This document shows, one piece after another, positions 1 through 64,000 of a DNA stretch of 64,000 nucleotides. Under the pieces are notes generated by a model. That model was not told the origin of the DNA, did no database searches, and saw only the letters and a program-made list of their open reading frames with translations. Numbering within the stretch: position 1 is the first letter of the stretch; every line of letters starts with the position of its first letter. The stretch lies in NCBI RefSeq assembly GCF_000281955.1, contig NZ_AKKF01000130.1, forward strand, positions 1 to 64,000, read 5' to 3'. Source of the stretch: Caulobacter sp. AP07 (GTDB lineage: Bacteria > Pseudomonadota > Alphaproteobacteria > Caulobacterales > Caulobacteraceae). The translations under genes and the position numbers were made by a program.

Positions 1-41
1 AGTGTTGGGATCGTTGATCCTGCCCGCGGAGGTCGTATCAC

Positions 42-87
42 TCCCCCCACCGTCAGCTTCGCTGACACCTCCCCCACAGGGGGAGGG
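42..87. repeat. Double-hairpin intergenic element
   Basis: Two perfect hairpins lie back to back just beyond the stop codon of the LOG-family gene. The first is GTCAGC-TTC-GCTGAC at 52-66. The second is CCTCCCCC-ACA-GGGGGAGG at 68-86. The arrangement resembles short repeated extragenic palindromes of Caulobacter-type genomes, and it could also end transcription of the leftward gene, although no clear T-tract follows. No second copy was noticed in this window, so calling it a dispersed repeat is inference. Confidence 0.5.
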
Positions 88-90
88 CCT

Positions 91-912
91 CTATTCCTCC
101 GGAACCTGCTCGTCCCTCAATTCGATGGTCTCGCCCGGCTTCAACCCGCAGGCCAGCAGGCTGGACCACACGGTCTCGGCGCTCTCGGCGAACCGGAACA
201 GCTCCAGGTCGACGGGGTTGATCATGCCGTGCTCGGCCAGGGCCTCGAAGTTCACCACCGATCGCCAATAGGCCTCGTCGAACAGCACGATGGGGATGCG
301 CGGGGCCTTGTCGGTCTGGCGCAGGGTCAGGATCTCGAACAGCTCGTCGAAGGTGCCAAAGCCCCCGGGGAACACCACCAGGGCGTTGGCCCGCATCGCC
401 AGGTGCATCTTGCGCATGGCGAAATAGTGGAAGCGGAACGACAGGTCCGGGGTGGCGTAGGGGTTGGGCTGCTGCTCGTGCGGCAGGGTGATGTTGAAGC
501 CGACGGACGGCGCGCCGGCGTCCCAGGCCCCGCGGTTGGCCGCCTCCATCACCCCCGGGCCGCCGCCGGTGGCGATGACGTTGTCGCGCACGCCGTCGTG
601 GCCGTTCAGCGCCCCGCCGCGTTCGGAGGCGATGCGCCCGAAGCGCCGGGCCTCGGCGTACCAGTGGGCCTGGCGCCCGGGTCCGTCCTCCCGCACCCGG
701 GCGCTGCCGAACACCACGACGGTCGAGCGCACGCCCCAGGCCCGCAGCGCCTCGTCGGCCTTGGCGAACTCCAGCAGGAACCGCACCCCGCGCATCGATT
801 CGCCGAGCAGGAAGTCCTGGTCCAGGGCCGCCAGGCGATAGGAGGGCGACGCCAGCTGCGCCGCACGCCTTTCCTCCATGCTGGAGGGATCGCCCTGGCG
901 GTCGTCGGTCAT
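91..912 (-). CDS. LOG-family (TIGR00730) Rossmann-fold protein
   Basis: This 273-residue protein belongs to the LOG / lysine-decarboxylase-like family. Characterised members hydrolyse cytokinin riboside 5'-monophosphate or other nucleoside monophosphates to free base and ribose phosphate. The family hallmark PGGFGTFDE is present near residue 185, and GGGPGVMEAANRG, the nucleotide-binding loop, near residue 117. The N-terminal extension of about 60 residues is normal for the larger bacterial subgroup. It starts with ATG one base after the M16 peptidase stop codon, so the two leftward genes are probably cotranscribed. The family assignment is firm. The physiological substrate cannot be read from the sequence. 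Confidence 0.85.
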   Translation of the reverse strand: MTDDRQGDPSSMEERRAAQLASPSYRLAALDQDFLLGESMRGVRFLLEFAKADEALRAWGVRSTVVVFGSARVREDGPGRQAHWYAEARRFGRIASERGGALNGHDGVRDNVIATGGGPGVMEAANRGAWDAGAPSVGFNITLPHEQQPNPYATPDLSFRFHYFAMRKMHLAMRANALVVFPGGFGTFDELFEILTLRQTDKAPRIPIVLFDEAYWRSVVNFEALAEHGMINPVDLELFRFAESAETVWSSLLACGLKPGETIELRDEQVPEE

Positions 913-913
913 G

Positions 914-3778
914 CTACTTGCCCTTCTTCAGGGTCGGGCTGTCGAGGTCCAGCTGGTCGATCGCGATGGTCTCGGCGCCCGGCAGCACGGCCTTCACCGT
1001 GTCGCCGAAGGTCTTGGCGTCGCCGACCACGATGACGCTGGCCTGGGCCGGGTCGAGCACGGTCCTGGAGAAGGTCTGGACGTCGGCGGCGGTCACCGCT
1101 TCGACCTTGCCGGTATAGGCCTGGATCTCGTTCAGCGGCACGCCGTAGACCGCCAGGCCGCCGAGGATGTCGGCCAGGCCCTCGGAAGTGCCCAGCTCGC
1201 GGCCATAGCCGCCGACCAGCACCGACTTGCGGGCCGCCAGCTCGCCGGCCGAGGCCGGGGCGTCGCCCAGCCGGGCCAGCTCTTCGCGGATCAGGGTCAC
1301 CACCTGGGCGGCCGACTCGTTCTTGGTCTGGACGTTGGCCGTGAAGCCGCCGATCGCGGCGCGCGGCGTCAGGCTGGAATTGGCGCCGTAGGACAGGCCG
1401 CGCTTGATGCGGATCTCCTGGTTCAGCCGCGAGGAATAGCCGCCGCCCAGCACGCCGTTGGCCACCAGCCCGGCATAGTAGCGCGGGTCGGCCCGCAGGA
1501 TCGCCGGCTTGGCCACCACCACGGCGGCTTGGCCGGTGCCCGGCAGGTCGATGACCACATTGCGCGGCGCGTAGCCGGTCGGACCCTTGATCGGGGCCGG
1601 GGCGGCGCCGGCCGGTTTCTTCCAGCCGCCGAACGCCTTCTCCGCCAGGGCGAAGCCCTGGTCGGGGGTCAGGTCGCCGGTCAGCACCAGGATGGCGTTG
1701 TCGGGCCGCCAGTAGGCGTCGTGGGTCTTGACCAGGGCGTCGCGGGTGATCTTGGGCAACGAGCCCGGCGTGCCGCTGGCGACGTGGCCATAGCCCGAGC
1801 CGGCATAGATCACGGTCGGCACGGCGAAGCCGGCCACGGCGCCCGGCCGCTGCAGGCTGACCGACAGGGCGTCCAGGGCCTCGGTCTTCACCCGCTCCAG
1901 TTCCTCGGCCTTGAAGGTCGGGTTCTGGGCGACGTCGGCCATGATCGACAGCCCGGCGGCGGCCTTGTCGGCGATCACGCTGAGGGTCAGGGACGAGGAC
2001 TCCCAGCCCGAACCGGCCTCCAGATTGGCGCCCAGGGCCTCGGTGGCGGCGGCCACCTGGGTGGCGGTGCGGGTCTTGGTGCCTTCGGTCAGCAGTTCGG
2101 CGGTCAGGCTGGAGACCCCGGCCAGGCCGGCCGGATCGGCGCCGGCCCCGCCCTTGACGGTCAGGTCGGCGGTGACCAGCGGCAGGTCGCTGGACTTGGC
2201 GACGATCACCCGCAGACCGTTGGCCAGGGTCTTCTCGACCGGCGAAGGCAGCACCGGCGACACCGGCTGGCCCGGGGCCGGCGGGGCGACGCGACCGGCC
2301 TCGGGGGCCAGGGTGGTGACCGGACCGTCATAGCTGACCGACGCCACCGCCTTGGGGGCCTCGAACGGGTCCTTGGCGCCGGCCGGCCTGGCCGATTCCG
2401 GCAGGTAGCGGACCACCACGCGACGGTCGTCGACCAGGTACTTCCTGGCCACGCGCTGGACGTCGGCGGCGGTCACCGCCTGCAGGGCCGCCAGGTCGGT
2501 GTTGGCGCGGGCGGCGTCGCCCTCGGTGCGCAGGGCGTAGCCGATGGCGAAGGCCCGGCCGTCGATGGTCTCGCGGCCGCGCACGGCGTCGGCCAGCAGG
2601 CCGGCCTTGGCCTCGGCCAGTTCGGCGGGCGTCGGCGGGGCGTCGCGCAGGCGGGCGACCTGGGCGCTCAGCGAAGCCTCGCCCTGTTCCACGGTCTTGC
2701 CGCCGGCCATGATCGCGCCGACGTAGAAAATCCCCGGCTGGGCGTTGGTGCTGGTCGAGGAGAAGATCGACTGGGCGATCTGCTGGTCATAGACGAGGCT
2801 GTTGTACAGCCGCGACGACTTGCCGGCCGAGAGGATGGCGTCCAGCACCGACAGGGCCGGGGCGTCGGGATCGGCGGCGGCCGGGGCCAGCCAGGTCATG
2901 GCCACGCCCGGCAGCGGCACGTTGGGGCCATAGGTGGTGACGGTCCTGGGACCGGCGCGCGGCGGCTCGACCACCGTCACCGGCTTGATCGCCCCGGCCG
3001 GGGTCTTCAGACCCGCGAAATACTGGTCGATCCAGGCGTTCAGCTGGGTTTCGTCATAGTTGCCGACCACGATCAGGGCGGCGTTGTCGGGGCGGTAATA
3101 GGCGGCGTGGAAGGCGCGCACGTCGTCGACGGTGGCGGCGTCCAGTTCCTCGATCGAGCCGATGCCGGGGCGCTTGTAGGGGTGCTGGGCGAACGAGGCC
3201 TGGGTGATGTAGAGGTTGAAGAACCGGCCATAGGGATTGGCCAGCACCCGCTGGCGCAGCTCTTCCTTGACCACGTCGCGCTCGGACTTGAACACCGCGT
3301 CGTCGATGACCAGCGAGCCCAGGCGCTCGGCCTCGGCCCACAGCAGGCGCTGCAAGTGGTTGGCCGGCACCACCTCGTAATAGTTGGTGAAATCGTCGTA
3401 GGTGGAGGCGTTGTTGAAGCCGCCGACGTCCTCGGTCAGACGGTCGAAGAACTCGTTGGGCATGTTGCGCGTCGACTTGAACATCAGGTGTTCGAACAGG
3501 TGCGCGAAGCCCGAGCGGCCCTCGGGGTCGTCCTTGCTGCCGACGCCGTACCAGACCTGCACCGTGACGTTGGGGGTGCTGGCGTCGCGCGAGGTGAACA
3601 CCTTCATGCCGTTGGCCAGCGTGCGTTCCTTGTAGACGATCGGCGGCACGGCCACGCCGGCGGCCGGCGCCGGGCTGGCGGCCCGGGCATGGGCTCCACC
3701 CGCGACCAGCAGCGGCGACAGGGCGGTGGTCGAGAGGGCCAGCGCCACGAGGGCGGCCTTGGCGGCGGGACGGATCAT
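914..3778 (-). CDS. Periplasmic two-domain M16 zinc metallopeptidase
   Basis: The 954-residue protein is a fused pitrilysin/insulinase-type peptidase. A signal peptide is visible (basic start, hydrophobic stretch, Ala-rich cleavage region near residue 35), so it should act in the periplasm. The inverse zinc motif HLFEH lies at residues 93-97, with the third ligand expected at the KEEL segment near residue 172. The C-terminal half repeats the fold from about residue 490 but has GVSSLTAELL where the HxxEH motif should be. It is therefore a non-catalytic partner domain, as is usual for fused M16 proteins. Substrates are probably small peptides or signal peptides, which is inference. The following LOG gene begins one base after this stop. 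Confidence 0.9.
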   Translation of the reverse strand: MIRPAAKAALVALALSTTALSPLLVAGGAHARAASPAPAAGVAVPPIVYKERTLANGMKVFTSRDASTPNVTVQVWYGVGSKDDPEGRSGFAHLFEHLMFKSTRNMPNEFFDRLTEDVGGFNNASTYDDFTNYYEVVPANHLQRLLWAEAERLGSLVIDDAVFKSERDVVKEELRQRVLANPYGRFFNLYITQASFAQHPYKRPGIGSIEELDAATVDDVRAFHAAYYRPDNAALIVVGNYDETQLNAWIDQYFAGLKTPAGAIKPVTVVEPPRAGPRTVTTYGPNVPLPGVAMTWLAPAAADPDAPALSVLDAILSAGKSSRLYNSLVYDQQIAQSIFSSTSTNAQPGIFYVGAIMAGGKTVEQGEASLSAQVARLRDAPPTPAELAEAKAGLLADAVRGRETIDGRAFAIGYALRTEGDAARANTDLAALQAVTAADVQRVARKYLVDDRRVVVRYLPESARPAGAKDPFEAPKAVASVSYDGPVTTLAPEAGRVAPPAPGQPVSPVLPSPVEKTLANGLRVIVAKSSDLPLVTADLTVKGGAGADPAGLAGVSSLTAELLTEGTKTRTATQVAAATEALGANLEAGSGWESSSLTLSVIADKAAAGLSIMADVAQNPTFKAEELERVKTEALDALSVSLQRPGAVAGFAVPTVIYAGSGYGHVASGTPGSLPKITRDALVKTHDAYWRPDNAILVLTGDLTPDQGFALAEKAFGGWKKPAGAAPAPIKGPTGYAPRNVVIDLPGTGQAAVVVAKPAILRADPRYYAGLVANGVLGGGYSSRLNQEIRIKRGLSYGANSSLTPRAAIGGFTANVQTKNESAAQVVTLIREELARLGDAPASAGELAARKSVLVGGYGRELGTSEGLADILGGLAVYGVPLNEIQAYTGKVEAVTAADVQTFSRTVLDPAQASVIVVGDAKTFGDTVKAVLPGAETIAIDQLDLDSPTLKKGK

Positions 3779-3850
3779 GAGGGCGGCGCTCCGAAAGCTT
3801 GAGGGCGCGACCCTATCACCGGCGTCCGGGGCGCCAAGCTTACCGTGTTG

Positions 3851-5506
3851 TCATGAAAGCCGGCCGGCATAGCCGAAGATCACCCCCAGCCAGGGGTGGG
3901 TGACCAGCACGCGGAAGCGGTAGACGCCATTTCGGGCGAAGGTCCGGGCTCGCGTTCGCGGCGCCCAGGCGCGGGGCAGGGGGATCGGGCCCAGCCGCCA
4001 CCCCGCGAAGGTCCACGAGAAGCCGCCGGGATAGGGCGCGGCGGTGAAGCGGAAGGTCAGGGGCGCGACGGTTTCCTCGAACGCCCAGGGATCGTCCCTG
4101 GCCGGGGTGATCACCGAGCCGAAGGTCCGGGCTCCGAACCGGCGGGTCCAGCGCTCGCCCGCGCCGTCGGGCGCGATGGTCACCGTGGTGGCGTGGACCC
4201 CGGCCGGCGGCATGCCCTGCAGCCGGCGGACCAGGGCGGCCAGGCCGGGCGCGCCGCGGCCCCGGGCCTGGCCGGTCAGGGTGACGACCTGGGTCCCGGC
4301 ATGGGCGTGGCGGACGGCGGGCGGCAAGGCCGCCCAGGCGTCGCCCAGCAGCCGCGGGAACAGGCCGGCGGCGTCGGGACGCTGGCTTTCCAGTTGGGTG
4401 CGGATCGGCAGGTCGCGCAGCGGATCGAGAACGGCGTCGAGGGGCAGCAGGCCGACGCAGGGCGTGGCGCGGGGCGGGGCCGCGAGCCGACCGTCGAGCA
4501 GGGCCCGCAGGATCGCCGCCGCCGGGGCGGCCGGGGTGTTCGGACCGGCGCCGGCCTCGGCGCACAGGCTCCAGCGGGCCAGGCGTCGCGCCCCGTCGGC
4601 GTCCAGGCCCTCGGCCGACACCACCATGCCGCCGCGATCCGAACCCAGCGGCGCGACCAGCCCCGCCGCCTCGCCCAGCACGACGGCCAGGGGCTCCAGC
4701 GACCGGACCAGCCGGGTCCGGCGCAGGACGCTCAGCGCCCAGAGGCCCAGGTGCAGGACCGGCAGCTCCAGCCCGGCCCGGAAGGTCGCCTCGCGACGGG
4801 CGTGGAAGCGGGCGGGCAGCAGGTCGAGGTCGGGGGTCTCGGCCAGGCTGGTCCAGCGAAGGCCGAGGCCCGGGAACGGCGTGCGACGCGGCCGGCTCCA
4901 GCCGGGCAGGGTGGTCCAGTGTCCTTCGGTGAACAGCCGCACCGGCCCGCCGGCCCAGGCCAGCAGGGCGCGGACCACCGACAGGCCGCGCGGGGCCCGG
5001 GCGCCGGGCGAGATCGCCGCCTCGACCCGGTCGATCTGGCTCCAACCGTGGGTCATGGCGTCGAGCGCGGCGTGGCTGAGGGCCGGGGTCGAGCTGGCGC
5101 CGGTGATCGCCCAGCGGCCGGCCGCCCGGGCCTGGCCGTCCAGCGCCGCCTCGAACCCGCCGACGAAGTCGCGGGCGTCGGCCAGGTCGACATAGTGGGC
5201 GCCGGCCTTGAGCACGGCGTGGGGGAAGGCGTGGTCCTGGCCCTGGAACGGCCCGGCGGCGTCGACCACCGCCCAGGGCGCCAGCGCCGCCAGGCGCTTG
5301 GGGGCGAGCCGGTCGAGGCGGGCGACCTCGATCTTCGCCGCCGGCCTGGTCTTGGCCAGGCTCGCGGCCAGGGCCTCCAGCGGCGGCGTGTTCCGCGCCG
5401 CCAGCACCAGCACGACGTCGGGCCAGCGGGCGATCATCGCCGCCAGTCTTTGGCCGAAGACCCCGCTGGCCCCGACCAGGACGATACGTTTGCGGGTGTC
5501 CTTCAT
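3851..5506 (-). CDS. Saccharopine-dehydrogenase-like NAD(P)-binding protein with C-terminal DUF4166
   Basis: The first ~130 residues form a Rossmann domain of the saccharopine dehydrogenase / trans-acting enoyl reductase type, with the dinucleotide loop VLVGASGVFGQRL near the start. The last ~190 residues resemble DUF4166, ending in GVIFGYAGRLS. The start is the ATG at 5504-5506, because it overlaps the stop of the DCC gene as ATGA; the open frame itself extends further upstream without good evidence. It is the last gene of a tightly coupled three-gene leftward operon. The protein is unlikely to make saccharopine. Its relatives are mostly uncharacterised reductases, so the substrate is unknown. 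Confidence 0.75.
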   Translation of the reverse strand: MKDTRKRIVLVGASGVFGQRLAAMIARWPDVVLVLAARNTPPLEALAASLAKTRPAAKIEVARLDRLAPKRLAALAPWAVVDAAGPFQGQDHAFPHAVLKAGAHYVDLADARDFVGGFEAALDGQARAAGRWAITGASSTPALSHAALDAMTHGWSQIDRVEAAISPGARAPRGLSVVRALLAWAGGPVRLFTEGHWTTLPGWSRPRRTPFPGLGLRWTSLAETPDLDLLPARFHARREATFRAGLELPVLHLGLWALSVLRRTRLVRSLEPLAVVLGEAAGLVAPLGSDRGGMVVSAEGLDADGARRLARWSLCAEAGAGPNTPAAPAAAILRALLDGRLAAPPRATPCVGLLPLDAVLDPLRDLPIRTQLESQRPDAAGLFPRLLGDAWAALPPAVRHAHAGTQVVTLTGQARGRGAPGLAALVRRLQGMPPAGVHATTVTIAPDGAGERWTRRFGARTFGSVITPARDDPWAFEETVAPLTFRFTAAPYPGGFSWTFAGWRLGPIPLPRAWAPRTRARTFARNGVYRFRVLVTHPWLGVIFGYAGRLS

Positions 5507-5937
5507 TCGGGCGGCGGCTCGAGGATGAAGCGGGCCCTTTGGGCCGGGGTCGGCAGCATGCAGGTCTTGCGCTTGCCCAGCAGCCGGTAGCGGTTGGCGG
5601 CCAGCCAATCGTAGCCGGCGTCGCGCCAGGCCTCCGGCAGGGCGCCGATCACCGCCAGCCACGACCACGGCGGACCCAGCCGGCGCAGCAGGGCCAGGAC
5701 GGCGGCGCTCTTGGCCAGGGCGCGGCCGTCGTCGAGGAACAGGAAGCTGGTCGGCTGGTCCGGGTCGATCCCGTGGGCCACGGCCAGCTGGCGACCATAG
5801 ACCGACTGGATCGGGGTGAAGCGGATCAGGCCCCTGCGATCCATGGCCAGCACCGCCCGCACCGAGCCGGAGCACAGGTTGCACACCCCGTCGAACAGCC
5901 ACAGCGGCTCCGGCCCCGGGTCGGACGGGCCGCTCAT
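5503..5937 (-). CDS. DCC-family thiol-disulfide oxidoreductase-like protein (DUF393)
   Basis: This 144-residue protein carries the family signature DGVCNLC near residue 16, a thioredoxin-like CxxC in a conserved Asp-Gly context, and the family's later IQS and FLFLDDG segments. DUF393 proteins are predicted redox proteins with no settled substrate. The start was placed at the ATG overlapping the stop of the upstream SRPBCC gene (ATGA at 5934-5937), and the gene's own stop overlaps the next start in the same way. Such double coupling suggests the three products are made together and may work on one process. No signal peptide is visible, so it is probably cytoplasmic. Confidence 0.8.
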   Translation of the reverse strand: MSGPSDPGPEPLWLFDGVCNLCSGSVRAVLAMDRRGLIRFTPIQSVYGRQLAVAHGIDPDQPTSFLFLDDGRALAKSAAVLALLRRLGPPWSWLAVIGALPEAWRDAGYDWLAANRYRLLGKRKTCMLPTPAQRARFILEPPPE

Positions 5938-6533
5938 CGCGCCGCCGCCACGCTCTCGCGGCGCAGGGCCCGCAGGGCGGCGGGAACGTCGCGGCGCATG
6001 GCGATCACCGTCAGGCCGGACGGCATGCCGTAGGGCGCCTGGGCGCGGTTCTCGTAGGTCACGCGGGTGGCCTTGCCATAGTCCAGGGGCTCCAGCAGCC
6101 ACTGGCCCTCGCAGTCGTTGATGTCGCCGTCCACGCAGCGGAAGGCGATCCGTCGCTGCGGGTCCAGCTCCAGGCGCGACACCGAACGGAAGGCCGGAAA
6201 CAGGAAGCCCCACTTGACCACGTGCTCGCGCAGCTCGCCGCGGCCGGAGGGGTCGCGCGACAGCACCGTGCAGCGCTTGACGCTGGGGGTCATCCGCGCC
6301 GCCCGCTCGCAGTCGAGGATGGTGCGCCAGACGACGTCGGGCGGGGCGGCGATGTCGATCATCGCCCGCACCGATCCGCCGCGCCCGCCCGGATCGGGAC
6401 GGGCTTTCAGGGCGACGTCGCCGCTCTCGACCCGGCGCAGCCAGTCGGGGTTCGGCGTGTCGGCCGTCGTGGCGGAGGCGAACCCGGAGGCCGCCAGCAC
6501 CACCAACGCAACGACGAGACCGAGCTTGGGCAT
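5934..6533 (-). CDS. SRPBCC / START-like lipid-binding protein with signal peptide
   Basis: The protein has 199 residues with an N-terminal signal peptide (hydrophobic run, then AASGFASA near residue 21). The body matches the SRPBCC fold: an early segment of the type IDIAAPPDVVWRTILD, a central FRSVSRLELDP strand, and a C-terminal helix. Such proteins bind hydrophobic ligands in a deep cavity. It is the first gene of the leftward operon that continues with the DCC thiol protein and the dehydrogenase/DUF4166 protein. A periplasmic ligand-binding role is inferred from the signal peptide. No ligand can be named. Confidence 0.75.
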   Translation of the reverse strand: MPKLGLVVALVVLAASGFASATTADTPNPDWLRRVESGDVALKARPDPGGRGGSVRAMIDIAAPPDVVWRTILDCERAARMTPSVKRCTVLSRDPSGRGELREHVVKWGFLFPAFRSVSRLELDPQRRIAFRCVDGDINDCEGQWLLEPLDYGKATRVTYENRAQAPYGMPSGLTVIAMRRDVPAALRALRRESVAAAR

Positions 6534-6569
6534 GGGGTGAAGCCTAGCCGGTTTTCATCTCCATGCGCA

Positions 6570-8510
<1,941 letters not shown>

Positions 8511-8633
8511 GCCGTCTACTCCCTTGGCCTTGTTGCGCGGGAGTTATGCGCGGCGGGGGGCGGGGCGCAAGAAGACCATTGGGGAATCTGCGGACTTCCA
8601 CGGTGGCCACGCTGGATCGCAAGCTCTAGGTCG

Positions 8634-8819
8634 GCTTCTGGATCATCGGCCAGACCCCGGCGGGCGGGCGGCGCCTACGGGTTCAGCAGCTTTTGCGACC
8701 TCTATCCCGAAGACCGGCTGGGCGTGGTCCTGCCGTCCAACGTCGCCGACCCCTCCGCCCAGGACGACCTGCTGGCCCTGTCCGAGACCCTCATTGGGCG
8801 GTTGCGCGGCGCTAAATAG
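8634..8819 (+). pseudogene. Remnant of a serine hydrolase (beta-lactamase family) C-terminus
   Basis: In the gap between acs and the creatininase gene, one rightward frame encodes about 50 residues that read like the end of a class-C-type serine hydrolase: GGAYGFSSF, then YPEDRLGVVLPSN, then a terminal helix and a stop at 8817-8819. No start codon, SxxK motif or YxN motif exists upstream in any frame of the gap, so only the tail is left. The 8511-8633 stretch holds nothing else that I recognise. The family call rests on a short match and is tentative. Confidence 0.45.
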
Positions 8820-8916
8820 GGTCGGCTTCACCGTTGGATAGGCGTAAAGCCGTGCCCAAATTGTAGGCGCGGGGCCTGTCGCGCGCCGCCCCGGATTTCT
8901 CGCGGAGTTTCCAGCC

Positions 8917-9666
8917 ATGCTGCTCGCCCTTTCGACCTGGCCCGAGATCGAAGCCTTTCTGGAGGACTCCAAGACGGTGGTGGTGCCGATCGGCTCCAAC
9001 GAGCAGCACGGGCCGACCGGCCTGCTGGGCACCGACTGGCTGTGCCCGGAGATCATCTCGCACGAGGCCAGCAAGCTGTCGGCGACCGTGCTGGTGGCCC
9101 CGACCTTCAATGTCGGCATGGCCCAGCACCACCTGGCCTTTCCGGGCACCATCTTCCTGCGGCCCTCGACCTTCATCGCCGCGATCGGCGACTGGGTGCG
9201 GTCGCTGGGGGCCCACGGCTTCGAGAAGATCTATTTCCTCAACGGCCACGGCGGCAATGTCGCCTCGATCGAGGCGGCCTTCTCCGAAATCTACGCCGAG
9301 TACAGCTTCCGCAAGGAGCGGGCGCCCTTCGCCCTGAAGCTCAAGAACTGGTGGGACCTGAAGGGTGTGCTGTCGCTGGCCAGCCAGCAGTTCCCGCTCG
9401 GCCACGGCAGCCACGCCACCCCGTCGGAGATCGCGGTGACCCAGTGGGGCTATCCGGCCAGCATCAAGACCGCCGCCTACGAACCGAGGATCGCGCCCAC
9501 CGGACCGATCCGCGAGGCGCTGGACTTCCGCGCCCGCTACGCCGACGGCCGCATGGGTTCCGACCCGGCCCAGGCGACGCCGGAGAAGGGCGGGGCGCTG
9601 GTGGCGCTGGCGGCCAAGTCGCTGATCGACGACCTGGCCGAGTTCTCGGCGGAGCCGCGGGTCTAG
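8917..9666 (+). CDS. Creatininase-family amidohydrolase
   Basis: The protein has 249 residues and belongs to the creatininase / MftE-like metal-dependent family, which opens cyclic amides or trims peptides. The metal-site segments are present: SNEQHGP near residue 27, a following GTDW with the ligand Asp, NGHGGN near residue 108, and HATPSEIA where the family has its second-half His and Glu. The preferred start is the ATG at 8917, giving an N-terminus that begins directly with the family's first helix. It stands alone and converges with the downstream methyltransferase. The family covers creatinine, formamidopyrimidine and mycofactocin-precursor substrates; nothing here decides between them. 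Confidence 0.8.
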   Translation: MLLALSTWPEIEAFLEDSKTVVVPIGSNEQHGPTGLLGTDWLCPEIISHEASKLSATVLVAPTFNVGMAQHHLAFPGTIFLRPSTFIAAIGDWVRSLGAHGFEKIYFLNGHGGNVASIEAAFSEIYAEYSFRKERAPFALKLKNWWDLKGVLSLASQQFPLGHGSHATPSEIAVTQWGYPASIKTAAYEPRIAPTGPIREALDFRARYADGRMGSDPAQATPEKGGALVALAAKSLIDDLAEFSAEPRV

Positions 9667-9716
9667 CGTCGGGAGGCGCGGATGGGGAGGCGCCTGCGCC
9701 TGTCCCCGATCGTGAC

Positions 9717-10499
9717 CTACCGCGGGATCTCGGCGGTCTTGGTCAGCACCACCTGGCGGTACACCGCGGTGATCTCGAAATAGCGGCCGAACGCGCCGTG
9801 GAACTGGTCCACCGCCTGTTTCACGCCCGGGCCGCCGATCTCGCTGATGTCGTGCCAGTAGTCGTCCAGCACCATCATGCCGCCGACGCTCAGCAGGCTG
9901 GCGCAGAAGCACAGGTCGATCAGCACGGCCAGGGCCGTGTGGCTGCCATCGACATAGATCAGGTCGAACTGCTCGCCGGCCGCCAGCATCCTCGGCAGCT
10001 CGTAGGTCGAGAACCCCTTGCGGGCGGTCATCGAGCGGAACGAGGTCTTGGCCATGTTGCGGTGAAAGCGCGGCTCGACGGCGTGGTACTTCTCTTCCGG
10101 GTTCAGGGCCTCGTCGAACCAGGGGTCGATCACCGTGACGTCCAGGCGGTCCGGCATCAGCCAGTCCATGAACGCCAGGTTGCGGCCCTCATAGGCCCCG
10201 ATCTCCATGTAGCGGATCGGCTCGCCGCCGCGCTTGCCGGCGAAGTCGCGCAACAGCGGGGTGACGAACGGGATGTTGTTGGACGCCCAGCCCGAGGTGA
10301 ACTCGTAGCCCACCGTCTCGCTGTGGGCGTTGAAGGCGTCGACCACCGTGTGGTCGCGCGGGGCCAGCATGGTGCGGGCCAGGTCCGGCGCAAAGCGCGG
10401 ATTGACCTTGGCGAACGAGCGCAGCTTGTCGCCCAGGCCGCGCGCGTCGTCGGCGTCGGTCAGTTCGGCGTCGAAATTCGGATTGGACCCGTCGGCCAT
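9717..10499 (-). CDS. Class I SAM-dependent methyltransferase
   Basis: The 260-residue protein has the methyltransferase Rossmann order: motif I as MEIGAYEGRN near residue 96, an acidic strand end VTVIDPW for the ribose contact, DLIYVDGSHT and GGMMVLDDYW as later strands. This pattern matches the Methyltransf_24 group, often associated with polysaccharide or small-molecule modification. The first ~70 residues are a family-atypical extension. It is transcribed leftwards after the Hcp-like gene, from which it is separated by a hairpin that ends only seven bases from the ATG. The substrate is unknown. Confidence 0.75.
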   Translation of the reverse strand: MADGSNPNFDAELTDADDARGLGDKLRSFAKVNPRFAPDLARTMLAPRDHTVVDAFNAHSETVGYEFTSGWASNNIPFVTPLLRDFAGKRGGEPIRYMEIGAYEGRNLAFMDWLMPDRLDVTVIDPWFDEALNPEEKYHAVEPRFHRNMAKTSFRSMTARKGFSTYELPRMLAAGEQFDLIYVDGSHTALAVLIDLCFCASLLSVGGMMVLDDYWHDISEIGGPGVKQAVDQFHGAFGRYFEITAVYRQVVLTKTAEIPR

Positions 10500-10505
10500 G
10501 GCGTC

Positions 10506-10533
10506 GGTTTCCCCGTTTCAGTCGGGGGAAACC
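10506..10533. terminator. Hairpin between Hcp-like gene and methyltransferase
   Basis: GGTTTCCCC at 10506-10514 pairs perfectly with GGGGAAACC at 10525-10533 around a ten-base loop. On the leftward transcript it follows the Hcp-like gene and sits immediately before the methyltransferase start codon. It could be a terminator of the first gene, although the T-run is short, or a structure that masks ribosome entry to the second. Confidence 0.4.
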
Positions 10534-10558
10534 CTAGCGCCAAGGCGTTAATGAACGG

Positions 10559-11089
10559 TCAGGTGGTGAAACTGATGAGCGGCTTGTTCTGAGCCACGCT
10601 CCAGCCGGTGCGCAGGGCGCCGTGGTCTTGAAGCCGATAGAGCCAGAGCACTTCGGTGACGTTCAGCGTGATCAGCTCCGTGGTCGGGCCGTCGGGTCGC
10701 GACTGCAGTTGGATCCCGCTGATCAGCGCGTCGCGCAGGGAGACGGTCATCACCAACGGAGCCGGTCCGTCCAGGTCGCGCAGCATGTGCAGATAGGTCG
10801 GGCGCATCTGGCCCGCTCCCAGGGGCCTGGCCTGCATGCAGAACTCGTAGAGCCGCACCGACAGCGAATCCACCGGCTTGACCAGGGTGAAGTCGGCGGT
10901 CGGCGTCCCTGCGATGCGCGCCGCGGCGTCGCTCGTCACCGGCTGCTTCAGGGTCTGGCCGAAGGAGATCAGCGGCACGCACAGGCTGGGATCGAAGATG
11001 TCGTCCTTGGGGGGCAGCCCGTCGATCTGCATGGGGTCGCCGCCATACAGGATGTCGGGATCGCCCGGTTGCAGCAGAAACAGATCCAT
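10559..11089 (-). CDS. Hcp-like protein (type VI secretion tube / effector family), orphan
   Basis: The 176-residue protein aligns by eye with Hcp along its whole length. It opens MDLFL; LISFGQTLKQPV stands where Hcp has its conserved SWSWG strand; FTLVKPVDSLSVRLYEFC matches the family's KxVDKxSPxLxxAC helix; VSLRDALISGI matches the TDVLVSS strand; and GWSVAQNKPL matches the terminal GWDxxxNK motif. Hcp hexamers form the T6SS inner tube and carry effectors. No tss or vgr gene lies in the window, so this copy is an orphan, possibly fed to a machine elsewhere or doing something else. The N-terminal 45 residues contain a Pro/Asp-rich insertion compared with classic Hcp. Confidence 0.7.
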   Translation of the reverse strand: MDLFLLQPGDPDILYGGDPMQIDGLPPKDDIFDPSLCVPLISFGQTLKQPVTSDAAARIAGTPTADFTLVKPVDSLSVRLYEFCMQARPLGAGQMRPTYLHMLRDLDGPAPLVMTVSLRDALISGIQLQSRPDGPTTELITLNVTEVLWLYRLQDHGALRTGWSVAQNKPLISFTT

Positions 11090-11155
11090 GTCGCGCCCCC
11101 CGTCTGGTCGAGGGGACCCTAACCTTGGCCACGGCGCTTGGCGACCGATGTTCTC

Positions 11156-11524
11156 TCAGCCGGTGACGACCGCGCCGTCCACGAGCCGCACCGGCCAGGG
11201 CGTCAGGGTCATGTTCTCGCAGGGGCCAGCGACGCTGACGCCGTCCTCGATGCGGAACAGGGCCGCGTGGCCGCCGCACAGGATCAGGTCGTTGTCGCGG
11301 GTCAGGAACCGGCCGCTGGGCCCGGCCAGCGGCCAGCCGGCGTGCGGGCAGCTGTCGACATAGCCGACCAGGACCTCGCCCCGCCGCACCACGAAACCGG
11401 CGAACACCGCCGCGTCCACGCGAAAGCGGAAGCCACGCGCGCCGGGCGAGGCGATCTCGTCCAGCGGGCAGAGCACGGTTCCCGGCATGGGGCGGGCGGG
11501 ATTGTCGGGGTCGGTGCGGGACAT
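11156..11524 (-). CDS. Small Rieske [2Fe-2S] protein
   Basis: The 122-residue protein carries a complete Rieske cluster motif, CPH near residue 73 and CGGH about 20 residues later, giving the two Cys and two His that hold a [2Fe-2S] centre. Length and lack of any catalytic or membrane domain point to a stand-alone ferredoxin-type Rieske protein, which passes electrons to an oxygenase or reductase. The start was taken at the ATG at 11522-11524. An in-frame upstream ATG falls inside the neighbouring palindromic repeat and is unlikely. No partner oxygenase gene is adjacent. Confidence 0.8.
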   Translation of the reverse strand: MSRTDPDNPARPMPGTVLCPLDEIASPGARGFRFRVDAAVFAGFVVRRGEVLVGYVDSCPHAGWPLAGPSGRFLTRDNDLILCGGHAALFRIEDGVSVAGPCENMTLTPWPVRLVDGAVVTG

Positions 11525-11542
11525 TCTCAGTCTATCATGGTC

Positions 11543-11622
11543 GTCATCCCCCGACTTGTTCGGGGGACCCAAGCCGTGTCGGTCAGGTCAGCTTGGGTCC
11601 CCCGCATAAAGCGGGGGATGAC
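11543..11622. repeat. 80-bp imperfect palindrome (REP-like element)
   Basis: The left arm (11543-11574) and right arm (11591-11622) are inverted copies of about 32 bases that differ at only a few positions. Each arm itself contains a small C-run/G-run hairpin. It fills the space between two leftward genes (YciI and Rieske) and has no coding potential. The form is that of a repeated extragenic palindrome rather than an operator. A genome-wide copy count would settle this. Confidence 0.7.
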
Positions 11623-11640
11623 GAACCTAGGTGGGTTGGA

Positions 11641-11922
11641 TCAGAGGCTGCCGATCGCCAGCCGCCAGAAATGGACCTCGACGCTCTCGAACACGCCGGC
11701 GGCGGTGAAGGGGTCGTTGTCGGCCTGGGCCTGGGCGGCGGCCTTGTCGTCGGCCTCGACCACGATGATCGAGCCGATCGGCGCGCCCGCGTCGTCCAGC
11801 AGGGCGCCGGCCAGCTTCAGGTTCGGACTGTTGTTCAGATAGTCCAGGTGGGTCGGGCGGGTGGCCAGGCGGGTTTCGAGCGCGCCGGGCTTGTCCTTGC
11901 AGATGATGGCGTAGAGGGGCAT
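11641..11922 (-). CDS. YciI-family protein
   Basis: The 93-residue protein has the YciI fold signature: a short first strand (YAIICKDK), an arginine-containing helix with RPTHLDYL supplying the conserved His and Asp, a GSIIVVEADD strand, and an F-rich end. YciI proteins are small ferredoxin-like-fold proteins with proposed active-site His/Asp but mostly unknown reactions. The gene lies 28 bases downstream of gpsA's neighbour region: the leftward order is tsaD, gpsA, yciI, so it may be the third gene of that operon, a common arrangement in related bacteria. Confidence 0.85.
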   Translation of the reverse strand: MPLYAIICKDKPGALETRLATRPTHLDYLNNSPNLKLAGALLDDAGAPIGSIIVVEADDKAAAQAQADNDPFTAAGVFESVEVHFWRLAIGSL

Positions 11923-11950
11923 GCGGATCGTTCCTTGGTCCAGGGGAAGG

Positions 11951-12946
11951 TCAGCTTTCGACGCGGATCGGGCGGGCCAGCAGGCCGAAGATGGCCGCGT
12001 CGACCGCCACCTCGCCGGCCAGGATGGCGGCCACCGCGTCGCAGATCGGGGTCTCGACGCCCAGCTTGGCGGCCAGGGCGCGGACGGCCGGGGCCGAGGT
12101 CACGCCCTCGGCCACCGAGACCTTGCCGGCCAGGGCCTGTTCCAGGGTCTGGCCGCCGCCCAGGGCCAGGCCGACGCTCATGTTGCGCGACTGCGGGCTG
12201 GAGCAGGTCAGCACCAGGTCGCCCAGGCCGCAGAGGCCGGCCACCGTCTCGGCGTCGCCGCCCAGGGCCACGGCCATGCGGGTGATTTCGGCGAAACCGC
12301 GGGTGATCAGGGCGGCGTGGGCGTTGCGGCCCAGCTCGCGGCCCTCGACGACGCCGCAGGCGATGGCCAGGACGTTCTTCATCGCCCCGCCGGCCTCGGC
12401 CCCGATGGTGTCGTCGGCCAGGTAGGGGCGGAAGGTCGGGGTGGCGATGGCCTCGGCGATGGCCCGGCCCAGGACCTCGTCGTGGCAGGCCACGGTGACG
12501 GCGGCGGGCAGGCCGCGGGCCACCTCGCTGGCGAAGCTGGGCCCGGCCAGCACGGCCACGGGGGCGGCGGGGATGGTCTCCGCCAGCACCTGGGCCATCA
12601 GCTTCAGCGAGCCCTGCTCGATGCCCTTGGCGCACAGCACGATCGGCGCGCCGTCCAGGTGGTGCGGGGCGAAGGCCGCGAGCGCCGAGCGCAGGTGCTG
12701 GGCCGGAGCCACGGCCAGGATCAGGTCGCAGGCGGCCAGGTCGGCCAGGTCGTGGGTGGCGCTGATCGCCGGCTCCAGGGCGATCCCGGCCAGGAACACG
12801 CTGTTCTCGTGGCGGGCGTTGATCGCCTCGACCACTTCCGGCTCGCGCGCCTGCAGGGTGACCCGCAGCCCCGCCCGGGCGCAGACCTGGGCCAGGGCCG
12901 TGCCCCAGGCGCCCGCGCCGATGACGCCCGCGTGCTTGAACGTCAT
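11951..12946 (-). CDS. gpsA: Glycerol-3-phosphate dehydrogenase [NAD(P)+]
   Basis: The 331-residue cytoplasmic enzyme reduces dihydroxyacetone phosphate to sn-glycerol 3-phosphate for phospholipid synthesis. The N-terminal dinucleotide motif [10 protein letters not shown] is at residues 9-18. The catalytic region includes [17 protein letters not shown], and the substrate-site [17 protein letters not shown] segment with the essential Lys. NLGDL-type ending is seen as [14 protein letters not shown]. The ATG at 12944-12946 overlaps the tsaD stop codon (ATGA), which shows translational coupling and fixes the start. Length equals the family norm. Confidence 0.96.
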
Positions 12947-14061
12947 GCCTTGGCTCCCTTGCGGCCGAAACTGTTGCTCGGATTGGATAAGGCCGCCGCC
13001 TCGTCGAGGGGCCAGCGCGGACGCGCCACGGCGTCCAGGTCGTCGGAGACGCCCGCCGCCAGCCGCTCGGCTCCGGCCAGGGCGATCATCGCGGCGTTGT
13101 CGGTGCAATAGGCCAGGGGCGGGGCGTCGAAGGAAAAGCCGTTGTCGTCGCAGTTCCGGCGCAACGCCGCCTTGACCGCGCCATTGGCCGCCACCCCGCC
13201 GGCCACCACGAAGCGCAGGGGCTGGCCCGGATGGCTGGCGGCGTAGAGCTTCATCGCCCGGTCGGTGCGCTCCGACAGCTGGCGGGCGATGGCGAACTGC
13301 ACGGCGGCGGCCAGGTCGGCGCGTTCCTGCTCGCCGGTGACCTTCTCGGCCAGCCGCGCGGCGGCGGTCTTCAGGCCGGAGAACGAGAAGTCGCAGTCCT
13401 TGCGGCCCAGCAGGGCGCGGGGCAGGTCGAATTTCGTCGGGTCGCCCGACGCCGCCAGCGTCTCCAGGGCCGGGCCGCCGGGATAGGGCAGGCCCAGGCT
13501 CTTGGCGATCTTGTCGAACGCCTCGCCGGCCGCGTCGTCGATGGTGGTGCCCAGGCGGGTGCAGGCCCCGACCCCGGCCACCTCCAGCAGCTGGCAGTGG
13601 CCACCGGAGACCAGCAGCAGCAGGAAGGGATAGGGAATGTCCGCCCCCAGCCGGGCCGAGACCGCGTGGCCCTCCAGGTGGTTGACCGCCACCAGCGGCA
13701 GGTCGCGGGCCAGGGCCACGGCCTTGCCGAACGCCAGCCCGACCATCACCCCGCCGACCAGGCCGGGCCCGGCGGTGGCGGCGACGCCGTCCAGGGCCTC
13801 GAAATCGATCCCCGCCGCCCGCATCGCCTCGGCGACCACGCCGTCGATCGCCTCGACATGGGCGCGGGCGGCGATCTCCGGCACCACCCCGCCGAACGGG
13901 GCGTGCTGCTCGAACTGGGTGCCGACGATCGACGACAGCACCTCGACCCGGCCGTCCTCGCCCCGGCGCACGACGGACGCGGCGGTCTCGTCGCAGCTGG
14001 TTTCCAGCCCGAGGATGGTGAGGCTCGGTTTGATCGGGCCCGAGTTCGTAAGGGTTGTCAT
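12943..14061 (-). CDS. tsaD: tRNA N6-adenosine threonylcarbamoyltransferase
   Basis: The 372-residue protein is TsaD (formerly Gcp), which transfers the threonylcarbamoyl group to A37 of ANN-decoding tRNAs with the partners TsaB and TsaE. Visible hallmarks are the ASKHA start [14 protein letters not shown], the metal-binding HLEGH near residue 128, LVSGGHCQL, and [16 protein letters not shown]. The C-terminal [11 protein letters not shown] segment supplies the last metal ligand. It diverges from hemC across a 70-bp gap that must hold both promoters, and it overlaps gpsA downstream. Curiously the nearest tRNA in the window is a Thr tRNA, one of its substrates. Confidence 0.96.
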
Positions 14062-14132
14062 TATGTTGCGGGGTTCCCGCCGCTCCTGTAGCAGCGAAGG
14101 CTTCGTATCGCTCTGCAGGTAACGCCCCCACC

Positions 14133-15089
14133 GTGTCCCGGCAACCCATCCGCATCGGCGCGCGCGGCTCCAAGCTGTCGCTGGCCCAGTCCGGCCTGAT
14201 GCAGGCCCGTATCGCCACCGCGCTTGGAGCGGGTCCTGGCGACGACCTCGACGCCTTCGCCCAGCTGATCCCGATCGTCACCAGCGGCGACCGCATCCAG
14301 GACCGCCGGCTGATGGAGATCGGCGGCAAGGGCCTGTTCACCAAGGAGATCGAGGAGGCCCTGCTCGATGGCCGCATCGACTGCGCGATCCATTCGCTGA
14401 AGGACATGCCGGCCGTGCTGCCGCCGGGCCTGGTGCTGGCCGCCGTGCCCGAGCGCGAGGATCCGCGCGACGCCTTCATCAGCCATGTCTGCGAGCGGCT
14501 GGAAGACCTGCCGAAGGGCGCGCGGCTCGGCACCGCCTCGCTGCGTCGCCAGGCCCAGGCCCTGCACGTGCGGCCCGACCTGGAGATCGTCATGCTGCGC
14601 GGCAATGTCGACACCCGCCTGGCCAAGCTGGAACGGGGCGAGGCCGACGCCATCCTGCTGGCCCAGTCCGGCCTCAACCGCCTGGGCCTGGGCCACCTGA
14701 CGCGCAGCTGGCTGGATCCGATCGCCGCCCCGCCGGCCCCGGGCCAGGGCGCCCTGGTCATCGAGACCCGGGCCGAGGACGTCGACCTGCCCTGGCTGCA
14801 GGCCGTGCGCTGCCAGGCCACGACCCTCGCCGTCGCCGCCGAGCGCGGCGCGCTCTACGCCCTGGAAGGCTCGTGCCGCACGGCGGTCGGGGCCTATGCC
14901 CGGCTGGACGGGCTGGACCTGACGATGATCGTCGAGGCCCTGACCCCGGACGGGGCCCACCGCTTCCGCCGCGAGGGCGCGGTGACGCTCTCCGGCCTCG
15001 AGGCCACCGACCAGGCCCGGGCCCTGGGCCTGGACCTGGGCGGCCAGGTCCGGATCGAGGGCGGTCCGGCCCTGATCCTCACCGAGTAG
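14133..15089 (+). CDS. hemC: Hydroxymethylbilane synthase (porphobilinogen deaminase)
   Basis: The enzyme joins four porphobilinogen units into hydroxymethylbilane in tetrapyrrole synthesis. The sequence shows [14 protein letters not shown] at the N-terminus, HSLKDMP, the double-Arg TASLRRQAQ segment, [11 protein letters not shown], and the dipyrromethane cofactor attachment Cys in [12 protein letters not shown] chose the GTG at 14133 because it begins eight codons before the first conserved strand and gives the usual ~318 residues. An in-frame ATG further upstream (14055) would overlap the divergent tsaD start and add an unconserved extension. hemD follows after four bases. Confidence 0.94.
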
Positions 15090-15093
15090 GCCG

Positions 15094-15801
15094 ATGACCG
15101 GCGGCGCGCGGCGGATCTGGGTCACCCGGGCCTCGCCGGGCGCGGAGGCCACCGCCGCTCGCCTCGAAGCCCTGGGCCTGACGCCGCTGATCGATCCGCT
15201 GCTGGCGGTGCGCGACCTTGGGGCCGGGATCGACCTGACGGGCGTGGCGGCCCTGGCCTTCACCAGCGTCAACGGCGTCGCCGCGTTCGCTCGGACCTGC
15301 CCGGACCGCGCCCGGCGGGTGTTCGCGGTCGGCGACCGCACCGCCGCCGCCGCCCGCGCGGCCGGCTTCGCCCAGGTCGCCTCGGCCGACGGCGACGTCG
15401 AGGCCCTGGCCGCCCTGATTGTCGGCGACGCCGCCAGCCTGGAGGGCGCGGTCCTCCACCCCAGCGCCCTGGAGCCGGCCGGCGACCTGCTGTCGCCCCT
15501 GATCGCGGCGGGGCTGAGCGCCCGGCGCACGGCGCTGTACGAGGCCGTGGCCCGCGATCCGGCGCCCTCGACCCTGGCCGCCCTGGGCGACCTGGAGGCG
15601 GTGCTGCTGCACTCGCCGAGGGCCGCGCGGAAATTGTCCGAGGTGCTCGCAACGCACCCCGCGCCGGGCCTGAAAGCCCTCTGCCTGTCCGCCGCCGTCG
15701 CCGCGCCGCTCGCGACGCCGGAGCGAACGGGCGCCCTGGGCTCTGTGGCGTTCGCGCCGCGTCCAGACGAAACCGCGCTGCTCGGCCTGCTCACGCCGTA
15801 G
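15094..15801 (+). CDS. hemD: Uroporphyrinogen-III synthase
   Basis: The 235-residue protein follows hemC by four bases, the normal gene order, and should cyclise hydroxymethylbilane to uroporphyrinogen III. HemD proteins are very divergent. Here the support is the start IWVTRASPGAEATAARLEALGL, the LAFTSVNGVAAFAR strand with the conserved Thr/Ser-Asn, a VFAVGDRTAAAARAAGF segment, and VLLHSPRAAR near residue 170, plus the two-lobed length. It is Ala-rich, as expected for this GC content. The synteny with hemC makes the call secure despite weak primary conservation. Confidence 0.92.
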   Translation: MTGGARRIWVTRASPGAEATAARLEALGLTPLIDPLLAVRDLGAGIDLTGVAALAFTSVNGVAAFARTCPDRARRVFAVGDRTAAAARAAGFAQVASADGDVEALAALIVGDAASLEGAVLHPSALEPAGDLLSPLIAAGLSARRTALYEAVARDPAPSTLAALGDLEAVLLHSPRAARKLSEVLATHPAPGLKALCLSAAVAAPLATPERTGALGSVAFAPRPDETALLGLLTP

Positions 15802-15844
15802 CTGAGCGATTGCGCGGCGCGGCGGCGTGGGGCACGAATGGGCC

Positions 15845-16765
15845 ATGACCGCTGCTCCCGATCCCGCTGAAATCGCCACCCCACGCGATCCGGCGCTCTA
15901 TGCGCCCCGCCGTGTCCTGGGCCTCGGCTTCTGGGCGGTGATCGCCTTCGGGGTGATCTGCGTGGCGGCCGGCGCGGCCCTGGCGCGATTCGGCCCCAGC
16001 TGGTTCGCGGCCAAGGCCCCGGTCGCGGTCCAGCAACCGGTCAGCGGCGGGACGCCGGTCCAACCGCTGAGCGATCGCCCGTTGTTCGGCGGACCGGTCG
16101 CGCCATCGGCCCCGACCGTCGCGCCCGAAAACGTCGCCCGCCTGGAAAACCGCGTCGCCCTGCTCGAGACCGGCCAGCAGCGGGCGCTCGACGCGGCCGG
16201 CGCGGCCCTGGCCGCCGCCACCCTGGCCGACGCCGCCCGCACCGCCCGTCCGTTCGCCGAAGAGTTGGCCGGTCTTGAGCGGGTCCTGCCGCTGTCGCCG
16301 GACCTGCGGGCCCTGACCCGCCTGGCCCAGGACGGGGCGCCGACCCGCGCCGGCCTGGCCGCCGAGTTCGAGACCCTGGCCGGCCGCGCCGCGGTCGCCG
16401 CCCGCGACCCCGGCCGCAGCGCCGATTTCCTGGCGCGGTTGCGCCACGCCCTGTCCAGCATCGTCTCGATCCGCCAGGTCGGCGCGACCCAGGGCTCGAC
16501 GCCCGACGCCTTGCTGGGCGGCGCCCAGACGCTGCTGAACGAAGGCGACCTCGAAGGCGCCCTGGTCAAGATCCAGCCGCTGCCCGCCAGCGCCCAGACC
16601 GTGCTGGCCCCCTGGCGCGCCGCCGCCGAACGCCGGGTCGAGATCGACCGCCACATCGCCGCGATCCGCGCCGACGCCCTGGCCGGCCTGGTGCAGGTGG
16701 CGCGGGCCCAGTCGGCGGACGTCCCCGTCGTGGCCGCGCCGACCGCCGCGCCGGTGGCGCCATGA
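15845..16765 (+). CDS. Mic60/mitofilin-like inner-membrane protein (COG4223 type)
   Basis: This 306-residue protein has one N-terminal transmembrane helix (about residues 25-45, LGFWAVIAFGVICVAAGAAL), a Pro/Val linker, an Ala-rich helical region likely to form coiled coil (about 95-150), and a conserved C-terminal mitofilin-like part. Alphaproteobacterial homologues of mitochondrial Mic60 sit exactly here, between hemD and the HemY-like gene, and shape intracytoplasmic or envelope membranes. This copy is at the short end for the family. I took the ATG at 15845 rather than the GTG at 15827. Function in this organism is inferred from synteny and architecture. Confidence 0.75.
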   Translation: MTAAPDPAEIATPRDPALYAPRRVLGLGFWAVIAFGVICVAAGAALARFGPSWFAAKAPVAVQQPVSGGTPVQPLSDRPLFGGPVAPSAPTVAPENVARLENRVALLETGQQRALDAAGAALAAATLADAARTARPFAEELAGLERVLPLSPDLRALTRLAQDGAPTRAGLAAEFETLAGRAAVAARDPGRSADFLARLRHALSSIVSIRQVGATQGSTPDALLGGAQTLLNEGDLEGALVKIQPLPASAQTVLAPWRAAAERRVEIDRHIAAIRADALAGLVQVARAQSADVPVVAAPTAAPVAP

Positions 16766-18309
16766 TCCGCGCGGCGATCGTCTTCTTCCTGGTGGCCGCC
16801 ATCGCCGTGGCGGTGGTCGCCCTGACCGGCGAACCGGGCGCGGCCAGCCTCGACTGGATGGGCTGGCGGGTCGAGATGACCGCCGCCGCCGCCGCGCTGC
16901 TGACCCTGTTCGCGGCCCTGCTGGCCACCATCCTGTGGCGCGGCCTGCTGTGGGTGGTCGAGGCGCCGCGCCGCGCCGCCCGCGCCCGGGCCGAGGCCAA
17001 GCGCAAGCAGGGCGTCGAGGCCCTGTCGCGCGGCTTTCTCGCGGTGGCGGCCGGCGACGGCTCCGAGGCTCGCCGCCTGGCCCAGAAGGCCGCCGACCTG
17101 GCCCAGGACGCCCCGGCCCTGATCCGGGTGCTGGCCGCCCAGGCCGCCGAGGCGGCCGGTGACCACGTCGCCGCCCGGTCGGCCTATAACGCCATGCTCG
17201 GCTTTCCCGAGATGCGCCTGGCCGGCCTGCGCGGCCTGATGCAGACCGCCCTGGCCGAGGGCGACAAGGCCCTGGCCCTGAAGCACGCCGAGACCGCCTA
17301 CGGCCTGGCCAAGACCGCCCGCTGGGCCTGGCGCGCCCTGCTCGAGGCCCGGCTCGAGGCCGGCGACTGGAAGGCGGCGCTCGATCTCGTCCAGGGCGCC
17401 CTGGACCGCAAGATCGTGCCGCCGCTGGTCGCCGAACGGGCCCGGGCCGCCCTGCTGGCCGCCTCGGCCGCCAGCCTGGAGGAGTCCGACGATCCCAAGG
17501 CCCTGGCCCAGGCGCTCGACTTCGCCGCCCAGGCCGCCCGGCTGAAGCCCGACTTCGCCCCCGGGGTGGTGATGGCCGCCCGCCTGCTGGCCGCCGACGG
17601 CAAGGCCGCCAAGGCCGGGAGCCTGATCGAGGCGGCCTGGAAACTTTCGCCCCACCCGGCCCTGTGGCTGGCCTATCGCGACCTGAAGACCAACGAGACG
17701 CCCAAGCTGCGGGCTACGCGCCTGGCGGCCCTGGCCAACCTCAAGCCCGAGGCCCGCGAGAGTCGCCTGCTCAAGGTCGAGAGCGCCCTGATCGGCGGTG
17801 ATCCGGTCGCCGCCCGCGCCGCCGCCCGGCTGCTTCCGGAAGAGGAGCTGACGGCCCGCGCCGCCGGCCTGATGTCGCGCGTCGCCTACGCCAACGGCGA
17901 ACCGGACGAGGCCCGCGCCTGGATCGCCCGGGGCGCGGCCGCGCCGCAGGAGGCCGACTGGTCGGACCTCGACCCCGAGGGCCGGGCCTTCGCCTACGCC
18001 CAGGGCGACTGGGCCCGGCTGGCCGTCAGCTACGCCGAGACCGGCGAGCTGATCCACCCGCGCTTCGAGCGCCGCGAGCGGGCGATGAGCGAGCTGCCCG
18101 AGCTGCCCTCGGCCTATGTGGAATCCACACCCTTCGTCCGCGCGGCCGAGACCGGCGGGGCGCTGATGCCCATTCCCGACGACCCCGGTGTGTTCGACCC
18201 GACGGCGGTCATGGACGGCGGACCGGACGGCGAACCGGGCGGTCCGGGGCCCCGTCGCAACACAGCTTCACGCCGACGCTTGGCAAGCGGCCCGCGCGCC
18301 GCTAAATAG
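16762..18309 (+). CDS. HemY N-terminal-domain / TPR membrane protein
   Basis: The 515-residue protein has two N-terminal membrane helices (about residues 1-22 and 38-62) followed by the HemY_N domain and a long all-alpha, Ala/Leu-rich TPR-like region. It ends in a disordered acidic then basic tail. It is not the protoporphyrinogen oxidase also called HemY; proteins of this type lie beside hemC-hemD in many proteobacteria and have an unclear role, perhaps as a scaffold. Its ATG overlaps the stop of the Mic60-like gene (ATGA at 16762-16765), so the four genes from hemC form one operon. Confidence 0.85.
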   Translation: MIRAAIVFFLVAAIAVAVVALTGEPGAASLDWMGWRVEMTAAAAALLTLFAALLATILWRGLLWVVEAPRRAARARAEAKRKQGVEALSRGFLAVAAGDGSEARRLAQKAADLAQDAPALIRVLAAQAAEAAGDHVAARSAYNAMLGFPEMRLAGLRGLMQTALAEGDKALALKHAETAYGLAKTARWAWRALLEARLEAGDWKAALDLVQGALDRKIVPPLVAERARAALLAASAASLEESDDPKALAQALDFAAQAARLKPDFAPGVVMAARLLAADGKAAKAGSLIEAAWKLSPHPALWLAYRDLKTNETPKLRATRLAALANLKPEARESRLLKVESALIGGDPVAARAAARLLPEEELTARAAGLMSRVAYANGEPDEARAWIARGAAAPQEADWSDLDPEGRAFAYAQGDWARLAVSYAETGELIHPRFERRERAMSELPELPSAYVESTPFVRAAETGGALMPIPDDPGVFDPTAVMDGGPDGEPGGPGPRRNTASRRRLASGPRAAK

Positions 18310-18388
18310 GCCGCTCTTCGCGCCGGGCGGTGATTTGCCGGGCGGAGGAAACCAGCGTCACCCCGGCGTTCTTGGGGGACGAAAGCGC

Positions 18389-18464
18389 GCCGCTTTAGCT
18401 CAGCTGGTAGAGCACCTCATTCGTAATGAGGGGGTCACAGGTTCGAGTCCTGTAAGCGGCACCA
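18389..18464 (+). tRNA. tRNA-Thr (anticodon CGT)
   Basis: A full cloverleaf is readable. The acceptor 5' strand GCCGCTT (18389-18395) pairs with AAGCGGC (18454-18460), followed by A and an encoded CCA. The anticodon stem CCTCA/TGAGG encloses the loop TTCGTAA, giving anticodon CGT at 18422-18424, which reads the ACG threonine codon. The T-arm contains GGTTCGAGTCC. No intron is present. Confidence 0.97.
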
Positions 18465-18484
18465 CTTTTCCCTGAGATTCAAAG

Positions 18485-19048
18485 TTAAAGTCCGGCGTAC
18501 TCGGTCCATCGTGGGTCCCACGGTTTGACCGATGCCGGAACGTGGGTGAAGCCAACGGCAAGGGATAGATGGAACCGGTGGCATCCATCACCAACACGGT
18601 ATGCAAAGTGTTCGTCGGGTGTGGCGTAGGCCTCTAGCGGCGGAATGGGGATGCCCTCCACAAAGGCCGACAAGATCGCAATCGACCGAACCCGATCTAA
18701 CAAGCGGACACCGGACGACCGTCTGGGCGGGCTGAGGTCGGTCATAAGAACCAATTGCGAGTCGGGCCATCCGGCTGCTGGTGTCGCAGCGGCATAAGAG
18801 CTGCTGAGTGGGCGGAAATTCTCCGCCCCCGCCTCTCGAACCCATTCGTCGGGCAACTCGAATTGATCGCCCAACGCCGTTCTGAACAGCAACGTAGATC
18901 TCCCTGTCAGAAGCCGCAGCCTATATGAGCCTCCAACACTTGTTGCGCGATTAAACGATTTGTCCGACGATATCGCCGTTCGGCTGTAAGCAGATTGATC
19001 GGCGCTCTTGTCATCCCGGACGATCAAGGGCCCCGCGCCTTCAGTCAT
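18485..19048 (-). CDS. Hypothetical protein with DGxHR-like C-terminal segment, atypical composition
   Basis: This 187-residue frame opposes the tRNA and ends 20 bases from its 3' end. Base composition and codon choice are visibly less GC-biased than in neighbouring genes. The C-terminal part contains YRVGDGCHRFHLSLAVGF followed by THVPASV, a layout like the DGxHR loop of ParB/sulfiredoxin-fold nucleotide-binding proteins. No other domain is recognised. The listed ATG start overlaps the upstream gene by eight bases, and internal GTG or TTG starts are possible, so the N-terminus is uncertain. Position beside a tRNA plus odd composition suggests horizontal acquisition. Confidence 0.55.
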   Translation of the reverse strand: MTEGAGPLIVRDDKSADQSAYSRTAISSDKSFNRATSVGGSYRLRLLTGRSTLLFRTALGDQFELPDEWVREAGAENFRPLSSSYAAATPAAGWPDSQLVLMTDLSPPRRSSGVRLLDRVRSIAILSAFVEGIPIPPLEAYATPDEHFAYRVGDGCHRFHLSLAVGFTHVPASVKPWDPRWTEYAGL

Positions 19049-19739
19049 CCCAGCCGGGCCGTTTCTTCTTCTTGCCGATGGCGAACAGGCCCGGATAGGG
19101 GCCCTTGCCGGTGCGGTAGAGGCACCAGTCGTCGTCCTTCCTGCAGTCGCCGTCGAACGCCGCCTTCTTGTCCGGATCGATCGCCGCGTAGAGGGCCGGC
19201 CCGTTCTTGTTCTTCGCGCCCAAGGCTTCGGCGCAGGCCTCGCGCTCGGCCTTGCTGAGCTTGAGGATGTCGGCGTGGTTGCAGCCGCCGCCCTGGCGGG
19301 CGGCCTGGCGCAGGGCGTCGCCGCCGCCGGTCGGCGTTCCGCGCGCGACGAAGCCCGGCGGCGCGACGATCTGACCGGGGGCGGCGGCGATCGGCGGGAT
19401 ATTCGCCGGCGGCGCGAGCGCGGGCCGGTGGAGCTCTGGAAGCCGGGGCGCCGGCGTCGTGTGGCTGGGCGACCGGGGCGGCGGCTTGGCGGCGGGCGGC
19501 GGGGTGGGCCGCAGGAGGTCGACGACCAGGCTGGGCGGTTCGACCAGGGTCGGGGCCGGCGGGACCCCTCGCAGCAACGCCCATCCCAGCACGGCGTGCA
19601 GGGCCAGGGATGTCAGGCCGATGACCAGCCACCGCCGTACGCCGCGCTTCAAGGCCATGGGCGCTCGGGCAGGCGCATCGACTTCTCCTTCACGCCACCA
19701 CGGTGTCTCTTGGCTAGCGTCACCTTGAGGCGAGACCAT
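19041..19739 (-). CDS. Single-pass membrane protein with proline-rich linker
   Basis: The protein (232 residues from the chosen start) has a basic cytoplasmic end, one hydrophobic helix (about residues 37-54, LVIGLTSLALHAVLGWALL), a ~70-residue Pro/Ala-rich linker beginning VPPAPTLVEPP, and a compact C-terminal domain with four cysteines (GGGCNHADI, EACAEAL, GDCRKDD and WCLYRTG). The layout recalls TonB-like or periplasm-spanning proteins, but the TonB C-terminal motif is missing. The start is uncertain: ATG at 19739 or the later MALKRG ATG are both reasonable, and neither has a strong ribosome site. Function unknown. Confidence 0.6.
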   Translation of the reverse strand: MVSPQGDASQETPWWREGEVDAPARAPMALKRGVRRWLVIGLTSLALHAVLGWALLRGVPPAPTLVEPPSLVVDLLRPTPPPAAKPPPRSPSHTTPAPRLPELHRPALAPPANIPPIAAAPGQIVAPPGFVARGTPTGGGDALRQAARQGGGCNHADILKLSKAEREACAEALGAKNKNGPALYAAIDPDKKAAFDGDCRKDDDWCLYRTGKGPYPGLFAIGKKKKRPGWDD

Positions 19740-19916
19740 GGCCGCGGTGTTTCGGACCTGGAGCAATCGGCCGGCGAACCGCCCCACGCGGATGCTGGAG
19801 CGCCCGGGTTATGGGCGCCCTCGACGAATTCGCGCCACGAACCGGATTTTCGCGCCTCGCCAGGGAACGATCGTCACAAGGCCGTGCTAGTCGGCGTGGG
19901 TCTTCGGAGGGAGTCA

Positions 19917-20027
19917 GTGAAGCTCGCCGCGCTGATCATCCTGGTCCTGATCGCAATGCTGATCTGGCCGAGTCTCGAGCCGCATTTGCTGCGGGTGCTA
20001 AGACGGCTTCGGCGGGCGCTTCGATAG
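19917..20027 (+). CDS. 36-residue single-pass membrane microprotein
   Basis: A GTG start at 19917 is preceded by a near-ideal Shine-Dalgarno sequence, GGAGG at 19906-19910, six bases away. The product begins with KLAALIILVLIAMLIWPSL, a clear membrane helix, and ends in a strongly cationic amphipathic tail (several Arg in RVLRRLRRALR). It is flanked by a divergent proline-rich membrane protein and a 300-bp non-coding region. No family is recognised. The ribosome site, the hydrophobic start and the clean stop argue for a real gene. Confidence 0.55.
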   Translation: MKLAALIILVLIAMLIWPSLEPHLLRVLRRLRRALR

Positions 20028-20328
20028 CGGTCCGCTCTTCGGTGAACTTGGACAAATGTTTTAATTGTCTCATCGAATTGATCAGGTGTGCGAAGTCGCC
20101 CCACGCGGGAATGCCCCCTGCGCGCGAAATCCGAAGAAGATTATCGTATCTCGAAGCGTCGCTATGCTGCGCATTTGCCGTTTTTAGGCCATCATCGCTC
20201 GAAAAGTGGCGTGTTCGCGTGCAATTTACGAGTCACACGGTGGTTTCCATAACAGCGTGTAAATAATGCTGGAGTGTTCGCGAGTGCGGCATTATACCGC
20301 TGGTGAAATTCAAAGTGGGAAACTCGCC
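20028..20328 (+). promoter_or_regulatory. AT-richer upstream region of the capsule core operon
   Basis: About 300 bases without a gene separate the microprotein from the secreted Ala-rich protein. The stretch is clearly less GC-rich than its surroundings and therefore probably holds the promoter of the rightward capsule genes. I see no TTAA-N7-TTAA pair here; a single TTAA occurs near 20060. No confident -35/-10 or sigma-54 element could be assigned. Confidence 0.35.
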
Positions 20329-20883
20329 ATGTCATCGCGTCATCTGAGCGCCATCGTCATTGGACTGGCGATGGTCACTGCACCGATCGGTCAGTCCGTC
20401 GTCTGGGCTCGCGCCACGCCGGTCGCGACCGCCGCCTCGCTGCAGGCCACCATCTCCTCGGCCGCCCGCGCGGCCGCCTCGACGGCGGGCTTCTCGGCCC
20501 TCTCCAACGCCGACAAGCTCGCGGCCATCCAGGCGGCCGTCACCCAGGCGCTCGCCACCAGCGGCGCCTCGCCCGAGGTGATCGCCGCCGCGCTGGTCCA
20601 GGCGGTCAAGTCGGGCGTCATCAGCGCCGGCGTCGCGATCGCGGTGGCCGCGGCCGTGGCTCCGGAATTCGCCCAGATGGTCGCCAACGACCCGGCGGTC
20701 GTCGCCCAACTCGCCGCCACCGGCCAATCGGCCACGGTGACGGGCGCGACGGACGGCGGGCCTTCGGTCAGCGTCCTGGTCAGCCTGCAAGGCGCGACGG
20801 GTGGCGGCGGTGGCGGCGCGGCCGCTCCCGCGGCGCCTTTCGACCCCTGCGCCGGCGTGATCGCCGCGTACTGCGGCGGCTAG
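20329..20883 (+). CDS. Secreted alanine-rich protein of unknown function
   Basis: The 184-residue protein has a signal peptide (MSSRHLSAIVIGLAMVTAPI with cleavage near VWARA at about residue 27). The mature part is Ala-rich and helical, with an internal pattern of short amphipathic helices (SAARAAASTAGF, AAIQAAVTQAL, IAAALVQAV). It ends in a Gly6 run, an Ala/Pro segment and a two-cysteine tail (DPCAGVIAAYCGG). An upstream in-frame ATG at 20266 was rejected because it precedes the signal peptide by 21 unconserved codons. It leads the capsule core genes and could be an envelope accessory, but that is positional inference only. Confidence 0.65.
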   Translation: MSSRHLSAIVIGLAMVTAPIGQSVVWARATPVATAASLQATISSAARAAASTAGFSALSNADKLAAIQAAVTQALATSGASPEVIAAALVQAVKSGVISAGVAIAVAAAVAPEFAQMVANDPAVVAQLAATGQSATVTGATDGGPSVSVLVSLQGATGGGGGGAAAPAAPFDPCAGVIAAYCGG

Positions 20884-20889
20884 CTACGT

Positions 20890-20909
20890 CCCGATCGGTT
20901 TCGATCGGG
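20890..20909 (+). terminator. Hairpin after the Ala-rich protein gene
   Basis: CCCGATCG and CGATCGGG form a perfect eight-base stem around GTTT, seven bases after the stop codon. A T-rich but not continuous stretch (CTCTTTGTGTTTG) follows about ten bases later. It may be a weak terminator or attenuator that lowers expression of the outer-membrane gene downstream. Confidence 0.45.
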
Positions 20910-20979
20910 CGTTCGACCTCTTTGTGTTTGTGAAGGTCCTAGCGGAGACGCATGTCTCCAAAAGGTGGGGATAGACCAA

Positions 20980-22239
20980 ATGAAATATCTGGTTTCCGCG
21001 GCGATCGCGGCCTTGCTGGTCGTGTCGACTCCGCACGTGGCTTCGGCCCAGGATCTGGCGTCGAACTTCAAGCGCGACAGGAATGTCAGCGTCCGTGAGC
21101 GTCCTCGCCCGGACTACGAGGCGATCGGGGTCAAGGCGGGCGGCTTCACGCTGTATCCGCGGGTGACCGCGAGCGTCGAGCGCAACGACAACATCTACGC
21201 CACCAAGACCGACGAGAAGGCCGACGCCATCTGGCGCGTGAAGCCCGAGCTGGCGGTGCGCTCCAACTGGTCGCGGCACGCCCTGGGCGCCTTCGCGTCG
21301 GCCTCGATCAACCGCTATGCCGACTTCGGCAGCGAAGACACCGAGGAATACACCGTGGCGGTCAACGGCCGCCTGGACGTGGTCCGCGGCTCGAACGTCA
21401 CCGGTTCGCTGCAGTACCAGGCCCTGACCGAACCGCGGACCTCGCCGCAGTCGCCGGTCGGAGCGGTCAAGCCGATCGAATACAGCCTGGTCACCGGCAA
21501 GGTGACCGGCGTGAAGGAATTCAACCGCCTGCGCCTGACGGGCAAGCTGTCGGACTACGACTACAACTACGACGACGGCGCCAACATCAGCGGCGGCCTG
21601 GTCGAGCAGGACACCCGCGACCGCAACGAATTCTACTACGGCGGCAAGGTGGAATACGCCATGAGCCCGGACACGGCCCTGTTCCTGTCCGTGCTGGGCA
21701 ACAACAAGAACTATGACCTGGCCATCGCCGGTCGCGACTCCGATGGCTATGTCGCCACGGTCGGCGCCAATTTCGAGCTTTCCGAAGTGGTCCGGGGCGA
21801 CGTCGCGGTCGGCTACATGAAGCAGTCCTACGACAACCCGCTCTACGGCAAGATCGACGGCTTCAGCGGCGAAGCCAGCGTCGAATGGTTCCCGACCGCC
21901 CTGACCACCGTGACGACCACGGCCGGCCGGACGATCGAGGAAGCGGTCGCTTCAGGCGCGCCAGGCTACATTTCGAACAATATCGGGCTCAACATTGACC
22001 ACGAGTTGTTGCGCAACGTGCTGCTGTCGGCCAACGCCAACTACCGCAAGGATGACTACGAGAAGATCGACCGCAGCGACAAGCGCACCGGCGCGGGCGC
22101 CTCGGCCGCCTACCTGCTGAACCGTCGGGTCGGGCTTTTCCTGACGTACACCTACCTGAAGCAGAACTCCTCCGGTGGAGACCACGGGACGTCCTTCACT
22201 GACAACAAGCTCGCGGCTTCCGTCGCACTGCAGTTCTAG
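20980..22239 (+). CDS. Outer-membrane beta-barrel protein of the capsule locus
   Basis: The 419-residue protein has a signal peptide ending near ASAQD (residue 24) and then a series of alternating amphipathic strands rich in Tyr, Asn and Asp, ending with phenylalanine (LAASVALQF), the classic barrel terminus. It resembles outer-membrane beta-barrel proteins of the BBP2 type that accompany Wzc/Wza genes in alphaproteobacterial exopolysaccharide loci. The ATG at 20980 begins the signal peptide; the GTG 15 bases upstream falls in the probable ribosome site. It precedes wzc by 44 bases in the same direction. A role in polymer export or surface attachment is inferred. Confidence 0.75.
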   Translation: MKYLVSAAIAALLVVSTPHVASAQDLASNFKRDRNVSVRERPRPDYEAIGVKAGGFTLYPRVTASVERNDNIYATKTDEKADAIWRVKPELAVRSNWSRHALGAFASASINRYADFGSEDTEEYTVAVNGRLDVVRGSNVTGSLQYQALTEPRTSPQSPVGAVKPIEYSLVTGKVTGVKEFNRLRLTGKLSDYDYNYDDGANISGGLVEQDTRDRNEFYYGGKVEYAMSPDTALFLSVLGNNKNYDLAIAGRDSDGYVATVGANFELSEVVRGDVAVGYMKQSYDNPLYGKIDGFSGEASVEWFPTALTTVTTTAGRTIEEAVASGAPGYISNNIGLNIDHELLRNVLLSANANYRKDDYEKIDRSDKRTGAGASAAYLLNRRVGLFLTYTYLKQNSSGGDHGTSFTDNKLAASVALQF

Positions 22240-22283
22240 GAAAGCGTCCGGGATCTTTCCCCAGCGCCCATCGAGAGTTTTTC

Positions 22284-24500
22284 ATGGACGGCTCAGCTTA
22301 CCAAACCCCGATCTCTCCGGCGCCCGGCGTCGGAGAGATGACGCTTGATCTCAATGTCCTGATCGCCACCTTCCGCCGCCGTCTGCGTCTGTTCGCGGCG
22401 GTGGCGTTGGTCGTTTTCGTCGCCGTCCTGCTTTTTACCCTGCAGCAGACGCCGCGCTATACGGCGACGGCCCAGGTCATGCTCGACACCCGCACCGAGC
22501 AGGTGACCGACATGAGCGCCGTGCTCTCGGGCTTGCCGGCCGACACCCAGGTGATGGACACCGAGGTCGAGGTGCTGCGCTCGCGCTCGCTGGCCAACCG
22601 CGTCGTCACCCAGCTGAAACTCGACCAGGATCCCTACTTCAATCCCTACCTCGAACAGTCCAAGGGGCTGAAGTCGTGGCTGCCCTGGATCAAGAAGTCA
22701 GTGGCGCCCACCCCGGCGGTCGACTCGATCGAGGCTCAGCGCCGTCGTGAGAGGATCGTGGACAATCTGCTCGACGGATTGAAGGTCCATCGGGCCGGCC
22801 TGACCTACCTGATCGCCGTCGACTACACTCACCCCGACCCCGCGCAGGCGGCCAAGTTGGCCAACGCCTTCGCTGACCTCTATCTGACCGAACAGCTCGA
22901 AGCCAAGTTCGACGCCACCGCCAAGGCCAACGAGTGGCTGGACACCCGGGTCGTCGAACTGCGCGATCAGCTGCAGCAGGCGGAGGCCGCAGTCCAGCAG
23001 TACAAGATCGCCAACAACCTGCTCAGCGCCGAGGGCGCCACCCTGACCGAGCAGGAGATCTCAGGCCTCAACCAGCAACTGGCCTCGGCCAAGGCCGCCC
23101 AGGCCGAGACCGACGCCCGCCTCAACATCGCCCGCAGCCAGCTGGCGCGCGGCAGCAACGGCGAGGATGTCGGTGAATCCCTCAATTCGCCGGTCGTCCA
23201 GCAGCTGCGCAAGCAGCGCGCCGAAAAAAGCGCCCAGGTCGCCGACCTCAGCGGCCGCTACGGCGACCGTCACCCCGACCTGCTGAAGGCCAAGCGCGAG
23301 CTGGCCGACATGGACGGCCAGATCCAGGCCGAGATTCGCCGCATCATCTCCAATCTCGAGGCGCAGGCCCAGGTGGCGCGTCAACGGACCGGCTCGATGG
23401 CGGGCAGCGTTTCGGTCTCCAAGGGCACGCTGGCCGGCAACAACCGGGCCGGCATCCGCCTGGCCGAACTGGAGCGCAAGGCCGAATCCGTCCGCACGCT
23501 CTACGAGTCCCTGCTGGCGCGCTTCAAGCAGACCACGACCAGCCAGGGCATCGAACAGCCTGACGCCCGGGTCGTGTCGCAGGCCAAGATTCCGACCTCG
23601 CCGAGCTATCCCAAGCCGTCGCTGAACCTGATGGTGGGTCTGGTCGGCGCGCTGGGCGCTGGCCTGGCGGCGGTCGTGATGGCGGAAATCCTGATGGCCG
23701 GCCTGTTCACCGAGGACGAGGTCGAGCACCGCCTGGGCCTGCCCTATCTGGGTTCGGTGCCGCTGCTCAGCTCCGCCGTCGACGGCAAGCTGGCCCGCAA
23801 TGTCAGCCCGGCCGACTACCTGCTGACCAAGCCGCTGTCGGGCTTCGCCGAGAGCTTCCGCAAGCTGCGGGCCGCCGTCCTGTTCTCGAAGGTCGGCGAG
23901 CCGGTGAAGGTGATCGCGATCACCTCGTCGCTGCCCGGCGAAGGCAAGACCACCACCACCTTCTCCCTGGCCCGCACGCTGGCGACCGCGGGCGCCAATG
24001 TCGTCGTCGTCGACTGCGATCTGCGGCAGAGCGCGATCAGCCGGTTCCTGGCCGAGCCGCCGACGGTGGGCCTGCTCGAAGTGCTGAACGGCGTCTGCAC
24101 GCTGGATCAGGCGCTGATCACCGACGCCAGCGGGGCCAAGGTCCTGCCGCTGGCGAAGTCGGCCAATACGCCGCGCGACGTGCTGGGCTCCGTGGCCATG
24201 CGCCGCCTGCTGGCCGAGCTGCGTCAAAAGTTCGACCTGGTGCTGCTCGACACCGCTCCCCTGCTGGCGATCGCCGACACCCGCATCCTGGCCCCTTCAA
24301 CCGATGCGGTTGTGATGCTGGCGCGCTGGAAGAAGACCCCGGTCAAGGCGATCACCTCGGCCCTGTCGCTGCTGCAGGGCCAGGGCGTGTTCGTGGCCGG
24401 CGTGGCCCTGACCCAGGTCGATCTGAAGGCCCAGGGCCGCTACGGCTACGGCGACGCCAACTACTATTACAAGAGCTACCGCAAGTACTATGCCGACTGA
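22284..24500 (+). CDS. wzc: Wzc-type polysaccharide co-polymerase with tyrosine autokinase domain
   Basis: The 738-residue inner-membrane protein controls capsule chain length and export. It has a Wzz domain with membrane helices near residues 35-55 and 450-470, a long periplasmic coiled-coil/GNVR region between them, and a cytoplasmic BY-kinase. The kinase shows Walker A SSLPGEGKTTTT (about residue 547), Walker A' VVVVDCDLR and Walker B LVLLDTAP. The C-terminus is a tyrosine cluster, YGYGDANYYYKSYRKYYAD, the autophosphorylation site of the family. Its 3' end overlaps the start of the polymerase gene by 11 bases, so they are cotranscribed. Confidence 0.92.
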   Translation: MDGSAYQTPISPAPGVGEMTLDLNVLIATFRRRLRLFAAVALVVFVAVLLFTLQQTPRYTATAQVMLDTRTEQVTDMSAVLSGLPADTQVMDTEVEVLRSRSLANRVVTQLKLDQDPYFNPYLEQSKGLKSWLPWIKKSVAPTPAVDSIEAQRRRERIVDNLLDGLKVHRAGLTYLIAVDYTHPDPAQAAKLANAFADLYLTEQLEAKFDATAKANEWLDTRVVELRDQLQQAEAAVQQYKIANNLLSAEGATLTEQEISGLNQQLASAKAAQAETDARLNIARSQLARGSNGEDVGESLNSPVVQQLRKQRAEKSAQVADLSGRYGDRHPDLLKAKRELADMDGQIQAEIRRIISNLEAQAQVARQRTGSMAGSVSVSKGTLAGNNRAGIRLAELERKAESVRTLYESLLARFKQTTTSQGIEQPDARVVSQAKIPTSPSYPKPSLNLMVGLVGALGAGLAAVVMAEILMAGLFTEDEVEHRLGLPYLGSVPLLSSAVDGKLARNVSPADYLLTKPLSGFAESFRKLRAAVLFSKVGEPVKVIAITSSLPGEGKTTTTFSLARTLATAGANVVVVDCDLRQSAISRFLAEPPTVGLLEVLNGVCTLDQALITDASGAKVLPLAKSANTPRDVLGSVAMRRLLAELRQKFDLVLLDTAPLLAIADTRILAPSTDAVVMLARWKKTPVKAITSALSLLQGQGVFVAGVALTQVDLKAQGRYGYGDANYYYKSYRKYYAD

Positions 24501-26436
24501 CACGGCGGTGGGGCGCCCGGTCGCCGCGGGCGATCGGACGCCCCGTCGTCGCGCGCGCAGGCTGGCGGCGTCGGAGAAGGTCGCCGCGCTGGGCCTGCTG
24601 GCCCTGGTGTTCGCCGCCGTCCTGGCCTTCGGGGCCAGCGAGGTCGTCACGGCGGTCCTGTTCTCCGGCCTCTACGCCGCCTATCTGCTGGGCCTGTTGG
24701 CGACGTGCGACTGGGCGCGGCGTGACCTTGGCAAGATGGCCGGCCTGCCCCTTCAGGCGGTGCTGTTCGCGCTCCTGGCGGCGGCCGTGCTCTGGCCCCT
24801 GACCGCCTGGGGGCCGGGCGGCGCCCATCCGGTCTGGGACTACCTGCCCGGGCGCATGGGCAGTCTGACGGTCGACCGCTCGGCGCTGCTGCTCAATCTC
24901 CTGCAGCTGTTCGGCCTGGCGTCCCTGTACGTCTCGGCCCGGCTGCTCGGCGCCTCCGAAGCGCGGGGGGCCTGGTTCCTGCGCGCCGCCGTGATCGCCC
25001 TGGCCGCCTATGCGGCGATGGCCATCGCCGACCATGTCGGCGTGCGCCGGGCCGCGCGCCTGACCGCCACCCTGCTGAGCCCCAACAGCGCGGCCACGAC
25101 CTTCGGGGCGGGCCTGTTGCTGGCCGTGGCCGCCGCGGTGAACCGGTTTCGGCGCTATCCCGGCCTGACCGTGCTGCGGCGGGGCGATCCCGAGGCCATG
25201 GCCTATCTGGGCGTCGTGGCCCTGCTGGCCACCGTGCTGCTGATGACCGCCTCGCGGGCCGGGGTCGTCGCCTCGCTGATCGGCCTGGGTCTGCTGCTGG
25301 TCTGGAACGTCTTCGCCCAACGCCAGAGCCTGCGCGGCGGGGCGGGCCTGATCGTGGTCGCCGCCGTCCTGCTGGTCGCCGCCGTCGCCCTGCGCAGCGT
25401 CGACCATCTGGCCGACCGCTTCAGCGCGACCGGTCGTGACATCGAGGTTCGCTCGAACATCTTCGCCCCCCACTGGGAGGCCTTCCTGTCGACGCCGTGG
25501 AGCGGCTTTGGTCTGGGTGCGTTCCCGACGGTCAACCAGCTGATCGTCACCGGGACCTCGTTGTCGGTCCTCCACGATGTCCGGGCGGCGCATAACCTCT
25601 ATCTCCAATGGCTGGAAGAGGGCGGCGTGGTCGGGTCGCTGGCCATGCTGGCGCTGTTCGTCAGCCTGGCCTGGCCGATCCTGCGCGGCGGCCTGGTCGA
25701 CAGCGCCGCCGGGGTCTGGGCGCGGGCCGCCGTCTGCGCCGCCGTGGTGTTCCTGGTGCACGGGGTGACGGACTTCGCGCTGCAGGTTCCGGCCATCCAG
25801 GCGTTGTGCGTGATGGTGCTGGGCGTGGTCGGCGGCATGGCGTTGGCGCGGACCGGTGCGCGACGCGGTGGGAGCGTCCTGCCGCGATGGCCGATCGGCG
25901 TCGTCGCTGGCGGGACCGTCCTGGCGACCCTCCTGGCCGGCCCGCCGCTGGTCGCGGCGAAGCTGGGCGGCGACCTGTCGGCCTGGCCCACCGCGCCCGC
26001 CGAGGCGCTGGCCCAGAGCGTGGAAACCGGCCTCGCCGCGCCCAGGCCCGGCCTGCCCGCGCTGGCGCGCCTGGAGCGGATCAACGCGCGGGAGCTGGCG
26101 CTGCGGCCGGCCTCCGGCGCGGCGTGGCTGCGGCGGGCCGCGATCGAGGCGGAGCTTGGCCATGACGAGGCGTCGAGCGAGGCGCTGGAGCGGTCGTTCC
26201 TGGTGGCGCCGTTGCAGAGCAGCCTGTTCGACCGGCGGACGGTCTTCGCCTACGAACACTGGGACCGCCTGAGCCCGGCCGCGCGCGACCAGACGGTCTA
26301 CCACCTCAAGGCCGAGTGGTTGCGGGGCCGACCGGCGCGGTTCGTGGCCATGGCCAACGGTATCCGCAATCCCGCCGGCCGGGTGGGGCTGGCGCTGCAG
26401 GTCGCCGTGCTGCGGATGTCGTCCCGGGTCCGCTAG
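24490..26436 (+). CDS. O-antigen ligase/polymerase-like membrane protein (Wzy/WaaL family)
   Basis: The 648-residue protein has about 11 predicted membrane helices up to residue ~490. A large periplasmic loop contains the family segment around SRAGVVASLIGLGLLL and the later region NIFAPHWEAFLSTPWSGFGLGAF, followed by AHNLYLQWLEEGG, the conserved His-containing motif of the Wzy_C/ligase family. A ~150-residue helical C-terminal extension looks TPR-like. It starts inside the last codons of wzc. It may polymerise capsule repeats or transfer the polymer to an acceptor. A second polymerase-like gene exists at 41 kb, so the division of labour is open. Confidence 0.82.
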   Translation: MPTDTAVGRPVAAGDRTPRRRARRLAASEKVAALGLLALVFAAVLAFGASEVVTAVLFSGLYAAYLLGLLATCDWARRDLGKMAGLPLQAVLFALLAAAVLWPLTAWGPGGAHPVWDYLPGRMGSLTVDRSALLLNLLQLFGLASLYVSARLLGASEARGAWFLRAAVIALAAYAAMAIADHVGVRRAARLTATLLSPNSAATTFGAGLLLAVAAAVNRFRRYPGLTVLRRGDPEAMAYLGVVALLATVLLMTASRAGVVASLIGLGLLLVWNVFAQRQSLRGGAGLIVVAAVLLVAAVALRSVDHLADRFSATGRDIEVRSNIFAPHWEAFLSTPWSGFGLGAFPTVNQLIVTGTSLSVLHDVRAAHNLYLQWLEEGGVVGSLAMLALFVSLAWPILRGGLVDSAAGVWARAAVCAAVVFLVHGVTDFALQVPAIQALCVMVLGVVGGMALARTGARRGGSVLPRWPIGVVAGGTVLATLLAGPPLVAAKLGGDLSAWPTAPAEALAQSVETGLAAPRPGLPALARLERINARELALRPASGAAWLRRAAIEAELGHDEASSEALERSFLVAPLQSSLFDRRTVFAYEHWDRLSPAARDQTVYHLKAEWLRGRPARFVAMANGIRNPAGRVGLALQVAVLRMSSRVR

Positions 26437-26440
26437 GGGC

Positions 26441-26459
26441 CCGCCGCGCGGAGCGGCGG
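26441..26459. terminator. Hairpin between convergent genes
   Basis: CCGCCGC and GCGGCGG form a seven-base stem around GCGGA in the 30-bp gap between the rightward polymerase/ligase gene and the leftward sugar transferase gene. No T-tract follows on either strand, so termination is only likely from position. Confidence 0.35.
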
Positions 26460-26466
26460 CTTGCTC

Positions 26467-27120
26467 CTAGTAGGCGTTCTCGGCCAGCAGCAGGTGCGGC
26501 ACGGTCAGTAGCATGATCCGGATGTCCGACAGCAGCGTCCAGTTGTCGATGTAGTCGAGGTCGGCCCTCACCCGCTGGGACATCTCGTCGACGTCGCCGG
26601 TGGCGCCGCGCAGGCCGCGGATCTGGGCCAGGCCGGTCAGGCCCGGGCGGGCCTGGAAGCGCTGGCTGTAGCTGGGGATCAAGGCCCCGTAATAGTCGTC
26701 ATGGGCCTGGGCGTGCGGACGCGGCCCGACCAGCGACATGTCGCCCTTCAGGACGTTGAGCAGTTGCGGCAGTTCATCGACGCTGGCCATGCGAATCAGC
26801 TTGCCGATTCGGGTGATGCGATCGTCGCCACGCTGCGCCTGCACGACATTGGGGCCGTTCTCTTCGCAGCGCATCGAACGCAGCTTGTAGATGGTGAACG
26901 GCCGGCCGTTCAGTCCACCTCGCGTCTGGCGGAATAGAGCGGGGCCCGGAGACTCCAGCTTGATCAATAGCGCCGTCAGCAACAGCACCGGCGCGAAGAA
27001 CACCAGTAACAGAAACGCCGCAAAAATGTCGCAAAGGCGTTTAAGCGGATCGACCGCCACTCGCGGAAGGAATTCAGTCGTAGCGCGCTGCATGACTTCT
27101 GTATTCAAGCTCCCGCTCAC
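26467..27120 (-). CDS. Undecaprenyl-phosphate sugar-1-phosphate transferase (short PHPT)
   Basis: The 217-residue protein starts polysaccharide assembly by moving a sugar phosphate from a nucleotide sugar to undecaprenyl phosphate at the inner membrane. It has one hydrophobic helix (about residues 30-52) and the catalytic domain of the WbaP/HfsE family: FTIYKLRSMR, SVDELPQLLNVLKGDMSLVGPRP, and the later RPGLTGLAQIRG. It lacks the N-terminal five-helix region of long family members, like the short PssY/PssZ-type enzymes of Caulobacter. It is transcribed leftwards from the intergenic region that carries CtrA-like boxes. Whether it uses glucose-1-P or galactose-1-P cannot be told. Confidence 0.9.
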   Translation of the reverse strand: MSGSLNTEVMQRATTEFLPRVAVDPLKRLCDIFAAFLLLVFFAPVLLLTALLIKLESPGPALFRQTRGGLNGRPFTIYKLRSMRCEENGPNVVQAQRGDDRITRIGKLIRMASVDELPQLLNVLKGDMSLVGPRPHAQAHDDYYGALIPSYSQRFQARPGLTGLAQIRGLRGATGDVDEMSQRVRADLDYIDNWTLLSDIRIMLLTVPHLLLAENAY

Positions 27121-27217
27121 TGCACTATCCCCTATAAATCCGCTCTGAGCGTGGTTCAGAGGCAGCCCGGTGACTGTCTACCGCAATGCACGCGCGCCGT
27201 CCCTTATAAACCTCAGC

Positions 27218-27232
27218 TTAACCATAGATTAT
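27218..27232. promoter_or_regulatory. CtrA-like box TTAA-N7-TTAT
   Basis: TTAACCATAGATTAT matches the CtrA consensus TTAA-N7-TTAA at seven of eight positions. It lies in the divergent region between the sugar transferase start (27120) and the small membrane protein start (27312), 80 bases upstream of the latter. A weaker TTAG-N7-TTAG pair is at 27258-27272. The region is markedly AT-rich. Binding is inferred from the consensus only. Confidence 0.45.
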
Positions 27233-27311
27233 GATAAAGCTGCGTAAATCACGTTCGTTAGGCGGGGATTAGGGCTCGTGATCTAGGCTCCAGCTTAGAG
27301 GAGCACCCCCC

Positions 27312-27473
27312 ATGTCCACGATCCCGGCTGACGTTTCTTTGGTTACTGCGACGGCTACCGCCGCGACCTCGACGCGTCGCCGCCTGCCGCGACTGGTGGG
27401 CTGGATGCTGACGGCCGCGGTGGGCGGCGCCCTGTGGTATGGCCTCATCGAGCTGGTTCGCCTGGCGTTCTGA
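27312..27473 (+). CDS. 53-residue membrane protein of the capsule locus
   Basis: An ATG at 27312 with the ribosome site GAGGAG about ten bases upstream opens a 53-codon frame. The product has a Thr/Ala-rich N-terminal half, a basic patch STRRRLPRL, and one membrane helix, GWMLTAAVGGALWYGLIELV, ending LAF. It is followed by an unusually perfect terminator. No family is recognised. Its own CtrA-like upstream site and its position opposite hvyA make it a candidate small regulator or accessory of capsule export, which is inference. Confidence 0.6.
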   Translation: MSTIPADVSLVTATATAATSTRRRLPRLVGWMLTAAVGGALWYGLIELVRLAF

Positions 27474-27510
27474 GCGCTCGCCGCCGCCGCGTCACGCGCG
27501 GCGCCCATCG

Positions 27511-27559
27511 CCGAACATAAAGACCCCCGCGGCGCCGCCGCGGGGGTCTTTATGTTCGG
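27511..27559. terminator. Bidirectional terminator, perfect 24-bp inverted repeat
   Basis: The arms 27511-27534 and 27536-27559 are exact inverted repeats with a single central base. The GC-rich core is flanked by AAAG/CTTT-containing ends, giving an A-run before and a T-rich run after the hairpin on either strand. It lies between the rightward 53-residue gene and the leftward hvyA gene and should stop both transcripts. Confidence 0.85.
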
Positions 27560-27612
27560 CGCGCGTCCGCGACCCGAAGCGGGAGGGCGGCCGACCGCCC
27601 TCCGCCTGGCGC

Positions 27613-28479
27613 CTAGCCGACCGTCGTCCAGTTGGACGAACCCGCGACCTGCCGCTGGACCCAGCGATAGTTGAGCTCCTCCCAGGGCGTGGCCCAGGGG
27701 GTGAGGTTGTCGAGCACCCAGTCGCCGGACTCGAAGCTGACGACCAGGACCGCGTGGCTCTCGCCGCGCGCCGTGACCGCGACGGCCATCGACAGGGCCT
27801 GGGCCGGCACGCCGGCGGCGATCAGGCGGCGACGCTTCTCGAGGGCGTAGTCCTCGCAGTCGCCATACATCTTGCCGTCGATGACGCGCGGCAACGACCA
27901 GTATTCCAGCAGGCCGTAGAGATCGAAGTCGGTGGCCTTGTGAACGTCGCGGTTCACCTCGCGGTTGATGGTGTTGACCATCTTCATCTGGGCCGACCGC
28001 AGCAAGGGGGCGGTCATGATCGCCGGCGCCGGCGCCGGCGCGGCTTCGGCGATCTGGGCGGGGGGCGGGGCGGCCTGTTCGGCCGAGGTCCAGGACCAGC
28101 CGCCGGCCGGTACGAAATCGGCGGCGATCGTCGGGCGATAGGCGTCAAGCGCCGTGAACTGGGCCAGGGCGACCGTCGGGTCGGGTTTCGCGTCCTCGGC
28201 CGCCGCGGCCGCCGCGGCGGCGACCCGCTCCGGCCAGGAATAGCCGATCGAGGAGGTGGCCAGCACGGCGGCGGTCGGCGTCAGGGCCGCCTGGGCCAGC
28301 GACGGTTCGAGCGGCTCGCAGGCGACCTCGCCCCTCTGGCAGAGGTCGGCGAAGCCCGGCGGCGGCGCGACCGCGTCGCCCAGCGGCATGAACGGGCGTT
28401 CGCCAGCCTGCGCCGCCGTGCCCATCAGTATGGCGACGCTCGCGCTAACGATGCTGCCTAACTTCCTTCGGATCTTCAT
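27613..28479 (-). CDS. hvyA: HvyA-like bacterial transglutaminase-like cysteine protease homologue (BTLCP)
   Basis: The 288-residue protein has a signal peptide (cleavage near AAQAG, residue 25), an Ala/Pro-rich middle part and a C-terminal BTLCP domain. The papain-like triad is intact: Cys208 in YGDCEDYALEKR, His242 in GESHAVLVV, Asp257 in WVLDNL. In Caulobacter crescentus the homologue HvyA, encoded in the capsule locus, prevents capsulation of swarmer cells and is under cell-cycle control by CtrA, SciP and MucR. The same gene context is present here, with a phosphatase and Wza divergently encoded, and a CtrA-like box upstream. The gene symbol rests on family plus context. Confidence 0.82.
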   Translation of the reverse strand: MKIRRKLGSIVSASVAILMGTAAQAGERPFMPLGDAVAPPPGFADLCQRGEVACEPLEPSLAQAALTPTAAVLATSSIGYSWPERVAAAAAAAAEDAKPDPTVALAQFTALDAYRPTIAADFVPAGGWSWTSAEQAAPPPAQIAEAAPAPAPAIMTAPLLRSAQMKMVNTINREVNRDVHKATDFDLYGLLEYWSLPRVIDGKMYGDCEDYALEKRRRLIAAGVPAQALSMAVAVTARGESHAVLVVSFESGDWVLDNLTPWATPWEELNYRWVQRQVAGSSNWTTVG

Positions 28480-28601
28480 CGAAGCCTCACCGGTGAGAGT
28501 GAGACTAGAGTGAAGTTATCGTCTGAATATCCGATCAAAAGACATGGTAACAGCTATATCAATTCTATTGGTAACTGGTCTGTTATTGGTAAATGAAACG
28601 C

Positions 28602-28616
28602 TTAAGACTATATTAC
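28602..28616. promoter_or_regulatory. CtrA-like box TTAA-N7-TTAC upstream of hvyA
   Basis: TTAAGACTATATTAC matches TTAA-N7-TTAA at seven of eight positions. It lies 123 bases upstream of the hvyA start and 127 bases upstream of the divergent phosphatase, within an AT-rich stretch (28500-28690) quite unlike the surrounding DNA. It fits the known CtrA control of hvyA in Caulobacter crescentus, but binding here is unproven. Confidence 0.5.
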
Positions 28617-28742
28617 TAGGTCGTTGAGATTTATGGTGTATTGATTGCTAAGGTTGTTGCTGGGCGGTTGATCGGCGCGGACGGGTGAGGCAAGTTGCCG
28701 GGCGTCGAACCTAGGCGCCGTGGCGCGCCGATTGGCCAGGTG

Positions 28743-29558
28743 ATGCGCTTCAACTTTCTTCGTCCCAAGGCCCGCCCCGCGACCGGCCCAGTCGTCGCGT
28801 CGACGGGCGGCCGCGTGGTCTATGCGGTGGGCGACATCCACGGCTATCTCGACCTGCTCGACGATCTGCTGGACACCATCGTCCGCGACTTCGCCTACCT
28901 GAAGGAGCGCGAGCCGGATCGGAAGGACCGTGCGGTGCTGGTCTTCGTCGGCGACTATGTCGACCGGGGCCCGGCCTCGCGCGGCGTGATCGAGCGGGTG
29001 CTGGCCCTGAAGACGCTCTCCGACCAGGGGAGCGGCTTCGAGGTTCGCGCCCTGATGGGCAACCACGAGCAGACCTTGCTGTCCTTTCTCGACACGCCCG
29101 AGGCCGGCGCGGCCTGGGTCGAGTTCGGCGGCGGCGAGACCCTGGCGTCCTACGACGTGGTGCGGCCGCCGGGTCGCGGCGACGCCGACAGCTGGCGGGA
29201 CGTGCAAGCCCAGTTCCAACGGAACTTGCCCGCCGACCACCTGGCGTTCCTGCGGGCGCTGGAGCTGTCGGCCCGGTACGGCGACTACCTGTTCGTCCAC
29301 GCGGGCGTCAGACCGGGCGTGCCCCTGGACCGGCAGGAGCCCGAGGACCTGCTGTGGATCCGCAACGACTTCCTGTCCCTGCCCCACCGTCTGGGCTGCG
29401 TTGTGGTGCACGGTCACACGCCGGACGCGGAGCCTTTCATCGGTCCTGACCGCATCAATATCGACACCGGCGCCTACGCGACGGGCGTCTTGACCGCTGT
29501 TCGTTTGACTGAGAGTCCGCCTGTTGTGCTTCAGGCTCGAAAATCTCGCCGCGTTTAG
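28743..29558 (+). CDS. PPP-family serine/threonine metallophosphatase
   Basis: The 271-residue protein has all PPP-family metal motifs: GDIHG near residue 31, GDYVDRG near 71, GNHE near 107, LFVHAG and VVHGHTP toward the end. These bind two metal ions and hydrolyse phosphomonoesters, typically on phosphoproteins. The start at ATG 28743 places a short basic region before the first strand. It diverges from hvyA and precedes wza by 81 bases. Its constant place beside Wzc and Wza genes suggests it acts on capsule phosphoproteins or on a lipid/sugar phosphate; the target is not known. Confidence 0.85.
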   Translation: MRFNFLRPKARPATGPVVASTGGRVVYAVGDIHGYLDLLDDLLDTIVRDFAYLKEREPDRKDRAVLVFVGDYVDRGPASRGVIERVLALKTLSDQGSGFEVRALMGNHEQTLLSFLDTPEAGAAWVEFGGGETLASYDVVRPPGRGDADSWRDVQAQFQRNLPADHLAFLRALELSARYGDYLFVHAGVRPGVPLDRQEPEDLLWIRNDFLSLPHRLGCVVVHGHTPDAEPFIGPDRINIDTGAYATGVLTAVRLTESPPVVLQARKSRRV

Positions 29559-29639
29559 CGCTTCGCCTTGTCGGCGTCACATCCCCGTGCCATCACACCG
29601 CTCACAGGGACTGTGCGTAATCTTGAGAACACTTATCCG

Positions 29640-30278
29640 ATGACTTTCGTTCGACGTTTCCTGAATCGTTTAGCGTTGCCGTTGGGTGTCGCCCTGATCG
29701 GCCTTCAGGCCGCTCCGGCGCTGGCCCAGGACGCGATCCCCTTCCCGCCCCCGGCCGCTGCTCCCGCGGCTTCGGCGCCGATGGCCGCCGCATCGGCCGT
29801 TCCCACCACCATCACCGAGCCGGACTACCAGCTCGGCTCCGGCGACAAGGTGCGCGTCACCGTCTATGGCGAGCCCACCCTGTCGGGCGAATTTTTCGTG
29901 ACGGGCAGCGGCCTGGTCTCCTTGCCGCTGGTCGGCGAGGTCAAGGCCGCGGGCCTCAGCGTCGGCCAGTTCCAGGAGGCCGTGCAGAAGGCCCTCAGCG
30001 ACGGCTATCTCAAGGAACCGCGCGTCAGCGCCGAGGTCCTGGGCTTCCGCCCATTCTATATCCTGGGTGAAGTCACCAAGCCCGGCACCTATCCCTATAC
30101 GTCGGGCCTGACCGTGCTCAACGCCGTGGCGACGGCCGGCGGCTACACCTACCGGGCCGACAAGAACAAGGTCTTCATCAAGCGCAACGGCGAGACCTCG
30201 GAGGTGAAGACCGAGCTTTCGCCTTCGACCACCGTGGCGCCGGGCGACACCATTCGCATTGGCGAACGGTTCTTCTAG
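29640..30278 (+). CDS. wza: Wza-type polysaccharide export outer-membrane protein (short form)
   Basis: The 212-residue protein has a signal peptide (MTFVRRFLNRLALPLGVAL, cleavage near ALAQD), a Pro/Ala-rich linker, and the Poly_export domain starting YQLGSGDKVRVTVYGEP. A SLBB-type segment follows (FYILGEVTKPGTYPYTSGLTVLNAVATAGG). It is half the length of E. coli Wza and has no obvious outer-membrane helix at its C-terminus, which ends GERFF. Short forms like this occur in Caulobacter holdfast and capsule loci and may pair with the separate beta-barrel encoded at 20.98 kb. The ATG at 29640 begins the signal peptide. Confidence 0.85.
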   Translation: MTFVRRFLNRLALPLGVALIGLQAAPALAQDAIPFPPPAAAPAASAPMAAASAVPTTITEPDYQLGSGDKVRVTVYGEPTLSGEFFVTGSGLVSLPLVGEVKAAGLSVGQFQEAVQKALSDGYLKEPRVSAEVLGFRPFYILGEVTKPGTYPYTSGLTVLNAVATAGGYTYRADKNKVFIKRNGETSEVKTELSPSTTVAPGDTIRIGERFF

Positions 30279-30318
30279 CCATCGGCCCCGCGCGTTGCTC
30301 GAGTTGGGCGTTGGACGG

Positions 30319-31119
30319 CTAGGGTTCGACCACGATCCGGCTGGCCAAGGCTTTCGCTATGGCCTGATTGGCTTGGTCGCTGAGATGCAGTCCGTCATAT
30401 TGCAAGGGGGCGTCGAGTCCCCGCAACGCTTCGCCGGCGTCCATGGCCTTCGCGCCCGTCCGGGCGGCGACCTCGGCGGCCATCTGTCGATAGGGGTCGA
30501 GGCGGGGCTGGGTGTCGCGAGCCGAGGCCGGGGGCGGCAGCAGCACGATGACCTGGGCCCCGTCGTTGAGCCGTCGCCGGACCAGCGCTTCCAGCAAGGC
30601 GCCATAGGTCGCTACGCCCAAGGGGGCGTTGCGGCCACGGACGGCGGCGTCGTTGGCGCCGTACATGATGATCGCGAGCTGGCCGCTGGGGGCGTCGGCC
30701 CATCGTGTGACGCCCTCCAGCGTGCGGTCGCCCGGCATGCCGAGGTTGACCACCTTGATCTGTCCGCCCAGCAGCCGGCCCAGCTCTTCGGGGTAGGGGG
30801 TCAGGCTGCGGGGCGCCAGCGACCCGTTGATGCCGCCCTGGGTCGGGGTCCAGCCGCGCGCGAACCCGTAGGTCAGGCTATCGCCCTCGCAGATGATCGT
30901 CGCGCCGGGCTTCAGGCGTGTCGGTCCGCCCGACGGGGGAGGCAAGGCGACGTGGGTGGCCGCCAGGGCGCTTCCGGTGAGGCGCCATTGCGGCGCGCCC
31001 GTCGCAAACAGCGTGGCGCCGGCCCCCGCCGCGAAGCCCAGGGCGGCGCCGACCAACACGCCCGGCAGGAAATATCGCGATCGCCGCAGGTTTCGCAGAT
31101 GCTCGGCAAGCTTGCTCAT
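30319..31119 (-). CDS. Membrane-anchored SGNH/GDSL hydrolase
   Basis: The 266-residue protein has an N-terminal membrane anchor or signal (about residues 18-40, FLPGVLVGAALGFAAGAGAT) and an SGNH-hydrolase domain. Block I is CEGDSLTYG with the nucleophile Ser, the oxyanion Gly follows in VNLGMPGDRT, block III is MYGANDAA, and block V is YDGLHLSD with Asp and His. Such enzymes remove or transfer O-acetyl groups. Located between wza and four acyltransferase genes, it probably edits acyl groups on the polymer in the periplasm. It converges with wza and diverges from the next acyltransferase. Confidence 0.85.
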   Translation of the reverse strand: MSKLAEHLRNLRRSRYFLPGVLVGAALGFAAGAGATLFATGAPQWRLTGSALAATHVALPPPSGGPTRLKPGATIICEGDSLTYGFARGWTPTQGGINGSLAPRSLTPYPEELGRLLGGQIKVVNLGMPGDRTLEGVTRWADAPSGQLAIIMYGANDAAVRGRNAPLGVATYGALLEALVRRRLNDGAQVIVLLPPPASARDTQPRLDPYRQMAAEVAARTGAKAMDAGEALRGLDAPLQYDGLHLSDQANQAIAKALASRIVVEP

Positions 31120-31449
31120 GTCGTTCCCGTAAGGTCGTCGGCGACGCTGGAGAGAGCGCGAGCGCCGACGAAACCGGCGTCCGTCCCTGGCCGCCGCGCG
31201 AGGGCATGGTGACGCTCGGCGGGCGCGCTGAAAAGGGGCGAAGGGCGCGGCGCCGTCGCCCGGGCCTTCGCCAACGCCGGTCGCGGCCGCTCGGTGTGGC
31301 GGCCTGCGTCCAAACGCGGCGATCGCCGGGTTTCGACGCCGCTGTCGCCGTTCGACGGTTGCGCGCCGCCGCCGAACGTTTCATGAGCGCTCCGGCATGG
31401 CGGCCCCGGAATCGTGCTGATCGTCGAAGTGCCGCCGGAAGGACTGCTG
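31120..31449. other. Intergenic region without a recognised gene
   Basis: This 330-bp divergent gap lies between the SGNH hydrolase and an acyltransferase. It is GC-rich and contains overlapping open frames on both strands, but none has a ribosome site with plausible composition. The final part carries the ribosome site of the acyltransferase (GGAAGGA at 31436-31443). No operator-like palindrome was noticed. Confidence 0.4.
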
Positions 31450-32481
31450 ATGTCGGACGTGCAAGACCCTAGCCGGAACGCCACGCCAACGCCGCGCGAG
31501 CCGCGGGCGAAGCTTCTGGACATCGAGCGCGGCAAGGGGCTTGGCATCCTGCTGGTCGTCTACGGCCACCTGGTGATGGCCGGCTCGCTGGGCGAGCCCT
31601 ACTGGTACAACCTGACCAAGGGCTCGATCTATCTCTTCCACATGCCCTTCTTCATGTACCTGAGCGGTTTCGTCTATTTCCACACCGGCTCGCACCTGGG
31701 CCGCCGGTTCGGCAAGTTCTTTCAGGCCCGGGTCGATCGCCTGCTGGTGCCCTTCCTGGCGATTTCGCTGCTGGTGGTGGTCGCCAAGATCCTCGGCGGC
31801 CTGCTGGCCCATGTCGACGACGGGGTGTCGAATCTGCTGAGCGGCCTGTGGGCGGTGATTTCCAACGGCCCGAACAATCCTTCGATCTCGGTCTGGTATC
31901 TGCTGACGCTGTTCGTCTACGCGGTATCGACGCCGTTCCTGTGGCGATTGACCCACGGTCGCTGGCTGCTGCTGCTGGCCATCGCGCTGGGCGTCCAGTT
32001 CATCCCGGCGCCCGAGGCGTTCTACCTGGCGCGCATTCTGCGCTACTTCATCTTCTTCGTGCTGGGCATGGCGGCGTGCCGCTATGCGCCGACGGTGCTG
32101 AAGGCCTATCGATGGACCTTGCCGCTGACGATCGCCGCCTTCGCCGTGGCGCTCTATGTCGGTCGCGCCATGCCCCATGCGCTGCTGATCTGCGGCGTGC
32201 TGTCGATCCCGGTTCTGCACGGCCTGCTGAATCTGCCGGTCTTCGCCCGCGATCGCGTTCTGGTCTGGTTCGGTGAGAACTCGATGGTCATCTACCTGTT
32301 CAACACCCTGGCGATCGGGGTGGCCAAGGTGCTGTACGTGCGGTTGTTTCCGTACGAGGGGGCCTGGTTTGGCCTGCTGGTTCTGGTGTTGATGATCAGC
32401 GGGGTATTCGCGCCGATCGCGCTGAAGGCGATTCTCCGCCGCATTGAGGCCGCCAAGCCGGTCTACCAGTATATCCAGTAG
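31450..32481 (+). CDS. Acyltransferase-3 family membrane protein
   Basis: The 343-residue protein has about ten membrane helices and the acyltransferase-3 signature: LDIERGKGLGILLVVYGH near residue 30 with the conserved His, then an FHMPFFMYLSGF helix and an Arg-rich loop (GRRFGKFFQARVDRL). Family members move acetyl or other acyl groups from the cytoplasm onto extracytoplasmic sugars. The ATG at 31450 was chosen for its ribosome site GGAAGGA. It is one of four acyl/acetyltransferases in this locus, so the polymer is probably decorated at several positions. The acyl donor and acceptor sugar are unknown. Confidence 0.82.
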   Translation: MSDVQDPSRNATPTPREPRAKLLDIERGKGLGILLVVYGHLVMAGSLGEPYWYNLTKGSIYLFHMPFFMYLSGFVYFHTGSHLGRRFGKFFQARVDRLLVPFLAISLLVVVAKILGGLLAHVDDGVSNLLSGLWAVISNGPNNPSISVWYLLTLFVYAVSTPFLWRLTHGRWLLLLAIALGVQFIPAPEAFYLARILRYFIFFVLGMAACRYAPTVLKAYRWTLPLTIAAFAVALYVGRAMPHALLICGVLSIPVLHGLLNLPVFARDRVLVWFGENSMVIYLFNTLAIGVAKVLYVRLFPYEGAWFGLLVLVLMISGVFAPIALKAILRRIEAAKPVYQYIQ

Positions 32482-32733
32482 GCGACGGTTGAGCTTGACC
32501 GCCCAAGGCGGCGTTTATCCTTCGCATGGCTAAGTTTGGGCCCTGGGCGATAACGACGCCAAGATGCTCATTTGTGCGAGCGTGCATACGTCTGTGCCGC
32601 AAACTTCGACCGACAGGATTTCTTTTGCGATTGTCACAGGAGAAAGATTGCACTCGGCGGCGGAATGGCGAAATACACGTGATGTTGTTTGTGTCGTCGG
32701 TTTTCGGCGAGCTCGGATCGGAGCGGGGATAGT

Positions 32734-34101
32734 ATGCGTGTAGCGATGATTGGCACGGGCTATGTGGGCCTGGTGTCGGGGGCGTGCTTCGCCGATTTTG
32801 GTCACGTGGTGACCTGTATCGACAAGGATCCGGGCAAGATCGAGCGTCTGGAGAAGGGCGAGATCCCGATCTTCGAGCCCGGCCTTGACGACCTTGTCGC
32901 CCGCAACGTGCGCGAAGGGCGGCTGTCCTTCACCCTGGAAGGCGCCCAAGCCATCAAGGACGCCGACGCGGTGTTCATCGCCGTCGGCACCCCGACCCGG
33001 CGCGGCGACGGCCATGCCGACCTGTCCTACGTCTATGCGGCCGCCGAGGAGATCGCCGGCCTGATCGACGGCTTCACCGTGATCGTCACCAAGTCGACCG
33101 TGCCGGTGGGCACCGGCGACGAGGTCGAGGCGATCATCAAGAGGGCGCGTCCGGACGCCCTGTTCGCGGTGGTCTCCAACCCCGAGTTCCTGCGCGAAGG
33201 CGCGGCGATCGAGGACTTCAAGCGCCCCGACCGCGTGGTGGTCGGCACCGAGGACGAGCGCGCCCAGGCGGTGATGCGCGAACTCTACCGCCCGCTGTCG
33301 CTGAACGAGACGCCGATCGTCTTCACCGGCCGGCGCACCAGCGAGCTGATCAAGTACGCGGCCAACGCCTTCCTGGCGATGAAGATCACCTTCATCAACG
33401 AGATGGCCGACCTGTGCGAAAAGGTCGGGGCCGACGTCCAGCAGGTGGCCCGCGGCATCGGCCTGGACAAGCGGATCGGCAGCAAGTTCCTCAACGCCGG
33501 CCCCGGCTACGGCGGTTCCTGCTTCCCCAAGGACACCATCGCCCTGGTGCGCACCGCCAACGACTACGGCGCGCCGACCCGGCTGATCGAGGCCACGGTG
33601 GCGATCAACGACGCGCGCAAGAAGGCCATGGCCCAGAAGGTGGCCGCGGTGCTCGGTTCGCAAGACCTGGCGGGCAAGACCGTCGGCGTGCTGGGCGTGA
33701 CCTTCAAGCCCAACACCGACGACATGCGCGACGCCCCCAGCCTCGACATCCTGCCGGCCCTGCAGGCCATGGGCGCCAGCGTCCAGGCCTTCGACCCGGA
33801 AGGCGCCAAGGAAGCGGCCCACATGCTGCCCGGCGTCGCGTTCAAGTCCGGTCCCTACGAGGCGGCCGAAGGCGCCGACGTGCTGCTGATCCTCACCGAG
33901 TGGGACCAGTTCCGCGCCCTCGACCTCGACCGCCTGAAGACCTTGCTCAACGCCCCGGTCGTCGTCGACCTGCGCAATGTCTACAAGCCCGCCGAAATGG
34001 TCCGCGCCGGCTTCACCTACGCCTCCATCGGACGCGGGCAGCTGACGGAAACCGTGCCGGCGCCGGCGTCGGCGCCAACCCTCTCCGCCGCCAACGCGTG
34101 A
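32734..34101 (+). CDS. ugd: UDP-glucose 6-dehydrogenase
   Basis: The 455-residue enzyme oxidises UDP-glucose to UDP-glucuronate with two NAD+. Hallmarks are the N-terminal MIGTGYVGLVSGACFADFGH, VGTPTRRGDGHADLSYV, a central FLNAGPGYGGSCFPKDT with the catalytic Cys near residue 261, and FKPNTDDMRDAPS in the C-terminal domain. Start ATG 32734 gives the typical N-terminal dinucleotide-binding strand. It is immediately upstream of the PssD/PssE glucuronosyltransferase pair, so the product is supplied where it is used. The epimerase at 48.9 kb could turn some of it into UDP-galacturonate. Confidence 0.96.
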   Translation: MRVAMIGTGYVGLVSGACFADFGHVVTCIDKDPGKIERLEKGEIPIFEPGLDDLVARNVREGRLSFTLEGAQAIKDADAVFIAVGTPTRRGDGHADLSYVYAAAEEIAGLIDGFTVIVTKSTVPVGTGDEVEAIIKRARPDALFAVVSNPEFLREGAAIEDFKRPDRVVVGTEDERAQAVMRELYRPLSLNETPIVFTGRRTSELIKYAANAFLAMKITFINEMADLCEKVGADVQQVARGIGLDKRIGSKFLNAGPGYGGSCFPKDTIALVRTANDYGAPTRLIEATVAINDARKKAMAQKVAAVLGSQDLAGKTVGVLGVTFKPNTDDMRDAPSLDILPALQAMGASVQAFDPEGAKEAAHMLPGVAFKSGPYEAAEGADVLLILTEWDQFRALDLDRLKTLLNAPVVVDLRNVYKPAEMVRAGFTYASIGRGQLTETVPAPASAPTLSAANA

Positions 34102-34109
34102 GCGCCGCC

Positions 34110-34583
34110 ATGTCGAGCGAGGCGGAGGCGAAGCGCGCGATGAGGGTCCTGGCTGTTTCCTCGTCGGGCGGTCACTGGGAGCAGTTGATGCTGCTGCGCG
34201 AGGCCTTCGCCGATTGCGAGGTCGTCTATGCGACGACCCTGTCGGGCCTCGCCGAGCGCTCGGGCGTCGACGAGGCCACGATCATCCCGGACTTCAACGC
34301 ACAGAAGCCCGTGAAGACGTTGCTCAGCCTGTGGTCGATCTTCCAGCTGGTGTTGCGGTCCAGAGCCGACGCGATCGTCTCGACGGGGGCCGCGCCGGGC
34401 TTCGTGGCGCTGGCGGTCGGGCGGCTGATGGGCAAGCACACCATCTGGATCGACAGCATCGCCAACTCCGAGCGGCTGTCGATGTCGGGCTCGATGATCC
34501 GTCGCATCGCCCACCTCAGGCTGACCCAGTGGGAGCATCTGGCGCGGCCGGAAGGCCCCCTCTATGCGGGGGCCGTCCTGTGA
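34110..34583 (+). CDS. pssD: PssD/Alg14-like subunit of a two-part glycosyltransferase
   Basis: The 157-residue protein is the membrane-associated, acceptor-side subunit of an Alg13/Alg14-type glycosyltransferase. It shows VLAVSSSGGHWEQLMLLREAF near the start, DAIVSTGAAPGFVAL in the middle and WIDSIANSERLSMSG toward the end, the standard Alg14/PssD motifs. In Rhizobium leguminosarum PssD works with PssE to add glucuronate from UDP-GlcA to a lipid-linked glucose. Three starts are possible (GTG 34098, ATG 34110, ATG 34140); 34110 is a compromise. The stop overlaps the pssE start (GTGA). Confidence 0.85.
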   Translation: MSSEAEAKRAMRVLAVSSSGGHWEQLMLLREAFADCEVVYATTLSGLAERSGVDEATIIPDFNAQKPVKTLLSLWSIFQLVLRSRADAIVSTGAAPGFVALAVGRLMGKHTIWIDSIANSERLSMSGSMIRRIAHLRLTQWEHLARPEGPLYAGAVL

Positions 34584-35059
34584 TCCTGGCGACCGTTGGA
34601 ACGCAGCTGCCCTTTCCCCGATTGATCCGAATCCTGGACGAGCTGGCTCCGTCCCTGAAGGATCGCGTGGTCGCGCAGATCGGCGACAATCCCGAACTCC
34701 CCAAGAACATCGAGCACTATCGAACGATGGAGCCCCGGCAGTTCGAGGAGCTGTTCCGGCAGGCCGACCGCATTGTCGCCCACGCCGGCATCGGGACGGT
34801 CCTGGCGGCCAAGAAACATCGGCGCCCGATCATCATCTTCCCGAGGCGGGCGGCCATGGGGGAGCACCGGAACGACCACCAGGTCGCGACGGCCAAGCAG
34901 TTGGAACAGCGCCGCGGCGTCTATATCGCGCACGACCGCGACGCGTTGGAAGCGCTGCTGCGGCGTGACGATCTCGTCGCGCCCGAGGCCGACGGCAGCC
35001 CTTCGCTTTCCGTCCTGGTGAAGACGATCAATCACTCCCTGAAAACCGCGGCAGGCTGA
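34580..35059 (+). CDS. pssE: PssE/Alg13-like catalytic subunit of a two-part glycosyltransferase
   Basis: The 159-residue protein matches the Alg13/PssE half of a split GT-B glycosyltransferase. It opens ILATVGTQLPFPRLIRILDEL, contains IVAHAGIGTVLAAKKHRRPIIIFPR, the nucleotide-sugar site, and GEHRNDHQVATAKQLE. The start is a GTG at 34580 whose last two bases are shared with the pssD stop, so the subunits are translationally coupled. With ugd directly upstream, the donor is most probably UDP-glucuronate. A CE4 deacetylase gene begins one base after its stop codon. Confidence 0.88.
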   Translation: MILATVGTQLPFPRLIRILDELAPSLKDRVVAQIGDNPELPKNIEHYRTMEPRQFEELFRQADRIVAHAGIGTVLAAKKHRRPIIIFPRRAAMGEHRNDHQVATAKQLEQRRGVYIAHDRDALEALLRRDDLVAPEADGSPSLSVLVKTINHSLKTAAG

Positions 35060-35060
35060 T

Positions 35061-35834
35061 GTGGCGAGGCGATCCGCCAAATCCGCGAGGCGCCGCCACA
35101 GGCTCGACCTAGTCGCCGTCGCGGTGCTGGTCATGGGCCTGTCCGGCTTCGCTGGGCAGGCGGGGGCGGCCGCGCGCTGCGAGGCTGGCGCTGTCGCGCG
35201 CAAGGTGGTGATCGACGACCGGCATGGGGAGCGTTACGGCGACCTGCGTTACGGGCGCCGTCTGCTCGCCGACAAGGAAGTGGCGCTGACGTTCGACGAC
35301 GGCCCACGGCCGGGGACCACGCCGGCGATCCTGGCCACGCTGCGCGAGCACTGCGTGCGGGCCACGTTCTTCATGATCGGTCAGCGGGTCGACGCCCATC
35401 CCGAGATCGCGCGGCAGGTTCTCGAGGACGGCCATACCGTCGGATCGCACAGCTGGTCACACCAGCTGATGCCCAGCCTGGCGCCCGCCGATCAGGTCGC
35501 TGATTTCGATCGCGGATTCGCCAGCCTCGAGAAGGCTCTTGGACAGCGTCCCGCCCCGGTCTTTCGCTTTCCGCAATTCAAGGACACGGCCGTCTTGCTG
35601 GACCACGCGCGGGCGCGCGGCGTGGCCGTCATCAGTACGGATATCAGTTCCGAAGATTGGCGGGGCGATGCGCCGGACGTGACCTTGGCGCGGATCTTCT
35701 CCCGGCTGGACGCGCGTGGATCGGGCATCCTGATCCTTCACGACGCCCAGGCCAACACGGCCAAGCTCTTGCCAGCCCTCCTGGAGGGCCTGCGGGCGCG
35801 CGGCTACCACGTCGTTCAGATCGTGGCGCGATAG
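35061..35834 (+). CDS. Polysaccharide deacetylase (CE4 family)
   Basis: The 257-residue protein has a basic N-terminus and hydrophobic signal or anchor (LDLVAVAVLVMGLSGFAG), then a NodB homology domain. Motif 1 is LTFDDGPRPGT with the catalytic base and metal Asp, motif 2 is HTVGSHSWSH with the two metal His, and FRFPQF and ILILHDAQ give the later motifs. CE4 enzymes remove N-acetyl groups from amino sugars in polymers. In Caulobacter, partial deacetylation by HfsH makes holdfast adhesive; a similar job for this polymer is inferred. It is in one operon with ugd-pssD-pssE. Confidence 0.88.
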   Translation: MARRSAKSARRRHRLDLVAVAVLVMGLSGFAGQAGAAARCEAGAVARKVVIDDRHGERYGDLRYGRRLLADKEVALTFDDGPRPGTTPAILATLREHCVRATFFMIGQRVDAHPEIARQVLEDGHTVGSHSWSHQLMPSLAPADQVADFDRGFASLEKALGQRPAPVFRFPQFKDTAVLLDHARARGVAVISTDISSEDWRGDAPDVTLARIFSRLDARGSGILILHDAQANTAKLLPALLEGLRARGYHVVQIVAR

Positions 35835-35907
35835 ATGGCCCGCCTCCCGGTGTGGCGGCGACGCGTGGTCGAAGTCCTCCAACAAACGCTGTTTTTGTAG
35901 AGTTATA

Positions 35908-37422
35908 ATGACCACCGCCAATTCTCAAAACGCCAAGAAGCGCGACGATGGCCTGAAGTCGATCGTATCGCTCACCTGGGTGATGATCGAGAAATTCGGC
36001 ACGGTCGCGATCTCGATCGTGACCTTCTTCGTCTTCGCGAAAGTCCTGGGGCCCGCGGAGTTCGGGATTGGCGTGTTCGCCATGTCCATCGGCCAGTTCC
36101 TGGTGATGGCCTTTACGTCGCTGTTCCAGGATATTCTGGTTCAGAAGAAGGAGATCGACGAGCAGGACAAGAACACCAATTTCTGGTCCTGCGTCGGGAT
36201 CGGCACGATTGGCGCCTTGCTGCTCGTCATCGGCTCCGTGATCTGGGCTCAGTTCGGCGACCCGCGCGTCGCGTGGATGAGCGCATTCGGCGCGATTCAG
36301 ATCCCGCTCACCGCGATCTCACTGACCCACATGGCGCTGTTGCGGCGCGCCGACCAGTTCAAGGTGCTTGCCGGCCGGACCCTGATCGGCCGGGCGCTGG
36401 GCGCCGCCGTCAGCATTGGGATGGTCTACGGCGGCTACGGAGCCTGGAGCCTGGTCGCCCAGCCCGTGGCCATGAGCGCCTTCGCGACCGCGGCCCTCTG
36501 GCTGATGAGCCCTTGGCGGCCAAGGTGGAGCTTCAGCACGCGCCTGATGATGGACCACCTGCGCTTTGGCGCCCCGTTGGCCGTGCGCGGCATGGTGTAC
36601 GACATCTTCACGCGGTCTCTGCCGATCGTCGTCGGGATCTTCGCCGGCCACGCCGCGACCGGCATCGTCACCCTGGCCTGGCGCATCGTCGAGCTGCCGC
36701 GCTCGGCAATCTCGTCCGGCCTGATCGGCTTCTCGCTGCCGCACCTGTCGCGACGCCAGGACAGCCTGGAACAGGTTCAGCGCGCCTATCAGTCCCTGAC
36801 CCGCGCCACCACCCTGATCACCACCGCCATGTTCCTTGGCGAGTTCATCATCGCCGGGCCGCTGATCCGAATCATCTTCGGGCCGGAGTGGGAGTCGGCC
36901 ATTCCCACCACCCAGATCTTCGCCGTCGCCGCCGCCTGGAGCTTCGCCCAGCAATATGCCGGTGTCGGCCTGACCGCCGTGGGGCGTCCGGCCGCCCTGC
37001 TGGCCTTCCATGTGGTCAGCGTCTTCCTGTCGCTGGCCCTGTTCCCCGCCCTGCTGCTGGCGGGCATGGGGCCGATCTCGGCCGGCGTGATTCAGGTGCT
37101 GCGCCTCGCCCTGTGGACCCCCGCCAACTTCTCGATCCTTCGGCGGGTGATGGGCCTTTCGGTGGCCCAGCAGCTCAAGGCCATCACGCCCGCGATCGGC
37201 GCGGGGACGGCGATGGTGGTCGCGGGCGTGACCGCGGAGCATTTTCTGCGGCGCCAACTGAGCGATCCGATCCTGTTGGTCGTGCTGATCGGACTGGGGG
37301 CGCTGGTCTATGCCGGGGTCCTGAGCGTGCTCGATCGCGCCTGGATTTCCGAATTGTCAGGCCTGTTCAAGCGCGGCCGCGCACGAACCGGCGCGCGCGA
37401 TAACGCGAAGGGGGCGCTATGA
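35908..37422 (+). CDS. wzx: Wzx-type oligosaccharide flippase
   Basis: The 504-residue protein has around 14 hydrophobic helices and the polysaccharide-transporter layout of the MOP superfamily: an N-terminal SLTWVMIEKFGTVAISIVTF helix, AKVLGPAEFGIGVFAMS, and paired helices to the end. Such flippases move lipid-linked repeat units across the inner membrane for Wzy polymerisation. The ATG at 35908 is preceded by a short AT-rich stretch. Its stop overlaps the start of the next acyltransferase (ATGA), so membrane transport and acylation are coupled in expression. Confidence 0.85.
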   Translation: MTTANSQNAKKRDDGLKSIVSLTWVMIEKFGTVAISIVTFFVFAKVLGPAEFGIGVFAMSIGQFLVMAFTSLFQDILVQKKEIDEQDKNTNFWSCVGIGTIGALLLVIGSVIWAQFGDPRVAWMSAFGAIQIPLTAISLTHMALLRRADQFKVLAGRTLIGRALGAAVSIGMVYGGYGAWSLVAQPVAMSAFATAALWLMSPWRPRWSFSTRLMMDHLRFGAPLAVRGMVYDIFTRSLPIVVGIFAGHAATGIVTLAWRIVELPRSAISSGLIGFSLPHLSRRQDSLEQVQRAYQSLTRATTLITTAMFLGEFIIAGPLIRIIFGPEWESAIPTTQIFAVAAAWSFAQQYAGVGLTAVGRPAALLAFHVVSVFLSLALFPALLLAGMGPISAGVIQVLRLALWTPANFSILRRVMGLSVAQQLKAITPAIGAGTAMVVAGVTAEHFLRRQLSDPILLVVLIGLGALVYAGVLSVLDRAWISELSGLFKRGRARTGARDNAKGAL

Positions 37423-38438
37423 CGGACGCAGCGAGCGCGATCACTCCGGCTACGGTTCATGGCCGCGAGCGCGTATTGTTCCTCGACGGCTGGCGCGGCG
37501 TGGCGATTTTCAGCGTCTTCGTCGGTCACTTCGCTATCCTGCCAGGCATCAATATCGGCAAGATGGGTGTTGAGCTTTTCTTCGTGCTCAGCGGTCGATT
37601 GATGGCCGAAATCCTGTTCGTTGAAAAATACCCGCTCCCGGAATTTTTCTTGCGGCGCATATCGCGTATCTGGCCCGCCCTTTTCTTCTTCGTCCTGGCG
37701 TCAGGGGTGGTCTTTGGCGCGAGCGGCTTGCTCCGCGTTGACCTTCTCCACATCGTCGCGGCGCTGACCTTCACCATCAATTACTTTTCGGAATCCCAGG
37801 CCCGGTTGCCGCTGTACGACCACATCTGGTCGCTTTGCATCGAAGAGTGGTCCTATGTTCTCCTGGGGATTCTGGCCGTCTTCGCGCGACGGCTTTCATT
37901 CGACGTCAAGGCGCTCCTCGCCGGACTGGCGCTGGCCTGCGCGGCGAACGGCGTCGTGCAGACCCTGCTCGGGGGCGACTATTACAGCGTCTACTGGCGG
38001 ACGGACGTGCGGGCCGCCTCGATCCTGGCCGGCGCCGCAGCCTATCTCTACCTCCGGTCCAAGACGCCACCCGCCTGGACGCCGATCGTGCTGGGCGCCC
38101 TCGGCGTCCTGTTGAGCATCAACCACGTGCCCGACATGGTGAAGTATACGGCCGGAACCCTATGCTTCGCCCTTTCAGTCGTCACCCTGCCGGTGGCCCC
38201 GCGGTTCGCGCTCCAGATCCTGGGGCATCCGATCGTCGTCCGGATCGGGCTTTGGTCCTTCTCGCTCTACCTTTGGCAGCAGCCCTTCTACAAGCTGATC
38301 GGCTCCTTCCCGACCTGGGCCCTATTGGCCATGGCGACGGTCTGCGGCGTGGCGAGCTTCTATTTCGTCGAACAACCCGCGCGGCGTTGGCTGAACCAGT
38401 TGCGACGTCCGCGAAGCGTGGCGCCGAGCGCGGCCTAG
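37419..38438 (+). CDS. Acyltransferase-3 family membrane protein
   Basis: The 339-residue protein carries the acyltransferase-3 start LDGWRGVAIFSVFVGHFA with the conserved His, GVELFFVLSGRLMAEILF, and the basic loop EFFLRRISRIWPALFFF, followed by about nine helices. It ends with the family's FYFVEQPARRWL segment. It is probably an OafA/YrhL-type O-acetyltransferase acting on the polymer precursor. Its start overlaps the flippase stop, and its stop abuts the stop of the large convergent acyltransferase with no base between them. Confidence 0.85.
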   Translation: MTDAASAITPATVHGRERVLFLDGWRGVAIFSVFVGHFAILPGINIGKMGVELFFVLSGRLMAEILFVEKYPLPEFFLRRISRIWPALFFFVLASGVVFGASGLLRVDLLHIVAALTFTINYFSESQARLPLYDHIWSLCIEEWSYVLLGILAVFARRLSFDVKALLAGLALACAANGVVQTLLGGDYYSVYWRTDVRAASILAGAAAYLYLRSKTPPAWTPIVLGALGVLLSINHVPDMVKYTAGTLCFALSVVTLPVAPRFALQILGHPIVVRIGLWSFSLYLWQQPFYKLIGSFPTWALLAMATVCGVASFYFVEQPARRWLNQLRRPRSVAPSAA

Positions 38439-40481
38439 TTAGCGTGTGGCGGCGTCCAGTCCGGGGCCGAGCATCCGTTCCAGCGCGGGCTTGAGGCGGA
38501 TCGCGGCGCCTTCCGAGATATGGTTCGCGTCGCGATAGAGCACATGGTCCTGGCGCATGGCCGGGCAGGTTCCGTCGCCGCAGAACTGGGGCGTCAGATC
38601 CAGGCGCGTGGCATGGGGCAAGTCCGCGACGGCGGCGCCTTCGGCGATGGCAAGATCGGCGTTGGTCGCGACGGAGGCCTTCACGTCGCAGCTGGAGAGC
38701 GGGTGTCCCCGCCTTTGGGCCCGGCCCAGGCACGTGGGGATGTTGAAGCCCGGTCTTGGCGTGTCGGCGATCACCGTCACAGGAATGCCCGCGTCGGAAA
38801 ATCGCTTGAGGACGCGCTTGAGGCCCTGGCCCCAGACGGCGGCGTCGACCATCGCCGCGTCGTCCTTGTCCGGCGCCGTCGGCGATATGACATAGCCCAT
38901 GGCGTGTTCCGACAGGATGACCATGGCGGGGCGGGCGGCCAGGATCTGGTCGATCGCGGCCTTGCGCCACGCGTAGCATTCGGAGAACTCGCGACGCAGC
39001 CGCGTGCTGAACACCGGGACGTCCGCGACGGCGCAAGACGACTTCAGCACGGCCGTCAGTCGCAGGTTCCTTTCGCGCGCCAAGGCTTCCAGCGGCGTGA
39101 ACCATTGCGCGGCGTGGGAGTCCCCGAGCAGCACCACGTTCGGGCCGGTCGCCGTGGTGTTGAAGGCGCAGGTCGTCGGCCGGGTGTGTTCCAGCTTCTG
39201 CATGCAGCTGGGCGTCGAACTGACGAGGGGTGTCTCTTCGGCGGCCCGGACGATCAACCGCTGTTCGGGACGGTTTCCGATCCTGCGGGCGGTGACGTGG
39301 CCGCCGAGGGCGACCAGCGCGCCCGCCAGGCTGATCCCGACGCCCAGGACCAGGCTTGTCCTCGGGCGGGTCATCAGCGAGGGGCTGAGTCTGAGCGGGC
39401 GCTCGATCAGTCTCAAGCTGGCCGTCGCGAGGGCCAGGGTCAGCGCGCCGCAGGCGAGGCGTTCCCACCCGGTGAGTTCGGGCTTCAGGATCTGGGCGAA
39501 GACGATGATCGGCCAGTGCCAGAGATACAGGGCGTAGGAGCGCTTGCCGAGGAACTGCGCGATGGGAGAGGAGAGCAAGCCCAGGGCGCGGCCGTCCGAA
39601 GCGCCGCCGGCCGCGAGCAGGGCCGCCGTGGCGAACACGGGAAGCAGGGCGCTCCAGCTCGGAAACGTGTTCCGCTCGCTCATGACGACGATACAGGCCG
39701 CCAGCACGGCCAGCCCCGTCCAGGCCAGGATCCGCGCCGGGATCGGTCGCCGCAGGATTCCGGGCAGCGGGACCAGGAAGGCCAGGGCTCCAATGCCGAA
39801 TTCCCAGGCGCGGGTCGGCGAGGCATAGAAGGCGACCGGGGGCCAGACGCCGACGACGATGATGCAGGCGACGAAGGAGGCCAGAGTGAAGGCCGCGATC
39901 AGCCAGGGCAGGTTGCGAACGCGGAACAGGCTGGCCCCGACCTGCAGCAACAGGGGCCAGACGAAATAGAACTGCTCCTCCACCGCCAGGGACCAGGTGT
40001 GCAGGAAGGGGTTCAGCGCGCTCTCGGGCGCGAAATAGTCGAATCTCTGGAAGAGGAGCCAGATGTTGCTGGCGTAGAGCGACGCCGCCGCGGCGCCCTG
40101 GGTGACGTGATCCTGTTCGGCCGGCGCCAGGATCAGCGCGCCGGTCGCCAGGGTGGCCACCAGGACGACGAAGGCGATGGGCAGGAGGCGGCGGGCTCTC
40201 CTGGCGTAGAATTGCAGGAAGTCGATCCGTCCCGTGCGCGAGATCTCGTCGGTCAGCAGTCCGGTGATCAGATAGCCCGAGATCACGAAGAAGACGTCCA
40301 CGCCCAGGAAGCCGCCTGGCAGGCCCGGAACGCCGAAATGGAAGGCGATCACGGCGCCGACGGCGAGCGCGCGCAGCCCTTCGATGTCCGCTCTGAAACC
40401 GAAGCGCTTCGAGGCGGGCTCGCTCGAAGTCTCGCCGGCGGTGACCGGGGAAATCGCGGCGCTGTCGAGGGCTCGATACAT
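38439..40481 (-). CDS. OafA-type acyltransferase fused to an SGNH domain
   Basis: The 680-residue protein has two parts. Residues ~30-380 form an acyltransferase-3 membrane domain starting RADIEGLRALAVGAVIAFH, with GVDVFFVISGYLITGLL and FYARRARRLLPIAF. Residues ~430-680 form a periplasmic SGNH domain with GDSHAAQWF near residue 454 and DANHIS near residue 652. In characterised AT3-SGNH proteins the membrane part brings the acyl group across and the SGNH part places it on the sugar. It is the only leftward gene in this part of the cassette and has a long upstream non-coding region. Confidence 0.88.
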   Translation of the reverse strand: MYRALDSAAISPVTAGETSSEPASKRFGFRADIEGLRALAVGAVIAFHFGVPGLPGGFLGVDVFFVISGYLITGLLTDEISRTGRIDFLQFYARRARRLLPIAFVVLVATLATGALILAPAEQDHVTQGAAAASLYASNIWLLFQRFDYFAPESALNPFLHTWSLAVEEQFYFVWPLLLQVGASLFRVRNLPWLIAAFTLASFVACIIVVGVWPPVAFYASPTRAWEFGIGALAFLVPLPGILRRPIPARILAWTGLAVLAACIVVMSERNTFPSWSALLPVFATAALLAAGGASDGRALGLLSSPIAQFLGKRSYALYLWHWPIIVFAQILKPELTGWERLACGALTLALATASLRLIERPLRLSPSLMTRPRTSLVLGVGISLAGALVALGGHVTARRIGNRPEQRLIVRAAEETPLVSSTPSCMQKLEHTRPTTCAFNTTATGPNVVLLGDSHAAQWFTPLEALARERNLRLTAVLKSSCAVADVPVFSTRLRREFSECYAWRKAAIDQILAARPAMVILSEHAMGYVISPTAPDKDDAAMVDAAVWGQGLKRVLKRFSDAGIPVTVIADTPRPGFNIPTCLGRAQRRGHPLSSCDVKASVATNADLAIAEGAAVADLPHATRLDLTPQFCGDGTCPAMRQDHVLYRDANHISEGAAIRLKPALERMLGPGLDAATR

Positions 40482-41088
40482 CAGTCGTTAGTACGTCTTT
40501 GGATTATGGCGAAAATGGTTTCGATCTTGAATGTGGACGCCACGCTCGCACACGTGCATCGGATCGGTCACCCGCAGCGTCCTGATGATGCGAGTATGGT
40601 TAAGGCGAGCGTAGTTTCGATACAGACTTGTTGAATGTTTCGTCACATCTTTCCGACGGAAAGCGCTCGGTGAGACGCTGGATCTCTCGGACGCGCGCGG
40701 CATGGGGGCGAGTTCGCCTGTTCGCCGCGAGCCTGACGGCCGCCGCTGGAGCGCCGGTTTTCGGCCGTCAGGCCGGGGATGAAATCGCCACAGGCGATCG
40801 GTGGGGGAACTTCGCGTCCTGTAACGCGCGCTGCGCAAAATCTACGCAGACGTAATCCGGGGGCCCCCGAAGATTCGTTTCTGATCCCTCAAGGCGATAG
40901 AGAGGCGGAAGGCGCCGGTCTCAACTTGACCCTTGTTGGTCTTCTGTCATTGATCCGATGCCATGTGATGCTAGTGACTTTGCCGATCGGCATTGACGAC
41001 GGGCGCTTATTGCATGGTCAAGCTGTGGAGCGGCGCTATTCCGTCACGGCTGCCCCAAAAGTGAAGAGTGAAGACGTAGAGCGCACCC
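40482..41088. promoter_or_regulatory. 607-bp divergent intergenic region with small palindromes
   Basis: No convincing gene lies here. Two perfect hairpins stand out: CTTTCC-GAC-GGAAAG at 40649-40663 and ATCGCC-ACA-GGCGAT at 40784-40798. The first has the look of an operator for a dimeric regulator. Both flanking genes, the AT3-SGNH acyltransferase (leftward) and the polymerase (rightward), must have their promoters within this stretch. Composition is intermediate, with AT-richer ends. Short open frames inside lack ribosome sites. Confidence 0.4.
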
Positions 41089-42429
41089 ATGACGGCTGGT
41101 TCCCAAGACTACGGCGCTCAAGTCGATATCCGCCGGGCCCGCGCCCAGGGCGCCCACGCCCACTATCGCGGGCGCACCGAGGTGTATGTCCGGCGTCTGC
41201 TGACCGTGATCCTGTACCTGGCGCTCTGGCGCGCCACGGGCATGTGGTACGGCTACCCCTCGCGGTTCCTCGAGGGCGTGAGCGTCGATCCCACCGCCCA
41301 GAAGGTGATGCTCTACAGCCTGATTCCGCTGCTTGGGCTGTATGTGCTGTTCGAGCCTCGGCGGTTCTTCGGCTATTTCACGCGCATGCCGCTGATGGCG
41401 GCGGGGGTGATCGCCGCCTGCCTCGCCTCGCTGGTCGTTTCCATTGACCTGGGCGCGTCCCTGCGCGGCATCATGGCCGTGGCGATCCTCACCGCGGCGC
41501 CGCTTCTGTACCGGTTGCGCTATGGCGGGGCGGAGACCTTCCGCGCGTTGGCGAATTTCGCGATCGTCTCCGCGTTCGCCAACATCCTCTATACCGTGGC
41601 GTTTCCGCAGTTCGCCGTCATGGGCGGCTCCTATGCCGGTGACGTGAAGGGCCTGTTCTATCACAAGAACGGTCTGGGCCAGTTCAGCGCGGTCGGGTTC
41701 CTGATCCTGTTTTCCGGCTCTGGGCTGTATCGGAAGCTCGACAAGCGCGAGATCCTGCGAAAATGCGCCCTGGTGCTTTCCCTGCTGCTGGTGGTGATCG
41801 CCCATTCCTCGACGGCGATCGTCATGGTGTTCACCGGAGTCGCGCTGCTGTTTGGACTGCGCATGCTGCAGAAGATCGGCGACTCGTTGCTGCGCTCGAT
41901 CATCGTGCTGACACTTTGTATCGTCGTCGGCGTACTGGGATCCTACGTCTATCTCACCGTCGCGGAAGCTATCGCGAGCGCCTTTGGTAAAGACCTTACC
42001 TTTTCGGGGCGCTCGGATATCTGGAATCAGCTGATTCCGCTGATCTATGATCGCCCGTTGCTGGGATATGGCTTCGCGACGTTCAGGCAATCCTACATCA
42101 TCGATCAGTATGTTCATCTGGGACACGGTGTTCTGTCCATCCACAACACCTATATCGAGCTGTGCCTGAATATCGGCGTTCCGGCGACGATCACCTGGTG
42201 CGTCTACCTGATCGGCACGGTCTTCCAGAAGATCGGCATGGTCCAAAGGGAGCCGCTTCTGCAGGAAGCCCAGGCCAAGGACATCGTGATCATCCTGTTG
42301 ATCATGATCGGCTCGATGACCGAAGCCGGATTGATGCTGGCCCCGGTCATTCTCTGGCCGTTCCTGGCCGCCGCCTTGCCTTCGGATCGGCCACGGACCC
42401 CATCGGTCGTCGCGGCGCGACCGAGGTGA
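41089..42429 (+). CDS. wzy: Wzy/ExoQ-like polysaccharide polymerase
   Basis: The 446-residue membrane protein has about 11 helices and the O-antigen polymerase/ligase core. The conserved elements are FYHKNGLGQFSAVGFLILF in mid-sequence, LTFSGRSDIWNQLIPLIYDRPLLGYGF, a strong match to the ExoQ-type FTGRTxIW loop, and SIHNTYIELCLNIG with the conserved His. It probably polymerises the lipid-linked repeat exported by the flippase at 35.9 kb. It heads the rightward group of glycosyltransferases. The start at 41089 gives a hydrophilic 25-residue tail before the first helix. Confidence 0.85.
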   Translation: MTAGSQDYGAQVDIRRARAQGAHAHYRGRTEVYVRRLLTVILYLALWRATGMWYGYPSRFLEGVSVDPTAQKVMLYSLIPLLGLYVLFEPRRFFGYFTRMPLMAAGVIAACLASLVVSIDLGASLRGIMAVAILTAAPLLYRLRYGGAETFRALANFAIVSAFANILYTVAFPQFAVMGGSYAGDVKGLFYHKNGLGQFSAVGFLILFSGSGLYRKLDKREILRKCALVLSLLLVVIAHSSTAIVMVFTGVALLFGLRMLQKIGDSLLRSIIVLTLCIVVGVLGSYVYLTVAEAIASAFGKDLTFSGRSDIWNQLIPLIYDRPLLGYGFATFRQSYIIDQYVHLGHGVLSIHNTYIELCLNIGVPATITWCVYLIGTVFQKIGMVQREPLLQEAQAKDIVIILLIMIGSMTEAGLMLAPVILWPFLAAALPSDRPRTPSVVAARPR

Positions 42430-42536
42430 GGATGAGCCTGTCCGCCGCGACGGCAAATCACGACCGGGCCCTGCTTTCGCCAATCGTCGGCGCGGCGATC
42501 TCTGTCTGGACTCGAGCTTGGGGATGCTAGGCGAAC

Positions 42537-43733
42537 ATGGTTGACCCGACGACAGATCATGCGGCGGCTCCGCGGGAGAGCGAGGATCGGGTCACGATCT
42601 TCGTGGATCGGTTTCTGCCTCCGAGCCAGGCCTTCGTCATTCAGCAGGCCAGCGCCCTTGTCCGCCATCGGCCGGAGTTCCTCACCTTCGGCCGTACCGG
42701 CTCGCGCCTGTCGGGGGTCGGTGACTATCCGGTGCGCAATCTGCGGGATTCCCGGCTGGGCCAGGCCGCCGGCCTTCTCCTGAAGGCGCCGCGGCTGGCG
42801 CCGGCGGCGCTCTGGTCGGGGGTGAGCGGCACGCGGCTGCTGCACGCGCACTTCGGCAAGAACGGCTACATCCTCGGGCCGCTGGCGCGCACCTTGAACG
42901 TGCCGCTGGTGACGACCTTCCACGGCTTCGACGCCACCTACGCCGGTGATCCGGCCACGCCCGGCGGCTTCAACCAGACCCGCTTCTTCCGGACCGGCCG
43001 GGCGGCCATGGCCAGCGGGAAGGGCTTTTCGATCGCCGTGTCGGGGTTCATCCGTGAACGGCTGCTGGCCATGGGTTTCGACGAACGACGCATCTTTCAG
43101 CACTATATCGGCATAGACACCAAGTTGTTCGCACCTCAGCCCCAAGTCGTGCGGCGCAAGGCCCGCGTGGTTTCGGTGGCCCGTTTTGTCGAATACAAAG
43201 GCCATCGCTACATCATCGACGCCCTGGCCAAGGTCGCGGCGGCGGGCGTGCCAGTCGAGTTGGTGATGATCGGCCAAGGGCCGCTTCGCGACGAGATCGA
43301 GCAGTTGGCGCGCAGGAGGCTGCCGGATGTCGTCCTCATGGAGAACCTCAGCCAGCAGGAAATCCGTGACGTGGTGTCCAGCGCCAGGGTCTATGTGCAC
43401 GGCAGCGTCACCCTGGAAAACGGCCACGCCGAAGCCATGGGGCTCGCCAATCTCGAAGCCCTGGGCGTCGGCACGCCGGTGGTGGCCTTTGACTCCGGCG
43501 GCGTGGGCGAGGCCATGCGCCCCGGGGTGACAGGTTTCACCGTGCCCGAGCGCGACACCGACGCCATGGCCGACGCCATCGGCCGCCTGCTGACCGACGA
43601 CGACCTGTGGGCCGCGTCCAGTCAGGCCGCCACGGCGTTCGTGGCGGAGAATTTCGACATCCAAGTGCAGTCTCGGTTGCTTGAGGATTACTACGATGCG
43701 GTCGTCGCGCGGTTCAACGCCGAATCCAAGTGA
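42537..43733 (+). CDS. Glycosyltransferase family 4 protein
   Basis: The 398-residue protein is a GT-B retaining glycosyltransferase of the WcaL/AmsK type. The N-terminal domain contains RLLHAHFGKNGYILGPLAR and TTFHGFDATY; the C-terminal domain contains VVSVARFVEYKGHRYIIDAL, MIGQGPLRDEIEQL, and the donor-binding EX7E-type stretch EAMGLANLEALGVGTPVVA. It adds a sugar to the lipid-linked repeat unit in the cytoplasm. A 107-bp gap after wzy holds only a 32-codon frame. The following acetyltransferase starts 21 bases after the stop, so an operon is likely. Confidence 0.86.
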   Translation: MVDPTTDHAAAPRESEDRVTIFVDRFLPPSQAFVIQQASALVRHRPEFLTFGRTGSRLSGVGDYPVRNLRDSRLGQAAGLLLKAPRLAPAALWSGVSGTRLLHAHFGKNGYILGPLARTLNVPLVTTFHGFDATYAGDPATPGGFNQTRFFRTGRAAMASGKGFSIAVSGFIRERLLAMGFDERRIFQHYIGIDTKLFAPQPQVVRRKARVVSVARFVEYKGHRYIIDALAKVAAAGVPVELVMIGQGPLRDEIEQLARRRLPDVVLMENLSQQEIRDVVSSARVYVHGSVTLENGHAEAMGLANLEALGVGTPVVAFDSGGVGEAMRPGVTGFTVPERDTDAMADAIGRLLTDDDLWAASSQAATAFVAENFDIQVQSRLLEDYYDAVVARFNAESK

Positions 43734-43754
43734 AGCCAGGTCGTTGAGGGTAGC

Positions 43755-44279
43755 ATGAAGAGTTTGAACAAATTCCAATGGCTTCGGAAGTCATTCGTCA
43801 AGCTGAGGTGGCTGTACTACACGAAGGTGTGGGGCATGGATATTCATCCGCTGGCGACGTTCTCGACGTCGGCGCGACTGGATATGACCTTCCCGCGTGG
43901 AATACATATCGGTGAAGAGACCTATATCGCGTTCGACGCGGCGATCCTGACGCACGACCTGACGCGGGGCCTCTATCTGCACACCCGGATCGGCAAGCGG
44001 TGCTTCATCGGCGGCCGCTCGATCATCCTGCCGGGCGTCGAGATCGGTGACGAATGCGTCATCGGTTCGGGCAGCGTCGTGACCAAGAACGTGCCGCCCC
44101 GCTCGCTGGTGGCGGGCAATCCGGCGCGGGTCATCCGGGAGAACATCGAGATCATCAGCCGCTATGGCCGGATGAAGACGCCGCGCGACGTCGCCGCCGC
44201 GGCGGAGGCCGAGGCCGCGCTGTCGGAGGCGTCCGAGGCCGCGACGCAGGACCCTGTCCCCGCCGAGGCCCACAAATGA
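43755..44279 (+). CDS. Left-handed beta-helix (hexapeptide) acetyltransferase
   Basis: The 174-residue protein belongs to the WcaF/NodL-like group of trimeric acyl-CoA-dependent O-acetyltransferases. The hexapeptide repeats run from about residue 50 (IHIGEETYIAFDAAI) to VEIGDECVIGSGSVVTKNVP, followed by the typical capping segment SLVAGNPARVIREN. The last 35 residues are Ala/Glu-rich and unusual for the family. It probably acetylates the sugar precursor in the cytoplasm, unlike the three membrane acyltransferases in this locus. Its stop overlaps the next gene's start (ATGA). Confidence 0.85.
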   Translation: MKSLNKFQWLRKSFVKLRWLYYTKVWGMDIHPLATFSTSARLDMTFPRGIHIGEETYIAFDAAILTHDLTRGLYLHTRIGKRCFIGGRSIILPGVEIGDECVIGSGSVVTKNVPPRSLVAGNPARVIRENIEIISRYGRMKTPRDVAAAAEAEAALSEASEAATQDPVPAEAHK

Positions 44280-45202
44280 GCGCCGCCCAGCCTGTGCACG
44301 TGGCCGTGACCGTCATCACCTACAAGCGGCCGGACGGACTGAAGCGGTTGCTCGATGCGCTGGAGGCGCAGGAGCGGCCCGAGGATCTGCCGTTCCGGCT
44401 CTCGGTGGTGGTGGTCGACAACGACGAGAACGAGGGCGGGCGCGGGGTGGCCGAGGCCTATCTGAACTCGCCAAGGCTTGATGTCCGGTATTTCGTCGAG
44501 CGCCGGCGGGGCATTCCCGTCGCCCGCAACACCGCGCTCGACAACGTTCCGGAGGACGCCGACGCCTTCTGCCTGGTCGACGACGACGAGTGGCCGGTTC
44601 TCGACTGGATCGCCAGCCTTCTGCGCAAGTGGGACAACGGTCGCGTCGACTGTGTCTACGGACCCGTCGAGCCGGTCTATCCCGAGGATCCGCCAGCCTG
44701 GTTCATCAAGAGCCGGGTGTTCGAGCGCAAGCGGTTCGCCGACGGCGCGCCGATCGGCCACGCGGCCTCGAACAACGCCATGGTCTCGACGGCCTTCATC
44801 CGCCGGACCGGGCTGCGCTTCGACGAGCGCATGCGGTTCACGGGAGGCTCCGACTACCGGTTCTTCAAGCAGGGCCGCAAGCAGGGCATGACCATCATCT
44901 GGTCGGCCGCCAGCCTGGTCTATGACGAGGTGCCGGCCAACCGGTTGACCTGGAAGTGGATTCTGCAACGCCAGTATCGCCTGGGAAACACCTTCGCCGT
45001 CGATGCGCGCCTGGAGGGCGATCGCGGTCAGTCGCTGCGCCTGTTCGCCTATGGCGTGGCGCGTGTCGGGTTCGGCGTCGTGAGCCTGCCGATGGCGCTG
45101 CTGGGTCCCTTCCACGCGATGCGGGCCATGATCCACATCCTGCGCGGCTCGGGAACGGTGTTCGGCCTGGTGGGGCACCGGCATGAGGAATACGCGCCCT
45201 AG
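44276..45202 (+). CDS. Glycosyltransferase family 2 protein
   Basis: The 308-residue protein has the GT-A fold: VAVTVITYKRPDGLKRLLDAL at the start, VVVVDNDEN for nucleotide binding, RRGIPVARNTALDN, and FCLVDDDEWP as the DxD metal motif near residue 103. Acceptor-side residues include GGSDYRFFKQG. A hydrophobic C-terminal stretch (residues ~262-290) may tie it to the membrane. The ATG at 44276 overlaps the previous stop and sets the start. Donor sugar and linkage cannot be predicted from sequence. Confidence 0.86.
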   Translation: MSAAQPVHVAVTVITYKRPDGLKRLLDALEAQERPEDLPFRLSVVVVDNDENEGGRGVAEAYLNSPRLDVRYFVERRRGIPVARNTALDNVPEDADAFCLVDDDEWPVLDWIASLLRKWDNGRVDCVYGPVEPVYPEDPPAWFIKSRVFERKRFADGAPIGHAASNNAMVSTAFIRRTGLRFDERMRFTGGSDYRFFKQGRKQGMTIIWSAASLVYDEVPANRLTWKWILQRQYRLGNTFAVDARLEGDRGQSLRLFAYGVARVGFGVVSLPMALLGPFHAMRAMIHILRGSGTVFGLVGHRHEEYAP

Positions 45203-45276
45203 CCGCCCGACCGCCCCGGCGGGCCGACAGGCAAGCAGGTTGTTCCAAAGCGTCCGCACCGACCGAAAAGGCTCGA

Positions 45277-46188
45277 ATGTCCAGTCCGATCCCCGAAGCG
45301 ACGATCATCGTCACCGTCCACAACTACGTCGACTGCGTGGCCGCGGCGATCGACAGCGCCCTGGCGCAGACGCCGCCGTGCCAGGTCATCGTCATCGACG
45401 ACGGCTCGACCGATGGCTCGACCGAGGTGGTGCAGGCCTATGCCGACCGTTGCGAAGTGGTGATCAAGCCGAACGGCGGCCAGGCTTCGGCCTTCAACGA
45501 GGGCTTCCGGCGTAGCCGGGGGCGCTACGTCTTCTTCCTCGACGCCGACGACCTGTTCCTGCCGGGCAAGGTCGAACGGGTGCTGCGGCTCTATGGCGAG
45601 CACGCCGTGGGCTGGGCGCACCATGCCATGTCGCTGGCCGGTCCCGACCTGACGCCCCAGGCGGGCGACGCGCGCAATCCCGCCAACCTGCGCAGCGGCG
45701 TCTACGACCTGCGCGAGGCGGCCAGGACGGGCCGGTTCCCCGTCAAGCTGCCGGCGACCAGCGGCCTGTCCTTCGACCGGGAATGCCTGGCGCGGATCAT
45801 GCCGATGCCTGAAGCGCCGGGCATCATGATGAACGAGTCGTACCTGAAGTTCGGCTGCTGGGCCCTGGCGCCGGGCTATCTGCTGGACGAGCCGCTGGGT
45901 GTGCAGGTCGTGCACGGGGGCAACCTCTTCACCGGCCGCGGGGCGCCGGTCAAGGTCCAGAGCTATGCCTATCTGGGGCGCGAGCTGTACGCGAACATCC
46001 CGGGGGCCCGGGGGCTGGCGGTTCGCTTCGCCGAGGTCGCCGCCAGTGATCCCAAGGCCCTGTCGGCCAGCAGCGGCGCGCAGGCGATGCTGGGGCAGTT
46101 CCGAAACGGCCTGACGACGGGCGAGCGGGCGATGTTCACGCTCCGCACCGCCCTCAAGAGGCTCCGGCGGGCCGCGACGGCCGGCTGA
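45277..46188 (+). CDS. Glycosyltransferase family 2 protein
   Basis: The 303-residue protein opens ATIIVTVHNYVDCVAAAIDSAL, then VIVIDDGSTDGSTEVV and YVFFLDADDLFLPGK, the nucleotide-binding and DxD motifs of family 2 inverting glycosyltransferases. GGQASAFNEGF lies between them as usual. The C-terminal 60 residues are Ala/Arg-rich and helical. It is the last rightward gene of the glycosyltransferase group and converges with the tailspike-like gene 22 bases away. It lies 74 bases after the preceding family 2 gene and probably belongs to the same transcript. Confidence 0.86.
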   Translation: MSSPIPEATIIVTVHNYVDCVAAAIDSALAQTPPCQVIVIDDGSTDGSTEVVQAYADRCEVVIKPNGGQASAFNEGFRRSRGRYVFFLDADDLFLPGKVERVLRLYGEHAVGWAHHAMSLAGPDLTPQAGDARNPANLRSGVYDLREAARTGRFPVKLPATSGLSFDRECLARIMPMPEAPGIMMNESYLKFGCWALAPGYLLDEPLGVQVVHGGNLFTGRGAPVKVQSYAYLGRELYANIPGARGLAVRFAEVAASDPKALSASSGAQAMLGQFRNGLTTGERAMFTLRTALKRLRRAATAG

Positions 46189-46210
46189 CCGCTCCGTCGC
46201 CGGCCAGGTC

Positions 46211-48541
46211 TCACGACGGTGGTGTAATGAGGGCGGTGTACTTGCCGCCCGCGGGCGCGACCTTGCTGAGAATCTGCATGTTCGTCTTGCAGTCCTCGAA
46301 GGTGAGGCCGCTGAAATCGCCGCTGGTCGGGCGATCGATGCGCAGGCCCACGTCGCAGCCCTGCACGACGACGTTGCGGGTGACGATGTCGAAGTGGTTG
46401 GGACCCGTGTCGATCGAACCCGCCGAACTCGAGGACGCGACCCCTCTCGTGCAGTTCTCGATCCGGACGTCTTCGTAGAGGTGGGTTCGCTGGTCGGACG
46501 TCGATGACGCGCCGATCCCCCAGCTGTAGGTGTTCATCCGGGCGCCCCGGCAAACGCCGCGCCGGACGGTCACGTTGTCGCCGAGGAGGGAGATGACGAA
46601 GTTCAATCCCGTGAGGTCGAAATCCTCGATCAGCAAGCTGGTGGATTGCACCGTGATCGCCCCCTTGCCGCTGTTCGTCGGCTGAAGCTGCATCGACATG
46701 ACCGGGTGACGAATGATCACCTCCTCGCAAGCGGTCGCCTGGAAGCAGTCGGCGGCGACGCCTTGCGGCGTGCCATAGTCGGCCGCCTCGTCGATCAACT
46801 GCCCCTTCACCGCTTCGGCGAAGACGCAATCGCCGACGACGTCGCGGATCCGGACCATGCCGAGATAGGCGTTGCTCGTGCGCCGAATGGCGATGCCGGC
46901 CCTGTTGGTTTCCGGTTGGCCCGCGGCGATGTTCTGAACATCGACCCGAACGATCTGCCATCCGCCGCAACCATTCGTCGGACCGCCGTCGACATTGATC
47001 CCGCGGATCGTCGCCCCGCTGAGCATGAGGTCTTGCAGGCGAACGGCCGAAGCGTTGTTGTCGTCGACGGCGTATTCCACGCCTTCACCAAGCCTGGGCT
47101 TGGCGCCTTCGCCATAGGCCCCGTAGGTGCAGTTGCTCTTGGGAAGCAGGCCGCCGGGCCAGACACCGCCGCGCTTCAGCATCACGACCGCGCCCGCTGG
47201 GATGGACTCGTGGTGCGCCATCGCCAAGCTCGCCCAGGCCGTCTCCGGAGTCTTGCCGTCGGCCGCGTCGTCGCCGGCGGGATCGATGTAGCGATGGACT
47301 TCGCTGGCCGCGCAGTCGAAGGCCGGGACCGTGTTGGCCGCGAGGGCGGCCTGGCCGAGAAAGCCGCCGATCAGCAGGCGTCGTAGCCAGAAGGTCCCGC
47401 CGGATTTGCGGCCGTTCCCGGAATGGCCGAGGATCAGGCGGTCGAGGGTCTCGGGCGGGGCGGAGAAGGGGTCGTAAGCGAGGGCGCCGCCGAAGGCGAG
47501 GATGCGCCCCTGGGGACGAAGGGCGAGGGCCGCCTTGATCGATCCCGGGCCGACGCAGTTGGGGACGCGGGGGCGCAGCACGGCGTGGGTCATGGTGGCC
47601 GAAAGCGCATTGTCCTGAGTGCGGCATATCGCGGCCTCGCCGCCGCCACGGGACGACGCGACGCGCACCAGCGGCGTGAACTGGCCGTCGGCCGCGTCCA
47701 TCTGGGCGTCGAGTTCCAGGGTGAGCGGCAGGCGGAGCTGGTCGCCCAGATCGTCGATCACCAGGCGGTCGGCCGATCGGCGCGTGGGCGCGCCTCGCGT
47801 GCATATGGGGCTGGTGATCGTGGGCAGGTTCTGCAGGTCCATGAGAATGAACAGGACGTCCGCGCCGGGCCGCGCGACCACGGCGAGGCGGGATTCCCTC
47901 GAGGCGGGCGTGAGGTTGGAGCGCTGAACCCGTCGCCAGGCCTCGTTGTCGAAGGCGACGCCGGAGGCGGAGCCGGTGAGCCGCAATGCGCCGCTTCCGC
48001 TCAGGCAGCGGACATAGGCGGCGATGGCGTGTTCGCGCACGGCCCCGATGGAACCCGGGATGACGGCCATGGCCTCCTCGTCGGGATGGGTGTTCCGCAG
48101 CCGGTAGACCTTGCCGTTCATCACCCGCGCCGTGAGCAGGTCGTGGAAGATCGGCGCGTTTGACCGCGCGTCACGCGCGTGGTGCAGGGCTTCGTGGTCG
48201 TCGATGATCTCCAGCGCGCCGCCGGTCACCTCGAAATCCTGGAGGTTCGCGGGCCTGACATTGTCGGCGGCTATCCGATTGGTCGCGGCCGGCTCGAGCA
48301 GCAGCCCCGCCCCGGGGACGATGCGCGGAGCGCCCGCGGGGAAAAGCGCGAGCCGGCCGCTCGGGCTCAGGGCGACACCGCCGCCGCCGGTCCAGTCCGC
48401 CTGGGGGAAGTCCTCGATCGCGACGTTGCGCACCACAGCGCGAAGGTTACCGCCCGTCCAGTCGAATGAGGCCCGGTTTCCGGAACGCGGTGCGTCGCCA
48501 ACCTTCAGTATTGGAATCGAATTTTCAACAACATTGCGCAT
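46211..48541 (-). CDS. Tailspike-like protein: lectin-like N-terminal part and right-handed beta-helix
   Basis: The 776-residue protein has no signal peptide. Residues ~1-250 resemble phage head-spike-fibre modules (GAGLLLEPAATNR near residue 80). Residues ~255-410 look like a laminin-G/concanavalin lectin domain ending in a LDRLILG...FWLRRLLIGGF pattern. Residues ~415-776 start HRYIDPAGDDAADGKTPETAW, the usual opening of parallel beta-helix polysaccharide lyases and depolymerases, with repeating NVTVRRGVCRGARMN-type coils. The start ATG has the ribosome site AAGGA nine bases upstream. It may bind or cut this locus's own polymer. Catalytic residues cannot be assigned by eye. Confidence 0.65.
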   Translation of the reverse strand: MRNVVENSIPILKVGDAPRSGNRASFDWTGGNLRAVVRNVAIEDFPQADWTGGGGVALSPSGRLALFPAGAPRIVPGAGLLLEPAATNRIAADNVRPANLQDFEVTGGALEIIDDHEALHHARDARSNAPIFHDLLTARVMNGKVYRLRNTHPDEEAMAVIPGSIGAVREHAIAAYVRCLSGSGALRLTGSASGVAFDNEAWRRVQRSNLTPASRESRLAVVARPGADVLFILMDLQNLPTITSPICTRGAPTRRSADRLVIDDLGDQLRLPLTLELDAQMDAADGQFTPLVRVASSRGGGEAAICRTQDNALSATMTHAVLRPRVPNCVGPGSIKAALALRPQGRILAFGGALAYDPFSAPPETLDRLILGHSGNGRKSGGTFWLRRLLIGGFLGQAALAANTVPAFDCAASEVHRYIDPAGDDAADGKTPETAWASLAMAHHESIPAGAVVMLKRGGVWPGGLLPKSNCTYGAYGEGAKPRLGEGVEYAVDDNNASAVRLQDLMLSGATIRGINVDGGPTNGCGGWQIVRVDVQNIAAGQPETNRAGIAIRRTSNAYLGMVRIRDVVGDCVFAEAVKGQLIDEAADYGTPQGVAADCFQATACEEVIIRHPVMSMQLQPTNSGKGAITVQSTSLLIEDFDLTGLNFVISLLGDNVTVRRGVCRGARMNTYSWGIGASSTSDQRTHLYEDVRIENCTRGVASSSSAGSIDTGPNHFDIVTRNVVVQGCDVGLRIDRPTSGDFSGLTFEDCKTNMQILSKVAPAGGKYTALITPPS

Positions 48542-48910
48542 ATGACAGTTCCTTGCGGTCGTCTTGTGCTGTTGTTTGGTTATACAATTGGGATGTCGAT
48601 GAATAGAGAAACTTAAAGCTTAAGCTTAGAAGGTGGCGACATTTGAATCATTATCGTCCGACGATGACGTAAAAACTGTCATTTTTGGGCGATATACGGC
48701 GAACTGATCCGATGAGAGCCGTCCGGCGGATTGCGAAATGTCCGGTAGGGGCGCCGTCCGAGCAGGGCTTGCCGCCGATGGCGGTCGCGCCGACGTCCTG
48801 AATCTGGCGAACGTCTCCGTTCCCGACCCCGATGGAATCGCGCGGGACGCGCCAAGGCGCTGTCTCCGGACCTTGGCGAGCAGGTTGTCTCGGGGATCAG
48901 CGAGGCCTGT
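48542..48910 (-). promoter_or_regulatory. AT-rich upstream region of the tailspike-like gene
   Basis: The 369 bases between the epimerase (3' end side) and the tailspike-like gene carry no gene. The part next to the tailspike-like start is AT-rich and contains the 12-base palindrome AAGCTTAAGCTT at 48616-48627 and ATCGTC-C-GACGAT at 48653-48665. These are candidate operator sites for this leftward gene. The remaining part toward the epimerase stop is GC-rich and featureless. Confidence 0.4.
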
Positions 48911-49891
48911 CTAGGGGTAGAAGGAGCGATACCACTCGGTGAAACGCTCCAGGCCCTGGGCGAGCTTGACCTTGGGCCGGTAGCCGGTGAGGGCGTGCAG
49001 CTTGGAGATGTCGGCATAGGTGGCCGTGACGTCGCCGGGCTGCATCGGGCGCATGACCTTGACCGCCTCGCGGCCCAGGGCCGTTTCCAGGGTCGAGATC
49101 ATCTCCATCAGCCCGACGGGGTCGTTGTCGCCGATGTTGTAGATCTCGTGCCCGCCCGCGGCCGGCGGGTGGTCGAGCACCCCGACGACGCCGTCGACGA
49201 TGTCGTCGATATAGGTGAAGTCGCGGGCCATCCGGCCCTGGCCGTAGACCTCGATCGGCTGGCCGGCGAGGATCTTCTGGGTGAAGCTGAAATAGGCCAT
49301 GTCCGGCCGGCCCCACGGCCCATAGACCGTGAAGAACCGCAGGCCCGACATCGGGAAGCCGTAGAGCTTGGCGTAGCTGATGCTCATCAGCTCGTTGGCC
49401 CGCTTGGTGGCCGCGTACAGCGACACCGGCTCGTCGACCGGATCGGTTTCCTTGAAGCCCGCGCCGTGATCGCCGTCGAGCGACTGGAGACGGTCGCCAT
49501 AGACCGAGCTGGACGAGGCGTAGACCAGGTGCGCGACGCCGTTGCGCCGGGCGGCCTCCAGCACCGACAGGTGGCCGGCCAGGTTCGAGCGCTCATAGGC
49601 GAAGGGGTTGTCGATCGAGTAGCGCACGCCGGCCTGGGCGGCCACGTGGACGATCCGCTTGGCGCCGCTGTCGCGGACCAGCGCCTCGAACGCCGCGCCG
49701 TCGGCGATGTCCATGCGGACCATGGTGAAGCCCGGACGGGCCTCCAGCCGCGCCGCCCGCGCCGCCTTCAGCGCCGGATCATAGTAGTCGGTGAAGACGT
49801 CGACCCCGATGACGGTCTCGCCTCGGTCGAGAAGGCGGTGAGCGACATGGGCTCCGATGAAGCCGGCGGCGCCGGTGATGATAACGGTCAT
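48911..49891 (-). CDS. UDP-glucuronate 4-epimerase (NAD-dependent epimerase family)
   Basis: The 326-residue SDR-type enzyme shows ITGAAGFIGAHVAHRLL at the N-terminus, VHVAAQAGVRYSIDNPFAY, which is characteristic of the glucuronate epimerase subgroup, YASSSSVYG, and the catalytic YAATKRANE. FTVYGPWGRPDMAYFSFT and ARDFTYIDDIV complete the subgroup pattern. It would convert UDP-glucuronate from Ugd into UDP-galacturonate, giving the polymer a second uronic acid. The ATG at 49891 begins the dinucleotide strand; an upstream in-frame ATG (49969) adds 26 Arg-rich residues and was rejected. Confidence 0.88.
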   Translation of the reverse strand: MTVIITGAAGFIGAHVAHRLLDRGETVIGVDVFTDYYDPALKAARAARLEARPGFTMVRMDIADGAAFEALVRDSGAKRIVHVAAQAGVRYSIDNPFAYERSNLAGHLSVLEAARRNGVAHLVYASSSSVYGDRLQSLDGDHGAGFKETDPVDEPVSLYAATKRANELMSISYAKLYGFPMSGLRFFTVYGPWGRPDMAYFSFTQKILAGQPIEVYGQGRMARDFTYIDDIVDGVVGVLDHPPAAGGHEIYNIGDNDPVGLMEMISTLETALGREAVKVMRPMQPGDVTATYADISKLHALTGYRPKVKLAQGLERFTEWYRSFYP

Positions 49892-49978
49892 GGTCCGCCG
49901 TCTGTACCTCCGACGCTCGGCCGCGTCCAATGCTGGCATAGGCCGGGCCAGCGAGGATGCACGCGGCAAGCGGGGTGA

Positions 49979-50407
49979 CTATCGACGCGTCAGCAGCGCG
50001 GCCTGGGCCTCCGCGCCGGCGGCGTCCAGGGTTCCCGGCACGGGTTTGGCGTCGATGCAGGTCTCGACCCAACGCCGGTCGGCCTTGCTGCGCAACTCCA
50101 CGAGCTCGGTCGTGCTGACGATGAAGAACCGGTCGTAGCGGGTATTGCGGGCCAGCAGGATATAGCGGCCGCAAATCCAGGCTTGGTCGACGCCTTGGTT
50201 CATGGCCTGGTCCGTCAGGATGATCTGGGCGTCCGGATGGCGGTGTTCGAGCGAACGTTGCGCGGCGCCTGAAAGCGCCGCCGAGACCGGGTCGGCCGGG
50301 GTCACGTACGCGGTCTCCGCCGGAGGCGTGGTGGCGTTCGGTCTGGGCCCGCAGGCGGCGGGCGCCAGGCAAAGCAGGGCGAGGGCGACGATATCGCGGT
50401 GAAGCAC
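49979..50407 (-). CDS. Hypothetical secreted protein
   Basis: The protein (142 residues from the chosen GTG at 50407) starts VLHRDIVALALLCLAPAACG, a signal-peptide-like run ending in a Cys that might be lipidated, although the lipobox is imperfect. The mature part contains AWICGRYILLARNTRYDRFF and WVETCIDAKPV, with two further cysteines that could form a disulfide. No family is recognised. An upstream TTG would add 23 basic residues and hide the signal. It is leftward, 87 bases before the epimerase start, and may belong to its transcript. Confidence 0.5.
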   Translation of the reverse strand: MLHRDIVALALLCLAPAACGPRPNATTPPAETAYVTPADPVSAALSGAAQRSLEHRHPDAQIILTDQAMNQGVDQAWICGRYILLARNTRYDRFFIVSTTELVELRSKADRRWVETCIDAKPVPGTLDAAGAEAQAALLTRR

Positions 50408-50476
50408 GGCTGCGGCTCTTCTGGTGATCGCCACAGCATAGCTTTGATGTCCGCTACGGCATAGTTTCGGCGACAA

Positions 50477-50516
50477 AATAGGGGCCCGGCGTCGCCGCCG
50501 GGCCCCTTGGGTTGTC
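50477..50516 (-). terminator. Rho-independent terminator of the fadA-fadB unit
   Basis: On the leftward transcript a GC-rich stem built from GGGGCCCGGCG and its complement is followed by TATTTTGT. It lies 16 bases beyond the stop of the FadB-like gene and matches a standard intrinsic terminator. Confidence 0.75.
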
Positions 50517-50531
50517 GCCGTGACGCGGCCC

Positions 50532-52718
50532 TTAGGCGGCGGCCTTCTCCTTGACGCCGAAGCGGCTGTAGAAGGTCTCGCCCTTGGCGGCCATGTCGCG
50601 CAGGAGCTGGGGCGGGGCGAACCGCGCGCCGTACTTCTGGGCCAGGGCGTCGCAGGCCTCGACGAACCTGGCCACGCCGACGCCGTCGATCAGGCTGACC
50701 GGGCCGCCGGTCCAGGGCGCGAAGCCCCAGCCCAGGATGGCCCCGACGTCGGCTTCACGCGGGTCGGTGATCACGCCTTCCTCGAAGCAGCGCGCGGCTT
50801 CCACGGCCTGGCGGTAGAGCAGCCGGGTGCGGATCTCCTCGATGCCGGCCTTGTCGACCTCGGCGATCTTGACCGGGGCGAGGTCGGCCAGGCCCTTCCA
50901 CAGCACCTTGGGGCCGCTCTCCGGATAGTCGTAGAAGCCCTTGCCGTTCTTGCGGCCGTAGCGGCCCTCGCCCTCGACCATCTTCTCGATGATCGTGGTG
51001 AAGGGGCGCTCCTCGTACTTGTCGCCGAGGTCCTTCTTGGTCTGCTGGGCGATCTTGTAGGAGAGGTCCAGCGCGACGTCGTCGTGCATCTCCAGCGGAC
51101 CGCGCGGCATGCCGGTGGCCCGGCCGACATTGTCGATGATGGCCGGGGCGTAGCCGTCGGCCAGCAGCTCCATGCCTTCCTGCACGAAGGTGCCGAAGCA
51201 GCGCGACGTGTAGAAGCCGCGGCTGTCGTTGACGACGATCGGGGTCTTCTTGATCTTCAGGACGTAGTCGATCGACTTGGCCAGGGCCTCCTGCGAGGTT
51301 TCCTCGCCCATGATGATCTCGACCAGGCCCATCTTGTCGACCGGCGAGAAGAAGTGGATGCCGATGAACGAGGCGGGGCGCACCGACGCCTTGGCCAGGC
51401 CGGTGATCGGCAGGGTCGAGGTGTTGGAGCCGAAGATCGCGGTCTCGGCCAGTTGGGCTTCGGCCAGCTTGGTGACCGACGCCTTGACGTCGCGGTTCTC
51501 GAACACCGCCTCGACCACCAGGTCGCTGCCCTTGACGTTGGCGTAGTCGGCGGTGGGGTGGATGAGGGCCAGGATACCCTCGCCCTTTTCCTTGGTCATC
51601 TTGCCGCGCGACACGGCCTTGTTGACCAGGGCTTCGGCGTAGCCCTTGCCCTTGTCGGCGGCTTCCTGCGTCTGGTCGATCAGCACGGTCTCGATGCCGG
51701 CCATGGCCTGGACGTAGGCGATGCCCGCGCCCATCATGCCGGCGCCCAGCACGGCGACCTTCTTGACGTCGTAGTGCGGCACGCCGGCCGGACGGCCCGA
51801 GCCCTTGCCCAGTTCCTGAAGCGACAGGAACAGGGTGCGGATCATGCCCTTGGCCTGGGGCGACATCAGGGTCTTGAGGAAGTAGCGGGTCTCGATGCGG
51901 ATGGCCGCGTCGAACGGCACCTGCAGGCCCTCATAGACCGCCTTCATGATGTTCAGCTGGGCCGGGTAGTTGCCGTAGGTGCTCTTGCGCAGCATGGCGT
52001 TGCCCATGACGAACACCTGGCTGCCGCCGGCCGTGTAGGGACCGCCGCCGGGCAGCTTGAAGTCCTTCTTGTCCCACGGCGCGACCGGGTCGCCCTTGGT
52101 CTTGACCCAGGTCTTGGCCGCCTCGACCAGCTGGTCGGCGGGGACGACCTCGTGCACGACCTTGAAGCCCAGGGCTTCGGCCGGCTTCATCGACTTGCCT
52201 TCCAGCAGGAACGGGGCCGCGGCCATCACGCCCATCAGGCGGGTCAGGCGCTGGGTGCCGCCGCCGCCGGGCAGCAGGCCGACCTTGGCTTCCGGCAGGC
52301 CCAGCTGGATCTTCGGATTGTCGGCCACCACGCGATAGTGGCAGGCCAGGGCGACTTCCAGGCCGCCGCCCAGCGCCAGGCCGTTGATCGCCGCGGCGAT
52401 CGGCTTGCCGCCGGTCTCCAGGGCGCGGAACGCCTTGTTCAGCGCGAAGCCGGCGTCGAACGCCGCCTTCAAATCACCGCCGCCGATGCCGCCTTCGGCC
52501 CCGCCCAGTTCGCCCAGGTCGGCGCCGGCGCAGAAGCCGGTGGTCTTGCCCGAGGTCAGGACGGCGCCCTTGATGGCGTCGTTGGCTTTGATGGCCTCGA
52601 CCACTTCGCCGATCTCGCGGATCACCGAGGCGGTCAGGGTGTTCATCGTCCGGCCGGGGACGTCGAAGGTGACCAGGGCGATCCCGTCGCCGTCGACCTC
52701 GATCTTGAAGTTTTCCAT
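50532..52718 (-). CDS. FadB/FadJ-like multifunctional enoyl-CoA hydratase / 3-hydroxyacyl-CoA dehydrogenase
   Basis: The 728-residue alpha subunit of the fatty-acid oxidation complex has an N-terminal crotonase domain ([15 protein letters not shown] near residue 57 and the oxyanion/second Glu region [18 protein letters not shown] near 118). A Rossmann domain follows with [16 protein letters not shown] near residue 325, then two 3HCDH C-terminal domains. It hydrates enoyl-CoA and oxidises L-3-hydroxyacyl-CoA. The start at 52718 ([10 protein letters not shown]) was chosen over the upstream frame extension, which overlaps the thiolase gene. It is downstream of the thiolase with a 23-bp gap. Confidence 0.93.
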
Positions 52719-52741
52719 GGTTCTAATCCTTAGATCGTCGA

Positions 52742-53947
<1,206 letters not shown>

Positions 53948-54028
53948 TTGATGGCTCCTTCCTGCGTAGGCTTGGATGGTTCGTTAACCAAAAGGGCGTC
54001 TGTTTCCGGTGGCTTGGAGAACAGGACG

Positions 54029-54976
54029 ATGACGGCAGCTGAGCGCTCGACGGACGCCGCCCACCCGGTGGTGAGCGACTTCATCGCGCGCGGCTATCAT
54101 GTGTTCGAGGGCGGCGTGGACCCGGCGGCGGCCGGCGACCTGCTGGCCAAGATCCGGGCGCTGCGGACCTTCGATACGGACCTCTTCCTCGGCGAGGCCG
54201 AGTTCGACGCCGACCCGCAATATATCGGGGTGAACCCCGCGCCCGGCCGCAACCTGCTGGAACGGTTCGAGGCCGAGCTGGCCTTCGTCGAGAACGACCC
54301 GGCCATCGTTTCGGCCCTGACCGCCCTGCTGGGCGAGGGCTACGAGATCCTGCTCAAGAAACTGATCTGCGGCGTGCCGTCCAGCGTCGTGCCCGACTGG
54401 CTGAAGGCCCGCATCGCCGGCAACCCGGTCAACAACCTGGGCGCCTATGTGAAGGCCCCGTTCCGGGACATCACCTATTTCTACGGCATCGACTTCCACC
54501 AGGACCTGATCGACTACAAGGACCGGGAAGCCGACTTCATCACCCTGTACATCTACCTGCACGACGTCGGCACGCATGACGCGCCGCTGTTCCTGCTGGA
54601 GGACAGCCACAAGCTGGGCGGGACGCTGTTCCCGCACGACCTGACCAAGAACGCCACGGGCGAGAATGGGGTCGGCTGGCTGTATCGCGACGGGCGCGGC
54701 CATGAGGTCCAGACCCGGCAGCACCTGCTGACCGGCCAGACCGGCTACGCGGCCATGTGGCACGCCTGCACCCTGCACGGCACCCAGCCCGACGCCGCCG
54801 ACAACGAGCGCCTGAGCCTGCGCTACCTGATCGCCCGCAAGCCGGGTGTTCCCGCCCCGGGCATGGACGCGGTCAACGCCACCCTGCTGGGTCCGCTCAG
54901 CCTGGAGGCCACGCGCCAGGACCTGGACGCGCGCGGGGCGGCCCAGATCAAGGCGAACAGCGTCAACAAGGCCTGA
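54029..54976 (+). CDS. Phytanoyl-CoA dioxygenase-like Fe(II)/2-oxoglutarate oxygenase
   Basis: The 315-residue protein shows a possible facial triad: HxD in GIDFHQDLIDY near residue 155 and the distal His in WHACTLHGTQP near residue 250, followed after about twelve residues by an Arg (NERLSLRYLI) suited to bind 2-oxoglutarate. The spacing fits the PhyH family. Position between beta-oxidation genes suggests a lipid or acyl-CoA substrate, but related proteins also hydroxylate small metabolites. The ATG at 54029 follows a GGAGA-containing leader. It is the only rightward gene here. Confidence 0.7.
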   Translation: MTAAERSTDAAHPVVSDFIARGYHVFEGGVDPAAAGDLLAKIRALRTFDTDLFLGEAEFDADPQYIGVNPAPGRNLLERFEAELAFVENDPAIVSALTALLGEGYEILLKKLICGVPSSVVPDWLKARIAGNPVNNLGAYVKAPFRDITYFYGIDFHQDLIDYKDREADFITLYIYLHDVGTHDAPLFLLEDSHKLGGTLFPHDLTKNATGENGVGWLYRDGRGHEVQTRQHLLTGQTGYAAMWHACTLHGTQPDAADNERLSLRYLIARKPGVPAPGMDAVNATLLGPLSLEATRQDLDARGAAQIKANSVNKA

Positions 54977-54987
54977 GGCGTGGGTCA

Positions 54988-55341
54988 TTATTTCCACGGT
55001 CCGATCGGCGCCTTCGCCGTCTGGGCGCAGGACAGGCCGCGCGCGCCGGACTTGGCGCTGTAGGTGACGCGGTAGCCGAACTCCGGCGCGGCCAGCCGGC
55101 AGGGCGTGAAGCCCGACGTCGTCACCGACAGCGACCAGTCGGCCACCTTCGAGCGCAGCAGGTTGTTGCACTGGACGTTCGGCCCCAGCGGCACGGTGAA
55201 CTCGGTTCCCGGCGGCGGCTTGTAGCCTGGGCGCTTGGCGATCAGCTTGCCGGAGAACTCCAGCGGGCGACGGCCCTCCGCGCGGACGCAGACGACCGCG
55301 GAACGGGACTCCTGGGCAGGCGGGGGGGCGTCGACGAACAT
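54988..55341 (-). CDS. Hypothetical 117-residue protein linked to acyl-CoA dehydrogenase genes
   Basis: This small protein starts two bases after the stop of the upstream acyl-CoA dehydrogenase gene and is surely cotranscribed with it. It contains four cysteines (VVCVRAEG, VQCNNLL, TPCRLAAP and LSCAQTA), an LEFSGKLIAKRPGYKPPPGTEF stretch and several beta-strand-like segments, which suggests a small disulfide- or metal-binding beta protein. No signal peptide or membrane helix is visible. No family is recognised. The start MFVDAPPPAQES is the only ATG that avoids overlap with the dehydrogenase. Confidence 0.65.
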   Translation of the reverse strand: MFVDAPPPAQESRSAVVCVRAEGRRPLEFSGKLIAKRPGYKPPPGTEFTVPLGPNVQCNNLLRSKVADWSLSVTTSGFTPCRLAAPEFGYRVTYSAKSGARGLSCAQTAKAPIGPWK

Positions 55342-55343
55342 GG

Positions 55344-56507
55344 CTAAAGCGTCCTCGCGATCAGCAGTTTCATGATCTCGTTGGTGCCGCCGTAGATGCG
55401 CTGCACGCGGCTGTCGCGGTACATCCGGGCGATCGGATATTCGTTCATGAAGCCATAGCCGCCGAACAGCTGCAGGCAGCGGTCGACGATCTTGTTCTCC
55501 AGGTCGCTGACCCAGTACTTGGCCATCGAGGCGGTGGCGGCGTCGAGCTTGCCGGCCAGGTGCTGCTCGATGCAGTGGTTGACGAACACCTTGGCGACGG
55601 TCGCCTCGGTCTTGCATTCGGCCAGCACGAACTGGGTGTTCTGGAAGTCGAGGATCGCCTTGCCGAACGCCTTGCGCTGCTTGACGTAGTCGATGGTCAG
55701 CTCCAGGGCCCGCTCGATGGTGGCCATGCCCTGGACGGCGATGTTCAGCCGCTCCTGGGGCAGCTGGCCCATCAGCTGGAAGAAGCCCTGGCCCTCGTCG
55801 GAGCCCAGCAGGTTCTCGGTCGGGACCTTGACGTCGTTGAAGAACAGCTCGGAGGTGTCCTGGGCCTCGTGGCCCAGCTTGTCGAGGTTGCGGCCGCGCT
55901 CGAAGCCTTCGGCCCCGTCGGTCTCGACCACCACCAGCGAAGTCCCGCGCGCCCCGGCCGTCGGGTCGGTCTTGGCGACGACGATGATCAGGTTGGCGGT
56001 CTGGCCGTTGGTGATGAAGGTCTTCGACCCATTGATCACATACTGGTTGCCGACCGGCTTGGCGGTGGTCTTGACCCCCTGCAGGTCCGAGCCCGCGCCC
56101 GGCTCGGTCATGGCGATGGCCCCGACCAGCTCGCCGGTCGCCAGGCGCGGCAGCCAGCGCTGCTTCTGCTCTTCCGTGCCGTAGTGCAGGATGTACGGCA
56201 TGACGATGGCGTTGTGCAGGCTGATGCCGAAGCCGTCGACGCCCTTCAGGCCCAACTGCTCCATCAGCACGGCCTCGTGGCGATAGTCGCCGCCGGCCCC
56301 GCCGTATTCCTCGGGCATGGAGAGGCCGAGCAGGCCGGCCTCCCCCGACTTGTTCCACATGGCCCGGTCGACGACGTGGTTCTTGCGCCACGTCGCGACC
56401 ACGGCCTCGGGGGCGTGCTCGTCGAAGAACTTGCCGACCGCGTCCTCGAAGATCGCGATGTCTTCCTCGGCCATGAAGGCCGGCTTTTCCACGTTGAGCA
56501 CGCCCAT
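55344..56507 (-). CDS. Acyl-CoA dehydrogenase
   Basis: The 387-residue flavoprotein introduces the trans-2 double bond in acyl-CoA. It shows the family's MTEPGAGSDLQGVKTTA near residue 125, SKTFITNGQTANLIIVVAKTD, QRKAFGKAILDFQNTQF, and the C-terminal RDSRVQRIYGGTNEIMKLLIAR with the region's catalytic Glu. It follows the 596-residue dehydrogenase gene with two bases between stop and start. Two different dehydrogenases in one operon suggests different chain-length or branched substrates. Confidence 0.93.
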   Translation of the reverse strand: MGVLNVEKPAFMAEEDIAIFEDAVGKFFDEHAPEAVVATWRKNHVVDRAMWNKSGEAGLLGLSMPEEYGGAGGDYRHEAVLMEQLGLKGVDGFGISLHNAIVMPYILHYGTEEQKQRWLPRLATGELVGAIAMTEPGAGSDLQGVKTTAKPVGNQYVINGSKTFITNGQTANLIIVVAKTDPTAGARGTSLVVVETDGAEGFERGRNLDKLGHEAQDTSELFFNDVKVPTENLLGSDEGQGFFQLMGQLPQERLNIAVQGMATIERALELTIDYVKQRKAFGKAILDFQNTQFVLAECKTEATVAKVFVNHCIEQHLAGKLDAATASMAKYWVSDLENKIVDRCLQLFGGYGFMNEYPIARMYRDSRVQRIYGGTNEIMKLLIARTL

Positions 56508-56509
56508 GA

Positions 56510-58300
<1,791 letters not shown>

Positions 58301-58383
58301 GGATCAGTCCTGGTCAGGCGGGTCGGGGAGGGTGGAGGCTCTCGCCCGCCGTCGCGGTCTGGCGAAAGCGGGCGGAGGGCGGG

Positions 58384-58866
58384 TTATTTCCCGAGGGCGG
58401 CGTCGGCGTGGCCGTCGAGCCGGGCGCGCAGCACCTGGTCGTAGTCGGCGGCGCGGGGCAGCAGGTCGGGGCGGATCTCGGCCAGGCGCCGCTCGAGGCG
58501 GGCGCAGGCTTCGCGCAGTTCGATCAGGGCGCCGTCGATGTCTTCGCGCTGCTGCTCCAGCGCCGTGGCGCGTTCGCGGAACTTCTTCAGCGAGCGGGCC
58601 ATCTGGGCCGCCCCGTCGTCGTTCTCGTCATAGAGGTCGAGCAGTTCGCGGATTTCCGACAGCGACAGCCCCACGCGCTTGCCGCGCAGGATCAGCTGCA
58701 GGCGGACGCGGTCCTTGTGGGAATAGACGCGGTTGAGGCCCTCGCGGGCCGGGGTCAGCAGACCCTTGTCTTCATAAAAGCGCAGCGCGCGCGGCGTGGC
58801 TTTGAACTCGTTGCACAACTGGCGGATTGTAAAGGTGCGCTCTGGACGTCGCAGGTCGGCCAACAT
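58384..58866 (-). CDS. MerR-family transcriptional regulator
   Basis: The 160-residue regulator has the MerR winged HTH at the N-terminus (FTIRQLCNEFKATPRALRFYEDKGLL), a coiled-coil dimerisation helix (residues ~85-125) and an acidic C-terminus without metal-binding cysteines. It resembles the LiuR/PfmR-like group that controls acyl-CoA catabolism. It sits directly upstream of the two acyl-CoA dehydrogenase genes and faces the same way, so it probably controls them and itself. A perfect palindrome 88 bases upstream is its likely operator. Confidence 0.85.
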   Translation of the reverse strand: MLADLRRPERTFTIRQLCNEFKATPRALRFYEDKGLLTPAREGLNRVYSHKDRVRLQLILRGKRVGLSLSEIRELLDLYDENDDGAAQMARSLKKFRERATALEQQREDIDGALIELREACARLERRLAEIRPDLLPRAADYDQVLRARLDGHADAALGK

Positions 58867-58953
58867 CGAAACCCTCCCTGGGCAGGCCCGGCTTCTGCGG
58901 ACGGGCCGGTTGGTTATCGCTGATCACCATATGCGCGCGACAAACCGCCGTCA

Positions 58954-58969
58954 ACGTTTACGTAAACGT
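58954..58969. promoter_or_regulatory. Palindromic operator upstream of the MerR gene
   Basis: ACGTTTACGTAAACGT is a perfect 16-base palindrome. The core TTTACGTAAA resembles sites reported for LiuR-type MerR regulators of acyl-CoA catabolism. The flanks TCA-/-CAA extend the symmetry only partly. It lies 88 bases upstream of the regulator's start. Autoregulation is inferred; no second copy was found before the thiolase or dehydrogenase genes. Confidence 0.6.
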
Positions 58970-59077
58970 CAATCTAGCTGCAGCGGCTTAGGTTTATTTT
59001 CCTAATGACTATTTGACAAAAGTAACGCCATGATACGCTTGGTTTCATCAAGGTCTTTGTCTCTACGGGTTTCGGCC

Positions 59078-59635
59078 ATGGAAACGTTCCATCTCAGGGT
59101 CTTTCAGCGCCAAGTCCTAGATCAATGTAAGTTCTTGCTGAAATCCGCTGACGAGATCAATGCTGGGATGGCCTTGCGGGACACTGACCATATTCTATAT
59201 GGGATACAGAACCTATTGAATGCTGGAGCCAACATTTCCAAAATGCTGTGGGGGCAAAAAGGAAAGTTCGCCAATCAGCGTGCGCAACTTCGAGATAGCA
59301 TCGGCGTTGCAGATGACTCGCCCCTTCGGGAGGTGACCATGCGAAACAATTTTGAACACATAGACGAGCGCATAGACAGATGGTGGGTAGAATCTAAGGC
59401 CCACAATCTCGCAGATAAGATCATAGGACCGAAAGATGGTGCCATAGTTGGTATGGAGCCGACGGATATGTTTCGTATGTTCGATCCGAATACGACCAAT
59501 GTCATATTCTGGGGAGAGGAATTTAACATGCGGGCGCTTGTAACCGAAGCCCAACGGATATTCCCGCTTCTTCAAGCAGAAGCAAATAAGCCACATTGGC
59601 AGGAACCGGTCTTTATTGATGTTGGTAATGGGTAA
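59078..59635 (+). CDS. Hypothetical protein with HEPN-like RxxxxH motif, AT-rich
   Basis: The protein (185 residues from ATG 59078; ATG 59030 would add 16) is encoded by DNA close to 47% GC amid ~68% surroundings. It looks all-alpha. The motif RNNFEHIDERIDRWW near residue 89 matches the Rx4H signature of HEPN nucleases, preceded by a long helix pair (VFQRQVLDQCKFLLKSADEI and HILYGIQNLLNAGANI) as in that fold. A conserved-looking WGEEFNMRALV segment lies near the end. No partner nucleotidyltransferase is adjacent. The gene is a probable recent arrival. HEPN assignment is tentative. Confidence 0.5.
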   Translation: METFHLRVFQRQVLDQCKFLLKSADEINAGMALRDTDHILYGIQNLLNAGANISKMLWGQKGKFANQRAQLRDSIGVADDSPLREVTMRNNFEHIDERIDRWWVESKAHNLADKIIGPKDGAIVGMEPTDMFRMFDPNTTNVIFWGEEFNMRALVTEAQRIFPLLQAEANKPHWQEPVFIDVGNG

Positions 59636-59860
59636 ATGATGCCTTATCTCTGCGGTCTAAGGTATATCTTGGTGTCAGAAATGTTACGCGTGATGCATCG
59701 ATCATCAGCTCGTCGATCCCAGTTTCAGTTGCCAAGCTGTCGCCAGCCTGCTTTTGACAATTATCCACTTTTGTCACGTATATAACTCGGTTTACTTTAC
59801 TAGGGCCGAGGCATATTTCCCGTAGGCCTGTGGTGCTGGCCCGAGGCTAGGATCAACCCC

Positions 59861-60496
59861 ATGTCGTCGCTCTCGCACACCGAAATCTGGACCGCGATCG
59901 ACGCCCTGGCCAAGCGGTTCGACATGAGCCCGTCGGCCATGGCCAGGATGGCCGGGCTGGACCCGACCAGCTTCAACCGTTCCAAGCGCGGCGACGGCGA
60001 CACCCGCCCGCGCTGGCCCTCGACCGAGAGCCTGGCCAAGGTGCTGGAAGCCACGGGGGTGGGGTTTTCGGAGTTCGCGGCCCTGACCGAGCGGGCGCGG
60101 CCGCCCAGTCCGCGCGCCGTGCCGCTGATCGGCTTCGCCCAGGCCGAGGCGCCCGGGATGTTCGACGAGGCCGGCGCGCCGGTCGGCGAAGGTTGGGACG
60201 AGATCGATTTCCCGGGTCAGGGCGAGGACGGGGTCTATGCCCTGGAGATCACCGGCGACGCCCTGGCCCCGGTCTATCGCGACGGCGACCGCATCCTGGT
60301 CTCGCCGTCGGTCGAGCCGCGACGCGGCGACCGGGTGGTGGTCAAGACCACGGGCGGGGAACTGCTGGTCAAGGAACTGGCGCGGGTTACGGCCCGCAGT
60401 GTCGAACTGGCCTCTCTGACGCCGGGCGGCCAGGATCGCACGCTGGACCTGGCCGAGGTGGTGTGGATCGCCCGCATCCTCTGGGCCAGCCAGTAG
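59861..60496 (+). CDS. S24/LexA-fold HTH repressor without the catalytic serine
   Basis: The 211-residue protein has an N-terminal helix-turn-helix (MSPSAMARMAGLDPTSFNRSKRG) and a C-terminal S24 peptidase-like fold. The family normally has GDSMxP at the nucleophile; here the segment reads ITGDALAPVYRDGDRI, so the serine is alanine. The lysine position (GELLVKELAR) is kept. It is therefore probably a non-cleaving phage-repressor-like regulator, rather than a self-processing one. No prophage genes are near. The upstream 225-bp stretch (59636-59860) is AT-rich and holds nothing else I recognise. Confidence 0.75.
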   Translation: MSSLSHTEIWTAIDALAKRFDMSPSAMARMAGLDPTSFNRSKRGDGDTRPRWPSTESLAKVLEATGVGFSEFAALTERARPPSPRAVPLIGFAQAEAPGMFDEAGAPVGEGWDEIDFPGQGEDGVYALEITGDALAPVYRDGDRILVSPSVEPRRGDRVVVKTTGGELLVKELARVTARSVELASLTPGGQDRTLDLAEVVWIARILWASQ

Positions 60497-60516
60497 GTCC
60501 GCGGGCGGTCAAATCC

Positions 60517-60726
60517 TCAAGTGCGGGGGCAGTCGGCGTGCTTGGTCTGCAGCCAGGCGGTCAGGTCGCCTTCCCAGGGGGCGTCGCACGAGACGTCGAC
60601 GCGGTAGGAATGCCAGGTGTCGTTGTGCGCCGCCTCGATATGGGCCGAGGGGAACTGGGACGCCAACTCGCCGAGCAACGAGTCGAATTCAGAGCGATCT
60701 GACGGGCGAAGGGTGAAGCAAGCCAT
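60517..60726 (-). CDS. Small hypothetical protein (69 residues)
   Basis: The protein starts MACFTLRPSDRSEFDSLLGEL and continues with a WHSYRVDVSCDAPWEGDLTAWL stretch, ending in a Cys-Pro tail. It reads as a compact alpha/beta protein with two cysteines and no membrane or signal segment. No family is recognised. The ATG at 60726 is favoured over an upstream in-frame GTG/ATG region because a run of repeated operator-like motifs lies just upstream. It converges with the S24-like gene. Confidence 0.5.
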   Translation of the reverse strand: MACFTLRPSDRSEFDSLLGELASQFPSAHIEAAHNDTWHSYRVDVSCDAPWEGDLTAWLQTKHADCPRT

Positions 60727-60754
60727 CGGTCTAACCTTGGTTCTGATGACCACA

Positions 60755-60788
60755 GATTAGACCCTGAATTACGATCAGACCCTTAATC
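60755..60788. repeat. Tandem 16-base direct repeats upstream of the 69-residue gene
   Basis: GATTAGACCCTGAATT (60755-60770) and GATCAGACCCTTAATC (60773-60788) match at 13 of 16 positions with an 18-base period. An inverted TTAGACC copy lies at 60728-60734. The set resembles a multi-site operator for the leftward 69-residue gene or for pgm's downstream side. Confidence 0.45.
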
Positions 60789-60838
60789 GCTAGTTCAGAC
60801 TTCGTTCATCTATTGAGGCATGGTGTCGCAGGGAGCGA

Positions 60839-62476
<1,638 letters not shown>

Positions 62477-62581
62477 GTCTTGACCCTACTCAGCACTCGA
62501 ACGTGGTGACAACGCCGGCCGCGTGGCCGGGTGTCGCAACAGCGATTTAGCCGCGAAATGCGTCACTCTTTCCGCGACGCC

Positions 62582-64000
62582 CTAGGCGGCCAGCTTCTCG
62601 TCGATCAGGGCGATGGTGCGGTCCAGGCCGAAGATCGCCGCGAATGAGCCGAAGCGCGGGCCCTGGCTCTGGCCTAGCAGCACCTCATAGAGGGCCTGGA
62701 ACCAGGCGCGCAGCGGGTCGAATTCGTGGTCCTTGCCGACCGCGAACACCTCGTTCTGGATCAGTTCGGCGTCCTGGCAGCCGGCCGGCAGGGCGGCCAG
62801 GCGGCCCCGCAGGTCGATGATCGCCGCGCGCTCCTTGTCGTCCGGGGCGCGGAAGGTCTTCGAGGGCTTCACGAAGTCCTCGTAGTAGTTGATCGCATAG
62901 CCGGCCAGGCGGTCCAGCAGCGGATGGCTCTCCGGCGTCGCGCCGCCGACATAGCGGCCCAGGAACCCCCAGAGGATGTCCTTGGTCGAGGCGTCGGCGG
63001 CCGAGACCAGGTTCAGCATCAGGCTGAACGACACCGGCGAGCCCTGCGCGGGCGGCTGGCCGGAATGAACGTGCCAGGCCGGGTTGTCGATCTGCTTGGC
63101 CGGTTCCTGCTTCTGGTAGGCGTCCAGTTGCTGCAGATACTCGTCCGTCGCCTTGGGGATGACGTCGAAATACAGCTTCTTGGCCGATTTCGGGCTCTGG
63201 AACATGTAGTAGGACAGGCTTTCCGGCGCGCCGTAGCGCAGCCAGTCCTCCATGGTCAGGCCGTTGCCCTTGGTCTTGGAGATCTTCAGGTTGTTCTCGT
63301 CCATGAAGAGTTCGTAGTGGAACCCTTCGGGGGGCGAGCCGCCCAGCACCTTGCAGACCTGGTTGGACAGGCGGACGCTGTCGATCAGGTCCTTGCCGCT
63401 CATCTCGTAGTCGACGCCCAGGGCCGTCCAGCGCATCGCCCAGTCGGGTCGCCACTGCATCTTGACGCCGCCGCCGGTCACCGGGACCTCGGTCAGTTCG
63501 CCGTCCTCGTCGCGGAACACGATCGTGCCCTTGGCGACGTTGCGCTCCAGGGTCGGGACCTGCAGCACCTTGCCGGTCTTGGGGCTGATCGGCAGGAACG
63601 GCGAATAGGTCGCCCGCCGCTCCTCGCCCAGCGAGGGCAGCATGATCTTCTGGATGGCGTCGAAACGCTCCAGGGCGATCAGCAGGGTCTCGTCGAACCG
63701 GCCGCCGCGATAGCAGTCGGTCGAAGAGACGAATTCGTAGTCGAAGCCGAAACCGTCGAGGAAGGCCCGCAGGCGGGCGTTGTTGTGATGGCCGAAGCTC
63801 TCGTGCTCGCCATAGGGGTCGCGGACCACGGTCAGCGGCTTGTCGAGGTCGGGGACCATGACCTCGCCGTTCGGCACGTTGGGCGGGATCTTGCGCAGGC
63901 CGTCCATGTCGTCGCTGAACGAGATCAGCCGGGTCGGAATGGCGTCGTCGGTCAGGGCGCGGAACGCCGCGCGGACCATGGTCGTGCGCGCCACCTCGCC
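62582..64000 (-). CDS. lysK: Lysyl-tRNA synthetase, class I (5' part beyond the window)
   Basis: The frame covers 472 residues plus stop and runs open to the last base, so the N-terminus with the HIGH signature lies outside. The edge reads [13 protein letters not shown], which in full-length proteins directly follows the HIGH region. The KMSKS loop appears as [10 protein letters not shown], followed by [14 protein letters not shown]. The C-terminal helical domain with [15 protein letters not shown] is complete. Class I LysRS replaces the usual class II enzyme in many alphaproteobacteria. It charges tRNA-Lys. Leftward, 105 bases upstream of pgm. Confidence 0.94.

Follow-up and report, generated by a model that had tools for sequence, protein, structure and literature searches.

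The closest described counterpart of the protein analysed here is WceF of Pantoea stewartii, which has a tailspike-like beta-helix, carries a Tat signal and is encoded with wzc in an exopolysaccharide synthesis cluster; its mutants make longer polymer (PMC7949094). WceF is reported to agglutinate with its own polymer and to cleave it slowly. Its authors speculated that the gene was acquired during coevolution with phages (PMC7949094), and they were limited to speculation because the likeness was structural. In Vibrio cholerae, RbmB, a beta-helix polysaccharide lyase from the biofilm (rbm) cluster, is reported to act on the organism's own VPS (PMC11637428). TspA of the Rhodobacter capsulatus GTA is reported to be trimeric and to combine a beta-helix with an N-terminal beta-sandwich that takes part in the recognition of matrix sugars; it degrades the biofilm of its own producer (PMC13420450). 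Our literature search, which covered few subscription journals, returned no Caulobacter enzyme of this kind.

We analysed a window of 64,000 nucleotides from Caulobacter sp. AP07 (contig NZ_AKKF01000130.1), in which a sequence-only reading had placed a 776-residue protein among glycosyltransferase and epimerase genes. Both statements were borne out: the frame is free of internal stops, and Wzx and Wzy genes are present as well, with the helix gene standing at the end of the Wzx/Wzy exopolysaccharide cluster (Table 1). The gene lies on the minus strand, which had been omitted; a plus-strand reading of the same interval was rejected, as stops are present there. The protein is similar to WceF in its beta-helix, its position in a cluster with wzc and its length (776 residues, compared with 736 in WceF), and in both the N-terminal part resembles a phage structural domain, that of the P22 tailspike in WceF and a prophage or GTA spike in AP07. 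The Tat leader of WceF is also found in four Caulobacter relatives, whereas the AP07 copy is without it, and WceF has additional domains past its helix, whereas the AP07 chain terminates with it. An enzyme of this kind is already known: WceF is a direct precedent in another bacterium, and it was absent from the sequence-only reading. RbmB shares the beta-helix and the cluster location, and matched the AP07 model structurally (Z 24.8), but with 6% identity in the structural alignment and with crystal chains of 348-366 residues that lack the spike-like half in the matched rows. TspA, likened here by its published description and not by sequence, has the same order of beta-sandwich and beta-helix but is part of a GTA particle.

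Table 1. Features of the helix gene and of the surrounding polysaccharide cluster (window positions)
Feature	Position	Strand	Remarks
Wzc-like chain-length determinant / kinase	22284..24500	+	Wzz, GNVR, AAA_31 domains
Wza-like polysaccharide export protein	29568..30278	+	Poly_export, SLBB
Nucleotide-sugar (probably UDP-glucose) dehydrogenase	32722..34098	+	TIGR03026 above cut-off; 91% identical in relative G003
Wzx-like flippase	35908..37422	+	Polysacc_synt_3
Acyltransferase fused to SGNH domain	38439..40481	-	Acyl_transf_3, SGNH
Wzy-like polymerase	41089..42429	+	Wzy_C; counterparts of at least 43% identity found solely in helix-gene genomes
Glycosyltransferase family 4	42537..43733	+	57-58% identical in four relatives
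Hexapeptide acyltransferase	43755..44279	+	
Glycosyltransferase family 2	44276..45202	+	co-occurs with helix gene
Glycosyltransferase family 2, convergent with helix gene	45277..46188	+	
Helix gene, 776 codons	46211..48541	-	ATG at 48541, stop codon 46211-46213
Residues 412-776, beta-helix (right-handed) akin to the polysaccharidases of Rhizobium phages (phrog_36166)	46214..47308	-	profile match and model; 412-500 modelled poorly
Asp736-Arg737 of conserved DRPx(S/T)G turn	46331..46336	-	invariant
Lys626	46664..46666	-	invariant; 28 residues past Asp598 in Caulobacter, 26-40 overall
Gln601	46739..46741	-	invariant
Asp598	46748..46750	-	invariant; 26-30 residues past Asp571 in 16 aligned helices
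Asp571	46829..46831	-	invariant, 16/16
Residues 258-395, second module, laminin-G-like in the sequence-only reading	47357..47770	-	similarity to P0010; model pLDDT <50
Residues 62-250, head-spike / carbohydrate-binding-module-like beta-sandwich	47792..48358	-	prophage protein similarity, NF048003 in orthologue, modelled fold
Residues 1-53, without Tat leader in AP07 (present in four orthologues)	48383..48541	-	
AT-rich stretch, probable promoter region	48542..48700	-	upstream of helix gene; no consensus match
12-base palindrome in AT-rich stretch	48616..48627	.	motif search
NAD-dependent sugar epimerase/dehydratase	48911..49894	-	same strand as, and upstream of, helix gene

Outside Caulobacter, the helix family was found, in the collections searched, in Rhizobium phages and in four Rhizobium plasmid records; it occurs in 54 of 50,697 phage records, all from Rhizobium phages. 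These phage 'polysaccharidases' (pectin-lyase-fold proteins of phrog_36166) and the few plasmid genes are 23-32% identical to the AP07 protein. The phrog_36166 profile matched residues 421-772 at E 1.4e-20 through its positions 601-969; a match across all 1207 positions was absent, and we therefore call the helix alone homologous and do not class the protein as a member of phrog_36166. Eight polar residues (D425, D571, D598, Q601, K626, S673, D736 and R737) are invariant in all 16 helices aligned, namely those of five Caulobacter proteins, nine phage records picked from the 54 and two of the four plasmid matches, and AP07 keeps all eight. The proteins of phages I4 and I46 differ in having about 600 N-terminal residues of their own and in extending about 160-240 residues beyond the matched part, and those of N38, TM30, Y1_11 and Y5A have about 290-300 residues before it; the bacterial proteins bear the spike-like half in place of the phage N-terminus and end with the helix. 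In the unrooted helix tree the join to the phages had 85/83 support, under the firm-branch mark of the tool, with long-branch warnings on other rows, so the direction of transfer is not given by the tree.

A second phage-type gene accompanies the helix gene. In one Caulobacter strain (G071/T5M6) the helix gene and a phage-type SGNH esterase gene stand side by side in the cluster, and among the matches listed 22 of the 37 phage records considered, all from Rhizobium phages, have an esterase match within 4 kb of the helix on the same strand (downstream in 18), the 37 being the 54 records minus 17 RefSeq (NC_) duplicates. Many of the 22 are near-copies of one another, and the distance is that between matched stretches, not genes. 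In six of the 37 the esterase is more than 20 kb off by record numbering, and the remaining nine have no entry in the esterase listing, which covered 60 of 70 records. The pairing in phages and in one Caulobacter strain makes a phage ancestry of the helix gene likely.

Within the genus, 5 of 75 genomes carry the helix gene. The four relatives are 40% identical to the AP07 protein and are encoded in clusters of the same kind. A Wzy of at least 43% identity together with a family 2 glycosyltransferase of at least 53% was found in exactly these five genomes (next best, 27% and 36%); since identity among the four relatives is 88-96%, this co-occurrence reflects about two lineages. In AP07 the helix gene and the Wzy gene are on different strands, whereas the relatives have both on one strand. 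In class-wide samples, the helix profile (E 1e-6) matched 1 of 289 genomes, AP07's own, and the full profile (E 1e-10) matched 2 of 385, the second through the spike half alone. When the genome and viral contig collections were scanned with a single sequence, no relative was recovered; an alignment query recovered three of the Caulobacter relatives, and in viral_contigs the whole protein had no match while two helix queries gave one locus each.

The suggestion of a phage depolymerase that the host has domesticated and that acts on the host's polymer remains the best-supported reading, in view of the kinship of the helix to Rhizobium phages, its link to one Wzy/glycosyltransferase set and the phage-type gene beside it in one strain. 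By analogy with WceF, we think it rather probable that the host has kept a phage-related depolymerase which trims the polymer of its own cluster. The gene would have been put together from phage-type parts, with the carbohydrate-binding, head-spike-like module gripping the polymer and the beta-helix of phage depolymerase lineage cutting it. The target would be the exopolysaccharide of the same cluster, in which the nucleotide-sugar dehydrogenase makes a uronic acid likely, and trimming may set the chain length or loosen the matrix, as WceF does with stewartan in Pantoea. The spacing of Asp571, Asp598 and Lys626 by about one helix turn, taken with this dehydrogenase, would fit a hydrolase or a lyase on uronic acid alike.

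The proposed phage head-spike-fibre-like N-terminus was supported by a match of residues 62-377 to P0010, the tail protein of a Caulobacter prophage (29% identity, E 2e-23). NF048003 (GTA_spike_fiber) gave 23.4 bits (E 7e-5) for the C. zeae orthologue P0002 and 12.4 bits (E 0.17) for AP07, both below the curated cut-off of 36 bits, so the half is related to this family and not filed under it. Spike-domain proteins were detected in 11 of the 75 genomes at E 0.001, one of them above the cut-off; four are helix orthologues and seven lie at other loci, whose frames were listed and of which the analysis took the one in G072 further. Of the laminin-G-like domain, only similarity to P0010 stood: Pfam gave no LamG match in the AP07 protein, residues 236-410 had pLDDT below 50 in the full model, and a separate model of the N-terminal half left the stretch unsettled.

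The spike-like half also fits a GTA or prophage spike encoded by chance in a capsule locus, which would be leaderless, carried on particles and released by lysis, and would open the capsule of kin in the way that TspA serves the R. capsulatus GTA. The missing leader, the gene's own AT-rich upstream region, the GTA marker GTA_TIM in the AP07 genome (E 3e-140, contig C170) and the trimeric architecture described for TspA (PMC13420450) agree with such a spike. We nevertheless regard it as unlikely: the Tat-type leader of the four orthologues would be needless for a virion part, no significant similarity was found to the N-terminal 600 residues of I4/I46 (best E 1.6 for AP07 and 0.26 for C. zeae), the C. 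vibrioides control genome has the GTA marker too, while just 5 of 75 genus genomes have the helix gene, which is tied to one Wzy type, and the TspA study reports tspA as missing from Caulobacterales (PMC13420450).

Residues about 93-243 modelled with a fold close to those of CBM29 and a porphyran-binding CBM (Z 8-10), and a CBM-like module would suit a lectin or matrix protein whose helix binds the polymer without cutting any longer, and which cross-links or anchors the coat. The beta-helix surface adhesin PfbA was among the structural matches (Z 23.5), and the agglutination and slow cutting described for WceF (PMC7949094) point the same way. All eight invariant polar residues are retained, however, and they should be needless for a purely structural helix, which makes a non-cutting protein hardly likely.

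In the AlphaFold2 model the C-terminal half forms a beta-helix, in agreement with the tailspike-type right-handed helix proposed earlier, with confidence from about residue 500; pLDDT averaged over blocks of ten residues was 51-89 for residues 501-760 but 24-42 for 401-500. The whole model had a mean pLDDT of 50.6, with 427 of 776 residues below 50, including 412-498. In the best 50 rows of the PDB structural comparison, 278-326 helix residues aligned to known beta-helix carbohydrate enzymes and tailspikes (Z 22-27, rmsd 2.7-4.9); WceF, the P22 tailspike and TspA were not among these rows, from which we draw no inference. Of the four strongest rows in BFVD, ranks 2 and 4 were Rhizobium phage proteins and the other two nameless, a match that is not independent because the alignment behind the model contained two phage helices. 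Foldseek with the whole model gave no PDB row at E 0.001 or better; its rows (top, a galacturonidase at E 1.4e-3; most of those shown, sigma-1 receptor or cupin-like chains) were dismissed as noise from a poor model. At sequence level, no Pfam family attained its cut-off (pectate-lyase-like PF12708, 13 bits, E 0.09, gathering cut-off 27 bits). Searched with the AP07 sequence alone, the PDB gave no match at E 10 or below, and the helix profile had three matches there (E 2e-4 to 0.45, including lacto-N-biosidase at 1e-3), set aside for partial helix coverage; none was named WceF, whose entry the set may not include.

The best three structural rows were the mannuronan C-5 epimerases AlgE6 and AlgE4 (Z 26.5-26.7), which, together with the nucleotide-sugar dehydrogenase, would be compatible with a non-cutting, AlgE-type epimerase that modifies uronic acids of the finished chain. 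The row order means little, however, because tailspikes and a PL6 lyase are within about 1 Z unit of the AlgE rows, and most relatives by sequence are phage proteins, which would usually need to cut; we consider such an epimerase very unlikely.

As the sequence-only reading had stated, the AP07 protein shows no visible signal peptide, and an earlier start restoring a leader was ruled out, as the 26 codons further upstream encode none. All four Caulobacter relatives carry a Tat-type leader, recognised by its motif RRxILK. The suggested non-Sec export is thus backed by the four relatives, in which the Tat pathway would carry the folded protein to the periplasm or out of the cell, but not by the AP07 protein itself. 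The missing leader leaves for AP07 another exit route, action after lysis, or a protein on its way out. The proposed AT-rich promoter with palindromes was upheld as to composition (about 40% GC, compared with 62-75% in the surroundings) and one 12-base palindrome, which had one match in the 64 kb and none in 100 shuffles, the motif having been picked after the sequence was read; no sigma-70-type promoter matched in the stretch. That the AP07 gene is a dying copy, unused since the leader was lost and recently parted from its function, would accord with the missing leader, the placement on the other strand from Wzy and deviations at three otherwise well-conserved positions, namely Thr630, where 14 of the 16 sequences have Val, Ser679, where 15 have Gly, and His716, where 15 have Arg, but is quite improbable given 776 open codons, intact invariant polar residues and an AT-rich upstream region. 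Very improbable, too, would be the capture of a two-gene phage cassette of helix cutter and SGNH esterase, with the leaderless AP07 protein freed by lysis with the GTA to open the capsule of kin of the same Wzy type; DNA uptake would then be co-inherited with capsule type, and the capsule locus would hold a key matching its own lock.

As a probable host-kept trimming enzyme, the protein adds to WceF a related phage lineage that can be named from sequence, a phage-type neighbour gene in one strain and a gene that tracks one Wzy type. It would allow the retention of a phage-type depolymerase by a bacterium, for use on the bacterium's own polymer, to be put to the test. The substrate of such an enzyme could be predicted, since it would be the coat that the adjoining cluster makes, and the comparison with the relatives would offer a way to ask whether loss of a Tat leader alters an enzyme's job. 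We also noticed plasmid matches from Azospirillum, Paenarthrobacter, Curtobacterium and Streptomyces, which span just about 105-130 residues near the start of the helix.

The helix gene is a single open frame of 776 codons at the position given by the sequence-only reading, although its strand is corrected here to minus. It follows plus-strand genes for a Wzc-like protein, an export protein, a nucleotide-sugar dehydrogenase, Wzx, acyltransferases, two Wzy_C proteins, three glycosyltransferases and one hexapeptide transferase. The last glycosyltransferase gene and the helix gene are convergent, and a sugar epimerase gene lies upstream of the latter on the same strand; the frames beyond it look like genes of fatty-acid metabolism. 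From these surroundings the helix gene closes a cluster for exopolysaccharide or capsule synthesis, and the suggested location among glycosyltransferase and epimerase genes was confirmed. Almost the whole 64.4 kb contig lies within the window, and the genome has 5.6 Mb. We also noticed an acyltransferase-SGNH fusion gene on the minus strand within the otherwise mostly plus-strand cluster.

Coordinates of the features discussed in the text
Feature	Record	Coordinates	Strand	Remark
Helix gene	window	46211-48541	minus	ATG 48541, stop 46211
Acyltransferase-SGNH fusion	window	38439-40481	minus	
Reordered region	window	22284-50476		
SGNH esterase-like gene	T5M6 (G071), L008	12504-14564		144 bases downstream of helix gene
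Esterase relative	C. zeae (G074), contig C29, L061	80949-82775		not on the helix contig
Helix gene on plasmid	Rhizobium sp. NXC14, L035	11989-13479		496 residues
Spike-like half fused to SASA domain	G537, L020	79-2247		
GTA_TIM marker	window genome (G000), contig C170	5859-6749		E 3e-140

Near-full-length homologues with 40-41% identity were found in four other Caulobacter genomes, that is, in five of 75 in the genus including the window genome, and in five of 299 in the family sample, which contains the genus. As the helix proteins of these four relatives are 88-96% identical to one another, the five genomes represent about two lineages, not five. Each of the four has, in the same cluster as the helix gene, genes that correspond to the Wzy, glycosyltransferases and hexapeptide transferase of the window, arranged in a different order. 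The Wzy counterpart is 43-45% identical in exactly the genomes with a helix gene and at most 27% elsewhere (10 of 75 genomes over threshold), and the GT2 counterpart is 53-55% identical in them and at most 36% elsewhere (12 of 75). The cluster itself is divergent, since the left-side dehydrogenase is 91% identical in the relative G003, whereas clear cluster counterparts reach just 38-73% and Wzx 22-24%. On the right flank of the reordered region of the window is a FadB-like gene that had no match in the relatives' stretches fetched; together with the identity drop and the reordering, this has the pattern of a capsule-type exchange.

The sequence-only reading described a spike-like N-terminus, a laminin-G-like domain and a beta-helix, and this held as an observation, except that the LamG part is weak and the model is poor before residue 500. 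The C-terminal half was modelled as a right-handed beta-helix, with ten-residue block means of pLDDT of 51-89 over residues 501-760, 24-42 over residues 401-500, and a whole-protein mean of 50.6. Among the structural matches listed, residues from about 412 aligned with AlgE epimerases and the Sf6, HK620 and Pam1 tailspikes, and further with a PL6 lyase, RbmB and a GH87 glucanase, all at Z 22-27, where differences of up to 1 Z unit count as ties. Residues 89-245 resembled carbohydrate-binding modules (top row Z 9.9, 114 residues, rmsd 2.9), most rows being at about Z 8 or below, which, by the tool's warning, may reflect a common arrangement. Residues 62-377 were matched by a stand-alone Caulobacter protein, P0010 of G072 (29% identity, E 2e-23), which itself matches the phage tail family phrog_5939 (E 1e-21) and whose gene has prophage-like surroundings that include a J-type tail fibre, distal tail protein, endolysin and integrase. 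The same family matched the C. zeae orthologue (E 3e-4), as did the NCBI head-spike model with a score below cut-off.

Outside Caulobacter, the helix was matched in Rhizobium phages (54 of 50,697 phage records) and in four Rhizobium plasmid records, of which that of R. bangladeshense is similar in length to some of the phage records and encodes a helix protein of 1205 residues. We aligned 16 helices: five from Caulobacter, nine from phage records picked from the 54, and two plasmid genes. Fifteen columns were invariant, the polar ones being D425, D571, D598, Q601, K626, S673, D736 and R737. The spacing is 26-30 residues from D571 to D598 and 26-40 from D598 to K626, close to a single helix turn or to a turn plus a loop, which would fit a groove running along the helix. 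In the unrooted tree, with long branches in two other rows, the five Caulobacter proteins grouped together (100/99) and next to the group of the phage proteins I4, I46 and their kin (85/83). The helix gene of the NXC14 plasmid, typed as conjugative, keeps the same invariant residues; its distance to two acyltransferase genes is about 9-11 kb, and no EPS cluster is evident among the genes listed.

In T5M6 the helix gene is followed by an SGNH esterase-like gene, which matches phrog_8480 (E 2e-73) and has no evident leader in the frame listed. Its phage matches comprised 70 records, all Rhizobium phages among the matches listed. After removal of duplicates, 37 phage records with the helix remained. 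At least 22 of these had an esterase match on the same strand no more than 4 kb away, and in 18 it lay downstream, the arrangement of T5M6; in the remaining records the two were far apart or the esterase was not among the matches listed. In annotated examples the two genes were adjacent, or one small gene, a different gene or a second SGNH gene stood between them. The search of 75 Caulobacter genomes found the esterase in four, T5M6 and three more (one match over only 73 residues); the window genome, G003 and G009 gave no match. The C. zeae relative lies on another contig and is 39% identical to the T5M6 esterase, and the frame beside it looks phage-like. The window's acyltransferase-SGNH protein had no match in the T5M6 stretches, and the other three relatives have a match before the helix gene. 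A helix and esterase pair of shared origin is the simplest reading and favours the direction from phage to host; independent capture of the two genes and transfer in the other direction are the less likely alternatives. The proposal of a domesticated phage depolymerase is well supported by kinship and linkage, while the depolymerase function and the direction of transfer are presumed.

In all four relatives a hydrophobic stretch comes after the motif RR(E/D)ILK at residue 7, a pattern that we take to be a twin-arginine leader of Tat type. This motif was not found in the window protein, whose 15-residue Kyte-Doolittle maximum is 0.56 versus 1.4-1.8 in the relatives, in agreement with the earlier statement that it has no signal peptide. 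The AT-rich upstream stretch was likewise found (about 150 bases, 40-44% GC); the last 100 bases before the relatives' genes have 40-54% GC, so a promoter is possible there too.

The helix protein is most likely a depolymerase for the polymer of its own cluster: the spike-like module would bind this polymer and the helix would cut it. The direct precedent is WceF of Pantoea, a tailspike-like trimer with a Tat signal, encoded in the stewartan cluster, which cleaves stewartan to repeat units, mutants having larger polymer; its authors speculate about an acquisition during coevolution with phages (PMC7949094). RbmB of Vibrio cholerae follows the same logic with a different enzyme (PMC11637428). 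Lacking a leader, the window protein would have to leave the cell differently, by lysis or on a particle, or would not leave at all. We kept, with low weight, the alternative of a GTA-carried enzyme leaving by lysis or particle, because a marker for a GTA tail protein is present in the window genome and TspA of R. capsulatus is an example of a GTA carrying such an enzyme (PMC13420450). For the own-cluster depolymerase, the kind of system is already known through WceF; new here are a phage lineage that can be named, a phage-type gene as neighbour, the association with a single Wzy type and the lack of a leader.

In G537, from another family of the class, one protein combines a similar spike-like N-terminal half with a SASA carbohydrate esterase domain, and an MBOAT O-acyltransferase gene lies next to its gene; there the binding module apparently serves another polymer-modifying enzyme as well.
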